A stretch of 64,000 bases of DNA, taken from Asterella californica. Taxonomy: Eukaryota; Streptophyta; Marchantiopsida; Marchantiales; Aytoniaceae. The DNA lies in NCBI GenBank assembly GCA_036924285.1, contig JAYKYS010000040.1:222210-286209 (forward strand), read 5' to 3'. How positions within the stretch are numbered: the stretch's first letter is position 1; each line of letters opens with the position of its first letter. Shown here piece after piece: positions 1-64,000 of the stretch. A program made the translations under genes and the position numbers. The notes beneath the pieces were generated by a model, which was not told the origin of the DNA, did not search any database, and saw only the letters and a program-made list of their open reading frames with translations.

Positions 1-1046
1 TTCTGCGGCTGCGTCTTCCTCGGCTTCGACTTCTGGGAAGACGAGTCAAATGGTGCGTCTTCGGTCTTCTGAGGCACAGATGCAGTACTAGGGACCATGG
101 CGATCTCATAGAGGTCCGGGGAAGTCGCTTCCTCCACGGGAAATACCTGGGAAGACGGCTCGTCTTCCTGTCTTCCAGAAGACATCATGTCTTCCGGGGC
201 ATCTTCTGGAGTCTTCTCGTCTTCCAACGCTGTCACCACCAAGTGTACAGCGAGATCGAACTCCTCCTTCTCCATTCCGGATCCAGTCGAGGGTGCTGGG
301 ACTTGGGAAGATGCGGTTGCAAGTGTCGGAAGTGAGGGAAGATCATAAAGTGTCTTCACTCCTTCTATCTGTCTATCCAGGTACCTGAACATGCTATCTC
401 TGCATTCCACCAACCTCGTCTTGGACCCGCTGTCCCATTCCCTAGCTAAGGTAAGTAACTTCTTACCCGCGGTGAAGTTGAACTTCTTCCGAAGCGCTTC
501 TACCGACTGAGCTAGCATCTTCCGAGCACGAGCTTCCGCTGCTTCCCTCTGCGTCTTCTCCACTGCAGCTCGCGCTTCTGCGGCTTCTCGCTGCATCTTC
601 CAAGTGGTCTGCTCTTCTGCGAGGGCAGTGATCTTCTCCCGTACTCGGAGAACTTCTTGATCACGCTGCTGTACTCGGGTCTGCAACTCCTGGTTGCTCT
701 TCCGAAGTTGCATCGATTCCTTGGCAGAAGCGGTTGCTTCCGCCTTGTACCTGACTGCAAGCTTCTCCATCTTCTGCTGGCTGTCTTCCTGTCGCAGCAA
801 GGTGCGCAGGCCGAATCCAGGCTGTAGAGGCTTCTCCTGTGCCCTCGCTCTCCTTTCCAGCAACTCCATAGCGGGCTGGATCTCCTTCTGGAAGTAGGCA
901 CTGAACTCCTCCAGTCGTCTTCCTGCAGAAGACAAGTTCATCCCCACCACTCGCTCGATGGTGTCGACTTCGTCTTCCAGAGGCAAGGGAGCCTCTTCCA
1001 CCACTACGGCCTTCATCTTCTGCGCACGAGAAGAAGCTACTCTTTC
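1..1046 (-). pseudogene. C-terminal coiled-coil and acidic tail of Gag-like protein of left-edge element, cut by window edge
   Basis: A second minus-strand frame stays open for 348 codons from 1,046 to position 1 with no stop, and takes over where the upstream frame becomes senseless. Its first part is Ala/Glu/Gln/Lys/Arg-rich and heptad-like (EEQTTWKMQREAAEARAA, KTQREAAEARARKM), a clear coiled coil over roughly 1,010-500. A conserved-looking block (KKFNFTAGKKLLTLAREWDS) follows at about 490-425. The rest is a Glu/Asp/Ser/Pro-rich low-complexity tail coded by repeated gaagac and tcttcc. The related piece at 48,631-49,304 shows the original end, with a stop after EIATEQSE. Coiled coils in retroelement Gag proteins typically mediate multimerisation; here that is inference. 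Near position 35 this copy lacks about 20 bp relative to the other, so its own end is probably shifted. Confidence 0.55.
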
Positions 1047-2082
1047 TCATCTTCCGGGGTGGAAGACTCCTCGTGGCAGGAGCGGCTCTCCTCTTTGCGC
1101 TACCTCGCATCGCAGTAGGAGTACCCATCCATCCTTCGTCTTCTGGAGTCTTCGAAAGACTCCCAGGTGTTACAGAAGCTGTCTTCTGCTCCGATCGGGT
1201 ACTCAGCAAGTCTTCCTCCGAGTCCGACTCCGATCCTGAATGGATGAGGGAGATGGGTGTCCTCGGTACACTTCTGTGACCCATCTTCCTCACTGGCGTG
1301 GCGTCTTCCGAGATCTCCTCCTTCACCTCCTGTCGCTCCGTTGGCCCATACACTGCCAGCTGATCTTCCCTAAGATCCCCCAAGTAGCAGAAGAAGGGCG
1401 TCAGATGTCCTCCCGCCGGGGTACCCAAGTATGCTAGCTCCGTCTGTACATAGTTGTGGATATACGCGCCCCAGTAGATTGGCACTCTGTCATCCCACAC
1501 TGATTCCAGGAACTCCACGTCCTGATCTCCTAAGTACCTTGTCTTTTGCGCTTTTCCCTTGGGGAAAAGATGCAAAAACAACTTCGCCAGAAGTCGCTTC
1601 TTCGGCTCCCGGTAAGACTCTATCTTCCAACCGTTCCTCCCCTACCTGTCTTCCACGAAAAGGCAGGTGGTACTCCCAGGCACATGCCATGAACTCACAA
1701 TCCTAGGCAAGATCTTCTTCTCGTACCAATATCCTCGGTTCTCGGTCTCAGGCCTGTGAAACGCCTTACGCCACCAGTCTTCTGTCCAGGAAGATGATCT
1801 TCCCAGAGCAACTCCTGCCTTTGCAGGTACACGGTTACGCGGTGGTAACGCGGCCCATACCTCCTCCAGAGGCCTTTGATCTGCGAGGTTCCAGTCCCAC
1901 AGGAAGAAGTCGAGACCCAACTCCTTGAGGAAAGGAGTGACCTCGGCCAATTCTGTCGCTGGTAACACCAAGCCTCGCGAATGCATCGACATACCTGGAA
2001 GATCTGCTGCACTAAACCACAAGCACCTACTATGAGCTGAAGGCTCAGTTCTTCCCGAGTGCCCACAGTCTAGCTTCCACTC
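1047..2082 (-). pseudogene. N-terminal half of Gag-like protein of left-edge element (one stop, then frameshift)
   Basis: One minus-strand frame is open from 2,082 to about 1,047 apart from a single TAG at 1,642-1,644. No ATG stands at the upstream limit; the first in-frame Met codons are near 1,992, so the start is uncertain. The protein begins with a Trp- and Pro-rich region (SWTEDWWRKAF, GYWYEKKILP), continues through HLFPKGKAQKTRYLGDQ, and then has a Ser/Glu/Asp stretch (SGSESDSEED) and a basic patch (RKMRK). I do not recognise a named domain with confidence. Position and composition suggest a Gag-like or plant-mobile-domain-like protein, but this is only inference. Around 1,030-1,050 the coding sense passes to the next frame, implying a one-base indel. 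The copy is therefore broken at least twice. Confidence 0.5.
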
Positions 2083-3985
2083 TCAGAAGACGAAACTAGT
2101 CTTCCAGAAGACAGCTACTCCGTCTTCCGGGATTCTAACAGTACTTCCTAGATAGCTCTCGTCTTCCGAGCTATATCTAAACAATCCTATCTAAGCAAGG
2201 CCTCGCATGGATTACCAAGAAGACAACCCACCTTGCATTACATCCTACTTCCTATCAGAAGATACAAGATATGCGAGAAGTAGAGTATGAGAAAGGTTCA
2301 GAAGATGGTTGCGGGCTCCTGCGGTGACAGTGGCCTCTGGGAAGACACTTGGGACAGCTTCCGATTCAATGTCGTTCTCGGAAGACCTCCCGAAGTCAGA
2401 CTTCCCTTCACTGGTCTCACCTGTCTTCTTCTTCCTACGCGCAGTCTATCCTCACAACAGACTCAAGACATGTGCACTCTGTTCTTCTGACTTCTCACCT
2501 CTCATACGCACTCAGAAGAAGTTTGCTGCATGATGGGAAGACATGACCCTCGACCATTCTCTCCGGATTCTGCCAGCAATACTTCTCACAACTCTCTTCT
2601 AAGTTCGGGAAGAAGAAGGAACGGCTGCTATGGATCGGACAGAATAGACCCGAATGGACCCTCACGTCTTCTCGCTCATTTTGCCAGCCTTCCAGTCTTC
2701 TAGTCTCTCTAGGAAGATGTGGAGTTGAGAAGCTTGGAAGACCGGGAGGCACAGGCCTAGTTCCCGAGTTCCAACTTCTCGAAATAACACAACAACTCAC
2801 CACACCACTCAGGCTTCGTACCAAGTCGCTCTAAACACAAAAGCAAAGCAAATCCACTCTTGATACGAATTATGTTCAGTCGACTTCCGAAGACAGTCTT
2901 CCGAAGATGTCTTCCGAAGACAGTCAAGTTCAAGAAGCGTCTTCCGAAGATGTTCCCATCTTCCGAATCGTCTTCTATTCCAAGTTTCGGGGGTAGAGAG
3001 GTAAGGGGGTAGAGAAATTGATAGTTGGGTTCGCCAATTTGAAGACTAGGGGTAGGGAAGCTCGAATTGAGCTCGGGAAGAAGCAAGGAGATATCTTGAC
3101 AGAAATTGGGCAGCGCTTCCGCGCCCAATGTCTCAAACAGAAAGAATGGGGGGTGAGGTAATCGATCAGGCTGCCTGCACACAATCAAGGAAGCGCTGGG
3201 AGTACCAAGAAAATGGCGAGAAGAAGTGGGAGGGGGAAAAGAACAGGGGGAAGAACCTCTACAGTCTTCTTCGGCTCCCGAGTTGCCTTCGACCTCCGCG
3301 CGCTTCTGGTTCTTGTACTAGCTTCCAATGCGACTCCTCTCGAATGCGCCTGTTGTCAATTTCGGTCCATACCTCGATTCTACCTTCGCTTCTACTCGCC
3401 ACTCTCCACTGTCAACTTCTCGGAAGCTCCACAAAAATGCCTTCGCTCTCTCTGCTGTTTGTGCTCCCGCAATCCGATTTCACCCTTCGCCTAGCTGCCA
3501 ACTTACTCTCTCCTACCTCGATGTCTTACTCGATTCCTCTCTCAATGCTAGCTCGAAGTTCACTCTCTCAATCGATCTTCTTCAGGCGCACTGTGCTGTG
3601 GGAAGTTGGAAGGTGGCTAATGTGCTTCCTCACGCATCTTCCCCGCAGATTAAGGGTTTCGACCCTAGGTGTCTTCTTCGACCTACCTACCACCTGGGTG
3701 CTTACTTAGTAGGTACACCTACTTGTTTATCCGAAAACTCGTGGTCAGGCCTTCGTGATCGCTGTCTTCCGGAAGACAGGTGTCTTCCGCCGTCTTCCCA
3801 TCTTCTGAAGATGCAACTGGGAAGATGATCTTCCGAAGACGGTCGTCTTCTGAAGAAGTCAACTTCTTATTACAAACAGCTCTTAAGATCATCTTCCTGT
3901 TAAGGAAGACGTAACCTTAAGTAACAACGCTTCTTCAGTTATATAAACAAGTCATTATTCTTAAAAATTTCAAAAATTCGTGCAT
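2083..3985 (-). other. Non-coding leader of left-edge element, saturated with GAAGAC/GTCTTC
   Basis: No reading frame here has protein-like character on either strand. The stretch is dominated by the hexamer GAAGAC, its complement GTCTTC and one-base variants (GAAGAT, ATCTTC), often paired into palindromes. The clearest are the perfect 18-mer CTGTCTTCCGGAAGACAG near 3,763-3,780 and the chain of CTTCCGAAGA units at 2,884-2,960. The motif density drops abruptly near 3,960, at the start of AT-rich sequence. I infer leader or LTR sequence of the left-edge element because it lies between an LTR tip and a Gag-like frame. Confidence 0.45.
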
Positions 3986-4125
3986 CCTGTAATTTGTGGG
4001 CACCACAGTACAGTTAAGTTTAATCATAACTAATTTTAGCTAGTCACGACTAACTTGATATCTCCTTAAAGTACTTAGACAACAAATAAACATTAAACTT
4101 CTTATGTGTAACATAGGTCGTTACA
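3986..4125 (-). repeat. LTR tip of left-edge element, related to gypsy A/B/C LTR
   Basis: On the plus strand this ends ...CTTATGTGTAACATAGGTCGTTACA. Its last 22 bases or so are the same as the ends of the A and C LTRs at 7,251 and 55,388. Further in, the LTR words TTAAGTTTAATCATAACTAA, TTTTAGCTAGTCACGACTAA and CTTGATATCTCC match with scattered changes, and about 40 bp present in A are missing. Homology stops near 4,000. The LTR of this element therefore shares only its first 120 bp or so with the gypsy family. The inner limit of the LTR is not resolved. Confidence 0.6.
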
Positions 4126-4126
4126 G

Positions 4127-5330
4127 ACCCCGTTCACTCTTCACGTTTCTTTCATGATTGTAGGCAGTTGTTAGCTACAACTTCACCTCACATTTTCAAA
4201 GAAAGCACGAGCTTCATGTGCATCAAGTTTCCCTCGATCTGCTATAATCTTCTCTATGCATCCATGATGACAAATGACTTCCTCCAACAAAAATCGACAT
4301 ACTCTTTCTGTAGACTTATTCAAAGCGTCCTCCCTTCAACTTGGTTTGATAGATCTTCTCGAGCAAACACTAAGTAACACATTTGTCATAATCCTAACGC
4401 AAAGATCACTAAGTCTACGACCCACTTGAAGTGGATTGCCAAAAGATATGTAGGATGCAATTCGGTCTTGATGTCGGATGTTCGAATACATCTGACATGT
4501 CACACAAGACTCCACAAAAGAACAACGTCCTTAGACATATTTCTCCATCAGTACCGCTCTTTCAGTTTGGCAAAGATGAACCAAATTTCTCTATGTTCGA
4601 TCCGTAGACTATCGTGAAAAACCCTTAGTAGCTTCTGTTGATCCTTCTTGTTGCAAATTAGTCGTATCGCTGCTTCGTTCGTTTTCATAGAAATTTGTCT
4701 TGTAATATAAACCCATAGGCCTTTCTTTCTCCCATAAATCAAAACTCCTCATCAGTCCAACCAACTTGTTTGGTTAGCGTCCAAAATACCTCCTAGTGTT
4801 TAGCAAATATCCTTTGTATAATTCTTCAATGAAAAGTTTGTTCACCCTCCTTGTATGTGCAACAGTATAAAACTGTGCATCCACATCGTCCGTATCATCT
4901 ATATCTCTTCCTCCTCGTTGTACTGTGCTTGTGATAGCATGTCAGCTACTGGATTCTCCTTCCCTGCAATGTGTTTGAACTTCGAGTTGAGCGATTGATG
5001 TATGCGGTCCATCTCAATATTGTTATATCTGGGGTTGTGCAATTCGTTATCATCCCTAGAAGAGACAAACAGTCTATCTCAACCACCACTATGCACGAAT
5101 GAGATACTCTTTTTTTGTCTTCATGATTGAAACTACTCCTTATAACTCCTCTTGACCTGCGGATAAGCGCTTAGGACCTTAGCTCCAAACCGCATGACAA
5201 ATCTATCTCCATCTACATTATCTTATTCAACAGCCTATCTGATCGTAAGAGGATTAGTATCCACGATAAAAACAATCGACCTATCACATTTGTAATCCAC
5301 CCTCCTAGCACTAGAGGAGACAATAACAAC
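4127..5330 (-). pseudogene. Decayed old-family gypsy integrase and RNase H (relict G)
   Basis: Minus-strand fragments in changing frames read as a Ty3/gypsy polyprotein. The integrase core word IADRGKLDAHEARAFFE lies at about 4,180-4,250 and an FAREDLSNQVEGRTL block at 4,320-4,375. HFKWVVDLV, with the first catalytic Asp, is at about 4,420-4,440. The HHCC side (QQKLLRVFHDSL...WFIFAKLKERYWW) is at 4,540-4,660. The RNase H end FKHIAGKENPVADMLSQA is at about 4,930-4,990, RFVMRFGAKVLSAYPQVKR at 5,160-5,210, and VDYKCDRSIVFIVDT at 5,250-5,300. Stops and frameshifts are frequent. The integrase is cut off at 4,126 by the neighbouring LTR tip, so that element landed in or recombined with this one. 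It belongs to the same family as 17,150-22,600, and both differ from A/B/C. Confidence 0.75.
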
Positions 5331-6334
5331 ATCTTCAACTTTTGCAATGCTTCGGTGTGCTCCTCCTCCCATCAAAACTTATGACTCTTTCTCAATAGAT
5401 TATATAGCGGATCCGTCATATGGACGTAATGAGGAATCCATATATGAGAGAAGATACACACTCCTTGAAATCTTCGTGCCTCTGTTAAGGAGTTGCAGAT
5501 CTCATTCATTCTCTCAATCGCGTCAATTTTGTTCAGATCTTATTTTCGTCCCAATGATCCATAAAGATGTTTGAAGATAACATCCTCCTTAACTCAAATG
5601 TAAAGTGCATCTGGAGATTGTCCATAACTTGGAGATAAAGTTTCAGCCATACACTGTGGTGTTGTCCTAAGACGAGAGCCAAGTCAACTATCACTAAGAG
5701 AATATTACTCCATGTTGAAGTTTAACGATAATTTTATGGATTTATGCTCATTGATGTCTATGGCTATATAAGGTACATTGTTTGAGCTCCTATTGTGACC
5801 ATGAATCTTCCTGTATGCACCTAGCACACCCTCTCACTTATTCTTAATCTGAGTTGCATCTATGTCTGATCCCTTTGAACACAAATATACTTGAATTCTT
5901 GAAGTTCGAATAGCAAGATTGCACATGCTTGCAAGACTTGTATTTGCTCTCTATTCTTCAGTTTCTAAACTCTTCGTCTTTATTAAATGAACTACTTACC
6001 AAAGCTTCCATGTGCAACAACAACTCTTTATCGGAAATTACCTGACGGAGGAGCAAGTCCTGAGCTCTCATCTGCATCTGGGAGAGGTAGAATCCACTGC
6101 CCATCGAAAGAACTTGGCATTGGTACAATCAGACCACTGAAGTTTCATTCTTCTATACTATGGTCGTTAAACAATGTAGAATCTTCGAGACTTGAATCCA
6201 TAATTTCTCACAAGTTCGAAAGAGGAGCATATCTGATTACTTGACCTGATCACAAAGACAGAAGGTGAAAGAATTGTTGTTGCTGGCTGTCCGCATTAGC
6301 ACGTCCGGGTTTTTCTTATGCTCCTCGCCTGTAC
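5331..6334 (-). pseudogene. Probable reverse transcriptase/upstream remnant of relict G, up to insertion point of element A
   Basis: Following the order integrase, RNase H, reverse transcriptase on the minus strand, this stretch should hold the RT of relict G. I could not read convincing RT motifs, so the assignment rests on position only. A plus-strand frame at 5,987-6,244 lacks recognisable features. Element A begins at 6,335 and the interrupted sequence resumes at 15,097; GTAC is present on both sides. Confidence 0.35.
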
Positions 6335-7251
6335 TGTAAACCCTCCGCGGTCCTATCGATCAACTACCCCCCGATCTCTCAACCTCCACGATCGTCATCC
6401 ACGAATCTGCAACATGTCGGGCCTGTCTCTCACTCAGGGGTCACCTCTGATGGCTTTGATGGAAGCACACCATGAATCTTGAAGGGAAAAATGCTAAGTT
6501 CACTCTCATTCATACACCCACAAACTTATCAACTAAAATCTCCATAATCTCATCCACTAAAATCCTCCATTCTAACGACGTCTCTCAAGTTCTCACATGC
6601 TAAAAATGTCCCACACTCTCTATATTACTCAAGTTGTCATTACGACAATGTGAAAACAAGGATGAGGAGCTCTTCTCTACTCCTCTATTTATACATTCTA
6701 GGTTTTTACTTTGGTACCCTCCGGTAACTCAGCCGTAACTACTTTTACCGGGTTTTACTAAGATATTACTTAAGGTAAAAGCATTGATCACATGGGCTTT
6801 TTACCTTTTCACATGGGCTTATTCCTTCAAAGTCAACAACTTCTAGAAGGATTCTGGAATATTCTCAAGGAATCTCGAATTTCCACCCCCCCTCTACACT
6901 AGGACCCACTAAAAAGGAAACATGTGGAATCTCTTCTTGTTTTTAATGCCCACAAAGTCCACAACTTTAATCCAACCACTAATATCAAGTCAAAAAGGAG
7001 ATAAGGGATACTTTCCACCCCCTTTCTACCTTTTAGACAAGATGACAAGATAGTAGTGCTCACTCTTTAGCAAATATCTGAATTCTGCCAAAAGTACAGC
7101 TAAGTTTAACCATAACTAACTTTTAGCTAGTCATGACTAACTTGATATCTCCCAAAAGTACTTTGGCAGCAAATAAACATTCTCAACACTTAGTTAGAAC
7201 TAAACACCTTACTAATAGACAAACTTCCTATGTGTAACATAGGTCGTTACA
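6335..7251 (-). repeat. 3' LTR of element A (917 bp)
   Basis: This is the direct repeat of 14,180-15,096. On the element strand it starts TGTAACGACC and ends GGAGGGTTTACA. A TATA box (TATAAATA on the element strand) lies near 6,686-6,693, consistent with an LTR promoter with U3 toward the TGTAAC end. It is followed outward by the target-site copy GTAC. Confidence 0.95.
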
Positions 7252-7264
7252 TTTTACCCCCGGA
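7252..7264 (-). promoter_or_regulatory. Polypurine tract of element A
   Basis: On the element strand GTCCGGGGGTAAAA directly precedes the 3' LTR, the expected position for the plus-strand DNA primer. The same tract precedes the 3' LTR of B at 38,573-38,584. It is missing from copy C because of an 84-bp deletion. Confidence 0.8.
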
Positions 7265-10200
7265 CTAAATTTTCGCTCCGTCCTCGGAGTGAAGAGAGAA
7301 CTTCCGTCGATGAAACAACTTCAACTTGTCATGGTTGACCCGATCGAATCTCCTTCCTCCCAGCTCCTGAAGGTCATATGTGAAGTTGCTCCACACCTTA
7401 TCTACAACAAAAGGACCAAAATATCTCGGAAGAAACTTCTTCCTAGCCCTCTTGAATCTGATAGCATCATACAACATAACCCAATCTCCGACTTGAAAAG
7501 GTTTTACCTCCCTCTTGCCCAACCGTTTGTCGTAACTCTTCTTTTGATACGCCTGAGCTCGTTCCATCCGGATCATTGCTACCGCTCGGGTCTCTTCCAA
7601 CTCCATGAGTTGCTCCCTTCTTGATCTGACCACGTCTTCTCCTCTCGACCTCTTCAACTTTCGTTGAATAGTTTGAAAAGTATCCAATTCAAATTGGATC
7701 GGCAACTTGGACTCCACTCCATAAACCAGTCGAAATGGGGAGTACCCAGTAGAAGTCTTTGTTGTCGTTCGATACTCCCATAAGATGGCATGTAGCCTCT
7801 TATCCCAAGTATGTTTCGCAGTCTCAACACCAGCATCTTTGGCGAGCATCATACAAAGTGTAAGATTGGTCTTCTCCGCAAGACCATTAGCATTTGGTTT
7901 GTATGAGGTCGTTACTCGTGGCTTGATAGAAAAGTGTTGTAGCATAGCAGTAGTCATGCTCCCTACAAACTCTCCTCCTCTATCTGAGACCAACTCTAAC
8001 GGACATCCAAATCTCGTGATGATCCTCTCCCATAGGAATCTACCGACTTCTGTTTCATTGGTCTCTCTCAAAGGTCTAGCCTCTACCCACTTGGTACAAT
8101 AGTCAGTGGCGACTACAATGTATCTATTGCCTCGAGGTGTCTTATTAAGAGGACCTACAAAGTCAATACCCCACTTCTCAAATGGTCCTAACACGGGAAT
8201 TGATCTTAACGGAGGTGTTCTAGTAGACTTCAGAGCAAATGCTTGACATACGTCGCAAGTTTTGCAATAGTCTAAACACTCTTTGAAAATCCCTCTCCAG
8301 TGGTAACCCGCATCCAAAATCTTGAAGGCTGTTATCTTACCAGCAAAGTGACCTCCGCAAACAGTGCCATCGTGAAACTCGTGCATCAGCTTGAACGCCT
8401 CCTTCTGACCAACTGCTCTCCTTAGTAACCCATCTGCTCCTTGATGAAATAGAATTCCCTCCACCATGGTGTAAGGTTTGCATCTCTTGATCAACGCGTT
8501 ACGTTCTCGGGTATGCATACCTTCTGGAAAAGAGCCATCTGCAAGGAAACTCCAAATTTCCTTGTACTCGTCCGGTATCTCCTCAATGCTTGTGATGGTC
8601 ATCAGATGCTCGTCTGGAAATGAATCATCAAACGGTTCTTCTCCCTCATCATCATAAGCCCTCGACAAAAGATCAGCATTTGCATGCTTTTTCCCTGGTC
8701 TATCTTCAATCACGTAATCGTATTCTGTTAGAAGGATCTTCCAACGAGCAATACGACCTTCGGCATTAGGCTTATTAAAGATATACTTTAAAGCCTTGTG
8801 ATCTGTGACTATGGAAAATTTCCCTCCTAGCAAGTAATGTCGGAACTTCTTCAATCCAAAGATCACCGCTAATCCTTCTCGTTCAGTCACGGAGTAATTC
8901 TTCTCCGCTGGCACCATCTGCCTACTAGCATAAGCTATAGGATGATCATGCCCATCTTCATCTAACTGACTTAATGTACACCCGATAGCTACATTGGAGG
9001 CATCCGTATACAGAATAAATGCTTTACTCCACTCAGGTTTAGCAAGTATAGGAGCTGTCACTAATGCCTTTTTCAGCTCCTCAAATGCTTCCTTTGCCTT
9101 CTGATCATGCACTATCAAGTCAAAATCAACTCCCTTCTTCATGTACATAGTCAAAGCTATTGCTTTGTTTGAGAAGGAAAAGACAAACCTACGATAATAT
9201 CCAACCATGCCAAGAAACTGCCTCAACTTTGTCAAGTTGATCGGAAATGGAAGATCCACAATCTTCTTCACCTTCTCAGGATCTACCGCAATCCCATTCT
9301 TGGAAATGATGTGCCCTAACAGCAGACCTTCTTCGCAGCCAAAGATGCACTTCTCTGGATTTAGAGAAGCGTTGGCTTGCTCCAACCGCTGCACTTTGAT
9401 CACATGATCAAAGTGGTCCTCCTTTCGTCCGTACACACAGAAATCGTCAATGAAATCCCGAACAAACTTCCCTATGAATGGTTCAAACACCTTGTTCATG
9501 AACCTTTGAAACGTGGCCGGAGCATTACACAATCCGAATGGCATCACCCGAAATGCAAATGTTCCCCAAGGAGTAGTGAAAGTAGTCAACTGTTGGTACT
9601 CCTGTGCTATCTTGATCTGGTTATACCCACTATAACCATCACCAAAGCTGTACCACTCATGACCAGCAACTTCCTCCAAAATCTCATCTATAAATGGTAG
9701 AGGATAATAATCCTTCTTGGTAACTGCATTCAGCTTCTTATAGTCTATGCACACTCGCAGCTTACCATTCTTCTTCTTGACAATCACAATGGGTGAAACC
9801 CATTCTGAGTTCTCCACCTCATAGATGAAACTCGCCTCCCTCAACTTGTCTATCTCCTCCTTGACCATCATTGCTGTTGTAGGATTGACCCTTCTCTGCT
9901 TCTGTCGAACTGGTCTTGCGTTCTCCTCCAATTCGATTCGATGAGTCTCGAGAGTCACCTCCTTCAAATCCTTGTAGCTGAAAGCAAACACATGGATATA
10001 TTTTCGAAATATATCTAGGAATCTACTTTTCTCCTCTTGAGTGACATTAATACCAAACTTCAGGGTAGAGAGTCTTCTCACAATCTCTGCCTCACTCAAC
10101 TCTTCTTTGTCAGGATCTTTCTCCACTGCTGGTCGAGGCAACAAGTCAATAGCACTAAGCTGATGTAATGATTCATCTCGACCAAATCCTTCGTCCTCAG

Positions 10201-10669
10201 ACGAGGATTCTTGATCATAAGAATCTCCGGTATCTACTTCTGATACACTCTGATCATCCTCCGTATCAGATTCCCAGTAATCACTAGTGGGTCTATCAGA
10301 GTCAGAAGTCACAACTCCAACACCCGAGAGAGGAACTATCACTCTATGATCTCTAGGCCCAATCCGTAAGTATCCCTTGTGCCACCTATCCGTGGTGCGC
10401 ACAGCTCTCAACCAAGGCCTTCCTAGGAGCAAATCATAACTAGAGTCCTTTAACACTTGAAAGGACATTAATGTTTGAACTCCCATCACAGACACGACCA
10501 CCTTCTCTAACACACCAAGAGGTCTTACCCGTTGCTTGTTAGCCATCCCCACGACAATGCTAGCCGGGCGAGTTGGTTCCATCCTCAACTTATTCATCAA
10601 CCTCTCCGATATGGCGTTGACAGCCGATCCTCCATCCACCAATACGTCAGAGACGTAGTGACCATTCAA
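7265..10669 (-). CDS. pol: Pol polyprotein of gypsy element A (protease-RT-RNase H-integrase)
   Basis: This is an open frame of 1,134 codons that copies the element RNA and inserts it into the host genome. In order it has an aspartic protease (LVDGGSAVNAIS, with DGG for the usual D-S/T-G), a linker rich in Asp/Ser/Glu, RT with FGDGYSGYNQ and the active-site FIDD, and RNase H with LYTDAS and a final ADLLSRA. Integrase follows with an HHCC zinc region (HEFHDGTVCGGH, CKTCDVC), catalytic D, D and E in GIDFVGP, SDRGGEF and GLAEKTN, and a GPF module (RYFGPFVV). No chromodomain follows. In B the same frame continues from gag without break. In A a one-base loss near 10,690 (GCCTAG versus GCCCTAG on the plus strand) separates gag from pol, so the Met at 10,669 is probably not a native start. 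RT lacks one Leu codon found in B. Confidence 0.93.
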   Translation of the reverse strand: MNGHYVSDVLVDGGSAVNAISERLMNKLRMEPTRPASIVVGMANKQRVRPLGVLEKVVVSVMGVQTLMSFQVLKDSSYDLLLGRPWLRAVRTTDRWHKGYLRIGPRDHRVIVPLSGVGVVTSDSDRPTSDYWESDTEDDQSVSEVDTGDSYDQESSSEDEGFGRDESLHQLSAIDLLPRPAVEKDPDKEELSEAEIVRRLSTLKFGINVTQEEKSRFLDIFRKYIHVFAFSYKDLKEVTLETHRIELEENARPVRQKQRRVNPTTAMMVKEEIDKLREASFIYEVENSEWVSPIVIVKKKNGKLRVCIDYKKLNAVTKKDYYPLPFIDEILEEVAGHEWYSFGDGYSGYNQIKIAQEYQQLTTFTTPWGTFAFRVMPFGLCNAPATFQRFMNKVFEPFIGKFVRDFIDDFCVYGRKEDHFDHVIKVQRLEQANASLNPEKCIFGCEEGLLLGHIISKNGIAVDPEKVKKIVDLPFPINLTKLRQFLGMVGYYRRFVFSFSNKAIALTMYMKKGVDFDLIVHDQKAKEAFEELKKALVTAPILAKPEWSKAFILYTDASNVAIGCTLSQLDEDGHDHPIAYASRQMVPAEKNYSVTEREGLAVIFGLKKFRHYLLGGKFSIVTDHKALKYIFNKPNAEGRIARWKILLTEYDYVIEDRPGKKHANADLLSRAYDDEGEEPFDDSFPDEHLMTITSIEEIPDEYKEIWSFLADGSFPEGMHTRERNALIKRCKPYTMVEGILFHQGADGLLRRAVGQKEAFKLMHEFHDGTVCGGHFAGKITAFKILDAGYHWRGIFKECLDYCKTCDVCQAFALKSTRTPPLRSIPVLGPFEKWGIDFVGPLNKTPRGNRYIVVATDYCTKWVEARPLRETNETEVGRFLWERIITRFGCPLELVSDRGGEFVGSMTTAMLQHFSIKPRVTTSYKPNANGLAEKTNLTLCMMLAKDAGVETAKHTWDKRLHAILWEYRTTTKTSTGYSPFRLVYGVESKLPIQFELDTFQTIQRKLKRSRGEDVVRSRREQLMELEETRAVAMIRMERAQAYQKKSYDKRLGKREVKPFQVGDWVMLYDAIRFKRARKKFLPRYFGPFVVDKVWSNFTYDLQELGGRRFDRVNHDKLKLFHRRKFSLHSEDGAKI

Positions 10670-12147
10670 CCGGACTTCAATCTTTGAAGCCTAGTGCATA
10701 CCTCTGAAGCATGCACATCCACCACACCAACTCCCACAGACTTTGATGTCTTGTTCTTGGGTTTCTTCTTCTTGCTTCTCTTAGAACTCAGTCCTCCTCT
10801 GAGTTCCCTTCGTAAGCTGGGATTAAGTGCGATCAGTTGTCCAACAGTGATGTTGGCTTTCTGAGCACCCACATCTTCAACCACATCATATCTCGCTTGG
10901 GAAGATGAAATGGTGAAATCCGCCATCCCCAACTTCCTTCTTGGCTCCCTTGGTGTACTCGAAACATTACTCGAACGAGTACTTCTACTTGCTGACTCCT
11001 CCATGAAAACCGGTTCATCAGAAAATCGAGTTCTTTTCCTTTCTTGAGCTAAAAGCTCCACCGGTGCATGAGAAGAGTTTGAACTCTCTCCTTTCTCGTA
11101 GATGGGATCTCGTACGACATCGATAGTAGCCACCCCCTTGTCTCGTCCTTGTGATGGATTTCCTCCACCCACATTCATTCTGACGGCTTCGGCACCTCTT
11201 GCTCCGTTGTTAGGACAATTTCGCTGGAAATGAGAACCTCCACACGTCCAACAAGTGATTCCTCCAAAGTTACCTTGGTTGCCTCCAAAGTTACCTTGAT
11301 TTCCTCGGTTGGGATTGTTGTCGTAACCTCTTTGACCTCCTCCTCCACCTTTGTTCCTCCATTCTCGTAACTGCACCACGTTTATCTTGAGATCCGCAAG
11401 AGTATCGGTGATGCTCTTCAGCTCGGCATGAAAATCAGAGGTGGCAGTAGACATCGTTGTTGGGACAAACGGTCTTGGCACCACCGTTGGAGTAGGAGCT
11501 GACGTTGAAGCAATCACCAATTGTGATGGTGCAGGTGCGATCGTTGTGGCTACACCAGGAGTCGGAGTCGACACCAGAGCAGCATGATGAGGTTGGATGA
11601 TATCTCCTTCATCCAAACTCTCTTCCATATTTATCGCAATCTTGATGGCCTCCGCTTTGGTTGCTGGCTTCTCGTACCTCACCTGGGTTCGAATTGAAGG
11701 CCTCAACCCTCCCACCAAGTTCTTGGTCAACACTGCTCCAATCCCCGCCATCGTTAGCTCCACATTGTCTCCACTCTTCCGTAGGACCGTCCGAAACCGT
11801 TGCTCCAACTTATCCACCCTTTCGGCATATTGCCGAACTTTCTCGTCGTCCCGTTGCTTCAAATGAGTAAGCTCCATCATGAGCTTCTCATAACTCTCTT
11901 CTGGAAGAAATTCTTCGATGAGTGCATTACTCAACGTCTCTCATGTGTCCTCAACTGCCCTAGGTGTCTTGCTCTTCACTCGGTCATCATACCACGTAAG
12001 AGCAAAATCTTCTAAAAACTCTAGCAGTAACAACACTCATTCTTCCTTCCTTCTCACGTTGTTTCCGATGCAACCCCTTTTGAAGTCTCGTACAAATGGT
12101 TCTACATCTTCGTTGTCCTTCCCATGAAACACTGGTAACTTCCTCAT
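10666..12147 (-). pseudogene. gag: Gag of gypsy element A (two nonsense codons, 3' frameshift)
   Basis: The frame starts at an ATG at 12,147 (LPVFHGKDNEDVEPF follows), the same start as in B and C. Two Trp codons have become TGA, at codon 37 (12,037-12,039) and codon 69 (11,941-11,943), so only 10,666-11,934 remains open. The protein has a retrotransposon Gag capsid core (FVRDFKRGC, LKQRDDEKVRQYAERVDKLE), a Pro/Thr/Ala linker, a GGGGGQRGYDNN glycine-rich stretch, and one zinc knuckle CWTCGGSHFQRNC (CX2CX3HX4C) for RNA binding. A lost base near 10,690 ends the frame early instead of leading into pol. Gag forms the virus-like particle and packages element RNA. Confidence 0.9.
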
Positions 12148-12195
12148 CTTGTAACTACTCTTCTACACTTCCAATTTTCGTGCAATAACTACTCG

Positions 12196-12360
12196 CTAAA
12201 AGAGCACGAACATCACCAATTCCATTCGCGAATAATCTACCATAGGTAAAATAAAAGGAAATGGTTGTAACAACACCTCTTGTGCCATCTCTTCTCCCAA
12301 GGTAATCATGAGCCTGAGTCGCATCACCGCCTTCTCCACCATCCGAATGACGATCTCCAT
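12196..12360 (-). CDS. ORF-c of element A, 54-aa hydrophobic peptide between ORF-b and gag
   Basis: This is a short frame of 54 codons whose ATG overlaps the TGA of ORF-b as TGATG. The product starts MEIVIRM, contains an ITLGEE block, and ends in a hydrophobic stretch with PMVDYSRME and a Phe/Leu/Val-rich tail. It is open in A, B and C and recognisable in the diverged element D, where MEIV, TLGE and YSRME are kept. No database family is recognised. Conservation across divergent copies argues that it is coding. The overlap suggests termination-reinitiation, but that is inference. Confidence 0.6.
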   Translation of the reverse strand: MEIVIRMVEKAVMRLRLMITLGEEMAQEVLLQPFPFILPMVDYSRMELVMFVLF

Positions 12361-12836
12361 CACAACTCAGCTGAGTCCTCTTTTGAAGTCGACAACTTCT
12401 CCGTCTCAGCTCTTTGAGTCTCGTCCAACTTCTCGACTACTGATGTAAGTAGGGCGGCCACATCGACGCACTTGTGTCCTCTGGATAGATCACCCACTCC
12501 ACAACTTGGACAAGGATCTTCGCCTAGAAGATGAATTGGTGCTGGTGACGATGGACCCACTCGAAGACTCAAATCAGTAAACTCCCGCTTCCCTTTAGCT
12601 CTCTCGGTTCTGATTCTAGTTGGACAATTCACTACTTTGTGTCCCAACCCTCTACAGAAATAACACCACAAGTCGGTTTCTACTCTTCTCCTCGGAGATT
12701 CTACTTGAGGTTTAGTACTAGGGTTTTCAAACTCGACGATAATCTCTCTCGAACTTTCTCCGACACTTACTATGACATCTAAACCTTGAGGAAGGTTTCT
12801 AAGTCTAACTTTCCAATCTTTTAAATTTCCACTCAT
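12360..12836 (-). CDS. ORF-b of element A, double zinc-motif protein upstream of gag
   Basis: This is an intact frame of 158 codons starting at the Met of MSGNLKDWKVRL. An upstream in-frame Met exists (12,851), but the homologue in D aligns from this Met onward. It carries a CCHC knuckle CYFCRGLGHKVVNC (CX2CX4HX4C), then a TDLSLRVGPSSPAP block, a second Cys/His motif CPSCGVGDLSRGHKC (CX2CX8HXC), and a helical, charged C-terminus. CCHC knuckles bind nucleic acid; the role in this element is unknown. It may act as an RNA chaperone, packaging factor or regulator. It ends in TGA overlapping the ATG of ORF-c. Confidence 0.75.
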   Translation of the reverse strand: MSGNLKDWKVRLRNLPQGLDVIVSVGESSREIIVEFENPSTKPQVESPRRRVETDLWCYFCRGLGHKVVNCPTRIRTERAKGKREFTDLSLRVGPSSPAPIHLLGEDPCPSCGVGDLSRGHKCVDVAALLTSVVEKLDETQRAETEKLSTSKEDSAEL

Positions 12837-12974
12837 GTTGCACCTTCTCAACCATTAAGTGGACAAAATATCATAGAGGAAAATAATTCTACATCACTTT
12901 CTTAACTCTTCCGAGCTTTATATTGGAAATCGTGTATTATACATGCTATACACGAAATAAAATCTAATCTAAAT

Positions 12975-13292
12975 TTAACTATCGAAGATATGATCCTCCT
13001 CACCATCGTTTGTACTAATCACAACAGACATCTTGAACTCACTCTTGTAAAAATCCAACTCTACTTCACCAGGAGCATTCGTGGCCTCCACAGTGAATGA
13101 TGCTTTAATCTCGGCTTTCTTCAAATCTGTGCCAATGGTCGCGGAAGCTTCTTCGTATAAGGTAAAGAGGGCACCCCAAGTGCTATAGATGCGGGTTCGT
13201 AACTCATCTATACTCAACTTGGGCTTCTCCGTCTCTGTTCAAACTCCTAAACGTCTCTTCTTCCACCTCGTCATTCGAACAGGATTCCCCAT
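12975..13292 (-). pseudogene. ORF-a of element A (one nonsense codon)
   Basis: This is the counterpart of the 105-codon ORF-a of B and C. Its ATG lies at 13,292, and an early CGA codon is TGA here, leaving 12,975-13,217 open. The product begins with a basic segment (RWKKRRLGV), continues LSIDELRTRIYSTWGALFTL and ends in an acidic tail. The protein is unrecognised, with no cysteines or membrane segment in the conserved part. It is the first frame downstream of the leader repeats. Confidence 0.65.
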
Positions 13293-13498
13293 GAAGTATC
13301 TTCAAGACCTCCTTGTATGCCGAAACGTGTATCTCTTAGTTGGTAAGAGATCTCTCCAAGATTTTTGTTATCTCCAGTAGCTCAACCTCCAAGCTACTAA
13401 ATCATGAAGTTTCAACAGAAACTTCCCTAATCAGAAGAGATGGTGATGACTGTACAAATTTTCAGAGAACTGAAATTTGTATATTTTCACTTCCCTCG

Positions 13499-13878
13499 TG
13501 GTTGTCAACCCCCTCCACTTTGAAAAATTCTTTCTCCCTCTTCAGACCTCATCTTCTCATGATTTCTTTTGTCTTGGATAGCTTATCAGTCACTCTAAAA
13601 CACTGGAAAGTTTCTCAGGAAAATAAAATTCACAGAAAATCTGACAATGACTGTAAATTTTTCCAGATAACAGAATTCCTCAACTCTCACGAATAGACCC
13701 CCTCAACTTTGAAAATTCATTGCTCCCTCTCTAGACCACCTTTTCCTATGATTTCTTTTGTCTTAGATAGGTTATCAGCCAATCTAAAACACTGGAAAGT
13801 TTCTCAGGAAAATAAAATTCACAGAAAAGTTGACAGCGACTGTACAAATTTTCCAGAGAGCAGAATTTCTAAACTCAC
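13499..13878 (-). repeat. Leader tandem repeats of element A (two units of about 190 bp plus partial)
   Basis: Two adjacent direct repeats (about 13,691-13,878 and 13,499-13,690) share AAGTTTCTCAGGAAAATAAA, the CTGAC/GACTGTAAATTTT block and CCCCTC-AACTTTGAAAATTC. A third partial unit lies at about 13,445-13,498. The same arrangement sits at the same place in B and C. There is no coding support. The position between primer site and first ORF suggests packaging, dimerisation or translational control, but this is inference. Confidence 0.75.
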
Positions 13879-14157
13879 AAATTTATCTCCTCTAATAACT
13901 CTTCTCTCCTCCTTTCTCTACAACTCTTGTTGCACCCTCTTTCAACTCTCCTCAAACCCTTTCTAAGTGAACAAGATGTAAAGAATGACTTCGAACGCGT
14001 CATATATCACTACGGGATACACGAAAGATTCTAACGTTGCTAACATCGCGTTAGCTCTCTCTCCTCCCAACGTTCTCTCCATGTGCTCTCTCATAATCTC
14101 CTTTTGTCGAATATAGAACTGAACTCTAAACATCGTTCAACGATCCCTTCAAGTGAG

Positions 14158-14175
14158 GTCCTGGTAACGGAACCA
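14158..14175 (-). promoter_or_regulatory. Primer-binding site of element A (tRNA-Glu)
   Basis: On the element strand TGGTTCCGTTACCAGGAC lies four bases (TTTT) after the 5' LTR. It is complementary to the 3' end of plant tRNA-Glu (…CCCGGCAACGGAACCA) apart from changes toward its far end. The sites in B and C match even better. Confidence 0.85.
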
Positions 14176-14179
14176 AAAA

Positions 14180-15096
14180 TGTAAACCCTCCACGGTCCTA
14201 TCGATCAACTACCCCCCGATCTCTCAACCTCCACGATCGTCATCCACGAATCTGCAACATGTCGGGCCTGTCTCTCACTCAGGGGTCACCTCTGATGGCT
14301 TTGATGGAAGCACACCATGAATCTTGAAGGGAAAAATGCTAAGTTCACTCTCATTCATACACCCACAAACTTATCAACTAAAATCTCCATAATCTCATCC
14401 ACTAAAATCCTCCATTCTAACGACGTCTCTCAAGTTCTCACATGCTAAAAATGTCCCACACTCTCTATATTACTCAAGTTGTCATTACGACAATGTGAAA
14501 ACAAGGATGAGGAGCTCTTCTCTACTCCTCTATTTATACATTCTAGGTTTTTACTTTGGTACCCTCCGGTAACTCAGCCGTAACTACTTTTACCGGGTTT
14601 TACTAAGATATTACTTAAGGTAAAAGCATTGATCACATGGGCTTTTTACCTTTTCACATGGGCTTATTCCTTCAAAGTCAACAACTTCTAGAAGGATTCT
14701 GGAATATTCTCAAGGAATCTCGAATTTCCACCCCCCCTCTACACTAGGACCCACTAAAAAGGAAACATGTGGAATCTCTTCTTGTTTTTAATGCCCACAA
14801 AGTCCACAACTTTAATCCAACCACTAATATCAAGTCAAAAAGGAGATAAGGGATACTTTCCACCCCCTTTCTACCTTTTAGACAAGATGACAAGATAGTA
14901 GTGCTCACTCTTTAGCAAATATCTGAATTCTGCCAAAAGTACAGCTAAGTTTAACCATAACTAACTTTTAGCTAGTCATGACTAACTTGATATCTCCCAA
15001 AAGTACTTTGGCAGCAAATAAACATTCTCAACACTTAGTTAGAACTAAACACCTTACTAATAGACAAACTTCCTATGTGTAACATAGGTCGTTACA
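14180..15096 (-). repeat. 5' LTR of element A (917 bp)
   Basis: This is the direct repeat of 6,335-7,251, differing by eye at one CpG site. In element sense it starts at 15,096 with TGTAACGACC and ends at 14,180 with TTTACA. The adjoining GTAC at 15,097-15,100 matches 6,331-6,334. Confidence 0.95.
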
Positions 15097-17149
15097 GTAC
15101 CGTTCGTAACCAACTCTTGATGGTTGACCTCACCAACAGCTGCATTGAACAACTCCATGACTTGTCTCCGAAGAGCAGAAATGAAGACAATGACAATGTT
15201 TCGTATGCAAAAATATGTGAAGTCCAAAAAAGTACTGTAAGCGTACAAATGACACAACTCAAGCCGCACATGTCAATGCAAGATGAATATCTAGTTCTCT
15301 TGAGGTTTAATGGAATCACGAATCTAATAATATCTCATACATCTCTTCAAATGTCATGGTCTTCAGTCCTTCCTTCTCTCATATAGATTTGATTGTGTTC
15401 AATATTCTCAACTCCACTCTCTCTCAAACTCGATCTCGTCTTTTGTTGTCGAGGGGAGAGTTTCTTGAAAAAGGTAGAACCTTCTAGCTGTGATATGATC
15501 ATGAAAAGGAAGATGAAAATCACACACAAAACATGGAGTGTAAAGAAATCTCCATCACGTTCTCGATCCAAACAAAACACATGGCACATAGTAAATCTTC
15601 AACTCTAAATGCTTCAGTCTGCAAGCCTTCAACTCCATATCACTTAGACTGAAAATCTCACGCTCAAGAACTCAGAATTTCTGAAAATTGCTCCTGTGAA
15701 GCACTCGCGCGTTCACCTAGAAATTTCTCGTTTATTCAAAAAGATATGTTGAAGGTCTTCTCTCTACTTGTTTCTGTCATCTATCCTCAATTCCTCAATT
15801 CCTCAATTCCTCAATATCAAAACTGTACTCAGTAAGAAAATCCTCTAGTTGTAAGCTCTATACATCTCTTTCTTCAACTCTTCGATAACTCTCCTCGATA
15901 ATGATTGAAAAAAATCTAACTTCGCTGTACATCCTCTCTGGATATTTTTCCTCCTTACGTGACCTCCATCATCACCTAAAAGGTGTAAAAATTATGCCTT
16001 AAACAAGTGGAAACATAAAAATAATTCTCTGGTAAAAAATCAACACGTAATATCTTCTTACGTGTCAAAAAGACTAATTAACGTGCCTTTGTAGATCTAT
16101 ATGTACGGATGGCTACTGAGTCTATTGTACAGTCAGCTTTTGACATCTCCACTCAAAGTAATTTCACCATGTCTATCTTTGACCATTGGAATAACCTCTT
16201 TTTGACAACCAGAGCCTAAGTTATAACCGTTGTCGTTCTCTGGCCCCTTTAACTTCAAAATGACATAAGTATCTTCTCTTCGACTTGATTTTTTGATCCA
16301 AGTGTATCACATGATGAAACTTACATTTTTCTACAAAAGAGTTGATATCGATTTGAGGTATCTTTGATGCCATCTCTCTACCTCAGGACTTAGAGAGCCG
16401 TACATTGAATTCATACTAATTATCCTGACATCTCGAAGAGAAGTTAGTGCTTTAGCATGGGGTCCATTTTGGAATCCGACAGTAACCTCCCTCTAGCACC
16501 CACAGCAGGTGATTGCACTAGTGCAAGGGTAGACGAAGACATTCCGCATTCACAGTATGTTTAAGGAACATCTAATCTCCTGTCCTTAGACAACTCTGTG
16601 ATCCACATATTCCTCTGAAGGGACCAGTCTACTCCCGGTTGGTTGTGAGTCTAAGGAGATTTGATCCTAAGATCTCTTCCTTACAGATTTACTCAGCTAC
16701 CCACGGAAGTCAATCTCACAACTAGTTCTATAGATCAATTTCTAAGCTTATATGCTAGTAAAGCGCGCTATTTCATCTTTCCTTCACTCGCTCGAAGAAC
16801 CATAACTATCTCTAGACTTCATTTTTTTATATTTTAAATGCAAACATATACTACACACTAAGATCTACATGATCACAATCTGAAACATAAATTTTGAACT
16901 CACTCTAATTTATAGTACATTTCCTCGTTTCAAAAATCTTGTAAAAAGACTCAAATGCAACTCTGTTTGTAACTTTTTAACATACCATGACGATAAGCAC
17001 GATAAGACATACGCCATGGTGTTTTCAGATTCTAAAATGCTCAATTCTTCCAAAATCAACTTCTCTAAGATCTTAACTTGACTCAGAGAGTTTAACTTTT
17101 GACAAAAAAATGAATTATTTATCATGCAGAATAATTCACTTCACGACAT
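15097..17149. other. Unassigned stretch after element A
   Basis: This should be the continuation of the sequence split by A. If relict G were colinear with relict E, its gag would fall here. A minus-strand frame at about 15,110-15,180 (RRQVMELFNAAVGEVNHQ) might be part of it. Otherwise I see only short frames with stops and no motif. An 8-bp microsatellite (CCTCAATT, four copies) lies at 15,785-15,816. Confidence 0.3.
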
Positions 17150-20100
17150 CGATCCCCTCACAAACTTGCACATCTTCTAGCATGTGCCAATCTCGTCACT
17201 CGTCTATCTCTTCTTCTTGATCATCACTCTCCTCCGTCTTAGTCTCTTCAGTCACTAAATCGTCTTTGTCTCTTGTCATCCTCTATTCTGACTCCAGAAG
17301 ATTGAACAACTTACTGATCCTCCACTCTTTTTAAACAACTTCACACATTTGCCCACCACAGATAGCTTCAAAGAAGGACCATCTAGCTCCTCTAAACTAT
17401 AAATGATATTTTCATACACATCCATCATAACATAAGGTTCTTCAAGAGAACTTACGAAGAGTAGAATGCTTATTCTTCAACATGCTGTCGTACACAAGAA
17501 CCCAATCACCAACACATATTAGTTTCTGTTTAGGGTTTACCAACACAAGAACCCAATCATAAACAATCGGCGAATCTTGTCAAAATGCTCCTTGTTTAAC
17601 CACCTCCAGCTTCTCTTGCGGTTTAGCAAGATCCTCCTCCTTTCTCTCTAACTATCTGGTTCGTAAGACAATGATCTATATCATCTTCCAATGATAACAT
17701 GATCCACGTAGGAAAGTCCTCTTCAACAAGAATGTTTGGTTTCTATCCCAACATAAGCTCAACTGGCATGTAGTCAGTCGTGGTATGGTGTGTAGTTTGA
17801 TCAGTCCATAAAGCAAACAGAAATAATCTAGGTCATTCCTTAGACCTACCATCACATGCTTTCACTAAAGCATGAACAATAGAAAGATGTCATTGCTCAC
17901 TCTTACCAATATCCTCCAGATTGATGGCAGCAGTAAGTTGAAACTTTATTTCTTAATGAGCAAAGAATTCTTTCACTTCTACACCTCTCAACTCGTCCCT
18001 ATCTGCTTGTAATCTTCCAACATAACCATAACGACAGATGATATCTTCAGGCACGAATCTACATATGTTCTCTGTAGTCTTCGTTCATAGTGCTCGTCCC
18101 TCCACGTAGTTGGAGAGATCCTCTCAAGCCAACACCAAGTGCGGCATCTCTCATAATCTAAGTGGTATTATCACAAGATCAAGGACCCATTGAAAAAAGG
18201 ATATTTGGTGGACATGTAGGTACTAGCTCATCTCTATAACGGACCTTAGAGTAGAACTAACAATGCAGACACGACTCAACAAAATCCACCACATCTTGAT
18301 ATAGAACTTTCCATCCATATCTCTCTTTCATCTTCGTATAAGTAGTTCAAACTCCACGGTGTGCAACCCGCAAGGTGTCATGAAATCCGTTAAGCAGATT
18401 CAGCTTTGTCGGTTGATCATCCATCATACTAACAAGCGTTGAATGTCTCTAGAGATAACCTTCACGTAGAAGATACGCATTTTTTCTGATCTACTTGAAC
18501 TCTGTATCACTCCAACCTTCTCGTCTGTCTAAAGAACTCAGATAAAATCCAATATCGTGTAATCTTCCAGTGTAGAACTCTTCTCTGAAGGGCAGTGGCT
18601 CCAAGTGTGAAGTTTGCTGAACAACTTGGTCCAAGTCTCTTCTTTCTTTTCTTGTCTCGTTTCTTCATCCTCAACTTCTACAACCATCTCATCCTCATCT
18701 ACATAACGAGCCCAAGATAACATGTCTGCAACTGGATTATCTTTCCCTACTATGTGTTTTAGCTCAAGGTTGTAAGCAATCCATCACAACATTGTTATAT
18801 CTAATGTATTGCAGGTTGATATCATACCAAGCAAAAGTAGACAATCTATTTCAAAGACCACACGAGCTTCAATAAAAAACTCTCGATATATCTTCATAGT
18901 AGTAACTGCTTCTCATAACCCACGCTTTACTTGAGAGTAGTTACTTTGTCTGTCTGTCAAGTTTCAGGCTCCAAATCTAGAAACACCTATGCATCTTCTT
19001 AATCAATTGTTCATTCAATCGTCTTTAGACTCGTATCAACAGTTAGTATCATAGATCTTTGACTCTCATAGTTAAGTCTCCTTAGTACATGTAAAGACTT
19101 CAGAATCTCCTTCAACTGCTCCATCGTCTCATAACGTTCTTGTCGCCAAGTAAACCTCTTCTCTTTCCTTAGAAGTTCATACAGAGACTCGGCAACATGT
19201 GCATAATGAAGAATACTCACATGAAAGAACAGACAAGCTCTTAAGAAACATCGAACATCAATGATACTAGTATAGTATGTTATCCTTGCTATAACATCTA
19301 CCTTCTATGAGTTCGATTGTCTCTCAAAAGTATCACACAAATGATCAACCACCACAATCTCTGACATTCCAAAACGAGACTTGATACTTGATAGAGTAAG
19401 GTGCATCTCCTCCAAACGTATCACAATCTGACCTACATCTCGATGGTCTACAATAAAATTTCTACAACCATCAGAAATCACAGTTTCATCCTTGTCTTCC
19501 ACCGGATAATCTTTCATGAAGATATCATCCAGAAATGAGATAGTGACCTCAAGTGCAAACTCTCATAACTTATGCATCACGTTTTGCATATGAACTATTG
19601 AGTTTGTCGTGTCTTGAAAAAGAGTGCACATCTGCATCAACCCCAAAAGTGTATATATGGTAGTCAAGTCTCTCTTTGAAACTGAAACTTATTGTAATCT
19701 GAAAACATATATCCAAGAGAATAAATTGACCTCCTAGCAAACGTCTCAACTGCTTCATTAACCACAAGTCTAGTCACAACATTTTGGATCGTAATGTTGT
19801 TGATAGGCTATAAGTCTTGGATGAAACGCAAAGCTCATGTCTTCTTAGACACTGTGAACCATCGGCTGGAATACAGAGTCATAGATGGTTCAAGATACTC
19901 ATCCGCATCTTTTCCTTCAGTAGCTCAACGAGCTTCAATAGCAAGACACGAGGGACTAGAATCGACTTCAAGTCTTAAGATACATGAGAAACAATGAAGA
20001 TTACCATCGGAGCTATCACACTCGGAATACAACAATCTCCTCAACTGATAAAGAAAATACCTTACCATGACTAACAATCATCTGTTTGAAAGCTCCTTCC

Positions 20101-22600
20101 TCTACTTCAATCAAGAAGTCAACCCCTCTTATCCGGAACTGCTCGAGTGTCTCTTGAGTAAACTACTAGCATACATGTGTAGGATTTTTAAGTTCAAGCT
20201 CAATGACCGTTAACTCCATCTGTTGTTGTGAATCAACATGCAATTGGATCGCCACTGGCTTTATCTTCTTAGCCACGGTTTTATACTTGGCTTGTTGACG
20301 AGAGCCACACCATCAGATTATATTCTTCCATCCACTCTCTAGTCTCAGATGAGGACGAGATTGCAAGTACGAGATAATCTCCTCATAAACTTTACGAGTG
20401 GAAGAGGATCACCACACTATCTGCGCTCGCATTCAATGTTGGACGACCTGTGTCAAGTATCTCTCATATGCTCCATCAATCTATCTACTTCGTCTAGCCA
20501 ATGAACAAAAGATTATACGCTTACAAACTCTTCGTACACACCAGAAATCATTTCATCTTCTTTCAAAACTCTTGTACAGTGCAGATCTATCACATGTTTC
20601 TTCATGTACCTCCTACCCTTCCTAGTCAAATCCTTTTGTCGTATAAACTCACTCCAATCATCAAAATTGAAAGTCATCAAACTAAATTTAAAACTATGTA
20701 CATTATATACACTTTCAAAATCTTGAGCATCCTCTTCATCAACCTCTTATGATCCTTCAGTTTGCTCAAGCGAGATTATGATGAAATATTTGTATCTGCA
20801 CTCTTGCTATCTCGTCCTACAAGAGTGAGTTCTGGAAATCTTTACTCTTACAGACGAGAGAATTTCTTAAAATATGTCTATTTCATTCGTGATTCGTACA
20901 ACGATCAAAAAGTGAACAGAACATCTATCATTTGGACTATGGATCCTAGCATAGTGAGATCTGCCATCCATAAGTAAGCTAGTGATATAAGATTGACCAA
21001 GAATGACAAGATACGAAACAAAAGATTGCACGAAAAAATGTTGATCTATTTTCACATCACTTATCTTCATCCTCACATTAGGACAAGCGTCGTGTAGCTC
21101 CTCCTTCTGTTTGTTGGCAGTACGTAGCACCCAACCATGGTTCAGTTTTATCAACCAGTGTTTTCTTCCATACATCTTTTGTGGTATGATATTGATCTCT
21201 TATCCGTGATCAACCAACACAATAATACAAACTTCTATTCGTGTAGCAATCGTAACATCGGGCTCAATGTCTTTTTCTGAAGTCATTATCAGTAGCTGGA
21301 CTTTCTTCGTCAACTTCTTCATCATCAAACTCAATAATGTTGGTATCAACAACCAACGCTTTTTGTTGGTACCTCTTGTCATCAATCTCTTGAAATGCAC
21401 CTTCCCAAATTTTACATCAGTCATAGAAACTCTAATCATATCTATCATTTGATTCTCTATTTGTTCTGACGTCACATGTTTCTTCTGTTTGATGATATCG
21501 ATGATCAACTAGTAAAACTTTTTCTTTGTAATACTAAGAACCTCTCGAAAAGAAAACTCAACTCGTACATCCAGTATCCTCTATTCCAAAATGCTCTTAA
21601 GATCGATAGAAGTTTCAATATCTCTAGTCGACTTGTAAACTAGTCCTTTCTCGTTCTCTTGAACAGTAAATCGCTTATCAACAATCATCAATTTTCGTTG
21701 AGCCTCTACACGTCTTTCATCGGACTTAGTATCAAATTCAAAGACATCTCACAGTCTCTTTTTCTCCACAGAAGCATCTTTCTAATGAACGTGTTTATTC
21801 TCTTCTAAGAATATTTTGATTAATGTAGTGTCTACATGATATGTCCATCTTGTGATCTTATGAACAATCTCAATTCCTCTTTTCAATACCTCAAAAGGAA
21901 CTCCAATGTTATTCTTCTCCAACTTATTCTAGTAACATAAGACTAAAAGAAATTTCAATATACACAATATATATATCAAGTTCACCGGCGATATCATCAA
22001 CGCAGTTATTATTGCAGTCATAATGATCTGAGGTAGATTTTTCATGCTTCTTCATGCAGACCGTGTGCTCAGCAACTCTCTAGTAGAAAAAAAATGTAAC
22101 CTACCGTTCTGGTAGTGTACGACACCGTCTCTTAAAGCAACTTTAAGTTTTTGACAGTCTCTTCGAAGATGAGCTAGATTGTCACACTAGATACATCTAT
22201 GAACATGAGCACCTCCCGAACGTACAGTACCAGTCAACTCTCACATCGTCGGATCAGATCTTCAATTTGGTTCTGTTGACATTGGTTCTCCGTAAATCTT
22301 TAAATAGATATCATTTACAAAAACTATCACAATTGACATCAGAAAGATTGCTGCCGAGACAACAAATCTGAGAACAAGAGTCAAAAGTTGATGTATCGGA
22401 GGAACAACGTGAGATTGAGAGATCACTTCTGCAAACGGACGTCCTCCTGCAATCATTCTTCCTCGTCTCTACCTCGTTAAAACATCCACAACATCTTTGA
22501 CTCTTCCCCGATCAGTAGTGACATCTCTTTCAGCCGATTGATTGTTAACATAAAGCATAAACATCGTGATATCATCGATAACTTACAAGGAAATTTTTTA
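17150..22600 (-). pseudogene. Decayed old-family gypsy gag-pol (relict E)
   Basis: Minus-strand fragments occur in gypsy order. Gag with a knuckle CxxCDNLAHLRRDC (one codon now a stop) is at about 22,160-22,210. RT words RNFIVDHRDVGQIVIRLEE and SEIVVVDHLCDTFERQ are at 19,305-19,460. HYAHVAESLYELLRKEKRF and LRRLNYESQRSMILTVDTS are at 19,030-19,210. The RNase H end LKHIVGKDNPVADMLSWA is at about 18,705-18,770. Integrase includes TDQTTHHTTTDYMPVELM near 17,750-17,800 and the C-terminal VGDWVLVYDSMLKNKHSTLR near 17,450-17,520. Stops and frameshifts occur throughout. No LTRs were recognised at either end. It is the same family as 4,127-5,330 and far older than A and B. Confidence 0.75.
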
Positions 22601-22872
22601 CATAAAATTTTAAATTCTTATGTAATTTTAAAATAAGAAACTGTCAGTATCTCTGATTAAATTCTTTCAAAAGTTCGTTCAATCTCATCATATGATCATG
22701 TTGTTGTTCAACTTAATCCAAAAATGTCTTTTTAATAATCTTCTCAAAATCCTCTTTCATAAAGTCTTCTCGAAAAGTTCTCTCAAAACTCGATCAAACA
22801 TCTATTTTCTTCTCTATACATCTCTAACTTGATCTCGTAATTCAAAAAACACAACCAATTCGAAAGTGTCGG

Positions 22873-22942
22873 TCATTTTCGCATCAGTCATCTTCACAAG
22901 CTACATCTCATTTTCGCATCAGTCATCTTCACAAGCTACATG
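22873..22942. repeat. 35-bp tandem duplication
   Basis: The unit starting TCATTTTCGCATCAGTCATC occurs twice head to tail with a period of 35 bp. A second small tandem duplication of 20 bp (TAAATACTTAAAAATATCTC) follows at 22,960-22,999. Confidence 0.9.
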
Positions 22943-25041
22943 TCTCCTATAAACTCACGTAAATACTTAAAAATATCTCTAAATACTTAAAAATATCTCC
23001 ATCCTCAAATTTTCCACATCCTCGTATCTAATAAGTTGTAACTTCTAACGTCTTCCTATCCATCTTGATACAACGGAACACCGGACGACTTAGCAGTTTC
23101 AGTGTTGCTGCTTGCATGTAGTGAATGAAGGCAAGCTCATCTGTAGATGCCCGACCTAGGCTTTCAGAACTGAAAACCCTTCTAGCTTTGCGAAGTCATC
23201 AGTGTTTTCAAACCTAGTCTTTCAGCTTCCAACTTCTTGGCCCCGTGATTGAATAGTAGATTTTCAAGAAAACAAGCTAGAATAACAGGAGCTGGCTCCT
23301 AAACAATTTTATACGAGGTTAATAAACTAAAACCAGTGAGCGGGTGAGGGCAGATACTTCAAATGTATCCATCCAAGCGACTGTTTTCGGAAAAGTTGCG
23401 AAGATTATGTGTGTGCCTTGACGGAGGGGCGAAGTTTCGTTGTTTCTTCCGTGCAACACGCCTAGAAGTTTACTGCAGAGGAAGGTGCTGCTCTCACCTT
23501 CCTCCTTCCTTCGCACTCCGTACTTCTCGAAAGACAACATGGAACTCTTAAGCACAGTCAGAAGGTTGATGCTCTGTGTGTAGGAGAAGTTATGGGATGT
23601 AACTCTAGAATGTCTAGAATGGAGTTGAACTTTATAACCGGATCCAAGGCAAGAAATCGATCGCTGGAAAACCATCAGTTGAGTCTGAGGAAAAGTGGAC
23701 TCATATCACTGAACTGAAGCTGCACAAAGCTCAAGTATCAGTCTACGAACTCGTTCCTCGTTAGAGGTTGGTTGATTGTTCAGAGCTACCGTTTGTACGG
23801 CTTTCCCTGGCAGGACCTGCATACGTGAGAGCCTGCAGGATCTGTGGATCTAAAGTTCTCAACCCTAACTGCACAGATACAGCGATCCTTACCAGAAGAG
23901 AAAAGAAAACCAGAATCGCATGGCTTTCAGGTTTTAATTGATTTCAATAATCAAAAGTGAGTCACGATTCTCGCGCATAGATTCTTGCAGGTTTAGACTA
24001 GACTATCGAAGGTTTACCGAAGGAAGCGAACCACTTGAAATCGTATACAATATTAGTTTACTACTGTATACAGTACTCTGACAACTCCATGTCAACTTTA
24101 GCCTAAAACATATGCGAACGCATGTGCAACAGATGAGAGCACGTGCTTGCAGATTTGCTCATACTGACCTTGTTTGAACTTTACATGCATGCCCTATACA
24201 TCCAGCTCTTCGCTAGAGTAGGTTCGGCAATAATGCCTTCTCCCTCCGGAGTTTGTGTTCAAGACCACGCAATCTTCGAAACAGAGTATCAATGTCAAAG
24301 TTGTCCTCATAGGACGCTGTACCCCTCAAACTTGTCTCCTGGGACATCAATCCTCGACGATCTGTGGTAGAGTCCAAGGAGTGCGATCATCCGATGACGT
24401 CCGGTTGTGGATTAGACACTATCTCCACGATCAAACAAACAAAATCAAACAAAAAAATATGGATAACTGGGAGCAGCCATTTCAGTAGTCTCTTGGCTTG
24501 AGCCGGACGAGTGAATATCAAGTATCTTCCATCGAGTTCACTTACACTACGCTTGGATCATCTGGTGCTACGTTAGGCTTGGCGACATATAGTACATTCG
24601 AAGAAGGAAGTCGGTCGAGGACCACAACCCTAACTTTATCCGATTGCATGCAGTCACTCGTTTCTTGACAAGAATGACGATTAGTCAGTGCATGGGGATA
24701 AGCATTTTGGATCTTCCACCGTCTTCCTTTCTTTTGTAGCATAATCTGACCGTCTGTCGATTTTCTCGCAACGGTGTGTGTCCTGTCTGTGACTCCTGGC
24801 ATGGCAACTTCTGGGACCTTGAGTAGAATCCGATGCCTTTGTGTACTTTCAGTCGAATCATGTGAAGGAGAATCAATGTACGCTGCAATCGATCAGGCTA
24901 TACGAGCATGCATATTCACCTACCCTTTCTTAGCGCAAAGAAGCGCAAATGAATAGACAGACGCGGGCAGACTATTTGAAGGTTTGATTCGTTCCAGGTG
25001 TCCGAAAACGAGAGTATCTCATGCGGTGGAAAACGTTCGGT

Positions 25042-25056
25042 ACCCTAAACCCTAAA
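25042..25056. repeat. Two plant-type telomeric units / telo-box
   Basis: CCCTAAACCCTAAA occurs once. It is too short to be an interstitial telomere. Such telo-boxes also occur in plant promoters and introns. Confidence 0.5.
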
Positions 25057-25066
25057 CTTCCGTTTT

Positions 25067-25800
25067 CTATTGACAATGACTAACCCCTTCAGTTGCTTTC
25101 TGACTGGAAACTTTGAAGTTTCGTGCTGTTCTCTGATAAAAAGTTCCATTGGCTCTGACTAGAAAAGAAGGAAAATCAGTGTAAACATTTCCTAGAACTC
25201 GCAGATTGTCAGTTAAAATGAATTCATTGTCACTCTCCCATAACTGAACACAGAAAAGCATATGATCTTCATCTCTCACCTAATATGCATGCAACATGAA
25301 CTTTTTGGGAACTTTTGTTCTCTTTTAGAGGATCAGTTTTGACAGATTCTCTCTCTAGAGAAAGCAATATGTTTCAGAAGGAATTTGCATTCCTGATGTT
25401 TTCTTACGTCTCGAAAGTACCTAAATCTGTGAAATACCACGAGAATGAGATTACGTGTAGACTAACTGCTCGGGAAGGACAAATGGAAGGATCTTGCAAC
25501 AGAGTTCCGGGCTTTAGGCAGAATTTGGATTTGGAATTTCACAAAATAGGCAGTACGTTGTACAAATTTCTCACTTAAAGTTAGAAATTTGGTGTTTGGA
25601 GTGTTCTTACAGGTTCCAGTGAGCTTACGTTTTCGAGTGGAGCACGGAAAGGAACACGATAAAATACAGACAACGAGTGAGATTCGAAATCCAAATGTTT
25701 TCCACTCCCGCATATGGCAGTGGCTGCTTTCTCGACAGGATGGATGGTTATGGCATTGAAGATCAAATTTCCAAGAACAAAAAGACATAACTGGTCCACA
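25067..25800 (-). pseudogene. Possible exon remnants of an unidentified gene
   Basis: A minus-strand frame at 25,067-25,279 (RVLGNVYTDFPSFLVRANGT within it) follows a plausible acceptor (…TATTAG). Another at about 25,620-25,800 (FVLGNLIFNAITIHPVEKA) is preceded by TTGACTGCAG and followed by GTAAGC or GTAAGA donors. The family is not recognised, alternative frames are also open, and the pieces do not join into a clear product. They may be decayed exons of a cellular gene or chance. Confidence 0.2.
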
Positions 25801-27116
25801 TGACGAGACTGGACAAGATGGAGTTTTCTGCAGTCAACTCAACACTCACTATGGAGGGGATGGTTGTAGAGAAATCTATGTCTATTCTACTACTATTATC
25901 GTTGTTTAGAATCCGTTTATAGGTTCGCATGTGTATACATTATGATATCTCACACTATTCTAGGTCGTTCCACTCTCTTAACTGTGTTTGGAGCGTCCCA
26001 CCCTCTTTGCATTCATGTCATCAGTTTGTCAATCCTTTGCATGAGGACGACCGTATCTGTGAACTTTTGGTGAAAAGTATCGCATGTGTTGAAAGCCTTC
26101 TCTCACCTGGAAGCCCTTGTTCATCTGCATTTACTAGAACCAAAAGGATGATCATAACGTTCCTGACTTTTGGGATTATCGTCTAGATTAAGATTCAAAG
26201 AAGCATAGCATGAATGGTAATTTCCTTGACGGTTGCTTGTGACAATGGGAAATCCTTGTAGACTAATCTCACCGTTATTAAGGCGTCTCAGTAAAGCGGT
26301 GGGGCCACATTATTATGTTTTCCTGTGAAGGACGGGAATGGAGTACCTAAAGTTCCTGTAAGCAGTCTTCTACCATAAGCTTTTCGTTTCAGCAACAATT
26401 TGAAATTTTCCGTTATAACAACTCTTGGCTCCCTCATATCTTTCACGAGAGTTTTGACTCTAATCTCATTTTCAGTATTCCGAGTGAATTGCGGTAGGTA
26501 CTGTTAGTTCACAAAGTCAGTCCTTGAGATCTGGAATCGTGGGGGGTAAGATTATAAACCCCCTGTGTCATGTCTTCGGGTCACTCGGAGGCGATAATTA
26601 TACCCAGTCTTCGAGAGAGTTTTACCCAAGTAGATGCACTAAATTAGAACACTACCAAAAGAAAGTGTTATATCGATGCATTATCTCTATCGTGGTCCAA
26701 GATAAGTAGCTCTTTGTAATGAACCTCGTATCACTTTATTTGTAACATGACTAGGTCTTCTACAGGTTATAGTAGGATTATAAATAATATGCTTTACTTT
26801 GTTACTAAGTATAAAGCAATAATGTTTTGTAAATTCTATAAATGAAATCAATTCAATAATCCAACTCGTCATAAGCATAACGAACATGACTTGTTATATT
26901 TGATCTACGAGATATTATATACAATCACATTCTTTAAGCTTAATTCTCTTCTAATTGCAACTAACAAGTCAATGCAAAGTAAACTCAAAATTTGAATATG
27001 AGAAGTTTGTATAATCATATTCATCTATTATATATTTTTCACCAATCTTGTTTATGTTGTGATTCATGTTTTTTCACAACACGTGGATAATCTATACTTG
27101 CTCTTCCAAACTCGAG

Positions 27117-27917
27117 TGTTAATCTTGGACCAAGATAACAGTGTTCTATCACACCATAGTATTCCGTTATTTGATTATCTTATAGGTTACTCTAGGTCGA
27201 AGATCCAACTCTAGAGTTATCAAAATTAAGTATAACTAGCTGAGATAGTTATAACTAAGTTAAGGAAACTATTAGAGGTTTCACTATGACACTTGTGACA
27301 AGTGCGGAGCTCCAATATGCTTCTCAAAATATATAACTTTGTCGATCATTGCTGATTAGATACATGACGAAAAGTCATGCACAAATATCTAAAGGTGCTC
27401 CTCAAAAGACATATTAGTTTGTTGTCGTCTTTCTACTTGATAGTATGAAAAGTTAACATTTTGGAAAAGCTAAAGTAGGAGAATTTCTTACTTTGATAAA
27501 GTAAAACAAGTAATGTGTGTGCTATTCTTAAAGTCTTAGTAGTCTTTAAAAGTTTTACTATTTTAGATTTCATACTTATCATGAGTTAACGTAATTTAGT
27601 GAAAGTTACAATGATAAGAAGTTGTGGAGTATATAAGGAGGAATTGAGAGGATAGAAGAGATTTTCATTTTTCCTGTCTATGAGAAAAGTGGCCATTGGA
27701 GACCTTGGGAGTCCTTAAATATTATGCGATGTGATGTTGAGAGTGGTATTGAACTTGTTTGCATGAACACTATTATGAAAAATGATGTGATCATACAGAT
27801 CGGAGGGTTGAGTGAAGTGTGTTACACCCATGGGTGTTACTGAATCTTTGTAATTATGGTGCACTAGTAATCTTAGTCATCTGAGGTACCCTTGGGTGAG
27901 AGATAAGCTGACTTACA
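27117..27917 (+). repeat. 5' LTR of element D (801 bp)
   Basis: It starts TGTTAATCTTGGACCAAGAT, a near-perfect palindrome comparable to the palindromic tip of the A/B/C LTRs, and ends GACTTACA. The part 27,377-27,917 is repeated at 29,641-30,166. A TATA box (TATATAAG) lies at 27,630-27,637. The block TATCAAAATTAAGTATAACT resembles the A/B LTR word TATCAAGTTAGTCATGACT. Confidence 0.75.
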
Positions 27918-27920
27918 TTT

Positions 27921-27939
27921 TGGTTCCGTTGTTGAGACC
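27921..27939 (+). promoter_or_regulatory. Primer-binding site of element D (tRNA-Glu type)
   Basis: TGGTTCCGTTGTTGAGACC lies three bases after the LTR end. The first 11 bases match the complement of the plant tRNA-Glu 3' end, and the rest has drifted. It shares this primer type with A, B and C. Confidence 0.7.
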
Positions 27940-28508
27940 TCGATGCAAAGATTCATATTTTGGGTTTTAGTATGTTTATGTCAGTTTTTGAACATGAGTT
28001 CAAAACCTTTGTACCTCCACTATGTTATAGAGGGCAAGTAAGGTTTCCAAAAAGCTTTATATCTCAGAGAGATCATTTGTAAAGAGAGAATTATGTTGTT
28101 CGGAAGTTGGGGAGGATTTTTGTGAGTTTTTCAGTATGAAATAGTGACCTCTCGAGAAAGAGTTTATAGTTATTCTCATATTTTCAGTTTTCAGAGTTAG
28201 AACTTGCAATCTTCCATGCACATAGCTTGCAAGATAAGCCATGCAGACACCCAAATCATGCATAAATTGATCGAGTAGTAACTTGAATTACTACGTTCAA
28301 AGCAAAGGGGGGTCAAATTTATGATACGTATACTAAAGTGAAAGAGTGAAAGAACTTCAGAATTCTTGGAGAGGATTATGTTCGACCTTTGAGACTCAGA
28401 GTTGACAAGTAAACCTTCTACTTAGTAACGTGAGAGATTGCTAAATGTCGAGTGATCAAAGTGTCAAACAAGCTACTTAATGAGAGAGATGTATGAAAAA
28501 TCATTGCC

Positions 28509-28925
28509 ATGGAAGGTCAGCAAGAGTGGAAATTGAGGTTGAGCAAGATTCTTCAAGGTTATTTGATAATAGTTACTGTTGATCTTGCGAAAGGAGAATT
28601 TTGATTGAAGTTTGAGGAAGAAGTAGAGAATAGTGACAAGAATCTGGAGAAGAACTCGAGGTGTTTCTTGTGTGAAGAAGAAGGACATAAAGTGAGCAAG
28701 TGTCCTACTAAGAATGAACTTTTGCGTGAGCGACAAGGGTTGATAGACTTGAGCTTGCACATAAGTCTCTCTTCACCTAGACAAGACATCATTGATCTTA
28801 CAACCTTCTGTCCTAGATGTGGAGTGGACAGGATTCCAATTAAGCATGAGTGTACCGCAATGGTTGCTTTGTTAGAGACCGTAGCTGAAGGTCTCGAGAG
28901 AATATTGAGTATAGAAACGGAATGA
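28509..28925 (+). pseudogene. ORF-b homologue of element D (one nonsense codon)
   Basis: From ATG 28,509 (MEGQQEWKLRLSK, matching MSGNLKDWKVRLR of A) the frame runs to TGA at 28,923-28,925, with one internal TGA near 28,578. It keeps the CCHC knuckle CFLCEEEGHKVSKC, the IDLSLHISLSSP block and the second motif CPRCGVDRIPIKHEC with identical spacing (CX2CX8HXC). Identity to A/B is low while the motif residues are retained, the pattern expected for a protein once under selection. ORF-a was not found upstream. Confidence 0.7.
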
Positions 28926-28944
28926 GTGAAGACTCCTAGCGAAG

Positions 28945-29136
28945 ATGGAGATAGTCTATCACATGTTAGATAAGATGACCATGAAGGTCAAGCTTATTTC
29001 AACTCTTGGAGAAAACAGAGTTACTATCATCATGAAACAACGAACTTCATTGATGTTTCCATTGATGAACTACTCGAGGATGGAGTCATCTTGTTCATGT
29101 TGTCTTAGAAGAGTCAACTTTTCTATCATGAAATAG
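28945..29136 (+). pseudogene. ORF-c homologue of element D (frameshift near its end)
   Basis: The frame starts MEIVYHMLDKM and keeps STLGE and MNYSRME at the positions of ORF-c in A/B. Past SRME the similarity continues in another frame (…ILFML then stop at about 29,107), so a small indel has extended the open frame to 29,136. The TGATG overlap with ORF-b is absent here; about 20 bases separate the two. Confidence 0.55.
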
Positions 29137-29226
29137 CTCAAGGAGGAAATTGTGTATTGTGGTGAAGTACGATCTTCACATCCACAAGCAATATCTTGAG
29201 TAAGAATGAAGAAAGAGAAGAGAAGA

Positions 29227-29640
29227 ATGAAGAAACTTCCAGTGTTTTATGAAAAAGATAGAAAAGACGTGGAAAGATTTGTGAGAGACTTCAAACGAGC
29301 ATGCATTGACAATGGAGACCGAAAGAAGAGTGAGTGGATAGGGTTGATACCTGAATTTCTTGAGAATTCTACCTTGAAATGGTATGAGGATAGGAAGAAG
29401 AGAAGTGGAGTGAGGACTCCAATCGATATTTGAGAAGTATTGATGGAGGCTTTAATTGAAAGCTTGAAAGTTATGAGAAGTTAATGGTAGAGGTAACTTA
29501 TCTCAAACAAGGAGAGAAAGAGAAAGTAAAGAATTACACCGAGAGAATGGAACAATTAGAGCAGACGTTTCACAAAAGAATGGAGATGTAGTAGACCTAA
29601 CGATGGTTGATACTAAAGCAATGCTCACAATATGCTCACT
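29227..29640 (+). pseudogene. gag: Truncated gag of element D
   Basis: The start MKKLPVFYEKDRKDVERFVR matches the Gag start of B (LPVFHGKDNEDVEPFVR). Capsid-like sequence continues in broken frames (EWIGLIPEFLE, LKWYEDR, later DLTMVDTKAMLT, matching ELTMAGIGAVLT) and stops where the 3' LTR fragment begins at 29,641. The zinc knuckle and all of pol are missing. Confidence 0.7.
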
Positions 29641-30166
29641 GATGCACAAATATCTAAAGATGTTCCTCAAAAGACATATTAGTTTGTTGTCGTCTTCTTA
29701 CTAGATAGTATGAAAAGTTAACTCTTTGAAAAAGCTAAAGTAGGAGATCTCTTACTTTAGTAAAGTAGAACAAGTAATGCGTGTGCTATTCTTAAAGTCT
29801 TAGTAGCATTTAGAAGTTTTACTATTTTGGATTTCGTACTTATCATGAGATAACGTAACTTAGTGAAAATTACAATGGTAAGAAATTATGGAGTATATAA
29901 GGAGGAGTTGAGAGGGTGAAAGAGACTCTCATTTTTCCTGTCTATGCGAGCATTGGAGACCTTGAGAGTCCTTGAGTATTATGCGATGTGATGTTGAGAG
30001 TGGGATTAGAACTTGTTTGTAGAAACGTTATTAGGAGAAACGATGTGATCATACGGATCAGAGAATTGAGTGAAGTGAGCGTGGGTGTAATTAAATCTTT
30101 GTAATTATGGGCACTAGTAATCCTAGTCATCTAAGGTACCCTGGGTGAGAGAAAGGTTGGCTTACA
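29641..30166 (+). repeat. Partial 3' LTR of element D
   Basis: This is a direct repeat of 27,377-27,917 with many substitutions and small indels, joined straight to gag without a purine tract. The first 260 bp or so of the LTR are missing. It ends GGCTTACA. Confidence 0.8.
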
Positions 30167-30732
30167 GTTCAGTGTCAGCGATTAGACTCTCAGTTTATCA
30201 TCCCATGTGCTATTGTACGTCTATAGGTCCACTTGGGAGTTCTCATATTGTAATTAAGCATGTAGACTGCAAGTCTTAGTGTGTGTAGTCAATTAGTCAC
30301 CCATCAGTAGAGCATCTGCTAACTGATGTTCGTCGTTATTCTTGTTATGAAGTAAAGCAGATTTGATACATTCTTAATGTCATCTCATCCGTAGAGCTTA
30401 GGTCTGAAGTGTATTTTCTATAGGTTATGGATCCACGGTCTGCTGTTTTATGAGTTTCTCCCTCTTAGACATCAAACACATCAGTATACGCTTACAGTAT
30501 ATTCGGATGTATGTTTATCAAGGTTTCTCTCGGATAAGATAGTTAAAACAAATCTTCCATAACTCATATCCATATCTGTCATGCGAACATCTAAGTATAC
30601 GCATAATACAGACCAATGTCTCTCAAAATTTCAATCTCTTGTTATTACAAAGAATTTGTCAAGCCTTATACAGTTGTGATTGATCAATGATCAGAATCCG
30701 ACACGAGGGCCCCTAAAAGATCTTACCTTTGC
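30167..30732. other. Unassigned stretch between D and B
   Basis: No coding support. It is continuous with 39,499 onward once B is removed, and might be LTR or flank of the copia relict at 39,855, but I could not show a repeat. Confidence 0.3.
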
Positions 30733-30736
30733 GTAT

Positions 30737-31652
30737 TGTAACGACCTATGTTACACATAGGAAGTTTGTCTATTAGTAAGGTGTTTAGTTCTAACTAAGT
30801 GTTGAGAATGTTTATTTGCTGCCAAAGTACTTTTAGGAGATATCAAGTTAGTCATGACTAGCTAAAAGTTAGTTATGGTTAAACTTAGCTGTACTTTTGG
30901 CAGAATTCAGATATTTGCTAAAGAGTGAGCACTACTATCTTGTCATCTTGTCTAAAAGGTAGAAAGGGGGTGGAAAGTATCCCTTATCTCCTTTTTGACT
31001 TGATATTAGTGGTTGGATTAAAGTTGTGGACTTTGTGGGCATTAAAAACAAGAAGAGATTCCACATGTTTCCTTTTTAGTGGGTCCTAGTGTAGAGGGGG
31101 GGTGGAAATTCGAGATTCCTTGAGAATATTCCAGAATCCTTCTAGAAGTTGTTGACTTTGAAGGAATAAGCCCATGTGAAAAGGTAAAAAGCCCATGTGA
31201 TCAATGCTTTTACCTTAAGTAATATCTTAGTAAAACCCGGTAAAAGTAGTTACGGCTGAGTTACCGGCGGGTACCAAAGTAAAAACCTAGAATGTATAAA
31301 TAGAGGAGTAGAGAAGAGCTCATCATCCTTGTTTTCACATTGTCGTAATGACAACTTGAGTAATATAGAGAGTGTGGGACATTTTTAGCATGTGAGAACT
31401 TGAGAGACGTCGTTAGAATGGAGGATTTTAGTGGATGAGATTATGGAGATTTTAGTTGATAAGTTTGTGGGTGTATGAATGAGAGTGAACTTAGCATTTT
31501 TCCCTTCAAGATTCATGGTGTGCTTCCATCAAAGCCATCAGAGGTGACCCCTGAGTGAGAGACAGGCCCGACAGTTGCAGATTCGTGGATGACGATCGTG
31601 GAGGTTGAGAGATCGGGGGGTAGTTGATCGTTAGGACCGCGGAGGGTTTACA
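30737..31652 (+). repeat. 5' LTR of element B (916 bp)
   Basis: It starts TGTAACGACC and ends GGAGGGTTTACA. A TATA box TATAAATA lies at 31,295-31,302, so transcription likely starts about 30 bp downstream. It is preceded by the target copy GTAT. Confidence 0.95.
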
Positions 31653-31656
31653 TTTT

Positions 31657-31674
31657 TGGTTCCGTTGCCGGACC
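31657..31674 (+). promoter_or_regulatory. Primer-binding site of element B (tRNA-Glu)
   Basis: TGGTTCCGTTGCCGGACC lies four bases after the LTR. It matches the complement of the plant tRNA-Glu 3' end for its first 15 bases, with one G then missing from the following run. Confidence 0.88.
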
Positions 31675-31952
31675 TCACTTGAAGGGATCGTTGAACGATG
31701 TTTAGAGTTCAGTTCTATATTCGACAAAAAGAGATTATGAGAGAGCACATGGAGAGAACGTTGGGAGGAGAGAGAGCTAACGCGATGTTAGCAACGTTAG
31801 AACCTTTCGTGTATCCCGTAGTGATATATGACGCGTTCGAAGTCATTCTTTACATCTTGTTCACTTAGAAAGGGTTTGAGGAGAGTTGAAAGAGGGTGCA
31901 ACAAGAGTTGTAGAGAAAGGAGGAGAGAAAAGTTATTAGAGGAGATAAATTT

Positions 31953-32332
31953 GTGAGTATAGAAATTCTGCTCTCTGGAAAATTTGTACAGTCGCTGTCA
32001 ACTTTTCTGTGAATTTTATTTTCCTGTGAAACTTTCCAGTGTCTTAGATTGGCTGATAACCTATCTAAGACAAAAGAAATCATAGGAAAATGTGGTCTAG
32101 AGAGGAAGCAATGAATTTTCAAAGTTGAGGGGGTCTATTCGTGAGAGTTGAGGAATTCTGTTATCTAAAAAAAATTTACAGTCATTGTCAGATTTTCTGT
32201 GAATTTTATTTTCCTGAGAAACTTTCCAGTGTTTTAGAGTGGCTGATAAGCTATCCAGGACAAAAGAAATCATGAGAAGATGAGGTCTGAAGAGGGAGAA
32301 AGGATTTTTCAAAGTGGAGGGGGGTGACAACC
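31953..32332 (+). repeat. Leader tandem repeats of element B (188 + 192 bp, plus partial third)
   Basis: Unit 1 (31,953-32,140) and unit 2 (32,141-32,332) share TTCTGTGAATTTTATTTTCC, AAACTTTCCAGTGT and GACAAAAGAAATCAT. A partial third unit (TTCTCTGAAAATTTGTACAG) follows to about 32,400. They occupy the same leader position as in A and C. Confidence 0.8.
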
Positions 32333-32539
32333 ATGAGGGAAGTGAAAATATACAAATTTCAGTTCTCTGAAAATTTGTACAGTCATCACCATCTCTTCTG
32401 ATCAGGGAAGTTTCTGTTGAAACTTCATGATTTAGTAGCTTGGAGGTTGAGCTACTGGAGACCACAAAAATCTTGGAGAGATCTCTTACCAACTAAGAGA
32501 TATACGTTTCGGCATACAAGGAGGTCTTGAAGATACGTC

Positions 32540-32857
32540 ATGGAGAATCCAGTTCGAATGACGAGGTGGAAGAAGAGACGTTTAGGAGTTCGAACAGAGA
32601 CGGAGAAGCCCAAGTTAAGTATAGATGAGTTACGAACACGCATCTATAGCACTTGGGGTGCCCTCTTTACCCTATACGAAGAAGCTTCCGCGACCATTGG
32701 CACAGATTTGAAGAAAGTCGAGTTTAAAGCATCATTCACTATGGAGGCCACGAATGCTCCTGGTGAAATAGAGTTGGATCCTTACAAGAGTGAGTTCAAG
32801 ATGTCTGTAGTGATGAGTACAAACGAAGGTGAGGAGGATCATATCTTCGATAGTTAA
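32540..32857 (+). CDS. ORF-a of element B, 105-aa protein of unknown function
   Basis: This is an intact frame starting MENPVRMTRWKKRRLGV (basic), then KLSIDELRTRIYSTWGALFT, a central mixed region with FKASFTMEATNAPGEIELD, and an acidic end (EGEEDHIFDS). No cysteine motif, signal peptide or membrane segment is seen. The same frame is intact in C and has a single nonsense codon in A. I do not recognise the family. It is the first frame after the leader, so it is likely the first translated from full-length element RNA. Confidence 0.7.
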   Translation: MENPVRMTRWKKRRLGVRTETEKPKLSIDELRTRIYSTWGALFTLYEEASATIGTDLKKVEFKASFTMEATNAPGEIELDPYKSEFKMSVVMSTNEGEEDHIFDS

Positions 32858-32995
32858 TTTTAGACTGGATTTTATTTCGTGTATATCATGTATAATACAC
32901 GATTTCCAATATAAAGCTCGGAAGAGTTAAGAAAGTGATGTAGAATTATTTTCCTCTATGATATTTTGTCCACTTAATGGTTGAGAAGGTGCAAC

Positions 32996-33472
32996 ATGAG
33001 TGGAAATTCAAAAGATTGGAAAGTTAGACTTAGAAACCTTCCTCAAGGTTTAGATGTCATAGTAAGTGTCGGAGAAAGTTCGAGAGAGATTATCGTCGAG
33101 TTTGAAAACCCTAGTACTAAACCTCAAGTAGAATCTCCGAGGAGAAGAGTAGAAACCGACTTGTGGTGTTATTTCTGTAGAGGGTTGGGACACAAAGTAG
33201 TGAATTGTCCAACTAGAATCAGAACCGAGAGAGCTAAAAGGAAGCGGGAGTTTACTGATTTGAGTCTTCGAGTGGGTCCATCGTCACCAGCACCAATTCA
33301 TCTTCTAGGCGAAGATCCTTGTCCAAGTTGTGGAGTGGGTGATCTATCCAGAGGACACAAGTGCGTCGATGTGGCCGCCCTACTTACATCAGTAGTCGAG
33401 AAGTTGGACGAGACTCAAAGAGCTGAGACGGAGAAGTTGTCGACTTCAAAAGAGGACTCAGCTGAGTTGTGA
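32996..33472 (+). CDS. ORF-b of element B, double zinc-motif protein
   Basis: 158 codons from the Met of MSGNSKDWKVRLRNLP. An in-frame Met five codons upstream (32,981) is less likely, because element D aligns from the inner Met. The CCHC knuckle CYFCRGLGHKVVNC is at 33,167-33,208, with a basic region around it (RRRVE, RTERAKRKREF). The second motif CPSCGVGDLSRGHKC is at 33,320-33,364 and a charged helix ends the protein. Both motifs are kept with exact spacing in D. The protein is distinct from the Gag knuckle further downstream. A nucleic-acid-binding role is likely from the CCHC motif; everything beyond is unknown. Confidence 0.78.
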   Translation: MSGNSKDWKVRLRNLPQGLDVIVSVGESSREIIVEFENPSTKPQVESPRRRVETDLWCYFCRGLGHKVVNCPTRIRTERAKRKREFTDLSLRVGPSSPAPIHLLGEDPCPSCGVGDLSRGHKCVDVAALLTSVVEKLDETQRAETEKLSTSKEDSAEL

Positions 33473-33636
33473 TGGAGATCGTCATTCGGATGGTGGAGAA
33501 GGCGGTGATGCGACTCAGGCTCATGATTACCTTGGGAGAAGAGATGGCACAAGAGGTGTTGTTACAACCATTTCTTTTTATTTTACCTATGGTAGATTAT
33601 TCGCGAATGGAATTGGTGATGTTCGTGCTCTTTTAG
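33472..33636 (+). CDS. ORF-c of element B, 54-aa peptide overlapping the ORF-b stop
   Basis: The ATG at 33,472 shares its A with the TGA of ORF-b (TGATG). The peptide begins MEIVIRMVEKAVMRLRLMI, has TLGEEMAQE in the middle, and ends in a hydrophobic part with ILPMVDYSRME and a Phe/Val-rich tail, which might insert in a membrane. TAG is at 33,634-33,636. It is conserved in A, C and, more distantly, D. No known family. The gag ATG lies 49 bases downstream. Confidence 0.6.
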   Translation: MEIVIRMVEKAVMRLRLMITLGEEMAQEVLLQPFLFILPMVDYSRMELVMFVLF

Positions 33637-33684
33637 CGAGTAGTTATTGCACGAAAATTGGAAGTGTAGAAGAGTAGTTACAAG

Positions 33685-36600
33685 ATGGAGAAGTTACCAG
33701 TGTTTCATGGGAAGGACAACGAAGATGTAGAACCATTTGTACGAGACTTCAAAAGGGGTTGCATCGGAAACAACGTGAGAAGGAAGGAAGAATGGGTGTT
33801 GTTACTGCCAGAGTTTTTAGAAGATTTTGCTCTTACGTGGTATGATGACCGAGTGAAGAGCAAGACACCTGGGGCAGTTGAGGACACATGGGAGACGTTG
33901 AGTAATGCACTCATCGAAGAATTTCTTCCAGAAGAGAGTTATGAGAAGCTCATGGTGGAGCTTACTCATTTGAAGCAACGAGACGACGAGAAAGTTCGGC
34001 AATATGCCGAAAGGGTGGATAAGTTGGAGCAACGGTTTCGGACGGTCCTACGGAAGAGTGGAGACAATGTGGAGCTAACGATGGCGGGGATTGGAGCAGT
34101 GTTGACCAAGAACTTGGTGGGAGGGTTGAGGCCTTCAATTCGAACCCAGGTGAGGTACGAGAAGCCAGCAACCAAAGCGGAGGCCATCAAGATTGCGACA
34201 AATATGGAAGAGAGTTTGGATGAAGGAGATATCATCCAACCTCATCATGCTGCTCTGGTGTCGACTCCGACTCCTGGTGTAGCCACAACGATCGCACCTG
34301 CACCATCACAATTGGTGATTGCTTCAACGTCAGCTCCTACTCCAACGGTGGTGCCAAGACCGTTTGTCCCAACAACGATGTCTACTGCCACCTCTGATTT
34401 TCATGCCGAGCTGAAGAGCATCACCGATACTCTTGCGGATCTCAAGATAAACGTGGTGCAGTTACGAGAATGGAGGAACAAAGGTGGAGGAGGAGGTCAA
34501 AGAGGTTACGACAACAATCCCAACCGAGGAAATCAAGGTAACTTTGGAGGCAACCAAGGTAACTTTGGAGGAATCACTTGTTGGACGTGTGGAGGTTCTC
34601 ATTTCCAGCGAAATTGTCCTAACAACGGAGCAAGAGGTGCCGAAGCCGTCAGAATGAATGTGGGTGGAGGAAATCCATCACAAGGATGAGACAAGGGGGT
34701 GGCTACTATCGATGTCGTACGAGATCCCATCTACGAGAAAGGAGAGAGTTCAAACTCTTCTCATGCACCGGTGGAGCTTTTAGCTCAAGAAAGGAAAAGA
34801 ACTCGATTTTCTGATGAACCGGTTTTCATGGAGGAGTCAGCAAGTAGAAGTACTCGTTCGAGTAATGTTTCGAGTACACCAAGGGAGCCAAGAAGGAAGC
34901 TGGGGATGGCGGATTTCACCATTTCATCTTCCCAAGCGGGATATGATGTGGTTGAAGATGTGGGTGCTCAGAAAGCCAACATCACTGTTGGACAACTGAT
35001 CGCACTTAATCCCAGCTTACGAAGGGAACTCAGAGGAGGACTGAGTTCTAAGAGAAGCAAGAAGAAGAAACCCAAGAACAAGACATCAAAGTCTGTGGGA
35101 GTTGGTGTGGTGGATGTGCATGCTTCAGAGGTATGCACTAGGGCTTCAAAGATTGAAGTCCGGTTGAATGGTCACTACGTCTCTGACGTATTGGTGGATG
35201 GAGGATCGGCTGTCAACGCCATATCGGAGAGGTTGATGAAGAAGTTGGGGATGGAACCAACTCGCCCGGCTAGCATTGTCGTGGGGATGGCTAACAAGCA
35301 ACGGGTAAGACCTCTTGGTGTGTTAGAGAAGGTGGTCGTGTCTGTGATGGGAGTTCAAACATTAATGTCCTTTCAAGTGTTAAAGGACTCTAGTTATGAT
35401 TTGCTCCTAGGAAGGCCTTGGTTGAGAGCTGTGCGCACCACGGATAGGTGGCACAAGGGATACTTACGGATTGGGCCTAGAGATCATAGAGTGATAGTTC
35501 CTCTCTCGGGTGTTGGAGTTGTGACTTCTGACTCTGATAGACCCACTAGTGATTACTGGGAATCTGATACGGAGGATGATCAGAGTGTATCAGAAGTAGA
35601 TACCGGAGATTCTTATGATCAAGAATCCTCGTCTGAGGACGAAGGATTTGGTCGAGATGAATCATTACATCAGCTTAGTGCTATTGACTTGTTGCCTCGA
35701 CCAGCAGTGGAGAAAGATCCTGACAAAGAAGAGTTGAGTGAGGCAGAGATTGTGAGAAGACTCTCTACCCTGAAGTTTGGTATTAATGTCACTCAAGAGG
35801 AGAAAGGTAGATTCCTAGATATATTTCGAAAATATATCCATGTGTTTGCTTTCAGCTACAAGGATTTGAAGGAGGTGACTCTCGAGACTCATCGAATCGA
35901 ATTGGAGGAGAACGCAAGATCAGTTCGACAGAAGCAGAGAAGGGTCAATCCTACAACAGCAATGATGGTCAAGGAGGAGATAGACAAGTTGAGGGAGGCG
36001 AGTTTCATCTATGAGGTGGAGAACTCAGAATGGGTTTCACCCATTGTGATTGTCAAGAAGAAGAATGGTAAGCTGCGAGTGTGCATAGACTATAAGAAGC
36101 TGAATGCAGTTACCAAGAAGGATTATTATCCTCTACCATTTATAGATGAGATTTTGGAGGAAGTTGCTGGTCATGAGTGGTACAGCTTTGGTGATGGTTA
36201 TAGTGGGTATAACCAAATCAAGATAGCACAGGAGTACCAACAGTTGACTACTTTCACTACTCCTTGGGGAACGTTTGCATTTCGGGTGATGCCATTCGGA
36301 TTGTGTAATGCTCCGGCCACGTTTCAAAGGTTCATGAACAAGGTGTTTGAACCATTCATAGGGAAGTTTGTTCGGGATTTCATTGACGATTTCTGTGTGT
36401 ACGGACGAAAAGAGGACCACTTTGATCATGTGATCAAAGTTTTGCAGCGATTGGAGCAAGCCAACGCTTCTCTAAATCCAGAGAAGTGCATCTTTGGCTG
36501 CGAAGAAGGTCTGCTGTTAGAGCACATCATTTCCAAGAATGGGATTGCGGTAGATCCTGAGAAGGTGAAGAAGATTGTGGATCTTCCATTTCCGATCAAC

Positions 36601-38571
36601 TTGACAAAGTTGAGGCAGTTTCTTGGCATGGTTGGATATTATCGTAGGTTTGTCTTTTCCTTCTCAAACAAAGCAATAGCTTTAACTATGTACATGAAGA
36701 AGGGAGTTGATTTTGACTTGATAGTGCATGATCAGAAGGCAAAGGAAGCATTTGAGGAGCTGAAAAAGGCATTGGTGACAGCTCCTATACTTGCTAAACC
36801 TGAGTGGAGTAAAGCATTTATTCTGTATACGGATGCCTCCAATGTAGCAATCGGATGTACATTAAGTCAGCTAGATGGAGATGGGCATGATCATCCTATA
36901 GCTTATGCTAGTAGGCAGATGGTTCCAGCGGAGAAGAATTACTCCGTGACTGAACGAGAAGGATTAGCGGTGATCTTTGGATTGAAGAAATTCCGACATT
37001 ACTTGCTAGGAGGGAAATTTTCCATAGTCACAGATCACAAGGCTTTAAAGTATATCTTTAATAAGCCTAATGCCGAAGGTCGTATTGCTCGTTGGAAGAT
37101 CCTTCTAACAGAATACGATTATGTGATCGAAGATAGACCAGGGAAAAAGCATGCGAATGCTGATCTTTTGTCGAGGGCTTATGATGATGAGGGAGAAGAA
37201 TCATTTGACGATTCGTTTCCAGACGAGCATCTGATGACCATCACAAGCATTGAGGAGATACCGGACGAGTATAAGGAAATCTGGAGTTTCCTTGCAGATG
37301 GCTCTTTTCCGGAAGGTATGCATACCCGAGAACGTAACGCGTTGATCAAGAGATGCAAACCTTACACCATGGTAGAGGGAATTCTGTTTCATCAAGGAGC
37401 AGATGGGTTACTAAGGAGAGCAGTTGGTCAGAAGGAGGCATTCAAGCTAATGCACGAGTTTCACGACGGAACTGTTTGCGGAGGTCACTTTGCTGGTAAG
37501 ATAACAGCCTTCAAGATTTTGGATGCGGGTTACCACTGGAGAGGGATTTTCAAAGAGTGTTTAGACTATTGCAAAACTTGCGACGTATGTCAAGCATTTG
37601 CTCTGAAGTCTACTAGAACACCTCCGTTAAGATCAATTCCCGTGTTAGGACCATTTGAGAAGTGGGGTATTGACTTTGTAGGTCCTCTTAATAAGACACC
37701 TCGAGGCAATAGATACATTGTAGTCGCCACTGACTATTGTACCAAGTGGGTAGAGGCTAGACCTTTGAGAGAGACCAATGAAACAGAAGTCGGTAGATTC
37801 CTATGGGAGAGGATCATCACGAGATTTGGATGTCCGTTAGAGTTGGTCTCAGATAGAGGAGGAGAGTTTGTAGGGAGCATGACTACTGCTATGCTACAAC
37901 ACTTTTCTATCAAGCCACGAGTAACGACCTCATACAAACCAAATGCTAATGGTCTTGCGGAGAAGACCAATCTTACACTTTGTATGATGCTCGCCAAAGA
38001 TGCTGGTGTTGAGACTGCGAAACATACTTGGGATAAGAGGCTACATGCCATCTTATGGGAGTATCGAACGACAACAAAGACTTCTACTGGGTACTCCCCA
38101 TTTCGACTGGTTTATGGAGTGGAGTCCAAGTTGCCGATCCAATTTGAATTGGATACTTTTCAAACTATTCAACGAAAGTTGAAGAGGTCGAGAGGAGAAG
38201 ACGTGGTCAGATCAAGAAGGGAGCAACTCATGGAGTTGGAAGAGACCCGAGCGGTAGCAATGATCCGGATGGAACGAGCTCAGGCGTATCAAAAGAAGAG
38301 TTACGACAAACGGTTGGGCAAGAGGGAGGTAAAACCTTTTCAAGTCGGAGATTGGGTTATGTTGTATGATGCTATCAGATTCAAGAGGGCTAGGAAGAAG
38401 TTTCTTCCGAGATATTTTGGTCCTTTTGTTGTAGATAAGGTGTGGAGCAACTTCACATATGACCTTCAGGAGCTGGGAGGAAGGAGATTCGATCGGGTCA
38501 ACCATGACAAGTTGAAGTTGTTTCATCGACGGAAGTTCTCTCTTCACTCCGAGGACGGAGCGAAAATTTAG
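33685..38571 (+). pseudogene. gag-pol: Gag-Pol polyprotein of element B, one nonsense codon
   Basis: A single frame spans 1,628 codons without frameshift, broken only by TGA at 34,687-34,689 (CGA in A). Gag: capsid core from ATG 33,685, glycine-rich GGGGGQRGYDNN, and knuckle CWTCGGSHFQRNC at 34,579-34,617. Pol: protease DGGS at 35,197-35,208, RT with FIDD at 36,379-36,390, RNase H TDAS from 36,829 and ADLLSR near 37,158. Integrase has the HHCC region 37,453-37,590 (CKTCDVC), catalytic Asp 37,672, Asp 37,852 and Glu 37,960 (35 residues between the last two, the usual D-35-E), and GPF near 38,411. No chromodomain. The family encodes Gag and Pol as one product, as many plant gypsy elements do. 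Confidence 0.93.
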
Positions 38572-38572
38572 T

Positions 38573-38584
38573 CCGGGGGTAAAA
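38573..38584 (+). promoter_or_regulatory. Polypurine tract of element B
   Basis: CCGGGGGTAAAA lies directly before the 3' LTR and just after the pol stop; it is the same as in A. Confidence 0.8.
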
Positions 38585-39494
38585 TGTAACGACCTATGTT
38601 ACACATAGGAAGTTTGTCTATTAGTAAGGTGTTTAGTTGTAACTAAGTGTTGAGAATGTTTATTTGCTGCCAAAGTACTTTTAGGAGATATCAAGTTAGT
38701 CATGACTAGCTAAAAGTTAGTTATGGTTAAACTTAGCTATACTTTTGGCAGAATTCAGATATTTGCTAAAGAGTGAGCACTACTATCTTGTCATCTTGTC
38801 TAAAAGGTAGAAAGGGGGTGGAAAGTATCCCTTATCTCCTTTTTGACTTGATATTAGTGGTTGGATTGTGGACTTTGTGGGCATTAAAAACAAGAAGAGA
38901 TTCCACATGTTTCCTTTTTAGTGGGTCCTAGTGTAGAGGGGGGGTGGAAATTCGAGATTCCTTGAGAATATTCCAGAATCCTTCTAGAAGTTGTTGACTT
39001 TGAAGGAATAAGCCCATGTGAAAAGGTAAAAAGCCCATGTGATCAATGCTTTTACCTTAAGTAATATCTTAGTAAAACCCGGTAAAAGTAGTTACGGCTG
39101 AGTTACCGGCGGGTACCAAAGTAAAAACCTAGAATGTATAAATAGAGGAGTAGAGAAGAGCTCATCATCCTTGTTTTCACATTGTCGTAATGACAACTTG
39201 AGTAATATAGAGAGTGTGGGACATTTTTAGCATGTGAGAACTTGAGAGACGTCGTTAGAATGGAGGATTTTAGTGGATGAGATTATGGAGATTTTAGTTG
39301 ATAAGTTTGTGGGTGTATGAATGAGAGTGAACTTAGCATTTTTCCCTTCAAGATTCATGGTGTGCTTCCATCAAAGCCATCAGAGGTGACCCCTGAGTGA
39401 GAGACAGGCCCGACAGTTGCAGATTCGTGGATGACGATCGTGGAGGTTGAGAGATAGGGGGGTAGTTGATCGTTAGGACCGCGGAGGGTTTACA
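38585..39494 (+). repeat. 3' LTR of element B (910 bp)
   Basis: It matches the 5' LTR except for a 6-bp deletion (GGATTGTGGAC versus GGATTAAAGTTGTGGAC) and a few substitutions. TATA box at 39,137-39,144. It is followed by the target copy GTAT. Confidence 0.95.
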
Positions 39495-39854
39495 GTATTG
39501 AACTGCTAGACTGTCAGTTCCAAGAAATGATTACAGTACCTAATTAATTCATATTTGGATGTACTTTGGATCATACAACTCTCTCACTAATGCAACCCGA
39601 AGAAATAATATCCGATATGATATCTTATCCTAAAGTATACCAGACTATGTTGTTTTCCTTGTCCGATTTTACTACATTAGTTGTCCGGAACATTTTTGGA
39701 CTTCTTCCATATTCCGTATTGATTTAAGCTCAGTATTCAAATCTGAATGATCACTTAATCAAGTGATATCCTGATTTACATATATTCTTCCGGATAGTCA
39801 TCCTGAATAACTACTTCTAACTTTACATTTGACTTCAACTTGTACTCTAGAAAG
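39495..39854. other. Flank of B, possibly LTR of the copia relict
   Basis: No coding support. It leads into a copia-type primer site near 39,855, so it may be LTR sequence split by B, but no matching second LTR was found. Confidence 0.3.
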
Positions 39855-41950
39855 CGGTTTCAGACCGTGATCAATCTCAATATCTATGAGGAGACATGTA
39901 AGCAGTAGAATTGTGTGGTTTGTAGATAGAATAGAAGTTCTAGTTTTCACTCATGGCAAGCAAAATCAACATAGAAGATGTGGGGCACATCGCACATCTC
40001 TAAGTTCAGTGGAGGAAATTTCCAAATGTGAAAATTTCAGATGCAGATACTTCTTGCAGCAAAGGAACGTGTGGAGGTAACTGAAGGCACTGAGACTTTA
40101 GCAGCAGCGACCAAGAGGAGAGCTGATGAAGTGAGAGAGTGGAGCAGTAAGAACAATGTAGCCAAGCTTTGTATTTGTGCCGCTCTTGATCATAAAGTTC
40201 TGCAGAAGCTGTTCAACTGCAGAATAGCTCATGAAATATGGAGTAGGCTCAGCTCCTTTCATGAGCAAAGTGTCTCCGAGAACAAAAACATTCGTCAGCA
40301 AAAATTCTTTGAGTATAGATGACCGCTTAGCGATGACATTGCCAATCATATCAACAAGTTTGAAGCAAGACGACTTGAGAGAAGCTATCTTAGATTCTAC
40401 CATCATCATGAAGATAATCTGTAGCTTATCATCAAGTTAAATATATGTCTCCGCCTCTTGGGATAGTATTTCTGATGATGAGCAAACCATTGAGAAACTT
40501 ACTACAAGATTGTTGAAAGAAGAAATGATTAACATGTGTTGCTCGTAACACAAATGATCGGATCTCTACTCAAGCATTCTTCGAGCAAGACAAACATGAA
40601 GTGAAGAAAACTAGTAATCACGGAAAAAAAGTATCCAGGAGCTCAAGAAGAGGACCAAGTGTCGTGCATGTAACAAAAAAAGACATTGATAATGAAAATA
40701 TCCGATGGACGAAAGGACCAAAAGGAAGGGAAGACATACATTACCAAGAGCAATACCAAGAAAACAAACATTCTCAGTTCTAAGAGCTGGGCATTTGTGA
40801 CAACGGAGTACTCGACTAATTCAAATCCCGAAGAGTGGCATGTTGATGGAGGAACAACTGATCATATGATTGATCATAGAGAATGATTTCATAGATAGAA
40901 ATCAGTACCACATGGAACTTGGTTGGTGTACATAGCTGATAATCGATACGGGTAGAAGGAATGGAGAAATCCAAAATCTTTGTCAAGTTGGAAACGTACT
41001 TTGACCGTTGTGTTAGAGAATGTGTTGTATATCTATGAGATGAGAAAAATATCTATTCTCAATAAGACAAGCTGTAGATAAAGGAGTGGATACACTTTAC
41101 AAAAGAAAGGATGCAAGATGTTGAAGAATGGCATGGAGGTGATAGGAGTAGTTCGAGAGAAGAAGCTATATTGACTCAAATTCCGTGTGGTTGTGGGTAG
41201 CCATGCAAATATTGTCACTTCAAATTATTCAAGGTCAATAGCAAATAATCTTTTGTTATGGCACTAGAGCATGAGCCATGTTAACTTGACGATGATCAAG
41301 AATATGTCAAGAGATCATACGATAGAAGGACTACTAAGAAATCTGACAAAAATAGCAGATGCATTCTATGAAAGATGTGTTCTCAACCAACAACATCGAC
41401 ACTCTTTCAATAACTCAATAGCACAGTTAAAGCTGAAAATACTGGAGTGGTTTTTCATTCAGACGTGTGTGGTCCGATGAGTGCAACATCTTTGGTTGAT
41501 GTCAGGTACTTTGTGTTTTTCAAGGTTGACCACAAGGGTTATCATTTTATTTACTTCATCGAGAATAAATCTGAAGTTTTGACTGTTTTAAAAGTCTGAA
41601 GAAGCAAGTACTCACTAAAATTGATGTCAAGTTCCAAAGAGTCCATAGTGATCGAGGTGGTGAGTAGATGAGTAAGAAATTTGCAACATATCTTCATGAC
41701 TGAGGCATCGCATATGAACTGACTGCAGCATACTCACTGAAGTAGAACGGAAGAATGAGAGATACAACCACATGATTGTAGAAGTTGTCAGAAGCATGCT
41801 ACTCCCAAGTTATCTATTGAATTTTGGATGGAAGCTGTTAATACGGTAGTGTATGTTCTAAATCGTGTCGTAATATGTCTTGAAGGGAAGACTTCGTACG
41901 AATCTTAGAGAGGACATAAATCTTTAGTTGCTCACTTGCTTGTCTCCATG
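39855..41950 (+). pseudogene. Ty1/copia relict J (gag, protease, integrase pieces)
   Basis: A degraded primer site CGGTTTCAGACC (compare the common copia TGGTATCAGAGC) stands at 39,855-39,866. Gag-like sequence starts near 40,020: MQILLAAKERVEVTEGTE at 40,041, then HEIWSRLSSFHEQS. The protease signature WHVDGGTTDHMIDH is at about 40,835-40,876. Integrase words FFKVDHKGYHFIYFIE lie near 41,515-41,570 and HSDRGGE at about 41,645. Stops are frequent and RT/RNase H are missing. It is an old insertion, different from copia H in sequence. Confidence 0.7.
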
Positions 41951-42660
41951 TCCAACATAATCCAACATAATCCAATCCACATGTGATCTCCTTCTATGCG
42001 TAGATGAAGACTCCTTGATTGCATAAGCACCAAGAACAACAAGTTTGAAGAAAAAGCACCCTTAGATCGCAAGTGAATAGAAAATGATGAAAACCTTCTC
42101 TTGCGAGCAAATCTCTCTCAGATCTCTCAAATTGCTTGATGAAACTTAATAACATCTTCAATTTACTGAAGAACTTGATGTTTTGATCTTGATAGATCCA
42201 AGTAGAGTAAGTTGGACTCTAGAACAATATGAACGGTCCAACTCTCTTTTGCATGCAACTGAAGCACTCCAATCTTTCCTCCTTACGTCTCAATTTTTGC
42301 CAAAATAAACAGCATCATCCGTCGCTTCACATGCAAACCCAATGACACCTTACGTGCATGCATTGGACCTTCTAATCTCCCAAAACGTCCATCGACAGAT
42401 CAGATATACAAGCGAACTCCTTAAGCACCCTCTCGTGTCAATTTTCACAATACGTGAACTTTTCAGAATATGATTAAGCAGTCCCCTTACTCTCTTAGTA
42501 TAACGTCCCAACTCAATCAGCACAGACAAGCTAAGGCCTTGTTTATTTTTCCATCTCTTGTCATCATTGAGTATAGAAATGAGCTAGATGAAGTGCCTAG
42601 GGGAACCTTATAATGAGCTCTATCACTTGGTGCTTTGAGAATGTAGATCTGAAAGTAGAT
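41951..42660. other. Unassigned stretch
   Basis: No frame or motif I can support. A short repeat CCAACATAATCCAACATAAT occurs near 41,954. Confidence 0.4.
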
Positions 42661-42667
42661 AAAAAAT

Positions 42668-43390
42668 TTAAACACATGTAGAATCTATTTGGATTGAGGT
42701 CACATGTAACGCTGGAGTGAGATGCATCGTTAGCTCCTTCACCTGGTGTATTAAGTTATCTCTGTTGTGTCTGGTTAGTTTCACACATGTTAATAGCTTG
42801 AGAATCTCCTCTATATGCTCTTGTAATCCGTCACCAGCTGTAATGACCTTCTCTGCTTCTACCACTGGAGACTCAGTCAAATGCTCACATTTGACTAGTA
42901 ACAATAAAGGATTGTTGCTTTGCTGCATATTAAGGAGATTGTTTTCTAAACGACAAATGATTTCTTTACTCTCTTCTTGGACTCTCCATTTTTCTGCCAA
43001 CATTTCATTCAACTGCTAAATTTATGTTTCGCACTTTTGCTGATCTTGTGCAATGGTTAAAGTAGTTTGTGCTGCTTGAGCTTCGAGATTGCAAATGTGT
43101 TCTCTGGCAAACGTAATCAAAATGTGTACATGATGTATTTCACACCCTTGCTGTAACTGTAGTTTGATAGACTCCTCTCTGGCTGTTCCCTGATGAACAT
43201 ATTCCCAACTCTCTGCAACCATAGCCTTGAGTGACTCAATTCGAGATTGCAGAGCGTCTCGAGTCTTATAAAACTCCAGGGCTCTCAAATGATCTCTTGC
43301 TTGAAGTACTGCTAGGAATTCTAGTACGTGCTCAATTGCTGCCAATTGCTTCTTTCGTTCTGCAACTTCTACCTTGTAGAGTTCGATCAT
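42668..43390 (-). pseudogene. Broken coiled-coil reading frame of unknown origin
   Basis: Two minus-strand segments (43,022-43,390 and 42,668-43,012) are in the same frame, separated only by TAA and TAG two codons apart. Together they give about 240 codons. The product is rich in Glu, Gln, Leu, Arg and Ala with heptad character (KVEVAERKKQLAAIEHVLEF, IESLKAMVAESWEYV, NNLLNMQQSNNPLLLL). No domain is recognised. It resembles the coiled-coil part of element-encoded Gag-like proteins or a cytoskeletal-type coiled coil. Upstream (beyond 43,420) the frame meets a stop and looks decayed. Confidence 0.45.
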
Positions 43391-43794
43391 GATAGCAACT
43401 TCTTTGCCAACTGGGTCCGACTAAGTTGGATGACATGCTTTAGCTTACGGGTACTCGCAGAGCACCAACTCGTGCTTAACTTGTACAAGTAACTCCTCTA
43501 GTCTGTGTTGACGCGAATTGTCGTGACAAATCCGTGGTTATGGAAGAAGAATCTACATGTCTCATAACTTGCTCAGTAGTGTTTAGAGCTAAATCATAGG
43601 GTGTAGATGTTATGGAAAATGTTCTCTTGTCTCCGAGGGCTCCATAGTATTCTAGAGAACCTCTTGAAATATCACTCTATTCACTCTGTGAGCTCAAGTG
43701 TAACACGATTTGTACATTTCTTACATTGTGACACTAAAAGAATGTCGGAGAGTGACTACATCAAGTGTCGAGATGACTTGTGATCGTTCCGATT
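43391..43794. other. Unassigned stretch
   Basis: I see no supported gene or repeat here. Confidence 0.4.
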
Positions 43795-44559
43795 GACATC
43801 TCAATCAAAGAGCAAGCTCCGTTGTTGATCGGTTGATTTTTCCGTTCTAGCAGTCTGGCTTCGTGAGCTATCAAGAGTGGTAGGCTGTTTAAACTAGATG
43901 CATCTACGCCTAAGTTACAGGCTGCCATGTATGGACGGAGTGGTCCAGTAGTGTCTGACATTGACATATGGCACAAGCAAATTGAGCACATGAACTTTCA
44001 GACACTACTGGACCACTCTGTCCATACATGACAACCTGTAACTTAGGCGCAGATGGATCTAGTTTAAACAGCCTATCACTCTTGATACCTCGAGCTATGA
44101 TAGTGCTATTCGAATCTTCAATAAAACATCCATCTTTCTTGAAGCGCACTTGCAGATCCTGCTCTATCAACTGTCTTACATATAGCAGGTTTCTAGTCAA
44201 TATGGGTACATGTAAGACATTCCGTATATCAGTAAACGTTGAAATAGGAATGTCAAGTGGAATGTTACCCTTGTGCTGGATCTTGTGCTTGATGTCATCT
44301 CCTGTCACCATAAACTGTGGAGTCTCCACAGGCTCGAGTGAACTAAACCACTCTCGATGGGGAGTCATATGACTGGTGGCGCCAGAGTCTGATCACCCAG
44401 TCAGTCTGTGACTCGAAAGCAGCATAACTCTGATGCGTAGTAATCAGCAACTGCTCCGAATAGACTTGCTCAGTGACTGCATAGCCTTGCTGGTTGCTGT
44501 TACCTTGTTGGGGATTGTTGTCGTGTTGCTGTCTTTGATCGTTCTGTTGTCTTTGATCG
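43795..44559. mobile_element. Copia foldback: plus fragment joined to minus fragment
   Basis: At about 43,795-43,998 the plus strand reads copia GAG-pre-integrase sequence (AIKSGRLFKLDASTPKLQ, DIWHKQIEHMNFQTLL). At about 43,999-44,559 the minus strand reads the related, longer stretch from the zinc-knuckle side through the protease to the same point (MTPHREWFSSLEPVET, RNVLHVPILTRNLLYVRQL). The protease DSGA word is frameshifted. About 100 bp on either side of 43,980 are inverted copies of each other. This is a second copy of the H family, inverted next to the 5' repeat of H. Confidence 0.75.
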
Positions 44560-44587
44560 CCACTCCGGTTAACATTAGCCGGAGTGG
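44560..44587. repeat. Perfect 9-bp inverted repeat at copia junction
   Basis: CCACTCCGG, ten bases, then CCGGAGTGG sits exactly where the inverted copia fragment meets the 5' LTR of H. The left arm is absent at the 3' LTR (58,338), so it was formed at the junction. Confidence 0.7.
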
Positions 44588-44749
44588 TTAGGGTTGTTAG
44601 AGTTAGTTAGAAGGCTAACCTACCATTAGGGTTTCCCTTGTACTCAGCTCCACTATATATACAGAGAGAGGCAAAGTCTCTCTCATCTCATTCCTATTTT
44701 ACTTTCCTTGTCTACTCGCTCTCTCTTCTTGGAGTGTCCTCGAAGTATC
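44570..44749 (+). repeat. 5' terminal repeat (LTR) of copia H
   Basis: 180 bp shared with 58,338-58,517 with few differences, from TAACATTAGCCGG to CGAAGTATC. TATA-like TATATATA at 44,654-44,661 followed by GA-rich sequence. Confidence 0.8.
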
Positions 44750-45349
44750 TCGGAGAGAGCAGCTGGAGGTGTGCCTGATGTCGGACATTATCCTGCTGAT
44801 GCGTTCGGGTGAGACGAAATCATTTTTTTCGTCATCAGAAACTTTGAACGCAATTTTGGAGGTCTAGACGATTTTTTCTTGCTGAAATCTGTTGACCATC
44901 CTTACTAGGCTGTCTTGTTCAGAAGGTGCTAATTGTGTACTCGGTTAAGTTTTAATCGATTTAGAGGTTTCTATCGGCAGTTTTTCAATTGGATCTTTTT
45001 CGCTCAAGACGAAAGTTTTAGGACTTGAGTCTAAAACAAATCCTGTTCGGGTTATATATGGATGGGTTTGGAAAATTTTGAAAATTTTGAGAGGTCGCAC
45101 ACCCATTTCTGACTTCGTTTGGTCTAGTTTCGACCTTTCTCGTTGTGTTCTTTCGACGTTTCCGTCGTGTTTCATACACCTATAGTTCACGGACAGTTTC
45201 TTTCTTCATTCTCGCTGCAGGAGGAGTTCGCGGAGTCGACTTCTTGTGACTTGTGACAACTCTTGATCGCGCGGTGTGGAGAGACGAGTTTCGTGAAAGT
45301 TCTGTGAGGGTTTTCGCGTACAAAACAGAGCAATTTCGACATTGCAGGT
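44750..45349 (+). other. Leader of copia H
   Basis: 600 bp between the repeat and gag without coding support. No match to the usual copia initiator-tRNA-Met primer site was found. Confidence 0.5.
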
Positions 45350-46031
45350 ATGACGGAGTCCGTGTCTTTGATCACCAGAGAGAAGCTCGACAAGAACAAC
45401 TACCAAGTGTGGAAGTTCCGGATGAAGACTTTCCTAAAGAAACAAGATCTATGGGATCTTATCACTTAGGAGGAGAAAGCGCCTGAAGTACCAATTTCAT
45501 ATCCGAAATTCAAGGAGTGGAAGAAGCGCTCGTACCAGACGATTCACTACATCGTGCTGACAGTTTCAGCATCGATGATCGGTCACATTCAGGATTGCGA
45601 TACGTCCAAGAAAGCTTGGGATGCACTCACGCGTCTGTTTCAATCCAGAACAGAGGCGCGGAAGCTACAATTGCTACAGCAGTTCAACACCGTGAAGAAG
45701 GGGTCGATGTGCATCAACGACTAAGTGAACCATGTCAAGCAGCTCACGGATCAGCTATCTTCTGTCAAAGTCGAGATTGATCCCACTGTCTTGATCAGAG
45801 CCATATTGTAAGGACTGCCTGCAGAGTACAAACAATTCATAACATCGATTTTGATCAGAGAACCCCTTCTGCGGTTTGATGAGCTTGTTCTTATGATGTT
45901 AGGAGAGGAGGTGCACCTACTGGGGAGTTCTACTTCGACGGGTCAGCAAGAATCTGTCTATTTTGCAGGTTCTGGAGGATCTCGAGGTAGGGGTCGTGGC
46001 AAAGGTGCTGGACGTGGACGAGATCACGGAC
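45350..46031 (+). pseudogene. gag: Gag of copia H, first part (three nonsense codons)
   Basis: From ATG 45,350 the frame reads MTESVSLITREKLDKNNYQV then WKFRMKTFLKKQDLWDLI, a typical copia Gag start. It goes on through SKKAWDALTRLFQSRTEARK and a GRGRGKGAGRGRDHG arginine/glycine tract. Stops: TAG at 45,467, a TAA near 45,722 and a TAA near 45,809. It is interrupted at 46,031 by element C and resumes at 55,389. Confidence 0.8.
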
Positions 46032-46890
46032 TGTAAACCCTCCACGATCCCATCGATCAACTACCCCTCCGATCTCTCAACCTCCACGATCGTCATCGAT
46101 GAATCTACAAGTGTCGAGTCTGTCTCTCACTCATGAGTCACCTCTGATGACTTTGATGGAAGCACACCATGAATCTTGAAAGAAAAAATGCTAAGTTCAC
46201 TCATTCATACACCCACAAACTTATCAACTAAAAATCTCCATAAACTCATCAACTAGAATCCTCCATTCTAACGACGTCTCTCAAGTTCTCACATGCTAAA
46301 AATATCTTACACTCTCTATATTACTCAAGTTGTCATTACGGCGATGTGAAAACAAGGATGAGGAGCTCTTCTCTACTCCTCTATTTATACATTCTAGGTT
46401 TTTACTTTGGTCCCCTCTGGTAACTCAGCCGTAACTACTTTTACCGGGTTTTACTAAGATATTACTTAAGGTAAAAGCATTAATCACATGGGCTTTTTTA
46501 TCTTTTCACATGGGCTTATTCCTTCAAAGTCAACAACTTCTAGAAGGATTCTAGAATATTCTCAAGGAATCTCGAATTTCCACCCCCCTCTACACTAGGA
46601 CCTACTAAAAGGAAACATGTGGAATCTCTTCTTGTTTTTAATGCCCACAAAGTCCACAACTTTAATCCAACCACTAATATCAAGTCAAAAAAGAGATAAG
46701 GGATACTTTCCACCTCCTTTCTACCTTTTAGACAAGATGACAAGATAGTAGTGCGCACTCTTTAAGAAATATCTGAATTTTGCCAAAAGTACAGCTAAGT
46801 TTAACCATAACTAACTTTAGCTAGTCATGACTAACTTTATACCTCCTTAAAGTACTTGGGCAGCAAATAAACATTCTCAACACTTAGTTA
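46032..46890 (-). repeat. 3' LTR of element C, truncated
   Basis: It matches the A/B LTR up to CACTTAGTTA, then jumps to TCCTCGGAGTG of the pol end. Relative to A (7,197-7,280) 84 bp are missing: the palindromic LTR tip, the purine tract and the pol stop. Confidence 0.93.
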
Positions 46891-47906
46891 TCCTCGGAGT
46901 GAAGAGAGAACTTTCGTCTATGAAACAACTTCAACTTGTCGTGGTTGACACTATCAAATCTCCTTCCTCCCAGTTCTTGAAGGTCATATGTGAAGTTGCT
47001 CCACACCTTATCTACAACAAAAGGACCAAAATATCTAGGAAGAAACTTCTTCCTAGCCCTCTTGAATCTGATAGCATCATACAACATTACCCAATCTCCG
47101 ACTTGAAAAGGTTTTACCTCCCTCTTGCCCAATCGTTTGTCGTAATTCTTCTTTTGATACGCCTGAGCTCGTTCCATCCGGATCATTGCTACCGCTCGGG
47201 TCTCTTCCAACTCCATGAGTTGCTCCCTTCTTGATCTGACCACGTCTTCTCCTCTCGACCTCTTCAACTTTCGTTGAATAGTTTGAAAAGTATCCAATTC
47301 GAATTGGATGGGCAACTTGGACTCCACTCCATAAGACACTCGAAATGGGGAGTACCTAGTAGAAGTCTTTGTTGTCGTTCGATACTCTCCTAAGATGACA
47401 TGTAGCCTCTTATCCCAAGTATGTTTCGCAATCTCAACACCAGAATCTTTGGCGAGCATCATACAGAGTGTAAGATTTGTCTTCTCCGCAAGACCATTAG
47501 CATTTGGTTTGTATGAGGTCGTTACTCGTGGCTTGATAGAAAAGTGTTGTAGCATAGCAGTAGTCATGCTCCCTACAAACTCTCCTCCTCTATCTGAGAC
47601 CAACTCTAACGGACATCCAAATCTGGTGATGATCCTCTCTCATAAGAATCTACCGACTTCTGTTTCATTAGTCTCCTTCAAAGGTCTAGCCTCTACCCAC
47701 TTGGTACAATAGTCAGTGGTGACAACAATATATCTATTGCCTCGAGATGTCTTATTAAGAAGACCTACAAAATCAATACCCCACTTCTCAAATGGTCCTA
47801 ATATTGAAATTGATCTTAACGGAGGTGTTCTAGTAGACTTCAGAGCAAATACTTGACATACGTCGCAAGTTTTGCAATAGTCTAGACACTCCTTGAAAAT
47901 CCCTCT
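46884..47906 (-). pseudogene. pol: Integrase of element C (nonsense codons, altered end)
   Basis: The frame 46,884-47,603 is open and covers SDRGGEF, GLAEKTN and the GPF module. Upstream, TGG codons have become TAG at 47,907 (before RGIFKECLDYC) and TGA near 47,640, which cut off the zinc region and the first catalytic Asp. The C-terminus runs into the LTR because of the 84-bp deletion. Confidence 0.88.
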
Positions 47907-48630
47907 CTAGTGATAACCCGCATCCAAAATCTTATAAGCTGTTATCTTACCAGCAAAGTGACCTCCGCAAACAGTGCCATCGTGAAACTCGTGCATCAGC
48001 TTGAACGCCTCCTTCTGACCAACTGCTCTCCTTAGTAACCCATCTGCTCCTTGATGAAATAGAATTCCCTCCACCATGGTGTAAGGTTTGCATCTCTTGA
48101 TCAATGCGTTACGTTCTCGGGTATGCATACCTTCTGAAAAAGAGCCATCTGCAAGGAAACTCCAGATTTCCTTGTACTCGTCCGGTATCTCCTCAATGCT
48201 TGTGATGGTCATCAGATGCTCGTCTGGAAATGAATCATCAAACGGTTCTTCTCCCTCATCATCATAAGCCCTCGATAAAAGATCAGCATTCACATGCTTT
48301 TTTCCTGGTCTATCTTCGATCACGTAATCGTATTTTGTTAGAAAGATCTTCCAACGAGCAATACGACCTTCGGCATTAGGCTTATTAAAGATATACTTTA
48401 AAGCCTTGTGATCTGTGACTATGGAAAATTTTCCTCCTAGCAAGTAGTGTCGAAATTTCTTCAATCCAAAGATCACCGCTAATCCTTCTTGTTCAGTTAC
48501 AGAGTAATTCTTCTCCGCTGGAACCATCTGCCTACTAGCATAAGCTATAGGATGATCATGCCCATCTCCATTTAATTGACTTAATGTACATCCGATTGCT
48601 ACATTGGAGGCATCCGTATACAGAATAAAT
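47907..48630 (-). pseudogene. pol: RNase H and integrase zinc region of element C, up to the foreign insert
   Basis: Open 47,907-48,527 from MVPAEKNYSVTEQEG through ADLLSRA and HEFHDGTVCGGH. Toward 48,630 it holds ASNVAIGCTLSQ, after which it is cut by inserted sequence exactly inside the FILYTDAS region. Confidence 0.88.
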
Positions 48631-49304
48631 TAAGATAGCATGTCCGATCCTACTAAATCTGGAAGTGTCGATTGAGTTTGCTAACTACTCTGATTGCTCG
48701 GTGGCAATCTCCACATGATCTGCTCCTACCGGAGCTACTACCTCGACTTCTGATGGGCTGGGAAGCCCTGCACTTACCTCGGGTACCATTGAGGTAGCTT
48801 CCCTCTCCTCGCTCTTCGCTGGCCCTGCTGTTTCTACGGCTGCGTCTTCCTCGGCTTCGACTTCGGAAGACGGAATGGTCTTCTGGGAAGACGAGTCGAA
48901 TGGTGTGTCTTCGGTCTTCTGAGGCACAGATGCAGTACTAGGGACCATGGTGACCTCATAGGAGTCCGGGGAAGTCGATTCCTCCACGCGGAATACCTGG
49001 GAAGACGGCTCGTCTTCCTGTCTTCCGAGGCGTCTTCTGGAGTCTTCTCGTCTTCCAACGCTGTCACCACCAAGTGTACAGCGAGATCGAACTCCTCCTT
49101 CTCCATTCCGGAACCAGTCGAGGGTGCTGGGGCTTGGGAAGATGCGGTTGCAGGTGTCGGAAGTGAGGGAAACCATAAAGTGTCTTCACTCCTTCTATCT
49201 GTCTATCCAGGTACCTGAACATGCTATCTCTGCATTCCACCAACCTCGTCTTGGACCCGCTGTCCCATTCCCTAGCTAAGATAAGTAACTTCTTACCCGC
49301 GGTG
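48631..49304 (-). mobile_element. 674-bp insert related to the left-edge element, inside pol of C
   Basis: Not present in A or B. The minus strand carries the C-terminal part of the coiled-coil/acidic protein of the left-edge element (TAGKKLLTL…, then the acidic tail), its stop after EIATEQSE at about 48,685, and about 50 bp of 3' flank. From about 48,835 to 49,304 it matches 1-475 of the window with substitutions and small indels; the rest would lie left of the window. AT is present on both sides (48,629-48,630; 49,305-49,306). No inverted ends are seen. It also brings the GAAGAC-rich composition with it. Confidence 0.9.
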
Positions 49305-50402
49305 ATGCTTTACTCCACTCAGGTTTAGCAAGTATAGGAGCTGTCACCAATGCATTTTTCAGCTCCTCAAATGCTTCCTTTGCCTTCTAATCATGCATTA
49401 TCAAGTCCAAATCAACTCCTTTCTTCATGTACATAGTCAAAGCTATTGCTTTGTGTGAGAAGAAAAAGACAAACTTACGATAATATCCAACCATACCAAG
49501 AAATTGTCTCAACTTTGTCAAGTTGATCGGAAATGGAAGATCCACAATCTTCTTCACCTTCTCAGGATCTACCGCAATCCCATTCTTGGAAATGATGTGC
49601 CTAACAGCAGACCTTCTTCGCAGCCAAAGATGCACTTCTCTGGATTTAGAGAAGCGTTGGCTTGCTCCAATCGCTGCAAAACTTTGATCACATGATCAAA
49701 GTGGTCCTCCTTTCTTCTGTACACACAGAAATCATCAATGAAATCACGAACAAACTTCCCTATGAATGGTTCAAACACCTTGTTCATGAACCTCTGAAAC
49801 GTGGCCGGAGCATTACACAGTCTGAATGACATCACTCGAAATGCAAATGTTCTCCACGGAGTAGTGAAAGTAGTCAACTGCTGGTACTCCTGTGCTATCT
49901 TGATCTAGTTATATCCACTATAACCATCACCAAAGCTGTACCACTCATGATCAACAACTTCTTCCAAAATCTCATCTATAAATGGTAGAGGATAATAATC
50001 CTTCTTGGTAACTGCATTCAACTTCTTATAGTCTATGCACACTCGCAGCTTACCATTCTTCTTCTTGACAATCACAATGGGTGAAACCCATTCTGAGTTT
50101 TCCACCTCATAGATGAAACTCGCCTCCTTCAACTTGTCTATCTCTTCCTTGACCATCATTGCTGTTGTAGGATTGACCCTTCTCTGCTTTTGTCGAGCTG
50201 GTCTTGCGTTCTCTTCCAATTCGATTCGATGAGTCTCGAGAGTCACCTCCTTCAAATCCTTGTAGCTGAAAGCAAACACATGGATATATTTTCGAAATAT
50301 ATCTAAGAATCTACTTTTCTCCTCTTGAGTGACATTGATATCAAACTTCAGGATAGAGAGTCTTCTCACAATCTCTGCCTCACTCAACCTCTTCTTTGTC
50401 AA
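49305..50402 (-). pseudogene. pol: Reverse transcriptase of element C in fragments
   Basis: Three open pieces (49,905-50,402; 49,569-49,877; 49,387-49,635) cover RT. A CAG became TAG at about 49,905 after DGYSGYN, and a base lost near 49,600 shifts the frame in the LLLGHIISKNG region. The FIDD active-site word is still present. Another stop lies near 49,388. Confidence 0.88.
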
Positions 50403-50820
50403 GATCTTTCTCCACTACTGGTCGAGGCAACAAGTCAATAACACTAAGCTGATGTAATGATTCATCTTGATCAAATCCTTCGTCCTCAGACGAAGATTCT
50501 TGATCGTAAGAATCTTTGGTATCTACTTCTGAGACACTTTGATCATCCTCCGTATCAGATTCCCAGTAGTCACTAGTGGGTCTATCAGAGTCAGAAGTCA
50601 CAACTCCAACACCCGAGAGAGGTACTATCACTCTATGATCTCTAGGTCCAATCCGTAAGTATCCCTTGTGCCATCTATTAGTGGTGCGCACAGCTCTCAA
50701 CCAAGGCTTACCTAGGAGCAGATCATAACTAGAGTCCTTTAACACTTGAAAAGACATCAATGTTTGAACTCCCATCACAGACACGACCATCTTCTCTAAC
50801 ACACCAAGAGGTCTTACTCG
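50380..50820 (-). pseudogene. pol: Protease-RT linker of element C
   Basis: Open 50,380-50,802 from MLEKMVVSVMGVQTLMSFQV through the acidic linker (ESDTEDDQSVSEVDT). A small indel near 50,390 joins it out of frame to RT. The protease motif itself lies upstream in the gag frame. Confidence 0.85.
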
Positions 50821-52437
50821 TTACTTGTTAGCCATCCCCACGACAATGCTAGCCGGGCGAGTTGGTTCCATCCCCAACTTCTTCATCAAGCTCTCTGATA
50901 TGGCATTTACAGCCGACCTTCCATCCACCAATACGTCAGAGACGTAGTGACTATTCAACCGAACTTCAATCTTTGAAGCCCTAGTGCATATCTCTGAAGC
51001 ATGCACATCCACCGCACCAACTCCCACAGACTTTGATGTCTTGCTCTTGGGTTTTTTCTTCTTGCTTCTCTTAGAACTCAGTCCTCTTCTGAGTTCTCTT
51101 CGTAAGCTGGGATTAAATGCGATCAGTTGTTCAACAGTGATGTTGGCTTTTTGAGCACCCACATCTTCAACCACATCATATCCCGCTTGGGAAGATGAAA
51201 TGGTGAAATCCGCCATCCTCAACTTCCTCCTTGGCTCCCTTGGTGTACTCGAAACATTACTCGAACGAGTACTTCTACTTGCTGACTCCTCCATGAAAAC
51301 CGGTTCATCAGAAAATCGAATTCTTTTCCTTTCTTGAGCTAAAAGCTCCACCGGTGCATGAGAAGAGTTTGAATTCTCTCCTTTCTCGTAGATGAGATCT
51401 CGCACGACATCGATAGTAGCCACCCCCTTGTCTCGTCCTTGTGATGGATTTCTTCCACCCACATTCATTCTGATAGCTTCGGCACCTCTTGCTCCGTTGT
51501 TAAGATAATTTTGCTGGAAATGAGAACCTCCACACGTCCAACAAGTGATTCCTCCAAAGTTACCTTGGTTGCCTCCAAAGTTACCTTGATTTTCTCGGTT
51601 GGGATTGTTGTCGTAACCTCTTTGACCTCCTCCTCCACCTTTGTTCCTCCATTCTCGTAATTGCACCACGTTTATCTTGAGATCCGCAAGAGTATCGGTG
51701 ATGCTCTTCAGCTCGACATGAAAATCAGAGGTGGCAATAAACATCGTTGTTGGGACAAACGGTGTTGGCACCACCGTTGGAGTAGGAGCTGACGTTGAAG
51801 CAATCACCAATTGTGATGGTGCAGGTGCGATCATTGTGGCTACACCAGGAGTCGGAGTCGACATCAGAGCAGCATGATGAGGTTGGATGATATCTCCTTC
51901 ATCCAAACTCTCTTCCATATTTGTCGCAATCTTGATGACCTCCGCTTTGGTTGCTGGCTTCTCGTACCTCACTTGGGTTCGAATTGAAGGCCTCAACCCT
52001 CCCACCAAGTTCTTGGTCAACACTGCTCCAATCTCCGCCATCGTTAGCTCCACATTGTCTCCACTCTTCCGTAAGACCGTCCGAAACCGTTGCTCCAACT
52101 TATCCACCCTTTCGGCATATTGCCGAACTCTCTTGTCGTCTCGTTGCTTCAAATGAGTAAGCTCCACCATGAGCTTCTCATAACTCTCTTCTGGAAGAAA
52201 TTCTTCGATGAGTGCATTACTCAACGTCCCCCATGTGTCCTCAACTGCACCAGGTGTCTTACTCTTCACTCGATCTTCATACCACGTAAGAGAAAAATCT
52301 TCTAAAAACTCTGGCAGTAACAACACCCATTCTTCCTTCCTTCTCACGTTGTTTTCGATGCAACCCCTTTTGAAGTCTCGTACAAATGGTTCTACATCTT
52401 CATCGTCCTTCTCATGAAACACTGGTAACTTCCCCAT
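50821..52437 (-). pseudogene. gag: Gag and protease start of element C, ended by a nonsense codon
   Basis: 538 codons are open from the ATG at 52,437 (GKLPVFHEKDDEDVEPF) through capsid and glycine-rich region into the protease (LVDGRSAVNAIS), ending at TAA where A and B have CAA. This copy shows that gag and pol are one frame in the family. The last Cys of the knuckle is changed (CWTCGGSHFQQNY) and the protease DGG is DGR, so both functions are lost. Confidence 0.92.
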
Positions 52438-52486
52438 CTTGTAACTATTCTTTCTACCCTTCTAATTTTTGTGCAATAACTACTCG

Positions 52487-52651
52487 CTAAAAGAGTACGA
52501 ACATCATCAATTCCATTCGCGAATAATCTATCATAGGTAAAATAAAAGAAAATGGTTGTAACAACACCTCTTGTGCCATCTCTTCTCCCAAGGTAATCAT
52601 GAGCTTGAGTCGCATCACCGCCTTCTCCACCCTCCGAATGACGATCTCCAT
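52487..52651 (-). CDS. ORF-c of element C, 54 aa
   Basis: An open frame of the same length as in A and B, starting MEIVIRRVEKAVMRLKLM and containing ITLGEE and MIDYSRME. Its ATG overlaps the ORF-b stop (TGATG). It has survived intact in the most decayed copy. Confidence 0.58.
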   Translation of the reverse strand: MEIVIRRVEKAVMRLKLMITLGEEMAQEVLLQPFSFILPMIDYSRMELMMFVLF

Positions 52652-53116
52652 CACAACTCAGTCGAGTCTTCTTTTGAAGTCGACAACTTCTCCGTCTCAG
52701 CTCTTTGAGTCTCGTCCAACTTCTCGACTACTGACGTAAGTAGGGCGGCCACATCGACGCACTTGTGTCCTCTTGATAGATCACCCACTCCACAACTTGG
52801 ACAAGGATCTTCTCCTAGAAGATGAATTGACGCTGGTGACGATGGACCCACTCGAAGACTTAAATCAGTAAACTTCCGCTTCCTTTTAGCTCTCTCGGTT
52901 CTGATTCTAGTTGGATAATTCACTACTTTATGTCCCAACCCTCTACAGAAATAACACCACAAGTCGGTTTCTACTCTTCTCCTCGGAGATTCTACTTGAG
53001 GTTTTGTACTAGGGTTCTCAAACTCAACGATAACCTCTTTCGAGCTCTCTCCGACGCATCTAAACCTTGAGGAAGGTTTCTAAGTCTAACTTCCAATCTT
53101 TCGAACTTCCACTCAT
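52651..53116 (-). pseudogene. ORF-b of element C (10-bp deletion)
   Basis: The ATG is at 53,116. A deletion of about 10 bp near 53,050 (relative to A and B) shifts the frame, leaving 52,651-52,962 open with both motifs: CYFCRGLGHKVVNY (last Cys now Tyr) and CPSCGVGDLSRGHKC. Confidence 0.75.
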
Positions 53117-53254
53117 GTTGCACCTTCTCAACCATTAAGTGGACAAAATATCTTTGAGGAAAATAACTCTACATCACTTTCTTAACTCTTTCGAGCTTTA
53201 CACTGAAAATCGTGTATTATACATGCTATACACGAAATAAAATCCAATCTAAAA

Positions 53255-53572
53255 TTAAGAGTCCATGATAATATCCTCATGATCATCGTCTGTACTGATC
53301 TTAGCAGACATCTTAAAGTCACTCTTGTAAAGATCACACTCTACTTCGCCAAGAGTATTCGTGGTCTCCACATTGAATGATGCTTTGAACTCAATCTTCT
53401 TCGCATCTGCGCCAATGCTCGCAGAAGCTTCTTGATATAGAGCAAAAAGGGCACCCCAATTGCAATAGATGCTTGATCGCAACGCCTCTATACTTAACTT
53501 TGGCTTTTCCGCCTCCGTTCTAACTCCCAAACGTCTCTTCTTCAACCTCGGCACTCGAACTGGATTCTCCAT
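53255..53572 (-). CDS. ORF-a of element C, 105 aa intact
   Basis: Starts MENPVRVPRLKKRRLGV and keeps the plan of ORF-a in B, but with many residue changes (LSIEALRSSIYCNWGALFAL, tail DDDHEDIIMDS). It is the most diverged ORF-a and yet fully open. Confidence 0.68.
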   Translation of the reverse strand: MENPVRVPRLKKRRLGVRTEAEKPKLSIEALRSSIYCNWGALFALYQEASASIGADAKKIEFKASFNVETTNTLGEVECDLYKSDFKMSAKISTDDDHEDIIMDS

Positions 53573-53779
53573 GAAGTATCTTCAAGACCTCCTTGTATGT
53601 CGAACCGTATATCTCTTAATCGGTAAGAGATCTCTCCAAGATTTTTGTGATCTCCAGTAGCTCAACCTCCAAGCTAGTAACTAATGAAGTTTCAATAGAA
53701 AATTCCTTAATCAAAAGAGATGGTGCTAACTGTACAAATTTTCAGAGAACTGAAATTTGTATATTTTCACTTCTCTCAT

Positions 53780-54160
53780 GGCTTTCAACCCCCTCAACTT
53801 TGAAAATTCATGGCTCTCTCTCCATACCACCTTTTCTCCTGATTTCTGTTGTCCTAGATAGCTTATCAGCCAATCTAAAACATTGGAAAGTTTCTCAGGA
53901 AAATAAAATTCACAGAAAATCTGACAATGACTGTAAACTTTTTCCAGAGAACAGAATTCCTCAACTCTCGCGAATAGACCCCCTCAACTTTGAAAATTCA
54001 TTGCTCCTTCTCTAGACCACCTTTTCCTATGATTCTTTTTGTCGTAGATAGGTTATCAGCCAAGCTACAATCCTGGAAAGTTTTACTGGAAAATAAAATT
54101 CACAAAAAATCTGACAATGACTGTAAAAATTTTTCAGAGAGCAGAAATCCTCAAACTCGA
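53780..54160 (-). repeat. Leader tandem repeats of element C
   Basis: Two units of about 190 bp (about 53,971-54,160 and 53,780-53,970) as in A and B, plus a partial unit toward 53,730. Confidence 0.75.
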
Positions 54161-54445
54161 AAATTTTTCTCCTCTAATAACTTCTCTCTCCTCCTTGTCA
54201 TTGTCAGATTGATTCAAGTTTCATCCCCTTTCAACTCTCCTCAAACTCTTTCTAAGTGAATAAGATGTAAAGAATAACTTCGAATGCGTCATAGATCACT
54301 ACGGGATACACAAAAAGTTCTAATGTTGCCAACATCGCGTTAGCTCTCTCCTCTCCCAACGTTCTCTCCATGTGTTCTCTCATGATCTCTTTTTGTCGAA
54401 TATAGAACTGAACTCTAAACATCTTTCAATGATCCCTTCAAGTGA

Positions 54446-54464
54446 GGTCCCGGCAACGAAACCA
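54446..54464 (-). promoter_or_regulatory. Primer-binding site of element C (tRNA-Glu)
   Basis: On the element strand TGGTTTCGTTGCCGGGACC lies four bases from the LTR. It matches the complement of plant tRNA-Glu over 18 bases with one C-to-T change, and confirms the reading of the sites in A and B. Confidence 0.9.
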
Positions 54465-54468
54465 AAAA

Positions 54469-55388
54469 TGTAAACCCTCCACGATCCCATGATCAACTAC
54501 CCCCCCCCCCCCCGATCTCTCAACCTCCACGATCGTCATCGATGAATCTGCAAATGTCGGGCCTATCTCTCACTCTGAGGTCACCTCTGATGGCTTTGAT
54601 GGAAGCACACCAAGAATCTTGAAGGAAAAAATGCTAAGTTCACTCATTCATACACCCACAAACTTATCAACTAAAAATCTCCATAAACTCATCAACTAAA
54701 ACCCTCCATTCTAACGACGTCTCTCAAGTTCTCACATGCTAAAAGTATCCTACACTCTCTATATTACTCAAGTTGTCATTACAACGATGAGAAAACAAGG
54801 ATGAGGAGCTCTTCTCTACTCCTCTATTTATACATTCTAGGTTTTTACTATGGTACCATCGGTAACTCAACCGTAACTACTTTTATCGAGTTTTACTAGG
54901 ATATTACTTAAGGTAAAAGCATTAATCACATGGGCTTTTTACCTTTTCACATGGGCTTATTCCTTCAAAGTCAACAACTTCTAGAAGGATTTTAGAATAT
55001 TCTCAAGGAATCTCTAATTTCCACCCCTCTTTTACACTAGGACCCACTAAAAAAGAAACATGTGGAATCTCTTCTTGTTTTTAATGCCCACAAAGTCCAC
55101 AACTTTAATCCAACCACTAATATCAAATCAAAAAGGAGATAAGGGATACTTTCCACCTCTTTTCTACCTTTTAGACAAGATGACAAGATAGTAGTGCTCA
55201 CTCTTTAGGAAATATCTGAATTCTGCCAAAAGTACAGCTAAGTTTAACCATAACTAACTTTAGCTAGTCATGACTAACTTTATACCTCCTTAAAGTACTT
55301 GGGCAACAAATAAACATTCTCAACACTTAGTTATAACTAAATATTTTACTAATAGACAAACTTCCTATGTGTAACATAGGTCGTTACA
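54469..55388 (-). repeat. 5' LTR of element C (920 bp)
   Basis: A full LTR with the palindromic tip at 55,388. A run of 14 C at 54,500-54,513 replaces the six C of A. Many substitutions relative to the 3' LTR. Confidence 0.94.
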
Positions 55389-55849
55389 AGACAGCAACAG
55401 CAATCGTAGCAGCAGCATCCAACAACAACCAGAGAAGAGCGTCTGGTTCCAGCAACTACTGTAAGAAGCAAGGCCACAATGCGAATCAGTGCTACAAGAA
55501 GCAGAACGATCAAAGACAGCAACATGACAACAATCCTCAACAAGGTAACAGCAACCAGGAAGGCTATGCAGTCACTGAGCAAGTCTATTCGGAGCAGTTG
55601 TTGATTACTACGCATCAGAGTTATGCGGCTTTCGAGCCACATACTGACTGGGTCACCGACTCCGGTGCCACCAGTCACATGACTCCTCATCGAGAGTGGT
55701 TTAGTTCACTCGAGCCTGTGGAGACTCTACAATTTATGATGACAGGAGATGACACCAAGCACAAGATCCAACACAAAGATAACATTCCACTTGACATTCC
55801 TACTTCAACGTTTATTGGTATACGGAATGTCTTACATGGATGAAGATCT
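55389..55849 (+). pseudogene. Copia H: gag zinc knuckle and protease
   Basis: Resumes after element C. A knuckle reads SNYCKKQGHNANQC, with the first Cys of CX2CX4HX4C replaced by Ser. The Gln/Asn-rich linker and the protease WVTDSGATSHMT (aspartic protease, DSG at about 55,658) follow. At 55,843 the frame stops at a deletion joint (RNVLHG), beyond which the GAG-pre-integrase should stand. The same stretch, longer, is present inverted at 43,999-44,559. Confidence 0.8.
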
Positions 55850-56490
55850 GATGGAGGAGGCGAGTTCCTTTCTGGAGAGTTCGATGCATATTTGCGTGAG
55901 CATGGTATTCGACGTCAGAAGACCTGCAGTTACAGTCTGCAGTAGAACGGAGTTGCGGAGCACAAGAATCGACATATAGCAAAAGCTGCTCATGAGAAGA
56001 CCATGCCTAGACCTTACTAGACAGAAGCTGTTTCATGTGCGGTGTATCTGATGAACCGGACACCTACAGCGGAAATCCACAACAAAACACCGATGGAGGT
56101 CTTCACATGAAGTAAGCCTGATTACTCTTTCCTTAAAGTTTTTGGATGTATTTGTTATGTGCACATACCGGATGAAAGACGTAAGAAACTAGATCCGAAA
56201 GCAGATAGATGTATCTTCCTTGGCTACGCTTCTGATACGAAAGGATATAGATGTTACAATCCTTCGTCCAAGCAGTTCTATATCATTAGAGATGTTGTTT
56301 TTGATGAGCTACAGTCTTGGTTTGCACCTGCACCTATCGTAGCCATGCTTGTACCTACTATAGAACCAAGGAGTCAGTCCAATGTAGTACTTCAGAGTAG
56401 TACGTTGAGTGGAGGATCTGGAGAAGTCACTGGTTCCATATCAGATCTGTTGCACATAGAGCTGTTGTTAACGCTGGAGTCCACATAACA
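55850..56490 (+). pseudogene. Copia H: integrase core, C-terminal part
   Basis: Starts directly with SDGGGEFLSGEFDAYLREHG (second catalytic Asp region). It continues NGVAEHKNRHIAKAAHEK (catalytic Glu), SCAVYLMNRTPT and FLGYASDTKGYRCYNPSSKQ, with stops between. The zinc domain and first Asp are deleted. Confidence 0.8.
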
Positions 56491-57506
56491 CAGCCTAGTG
56501 GAACTAGTGTAGTTTCTACACAGGATGAGCGCGTGCTATTGCATCGTATGTTTGACTCATCCAGATATGTGGATCTTCCACATCCATTGAATACTTTGTC
56601 CCAGACCTTGCATCTACGACGGATCAGTTGCAAGAGGAGGTGACTAGTGCACCTATTATCTCTCGCATATCTGAGCGGGCAAAACATCCAGTGAGTAGGT
56701 ATATGCATGAAGATTTTCTTGCTGCGCATCATGCATATATGGCCAATGTTCTTTAGGAACAAGAACAGAGTTCGCTTGAGGAGGCGATGCAAAAGACCCA
56801 ATGGGTAAGTGCTATGGAAGCTGAACTTGCTGCGCTTCATCACCAATAGACTTGGGAGTTGGTAGACTTACCTCAGGGTAAGAAAGCGATTGGTTGCAAG
56901 TGGGTCTTCAAGATCAAGCGCAACTCGGATGGTATCGTGTGTCGATACAAGATCAGATTGGTAGCTAAGGGCTACGCACAGCAACATGGAGTGGATTTTG
57001 AGGAGACTTTTGCTCCAGTTGCGAAGATGATGACTATTCGAACCGTAGTTGCAAGTGCAACTCAGAAAGGTTGGAAGATGCACCAGATGGACTTCAAGAA
57101 CGCTTTCCTCAACGACGATCTTGAGGAGGAGGTCTACATGCAGCAACCTCCTGGTTATGAGGATCCTAAGTTCCCTTCCAGTGTATGTAAGTTACGGAAG
57201 GCCCTCTATGATCTGAAACATGCACCAAGAGCATGGTATGCAAAGATCAATTCTTACTTGCAATCTCTTGGTTTCCACCTTTGTAGTTCATACTCTACCT
57301 TGTATTCATTGAGAATACGGGACCGGATTGTTGTGATCATCATCTATGTTGATGACTTGATCATTACCGATAACTATGAGGAGCTTATTTCCCAGATCAA
57401 GGATCACTTGAAATCCGAGTTCGAGATGATGGACTTAGGAGAACTCAAGTACTTCCTTGCTGTGGAGTTCATTAGAGATGGGAAGGATGTTTGGCTTGTA
57501 CAGTGA
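56491..57506 (+). pseudogene. Copia H: reverse transcriptase
   Basis: Open from 56,859 (VDLPQGKKAIGCKWVFKIK) through FAPVAKMMTIRTVVA, MDFKNAFLNDDLEEEVYMQQ and the active-site YVDD (57,345-57,356) to TGA 57,504-57,506, which replaces a sense codon. The part before 56,859 holds linker sequence with stops. Confidence 0.88.
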
Positions 57507-58325
57507 CAGTATGCTCTTAGTATGCTTGAGAGATTTGGTATGCTTGACTGCAAACCCATTGCTACACCATTAGAGCAAGGGGTAAAGCTAGGAGCAGAGG
57601 ATGGTGAGTTACTTGATGATCCACGTATGTACAGACAGATAGTTGGGAGTCTTATCTACTTGATGATGACCAGATCAGACTTGAGCTATGCCGTCGGTTT
57701 GATTAGTCAATTCATGCAGTCACCAAGGAGATCACATTTTGAGGCTGTCAAGCGGATCCTCCGCTACGTGAAGTTCTCGATGCAGTACGGACTTCACTAT
57801 CGATACGATGGATCATTGCTGTTACATGACTACACAGATGTTGATTGGGTAAGAAGTGTCGACAGGAGATCCACATCAGGTTACGCTTTTGGACTTGGAA
57901 GCGCTGCTATAAGCTGGGCTTCAAAGAAGCAACCCACAGTTGCTTTGTCATCCACAGAAGCAGAGTAGCGAGGAATAACGAACGCAACATGCGAATCAAT
58001 TTGGCTTCGATGTCTGCTATCTGATATTGATGTGGACTGTACAGATCCTGTTGTTGTATATACAGACAACATTAGCAACATGAAGTTAGCTAGTAATCAT
58101 GTTTTCCATGCTAGGACGAAGCACATTGAGGTGGACTATCACTTTATTAGAGAGAAGGTCCTTGCAGGAGAGATTGAGCTCAGTTATGTGAGCACATGAG
58201 ACCAGGTTGCCGATATCTTCACTAAGGCATTGCCTAGAGATAAGTTTGATGCTTTCAGATATTCTCTAGGAGTGCAGGATGTAGAGACGAGCTTGAAGAG
58301 GAGTGTTGATATAGTCCCAAGCTAG
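57507..58325 (+). pseudogene. Copia H: end of RT and RNase H
   Basis: In the same frame as RT. It has RYRQIVGSLIYL-like text (MYRQIVGSLIYLMMTRSDLS), the RNase H words STSGYAFGLGSAAISWASKK and ALSSTEAE, and the hallmark HIEVDYHFIREKV and ADIFTKALP. Stops at 57,966-57,968 and 58,197-58,199; natural end TAG at 58,323-58,325, just before the 3' LTR. Confidence 0.88.
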
Positions 58326-58337
58326 TAGATCGACGAC

Positions 58338-58517
58338 TAACATTAGCCGGAGTGGTTAGGGTTGTTAGAGTTAGTTAGAGGGCTAACCTACCATTAGGGT
58401 CTCCCTTGTACTCACCTCCACTATATATACAGAGAGAGACAAAGTCTCTCTCATCTCATTCCTATTTTACTTTCCTTGTCTACTCGCTCTCTCTTCTTGG
58501 AGTGTCCTCGAAGTATC
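58338..58517 (+). repeat. 3' terminal repeat (LTR) of copia H
   Basis: Direct repeat of 44,570-44,749, 180 bp, with a few substitutions (for example AGGGTCTCCC versus AGGGTTTCCC). Confidence 0.8.
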
Positions 58518-58829
58518 GATCTTTCTACAAGATTATGACTTAAGCACGTTCGTTAACTGCCTAATCATTTTGATATTTTGTACATGTGGCATTTCAGAAG
58601 AAGCGAAGCACTATGGAATGATAAAGTCCTCCATCATCACGCTTTTGTGTTGTAGACCGGCTAATAAGTGAAAGAAAGTTGAGATATATTTTTTTCTAAA
58701 CTTTCTCATAATGTGAATATGAGAGTACTAGTGTGTATAGCTCGACGAGTAGAGCAAGATCTGTTTTTTAATCATCACAAACGGACTTATATTAACAGAG
58801 TTATGGAGGTCAGAAGTTTTAAAGTTTAG

Positions 58830-59030
58830 GTTGTGATGGATGCTGACGTGGCAGATACTGAGATGGCACCAAAAATCTGATATAATGAAAAGTTGATGAC
58901 ATGGCAACTGCTGACTTGGCAGATTTTGTTGATGTGGCAAAATTGCTTATGTGGCTTTTTGTGCTAACATGATGATGGCTTGATGACATGGCAAGTTGAT
59001 GCTGACATGGTGTCACTTGGCAAGATGCAT
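58830..59030. repeat. Degenerate minisatellite built on GATG(A)CATGGCA
   Basis: Recurring words GCTGACGTGGCAGA, TGATGACATGGCAACT, GCTGACTTGGCAGA, TTGATGTGGCAAAA, TGATGACATGGCAAGT and GCTGACATGGTGTC at irregular spacing of about 13-30 bp. Confidence 0.6.
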
Positions 59031-62000
59031 GACAAACACATGGCATTTAGAGAGATGACAGGTGGATCGCAAGCATGCAGCTCAATGGGGTATAAAAGAT
59101 GTGGTTTTTGTTCCGCAAAGAGCATTATTTTCAAGTCTAGAGCCGTCAAGCTGCCGAAATGCACAACGTGCTTCTCGAACATAGTCAAATTTTGGGTCCG
59201 AAATCTCGACTTTGAAATAGAGGTTATACTCAGATTGAAAAAAATCCTTAATTTTCAAACGGCAGTAATTTTTACTAGGGTGTCAGAAATTGCATTTTTG
59301 ATGTCATTAGAACAAGTTCGGCGAGGACTTTCCAACACTGTAAAAATCATTATTTTTTATCTCATATTTAGAGAAATGTGAGTATTTAAACTGAAATGTA
59401 CAGTTTTTACTTTAATAAATCGTGTTTTGAGATAATTTGAATGCAATTTTTAGTTGGATATTCGATTCTAAAGACATGAAACTTGATTCTGAAATCAAGG
59501 TTGAAGTTGTGTCTTAAATCTCAGATTCTAAAACAGAAGTTTTACAAAAGAGTTAAGAACCGTCGGACTTTGAGACTATGTAACTTCTGCTGCGAGTGTC
59601 TGTTTGGAGAGGAATTGGTATCACTTGAAATGGTTTTCAATGTCTTTTTAATGTCATCAATTGGACTTTGGACTTATAACCAGATATTTACAAGATTTTG
59701 AAGTTTACAGAGATAGAAAGATGAGTTGGGAGTCCAACTTCGATTCTAAAATCGAGATTGGAGGGCTACTTTGGGTTTGGTTAGTTTTTCAGGGTTCAAG
59801 GCAACCTCGATTTTTAAATCAAGGTTTTTGATTGAAATTTTTGGATGGAATAGTAATCACAAAAAGGGGAGGTCAAAATAAGAGAAGATTTTCTACATGC
59901 AAAAATATTTTTGATACATTCTTTTCCAAGAGCAAGGTTGAGAGTTGGGGTCCCAACCTCAATTCTGAAATCGAGTTTACATACATATTGAGAAAAAAAT
60001 AGAAACTTTAACTGTTCATAAATTTAGCTAGACATGTCAATTTCAGATAATATGCGTATAATTGGGAAGATAATTCAAAGAGCTTTCCAATGAAACAATA
60101 ATCACTAGATTTGGAGAAAAACTGAGCATAAGCAAGTATTTGAAGTTCGGGTATCATTTAAAGACACAAAAAAGCTAGGGTTTCAGATCAGGAGGACCAC
60201 ACTTGAGGTTGCTACTTTTCTTGCACACTACTACGTCATCTTTAGCAGCTAGGAGCTCGGTGTTTTCCTAGATGTAGCTTCAAGAAATTTGTTACGAAAA
60301 CGTCTTAGACTATGTTCATATGAGATTGTCTTCTTGTCGACTTCATATAAAGGCTATTTCTGCCATGGAACATATGGGGTATCAAATATTTGATGGGGTA
60401 TCAAATATTCAACTTGATCATGGACTAGACGGACTATGGTCATAAACGTGCCAAGTGTTTCATTTGGATTAGTCCGAGATTAACGCAATAAGCTGCCGAG
60501 TACCGAAGCTAACCACACACGAGCTATCGAAGGGGGATTTTTTTGCATGAGATTTTCCTATCACTGCAGCAGAGAGCATCTTCACAGTATGTACTCCATT
60601 AACTACAAGATTTCTCATTTTTCAGCGAAGTGGAGAGACTGGACTCGTGTTAAGTATAAAAAGACCCACCCATCTACCAGACCCGTGTCTTTTGGAGCCC
60701 GTCTGGTAAACGGTAGATTATGGGTACGAAACGGCTTCAACTAGCTGCCAAACTTGAAACTGGTTATTATGCAGTGAAGGATCTTTTCCCCACCAGTAAA
60801 TGTTTCATACGTCATGTAAAAAATTGAATTAGAAAAACCGGGTGAGATTACGGCCTATGTTTGAAAACCCTTGTGATCCATTTCTGTAGCAAGTGGTCCG
60901 TCTGAAGTATTCATTTATACTCTGCAAATAGGGTTTTTTACTTGGACACACAACGGGCTGAATGTGCCCCCAACGAGAACCGAATATATTCGACAGCGAA
61001 GGCCGATCTAGTAGTCTTAAATCTCTTGTGTGGATATATTGCTATTTGAAGATGATCTTTTAACACACAATATATTTTGCATAGCGGAGAATATCTCCTT
61101 TGCTTCTAAGAAATTCAATCAGTCGTGATCTATTTGTTGTGCAAGCAAGGGTTACAAAGTGTAAAGCTTGCCTAAAACAACTCTAATGAAAGTCATTCCT
61201 TCTAAGATTTCAATCTCTTACCTAAGATTTGTCAAGTTTTGCCTCAGAAAAACACAGCCCTGACACAACCTTAGACAATGTGTAAATTTTCATATAGTAC
61301 GATGATCTCTCATCAAAGTGAGGATGTGTAGAATCATCAATAGTACCACCCAATTTCATTATCTTTTTCTTGTCTTCACGTAAGAAAACAATTTTAGTAC
61401 TTTTGTCCATATATTTGACCATTTAACTGTCCTTTAATCATGCACTTCATTCACCGCAATCCGCCAGAAGCATGTTATTACTCTGTTGTAGATGAGTCCG
61501 ACGCATCGGTAACTACCAAGTCTTGGTCGCATGTAGTCAATTGAACATTATATTCAACACAAAGAAAAAGTTATTCTCGGTCAGTTGTTCATGAGTTGAA
61601 TCTCAACTTTCAGTCTTAGGATGTTTCACCATCCTTCAATAAGAGAGGTGCAAAGGATCGGGCTTACGTCTCCACATTCGGAGATGGAGACTCTCCTTAT
61701 CAAACTAATGTTCATTGATTTATTTCGAATAGTGTATATTTGTAAATAATGTGACATGATCAATTATGTTTGCAAAAGCTATGAATGTGTGTTTCGTACG
61801 TTACACCCATACACTGCTTTCCGCTTTGAGTAATTTTGTTGTGTCAATTGCAATTATGATTATTTATTGACGACAACCAAAATTACATAACTAGTATGTA
61901 TAATTTTGGCTAAAATTATAGAATGCCTTACTGACGTTCTAGCATCGTCACATGTAACGCAACTTACTTTTGTCAAGGAACTGCATGACTAGTCAATCCG

Positions 62001-63890
62001 AAGGATCAACTCTTTCTATTTTACTTATAATAAGTGCGAGTCAAGAAGAGCGAGTGTCTTGCACATGACATATGCAACACGGCATTTCAATACTGCTATT
62101 TCTTTCTTACAAAGAAATTATCTTATCTTATTTATAGAAAAACGAATATTTTCAGTAAATCCATATTTTGATGTATGAATATCATAATTTTACTTTAAAA
62201 CTTGTTTAAAACTAAAAAATGAATTACTGTAGTTTTAAAATAACCGTATTGTTTTGTTACTACAGTTCATTAGAAGTACCTCATTTTTACTTTCACATAT
62301 TTATAACAAAATCCCTTAGTGAGCCCATGAGTTAGCCAATTCACAACCAAGAGACGGCCATGCTTTTTATTATTTCTAGGCATAATAGGCATTATGGAAT
62401 GTCAAAGTTAAGAGAAAAGATTCTCTAGTTTATTGAACGACAATTTAAAATGAGCAATGAATCGCTTACGGTCATTTTTTAGACTTGATATAGTCATTTT
62501 AATTTTAATTGATAAGATTTCTGAGTAGTTTTCTTGAATCCTTAACTTCCGTGCTGCCCGAGTCTGATAAAAGAGCAATAAGAACCAAAAGTGCTCGTAG
62601 AGAATGTCTGTCATCTTTTGACTGAAGTTGTAATACTTACTCACGGGTGAAGAATATTTGCTAAAGATCAGCTTTGACACCCTATTAGTCATTAAGAATG
62701 AATCCTAAGAACTTTTTATTTAAAACTATCGAATAAAACACAAATAATATAATATAATATAAGACAAGATAATCATAATGATCCATAGAAATATGGACTA
62801 TCATCGTTCTAATGATCCTACAGGTTTGAAACAGCCTAATCGTCTAAAGCAACAAAGAAAGGTAACTAAATATGGTTTAAATAACGAATAATCGTAAAAT
62901 ACTGAAATAATATTATACATTATTAAGGATCCAGTGTTACATACTTACGAAATGCAGAGAGTGCAGAATAAAGAACATCATGCAATACTGAAATTTTTTG
63001 AGTCAATACTTCTACATCTCTTTGCTTATCCTCCTACAACTATTTCAAAGTTCAAACTGAATGGACTATACTTTCCACGTCTATTTTAACATATTAATAT
63101 CATTTTAGAAGTTAACAAAATTTCGAATTATTGAATTTCACTAAATTGCTAATTAACATCTTCATTGTCTCCATGTTTACGTCCACGTCAAGACTAATTC
63201 ACATTTACATGTTATTTAACAGTCACATCATCGATTTGATCTGAAACATCCTCAACTTAGCACATCATGCTTTTCAACGTCATATCATCCAGTCGTGTCA
63301 AATCTTCACTGTCGTGTTCACCATCTTCACGATGTCGTACATGTTAAATCTCAACACGTTTGTCTTTTCTTGATCAAAGAACCGATTTTATTCTACGTTA
63401 TGATTATGTCCTCTTTGCATTCAAATAATCACACATAAATTATACTAGAACTTTATATTCCCATCGGAGTTAGACTGGAAACGCGACTGGAAAAGTAATT
63501 ACAAAATTGAAGTATTTCCAACTCCTAAATATTACTATGAGTCTGCTATATCTCCAACTACTTAAAACGATACGTCTCCAAAAGGAGCTCTGTCAGTAAC
63601 CATTGTTAATTACTTCACTGATTCAGATATCGCTCGGATCACAATCGTCACTATTGTGCAACAAAAAGAACAAGCCAGCAGTGAAAATAAAGCAAAGAAG
63701 ATAGGAAAGCTAGTACTACGAGCTTTCTTGGGAGGTGAAGGAAAACAACGAATCCAACACATTTCCGATAAACGACAAATACAGTACTATCTCAACGCCA
63801 AGCCGGTCGAGCTTGTTATATCTCCAGCTCTATTGGTGATCGTCCATCAGGTTCTACTTCTAAATCCCAGTTCAATATTGCTGCTAACAA

Positions 63891-63973
63891 CGTTTAATCA
63901 CTATCACCATCACTTCTAACTTCAAGTAGTTTGCGCCCAAACTACTTCAAGTTAGAAGGATGGTGATTAAACG
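63891..63973. repeat. Hairpin with arms of about 35 bp at right window edge
   Basis: The left arm from CGTTTAATCAC to CAAGTAGTTT and the right arm from AAACTACTTC to GATTAAACG are complementary around a GCGCCC loop, apart from a 6-bp insertion (TATCAC) and two mismatches. Weak pairing continues outward (TGCTGC/GCAGCA), so the full foldback may extend beyond the window. It may be a MITE or foldback element. Confidence 0.7.
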
Positions 63974-64000
63974 TGCAGCATTAGCGTCCTTGATGGTATT

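Follow-up and report, generated by a model that had tools for sequence, protein, structure and literature searches.

The window analysed here, a stretch of 64,000 nucleotides from the liverwort Asterella californica, raises the question of whether short ORFs lying in sense between the primer site and gag of a retrotransposon family are genes in their own right and, if so, which of them. Three long copies of a single Ty3/gypsy family occur in the window: B lies on the plus strand, A and C are on the minus strand, and there is also a deletion derivative, D. The first-pass annotation had described a cassette of three ORFs, ORF-a, ORF-b and ORF-c, in A, B and C, had stated that D keeps the last two and had taken their retention as a sign of past purifying selection.

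The element and its leader

Element B is a young Ty3/gypsy element. It has LTRs, a primer site, gag and then protease-RT-RNaseH-integrase in gypsy order, the arrangement by which the group is recognised (Table 1). The LTRs of the family are ~0.92 kb long; the pair in B is 3 substitutions and 6 gap columns apart and the pair in A shows 1 difference in 917. The target duplication is 4 bp, GTAT flanking both ends of B and GTAC in A. No chromodomain, the mark of chromoviruses, was listed by Pfam at E <= 1 in the pol of B. The additional (archaeal-type) RNase H that marks Tat/Ogre elements was also absent; pol matches RT_RNaseH models only and none was found in the small ORFs. The leader before gag is 2.0 kb long, and B thus departs from the Phygy/Selgy pattern, described in PMC6317226 as a polyprotein covering almost the whole internal region. 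An in-frame stop lies between gag and pol in B. Readthrough of this stop as a feature of the family was rejected since A and C lack it. Searching with gag gave one partial protein, 48% identical, among 1896 candidates, and a search of viral contigs gave no relative of pol, gag or ORF-b. Scanning the 64-kb window for Rfam families (gathering scores) and for tRNAs gave no hit.

Table 1. Positions of the features within the window.
Feature	Position	Strand	Remarks
Element B	30737-39494	+	~8.8 kb; LTRs run TGTAAC to TTTACA
5' LTR of B	30737..31652	+	TGTAAC...TTTACA; TATAAATA at 31295
Primer-binding-site-like TGGTTCCGTTGCCGG	31657..31671	+	same sequence in the E and F copies read
ORF-0, 56 aa	31698-31868	+	starts 41 bases after primer-site start
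Tandem repeats, 2 units of ~190 bp, 82% alike	31952..32323	+	leader of B type
ORF-a, 105 aa	32540-32857	+	found in B type only
ORF-b, 158 aa	32996-33472	+	CX2CX4HX4C zinc knuckle plus CX2CX8HXC motif
ORF-c, 54 aa	33472-33636	+	Met-rich, hydrophobic-tailed; start overlaps ORF-b stop
gag	33685..34689	+	Pfam Retrotrans_gag; own CCHC knuckle read from translation
pol (protease, RT, RNase H, integrase)	34699..38571	+	in gag frame; Pfam
3' LTR of B	38585..39494	+	LTR alignment
ORF-0 in copy A	13963..14133	-	intact
ORF-a, ORF-b, ORF-c in copy A	12196..13292	-	ORF-a stop; ORF-b and ORF-c intact
ORF-0 in copy C	54252..54422	-	intact
ORF-a, ORF-b, ORF-c in copy C	52487..53572	-	ORF-a open; ORF-b frameshifted near start; ORF-c intact
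LTR-like repeats flanking D, as aligned	27377-27920 and 29642-30169		
ORF-b relic and ORF-c of D	28509..29107	+	in-frame stops in ORF-b

The leader of B has four sense ORFs between the primer site and gag, namely ORF-0, ORF-a, ORF-b and ORF-c. Sense ORFs do lie at matching places in A, B and C, as had been claimed, but the three named ORFs are not all open, ORF-a being stopped in A and ORF-b being put out of frame in C by two deletions near its start. Similarly, D does keep the Cys/His spacing and the MEIV, TLGE and YSRME motifs of ORF-b and ORF-c, but its ORF-b has in-frame stops and ORF-a is not recognisable there. No significant match to ORF-0 was found in the D leader. The cassette of predicted genes is itself real, though its composition is other than first drawn: ORF-0 had been overlooked and ORF-a is an extra of the B type. 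The tandem repeats between ORF-0 and ORF-a fold better than shuffled sequences (z -2.75, 20 shuffles), and a partial third unit reaches ~32430 in B with a related block in subfamily E, both judged by eye. Near the primer site the fold gave no signal (z +0.99).

Copies, subfamilies and selection

Copy searches covered the 516.7-Mb, 773-contig genome. With the cassette as DNA query, 2407 candidates came up at first look, and the best 40, which were scored, had 98-100% identity. When 20 near-identical copies, taken from the best-scoring ones, were combined with A, B and C, each of the four ORFs was intact in 22 of 23. Using as query the Riccia fluitans relative of ORF-b described below, 3436 candidates were found, and 135 of the best 150 had no internal stop in the matched part of ORF-b. 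These ORF-b matches fell mainly into two size classes, a subfamily E with an open frame of 159 aa and the B type with 163-164. Of 30 best-scoring E copies, 25 had an intact ORF-0, 26 an intact ORF-b and 27 an intact ORF-c. The ORF-b of D type as query gave 3162 candidates, of which the best 150 were all without a stop, one of them being D itself and the query being a stop-free piece; this search revealed a further subfamily, F, ~80% identical to D. The ORF-0 query gave 5195 candidates, and the best 150 all had the same 56 residues, which means that there are at least 150 such copies. The counts of intact copies come from best-scoring matches and are thus biased towards intact copies. Within that sampling the ORFs were not broken in most non-degenerate elements, the outcome named beforehand as contrary to a conserved cassette, and were mostly intact in the best-scoring B-type and E copies.

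Twenty further copies (L059-L078) were chosen by eye from the matches to the Riccia query, odd lengths first and some of B type, and stand outside the intactness counts. Twelve of these are E-like; 11 of the 12 have an ORF-0 match and 9 an ORF-c match. Statements on F beyond ORF-b rest on two copies, L079 and L080, in which ORF-b is open, ORF-0 is absent and the match to ORF-c is limited to 27 residues. A different ORF occupies the place of ORF-0 in F, 70 codons long in L079 and interrupted in L080. As these two copies do without it, ORF-0 is not needed by every subfamily. Joint loss of ORF-0 and most of ORF-c is what would be expected of partners; two copies of one lineage amount to one event.

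Comparison of B with C gave 10 synonymous and 2 nonsynonymous changes in ORF-0 (dN/dS 0.04), and none of 20000 neutral simulations had as few as 2 nonsynonymous changes in 12 at any of three transition biases. ORF-b had 14 synonymous and 7 nonsynonymous changes (dN/dS 0.14); 15-16 of the 21 would be expected to be nonsynonymous under neutrality, with P ranging from <5e-5 to 4.5e-4 according to the transition bias assumed. ORF-c, with 1 synonymous and 6 nonsynonymous changes, had too few for any departure from neutrality to be seen. The controls from the same pair gave dN/dS of 0.84 for gag and 0.21 and 0.95 for two pieces of pol, values which indicate that neutral decay is included in the differences between B and C. 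Divergence between these copies is uneven along the leader (7% in ORF-0, 12% in the repeats, 19% in ORF-a, 5% in ORF-b and 4% in ORF-c), for which recombination between subfamilies is one explanation.

Subfamilies were compared using B and the E copy L029 (Table 2). Third codon positions differed in excess in every frame, and the dN values indicate that, at the protein level, ORF-0 and ORF-c have diverged less than gag and ORF-b more. For ORF-b, third positions were also the most divergent between B and F (60/60/99 differences at positions 1/2/3) and between E and F (70/51/88).

Table 2. Differences between B and L029 by codon position.
Frame	Codons	Positions 1/2/3 differing	dN	Third-position excess, P	Remarks
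ORF-0	56	7/5/34	0.092	2e-11	
ORF-c	54	14/7/28	0.209	3e-5	
ORF-b	156	59/49/83	0.434	9e-5	dS 1.76; dN/dS 0.25
gag	310	90/66/168	0.275	4e-18	

At shallow depth, variation among A, B and 20 near copies fell on 4/3/3 columns at positions 1/2/3 in ORF-0, 8/3/11 in ORF-a, 8/6/10 in ORF-b and 3/1/9 in ORF-c, and this B-type set gave no selection signal for ORF-0 or ORF-b. Taken together, the codon comparisons show purifying selection at the amino-acid level on the predicted products of ORF-0, ORF-b and ORF-c. The claim of past purifying selection made in the first-pass annotation therefore stands for ORF-b and ORF-c, where further subfamilies back it, but not for ORF-a, which gave no clear signal.

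ORF-a was shown to lie outside the conserved set of predicted genes. It was found in 8 of the 8 B-like hand-picked copies and in sense in none of the 12 E-like ones, a weak antisense match (E 0.001) being present in the E-like copy L069, and no match at a meaningful score was found in the E copy L029 or in the two F copies. Could ORF-a still be a fourth functional accessory gene that evolves fast, as restriction antagonists do? It is open in both B and C despite 18.6% divergence, it is intact in 22 of the 23 B-type copies and it has the mild third-position excess given above. However, the B-C comparison gave 17 synonymous and 42 nonsynonymous changes, a dN/dS of 0.60 with a bootstrap interval of 0.30-1.26 that contains 1, and 42 nonsynonymous changes in 59 did not depart from neutral simulation (P 0.08-0.38). 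ORF-a also has an in-frame stop in A, is stopped or split in 4 of the 8 B-like copies (L064, L073, L074 and L077) compared with a stop in ORF-b in 1 of 8 (L072), and is missing in sense from the E and F copies examined. A function of this kind is doubtful.

Expression and predicted proteins

Our reading of the 5' region, as far as sequence can tell, is that it is probably a protein-coding accessory gene set, made up of the zinc protein ORF-b and the paired ORF-0 and ORF-c and expressed via a polycistronic RNA. Such an RNA would be driven by the LTR. B and all 30 of the 30 E copies share a TGATG in which the stop of ORF-b runs into the start of ORF-c; in F its place is taken by an overlap of 29 nt between ORF-b and the beginning of ORF-c. 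Caliciviruses and non-LTR retrotransposons offer known cases of stop-start coupling, and ribosomes may come to ORF-c in this way, at TGATG, or else by leaky scanning across an AUG-poor ORF-b. Internal AUGs number 2 in the ORF-b of each of B, E and F compared with 4.6-5.4 in shuffles, a weak depletion (P of 0.10, 0.04 and 0.06 in the three subfamilies by dinucleotide shuffle and 0.03, 0.20 and 0.09 by codon shuffle), and no internal Met is present in B, E and F, up to the ORF-c start, or in the Riccia protein. ORF-0 and ORF-c are not depleted of AUGs. There is no AUG from the ORF-c stop to gag, a distance of 48 nt in B and 53 nt in E, and gag could be reached by reinitiation across this gap. 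Fusion of ORF-c to gag by readthrough was discarded, as an extra in-frame stop is present in the spacer of B and the spacer length is off by one base in C.

A ribosome scanning from the presumed start site of B would meet nine AUGs before ORF-0. Plain scanning thus cannot account for ORF-0, whose translation would require shunting, an internal entry site or splicing. These many upstream AUGs are one reason to consider that the polycistronic look is misleading and that splicing brings the ORFs, as exons, into accessory messages in the manner of complex retroviruses. The CERV protein of the C. elegans element Cer1 is described as being made from spliced RNA (PMC10309623), and in B both ORF-0 and ORF-c end in what looks, by eye, like a pyrimidine tract before AG. 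The reading of these ends as splice acceptors is weakened by E, in which the pyrimidine-rich end of ORF-0 is, again by eye, not kept. In both B and E, ORF-0, ORF-b and ORF-c are each still bounded by an ATG and a stop of their own, and PMC1142308 states that, as of 2005, LTR retroelements had yielded no report of an intron ahead of gag. Splicing as the explanation of the whole set is considered unlikely.

ORF-b is the core of the predicted cassette, found in every subfamily examined (B, E and F). It would be a small two-site zinc protein, with an N-terminal segment, a basic stretch carrying the CCHC knuckle and then a second, CX2CX8HXC site. The CX2CX4HX4C motif is kept in B, D, E, F and Riccia; in B, E, F and Riccia the residues of both sites are invariant and the basic middle part and a GPSSP block are also kept. 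A search of the protein database with ORF-b alone gave no match at E <= 0.001. A profile made from A, B and D and run against 5.8 billion proteins gave one protein at E <= 10, 665 candidates having shared words with it. This protein, the Riccia fluitans relative R1flu_028741 (P0002), is 154 aa long, is 50% identical (E 1.5e-29), has both Cys/His motifs and belongs to a cluster of nine members. No Pfam family scored above its cut-off for ORF-0, ORF-a, ORF-b or ORF-c; for zf-CCHC the ORF-b proteins gave 14.3 bits (B), 15.0 (Riccia), 19.7 (E) and 20.0 (F), none of which reaches the cut-off of 20.8. The structure model of ORF-b was unusable (mean pLDDT 40). In a PDB profile search TUT7, Lin28 and retroviral nucleocapsids were matched weakly, the alignments centring on the knuckle. 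Judged from these motifs, ORF-b is likely to bind RNA, and its target might be the RNA of the element, whose export, packaging or translation it would help.

The nucleocapsid entries among these weak matches, and a knuckle in gag that shares the CX2CX4HX4C spacing, raise the alternative that ORF-b was copied from the nucleocapsid of the element and serves as a second one, produced separately from Gag. The likeness is limited to one short knuckle, however, and reading gag by eye revealed no counterpart of the second site, N-terminal segment or GPSSP block of ORF-b, so that such an origin appears quite improbable.

ORF-0, next to the primer site, and ORF-c, adjoining gag, would be two small proteins of ~55 residues that accompany ORF-b in B and E. 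The comparison of their predicted products shows them to be paralogues, that is, duplicates. In a search of the window they aligned over 46 residues with 35% identity (E ~2e-6), and the alignment score of 79 was reached in none of 5000 shuffles, the maximum of which was 49. Other combinations of frames scored 13-34. Codon positions 1, 2 and 3 agree in 22, 28 and 16 of 46, a pattern that indicates descent at the protein level. For ORF-c itself, B against D scored 97 in frame and 20 and 14 in the other frames. ORF-0 is the most conserved protein of the set, with 8 of 56 residues differing between B and E where synonymous sites are saturated. Both proteins have a hydrophobic last third, with a best 19-residue hydropathy of 1.3-1.9 that is borderline for a membrane segment. 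Neither had a Pfam match, and the structure model, helical and of moderate confidence (mean pLDDT 66), gave no fold match at E <= 0.001. Given that B and E have both ORFs and that F has no ORF-0 and a truncated ORF-c, the two may act together. Their products could be a pair with a hydrophobic tail, perhaps placed at a membrane or on Gag.

That the small ORFs are cis-acting uORFs whose position tunes translation of gag, the peptides being irrelevant, would fit their shortness, their place before gag, the TGATG overlap and the AUG-free gap, but is very improbable given the selection on amino acids in ORF-0, ORF-b and ORF-c, the conservation of the Cys/His sites in Riccia and the codon pattern of ORF-0 and ORF-b, since a uORF acting by position only would not keep second codon positions. 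The reading as an accessory gene set may be taken further, tentatively and with somewhat less than even confidence, to a set before gag like that of complex retroviruses: a two-site zinc RNA-binder and a duplicated pair of small hydrophobic proteins would be expressed from one unspliced polycistronic RNA, one of the proteins being more constrained than Gag.

Comparison with known systems

Extra sense ORFs before gag are of a known kind, as had been said at the outset with reference to Ogre-type elements. Ogre itself is described as having one forward ORF of 550 codons between LTR and gag and tandem repeats in non-coding parts (PMC6317226; PMC1142308). The present family is like Ogre/OTA elements in its long leader, its forward extra ORFs between LTR and gag and its tandem repeats in non-coding parts, but it has several ORFs of 54-158 codons and the additional RNase H was not found in pol. 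The plant mobile domain, given in PMC6317226 for the extra ORF of 57% of Ogre elements, was not found by Pfam scans in ORF-0, ORF-a, ORF-b or ORF-c. Moss and clubmoss (Selaginella) Tat elements are described as carrying their aRH (RNase H) in an ORF upstream of gag (PMC10508981). They share with the present family a non-seed-plant host and a separate ORF before gag, but theirs is an RNase H ORF and no RNase H match was found in ORF-0, -a, -b or -c.

In Retrosat2, RIRE3 and RIRE8 the ORF0 is reported as an extra sense ORF upstream of gag-pol that evolves faster than gag-pol and occurs in grasses only (PMC3485330). By description this is similar, being an extra sense ORF before gag in an LTR retrotransposon family, but there one ORF goes with LTRs of ~3 kb, whereas here three conserved ORFs go with LTRs of ~0.92 kb in a liverwort. 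Badnaviruses and tungroviruses, as described in PMC5902531, have small accessory ORFs I and II, free or nearly free of internal AUGs, before the polyprotein, and short ORFs in their leader. Small accessory ORFs before a polyprotein are also the arrangement here, by description and with a weak AUG depletion that concerns ORF-b and not ORF-0 or ORF-c, but in an integrating LTR element with integrase. The CERV protein of Cer1 is an accessory protein of a gypsy-type element that is needed for export of genomic RNA (PMC10309623); the likeness is again by description, and CERV differs in that its RNA is spliced.

Additional ORFs of plant elements are stated to lie most often between pol and the 3' LTR (PMC7264820), and those of plant LTR elements have been called highly divergent and their function questioned (PMC6317226). 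The 2019 survey counted eORFs of at least 250 codons only (PMC6317226). ORFs such as the present ones would not be counted above that floor, and small accessory genes may thus be commoner than thought. No report of this cassette was found in the open-licence literature, which was the scope of the search. If the liverwort host has laboratory relatives, the cassette can be put to the test. Extra ORFs before gag were already known; the present family, with thousands of candidate copies, has three short ORFs that are marked as selected proteins, one of them more conserved than gag.

Leader of the element

When the repeat units of copy B (window 31952-32430) were compared by eye with the leader of the diverged subfamily E, a block, TACAGTCGCYGTCA...TTTTCTGT, seemed to be common to both, being present as a single copy in E. 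It is possible that this block is a conserved non-coding element that is repeated in the B type. The divergence of the long copy C (window 52490-54490) from B is uneven along the leader, and this may be due to recombination between subfamilies.

In the two F copies read, L079 and L080, the place of ORF-0 is occupied by a different ORF, which has 70 codons in L079 and is interrupted in L080. A degenerate version of this ORF is found in the deletion derivative D (window 27971-28080).

Features in the window and in the F copy L079
Feature	Location	Strand	Remarks
70-codon ORF of subfamily F	L079 375-587		different ORF at the ORF-0 place
Ty1/copia fragment	window 43910-44368	-	Pol_BBD and RVT_2 (the two fragments taken together)
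Ty1/copia fragment	window 56859-57506	+	
Relic of distant other gypsy pol	window 17704-21253	-	pieces at 24-28% identity, some weak

Arrangement of cassette copies in the genome

Among the matches scored in the DNA search, the cassette was found six times at G000:C2:7985749-8026692 with a spacing of 7850-7860 bases, approximately one internal region plus one LTR; this run is probably a tandem array of the element with shared LTRs. Three cassettes at G000:C32:6445433-6527784, again among the matches scored, are separated by an interval of exactly 40334 bases, and here a segmental tandem duplication has probably carried the element along.
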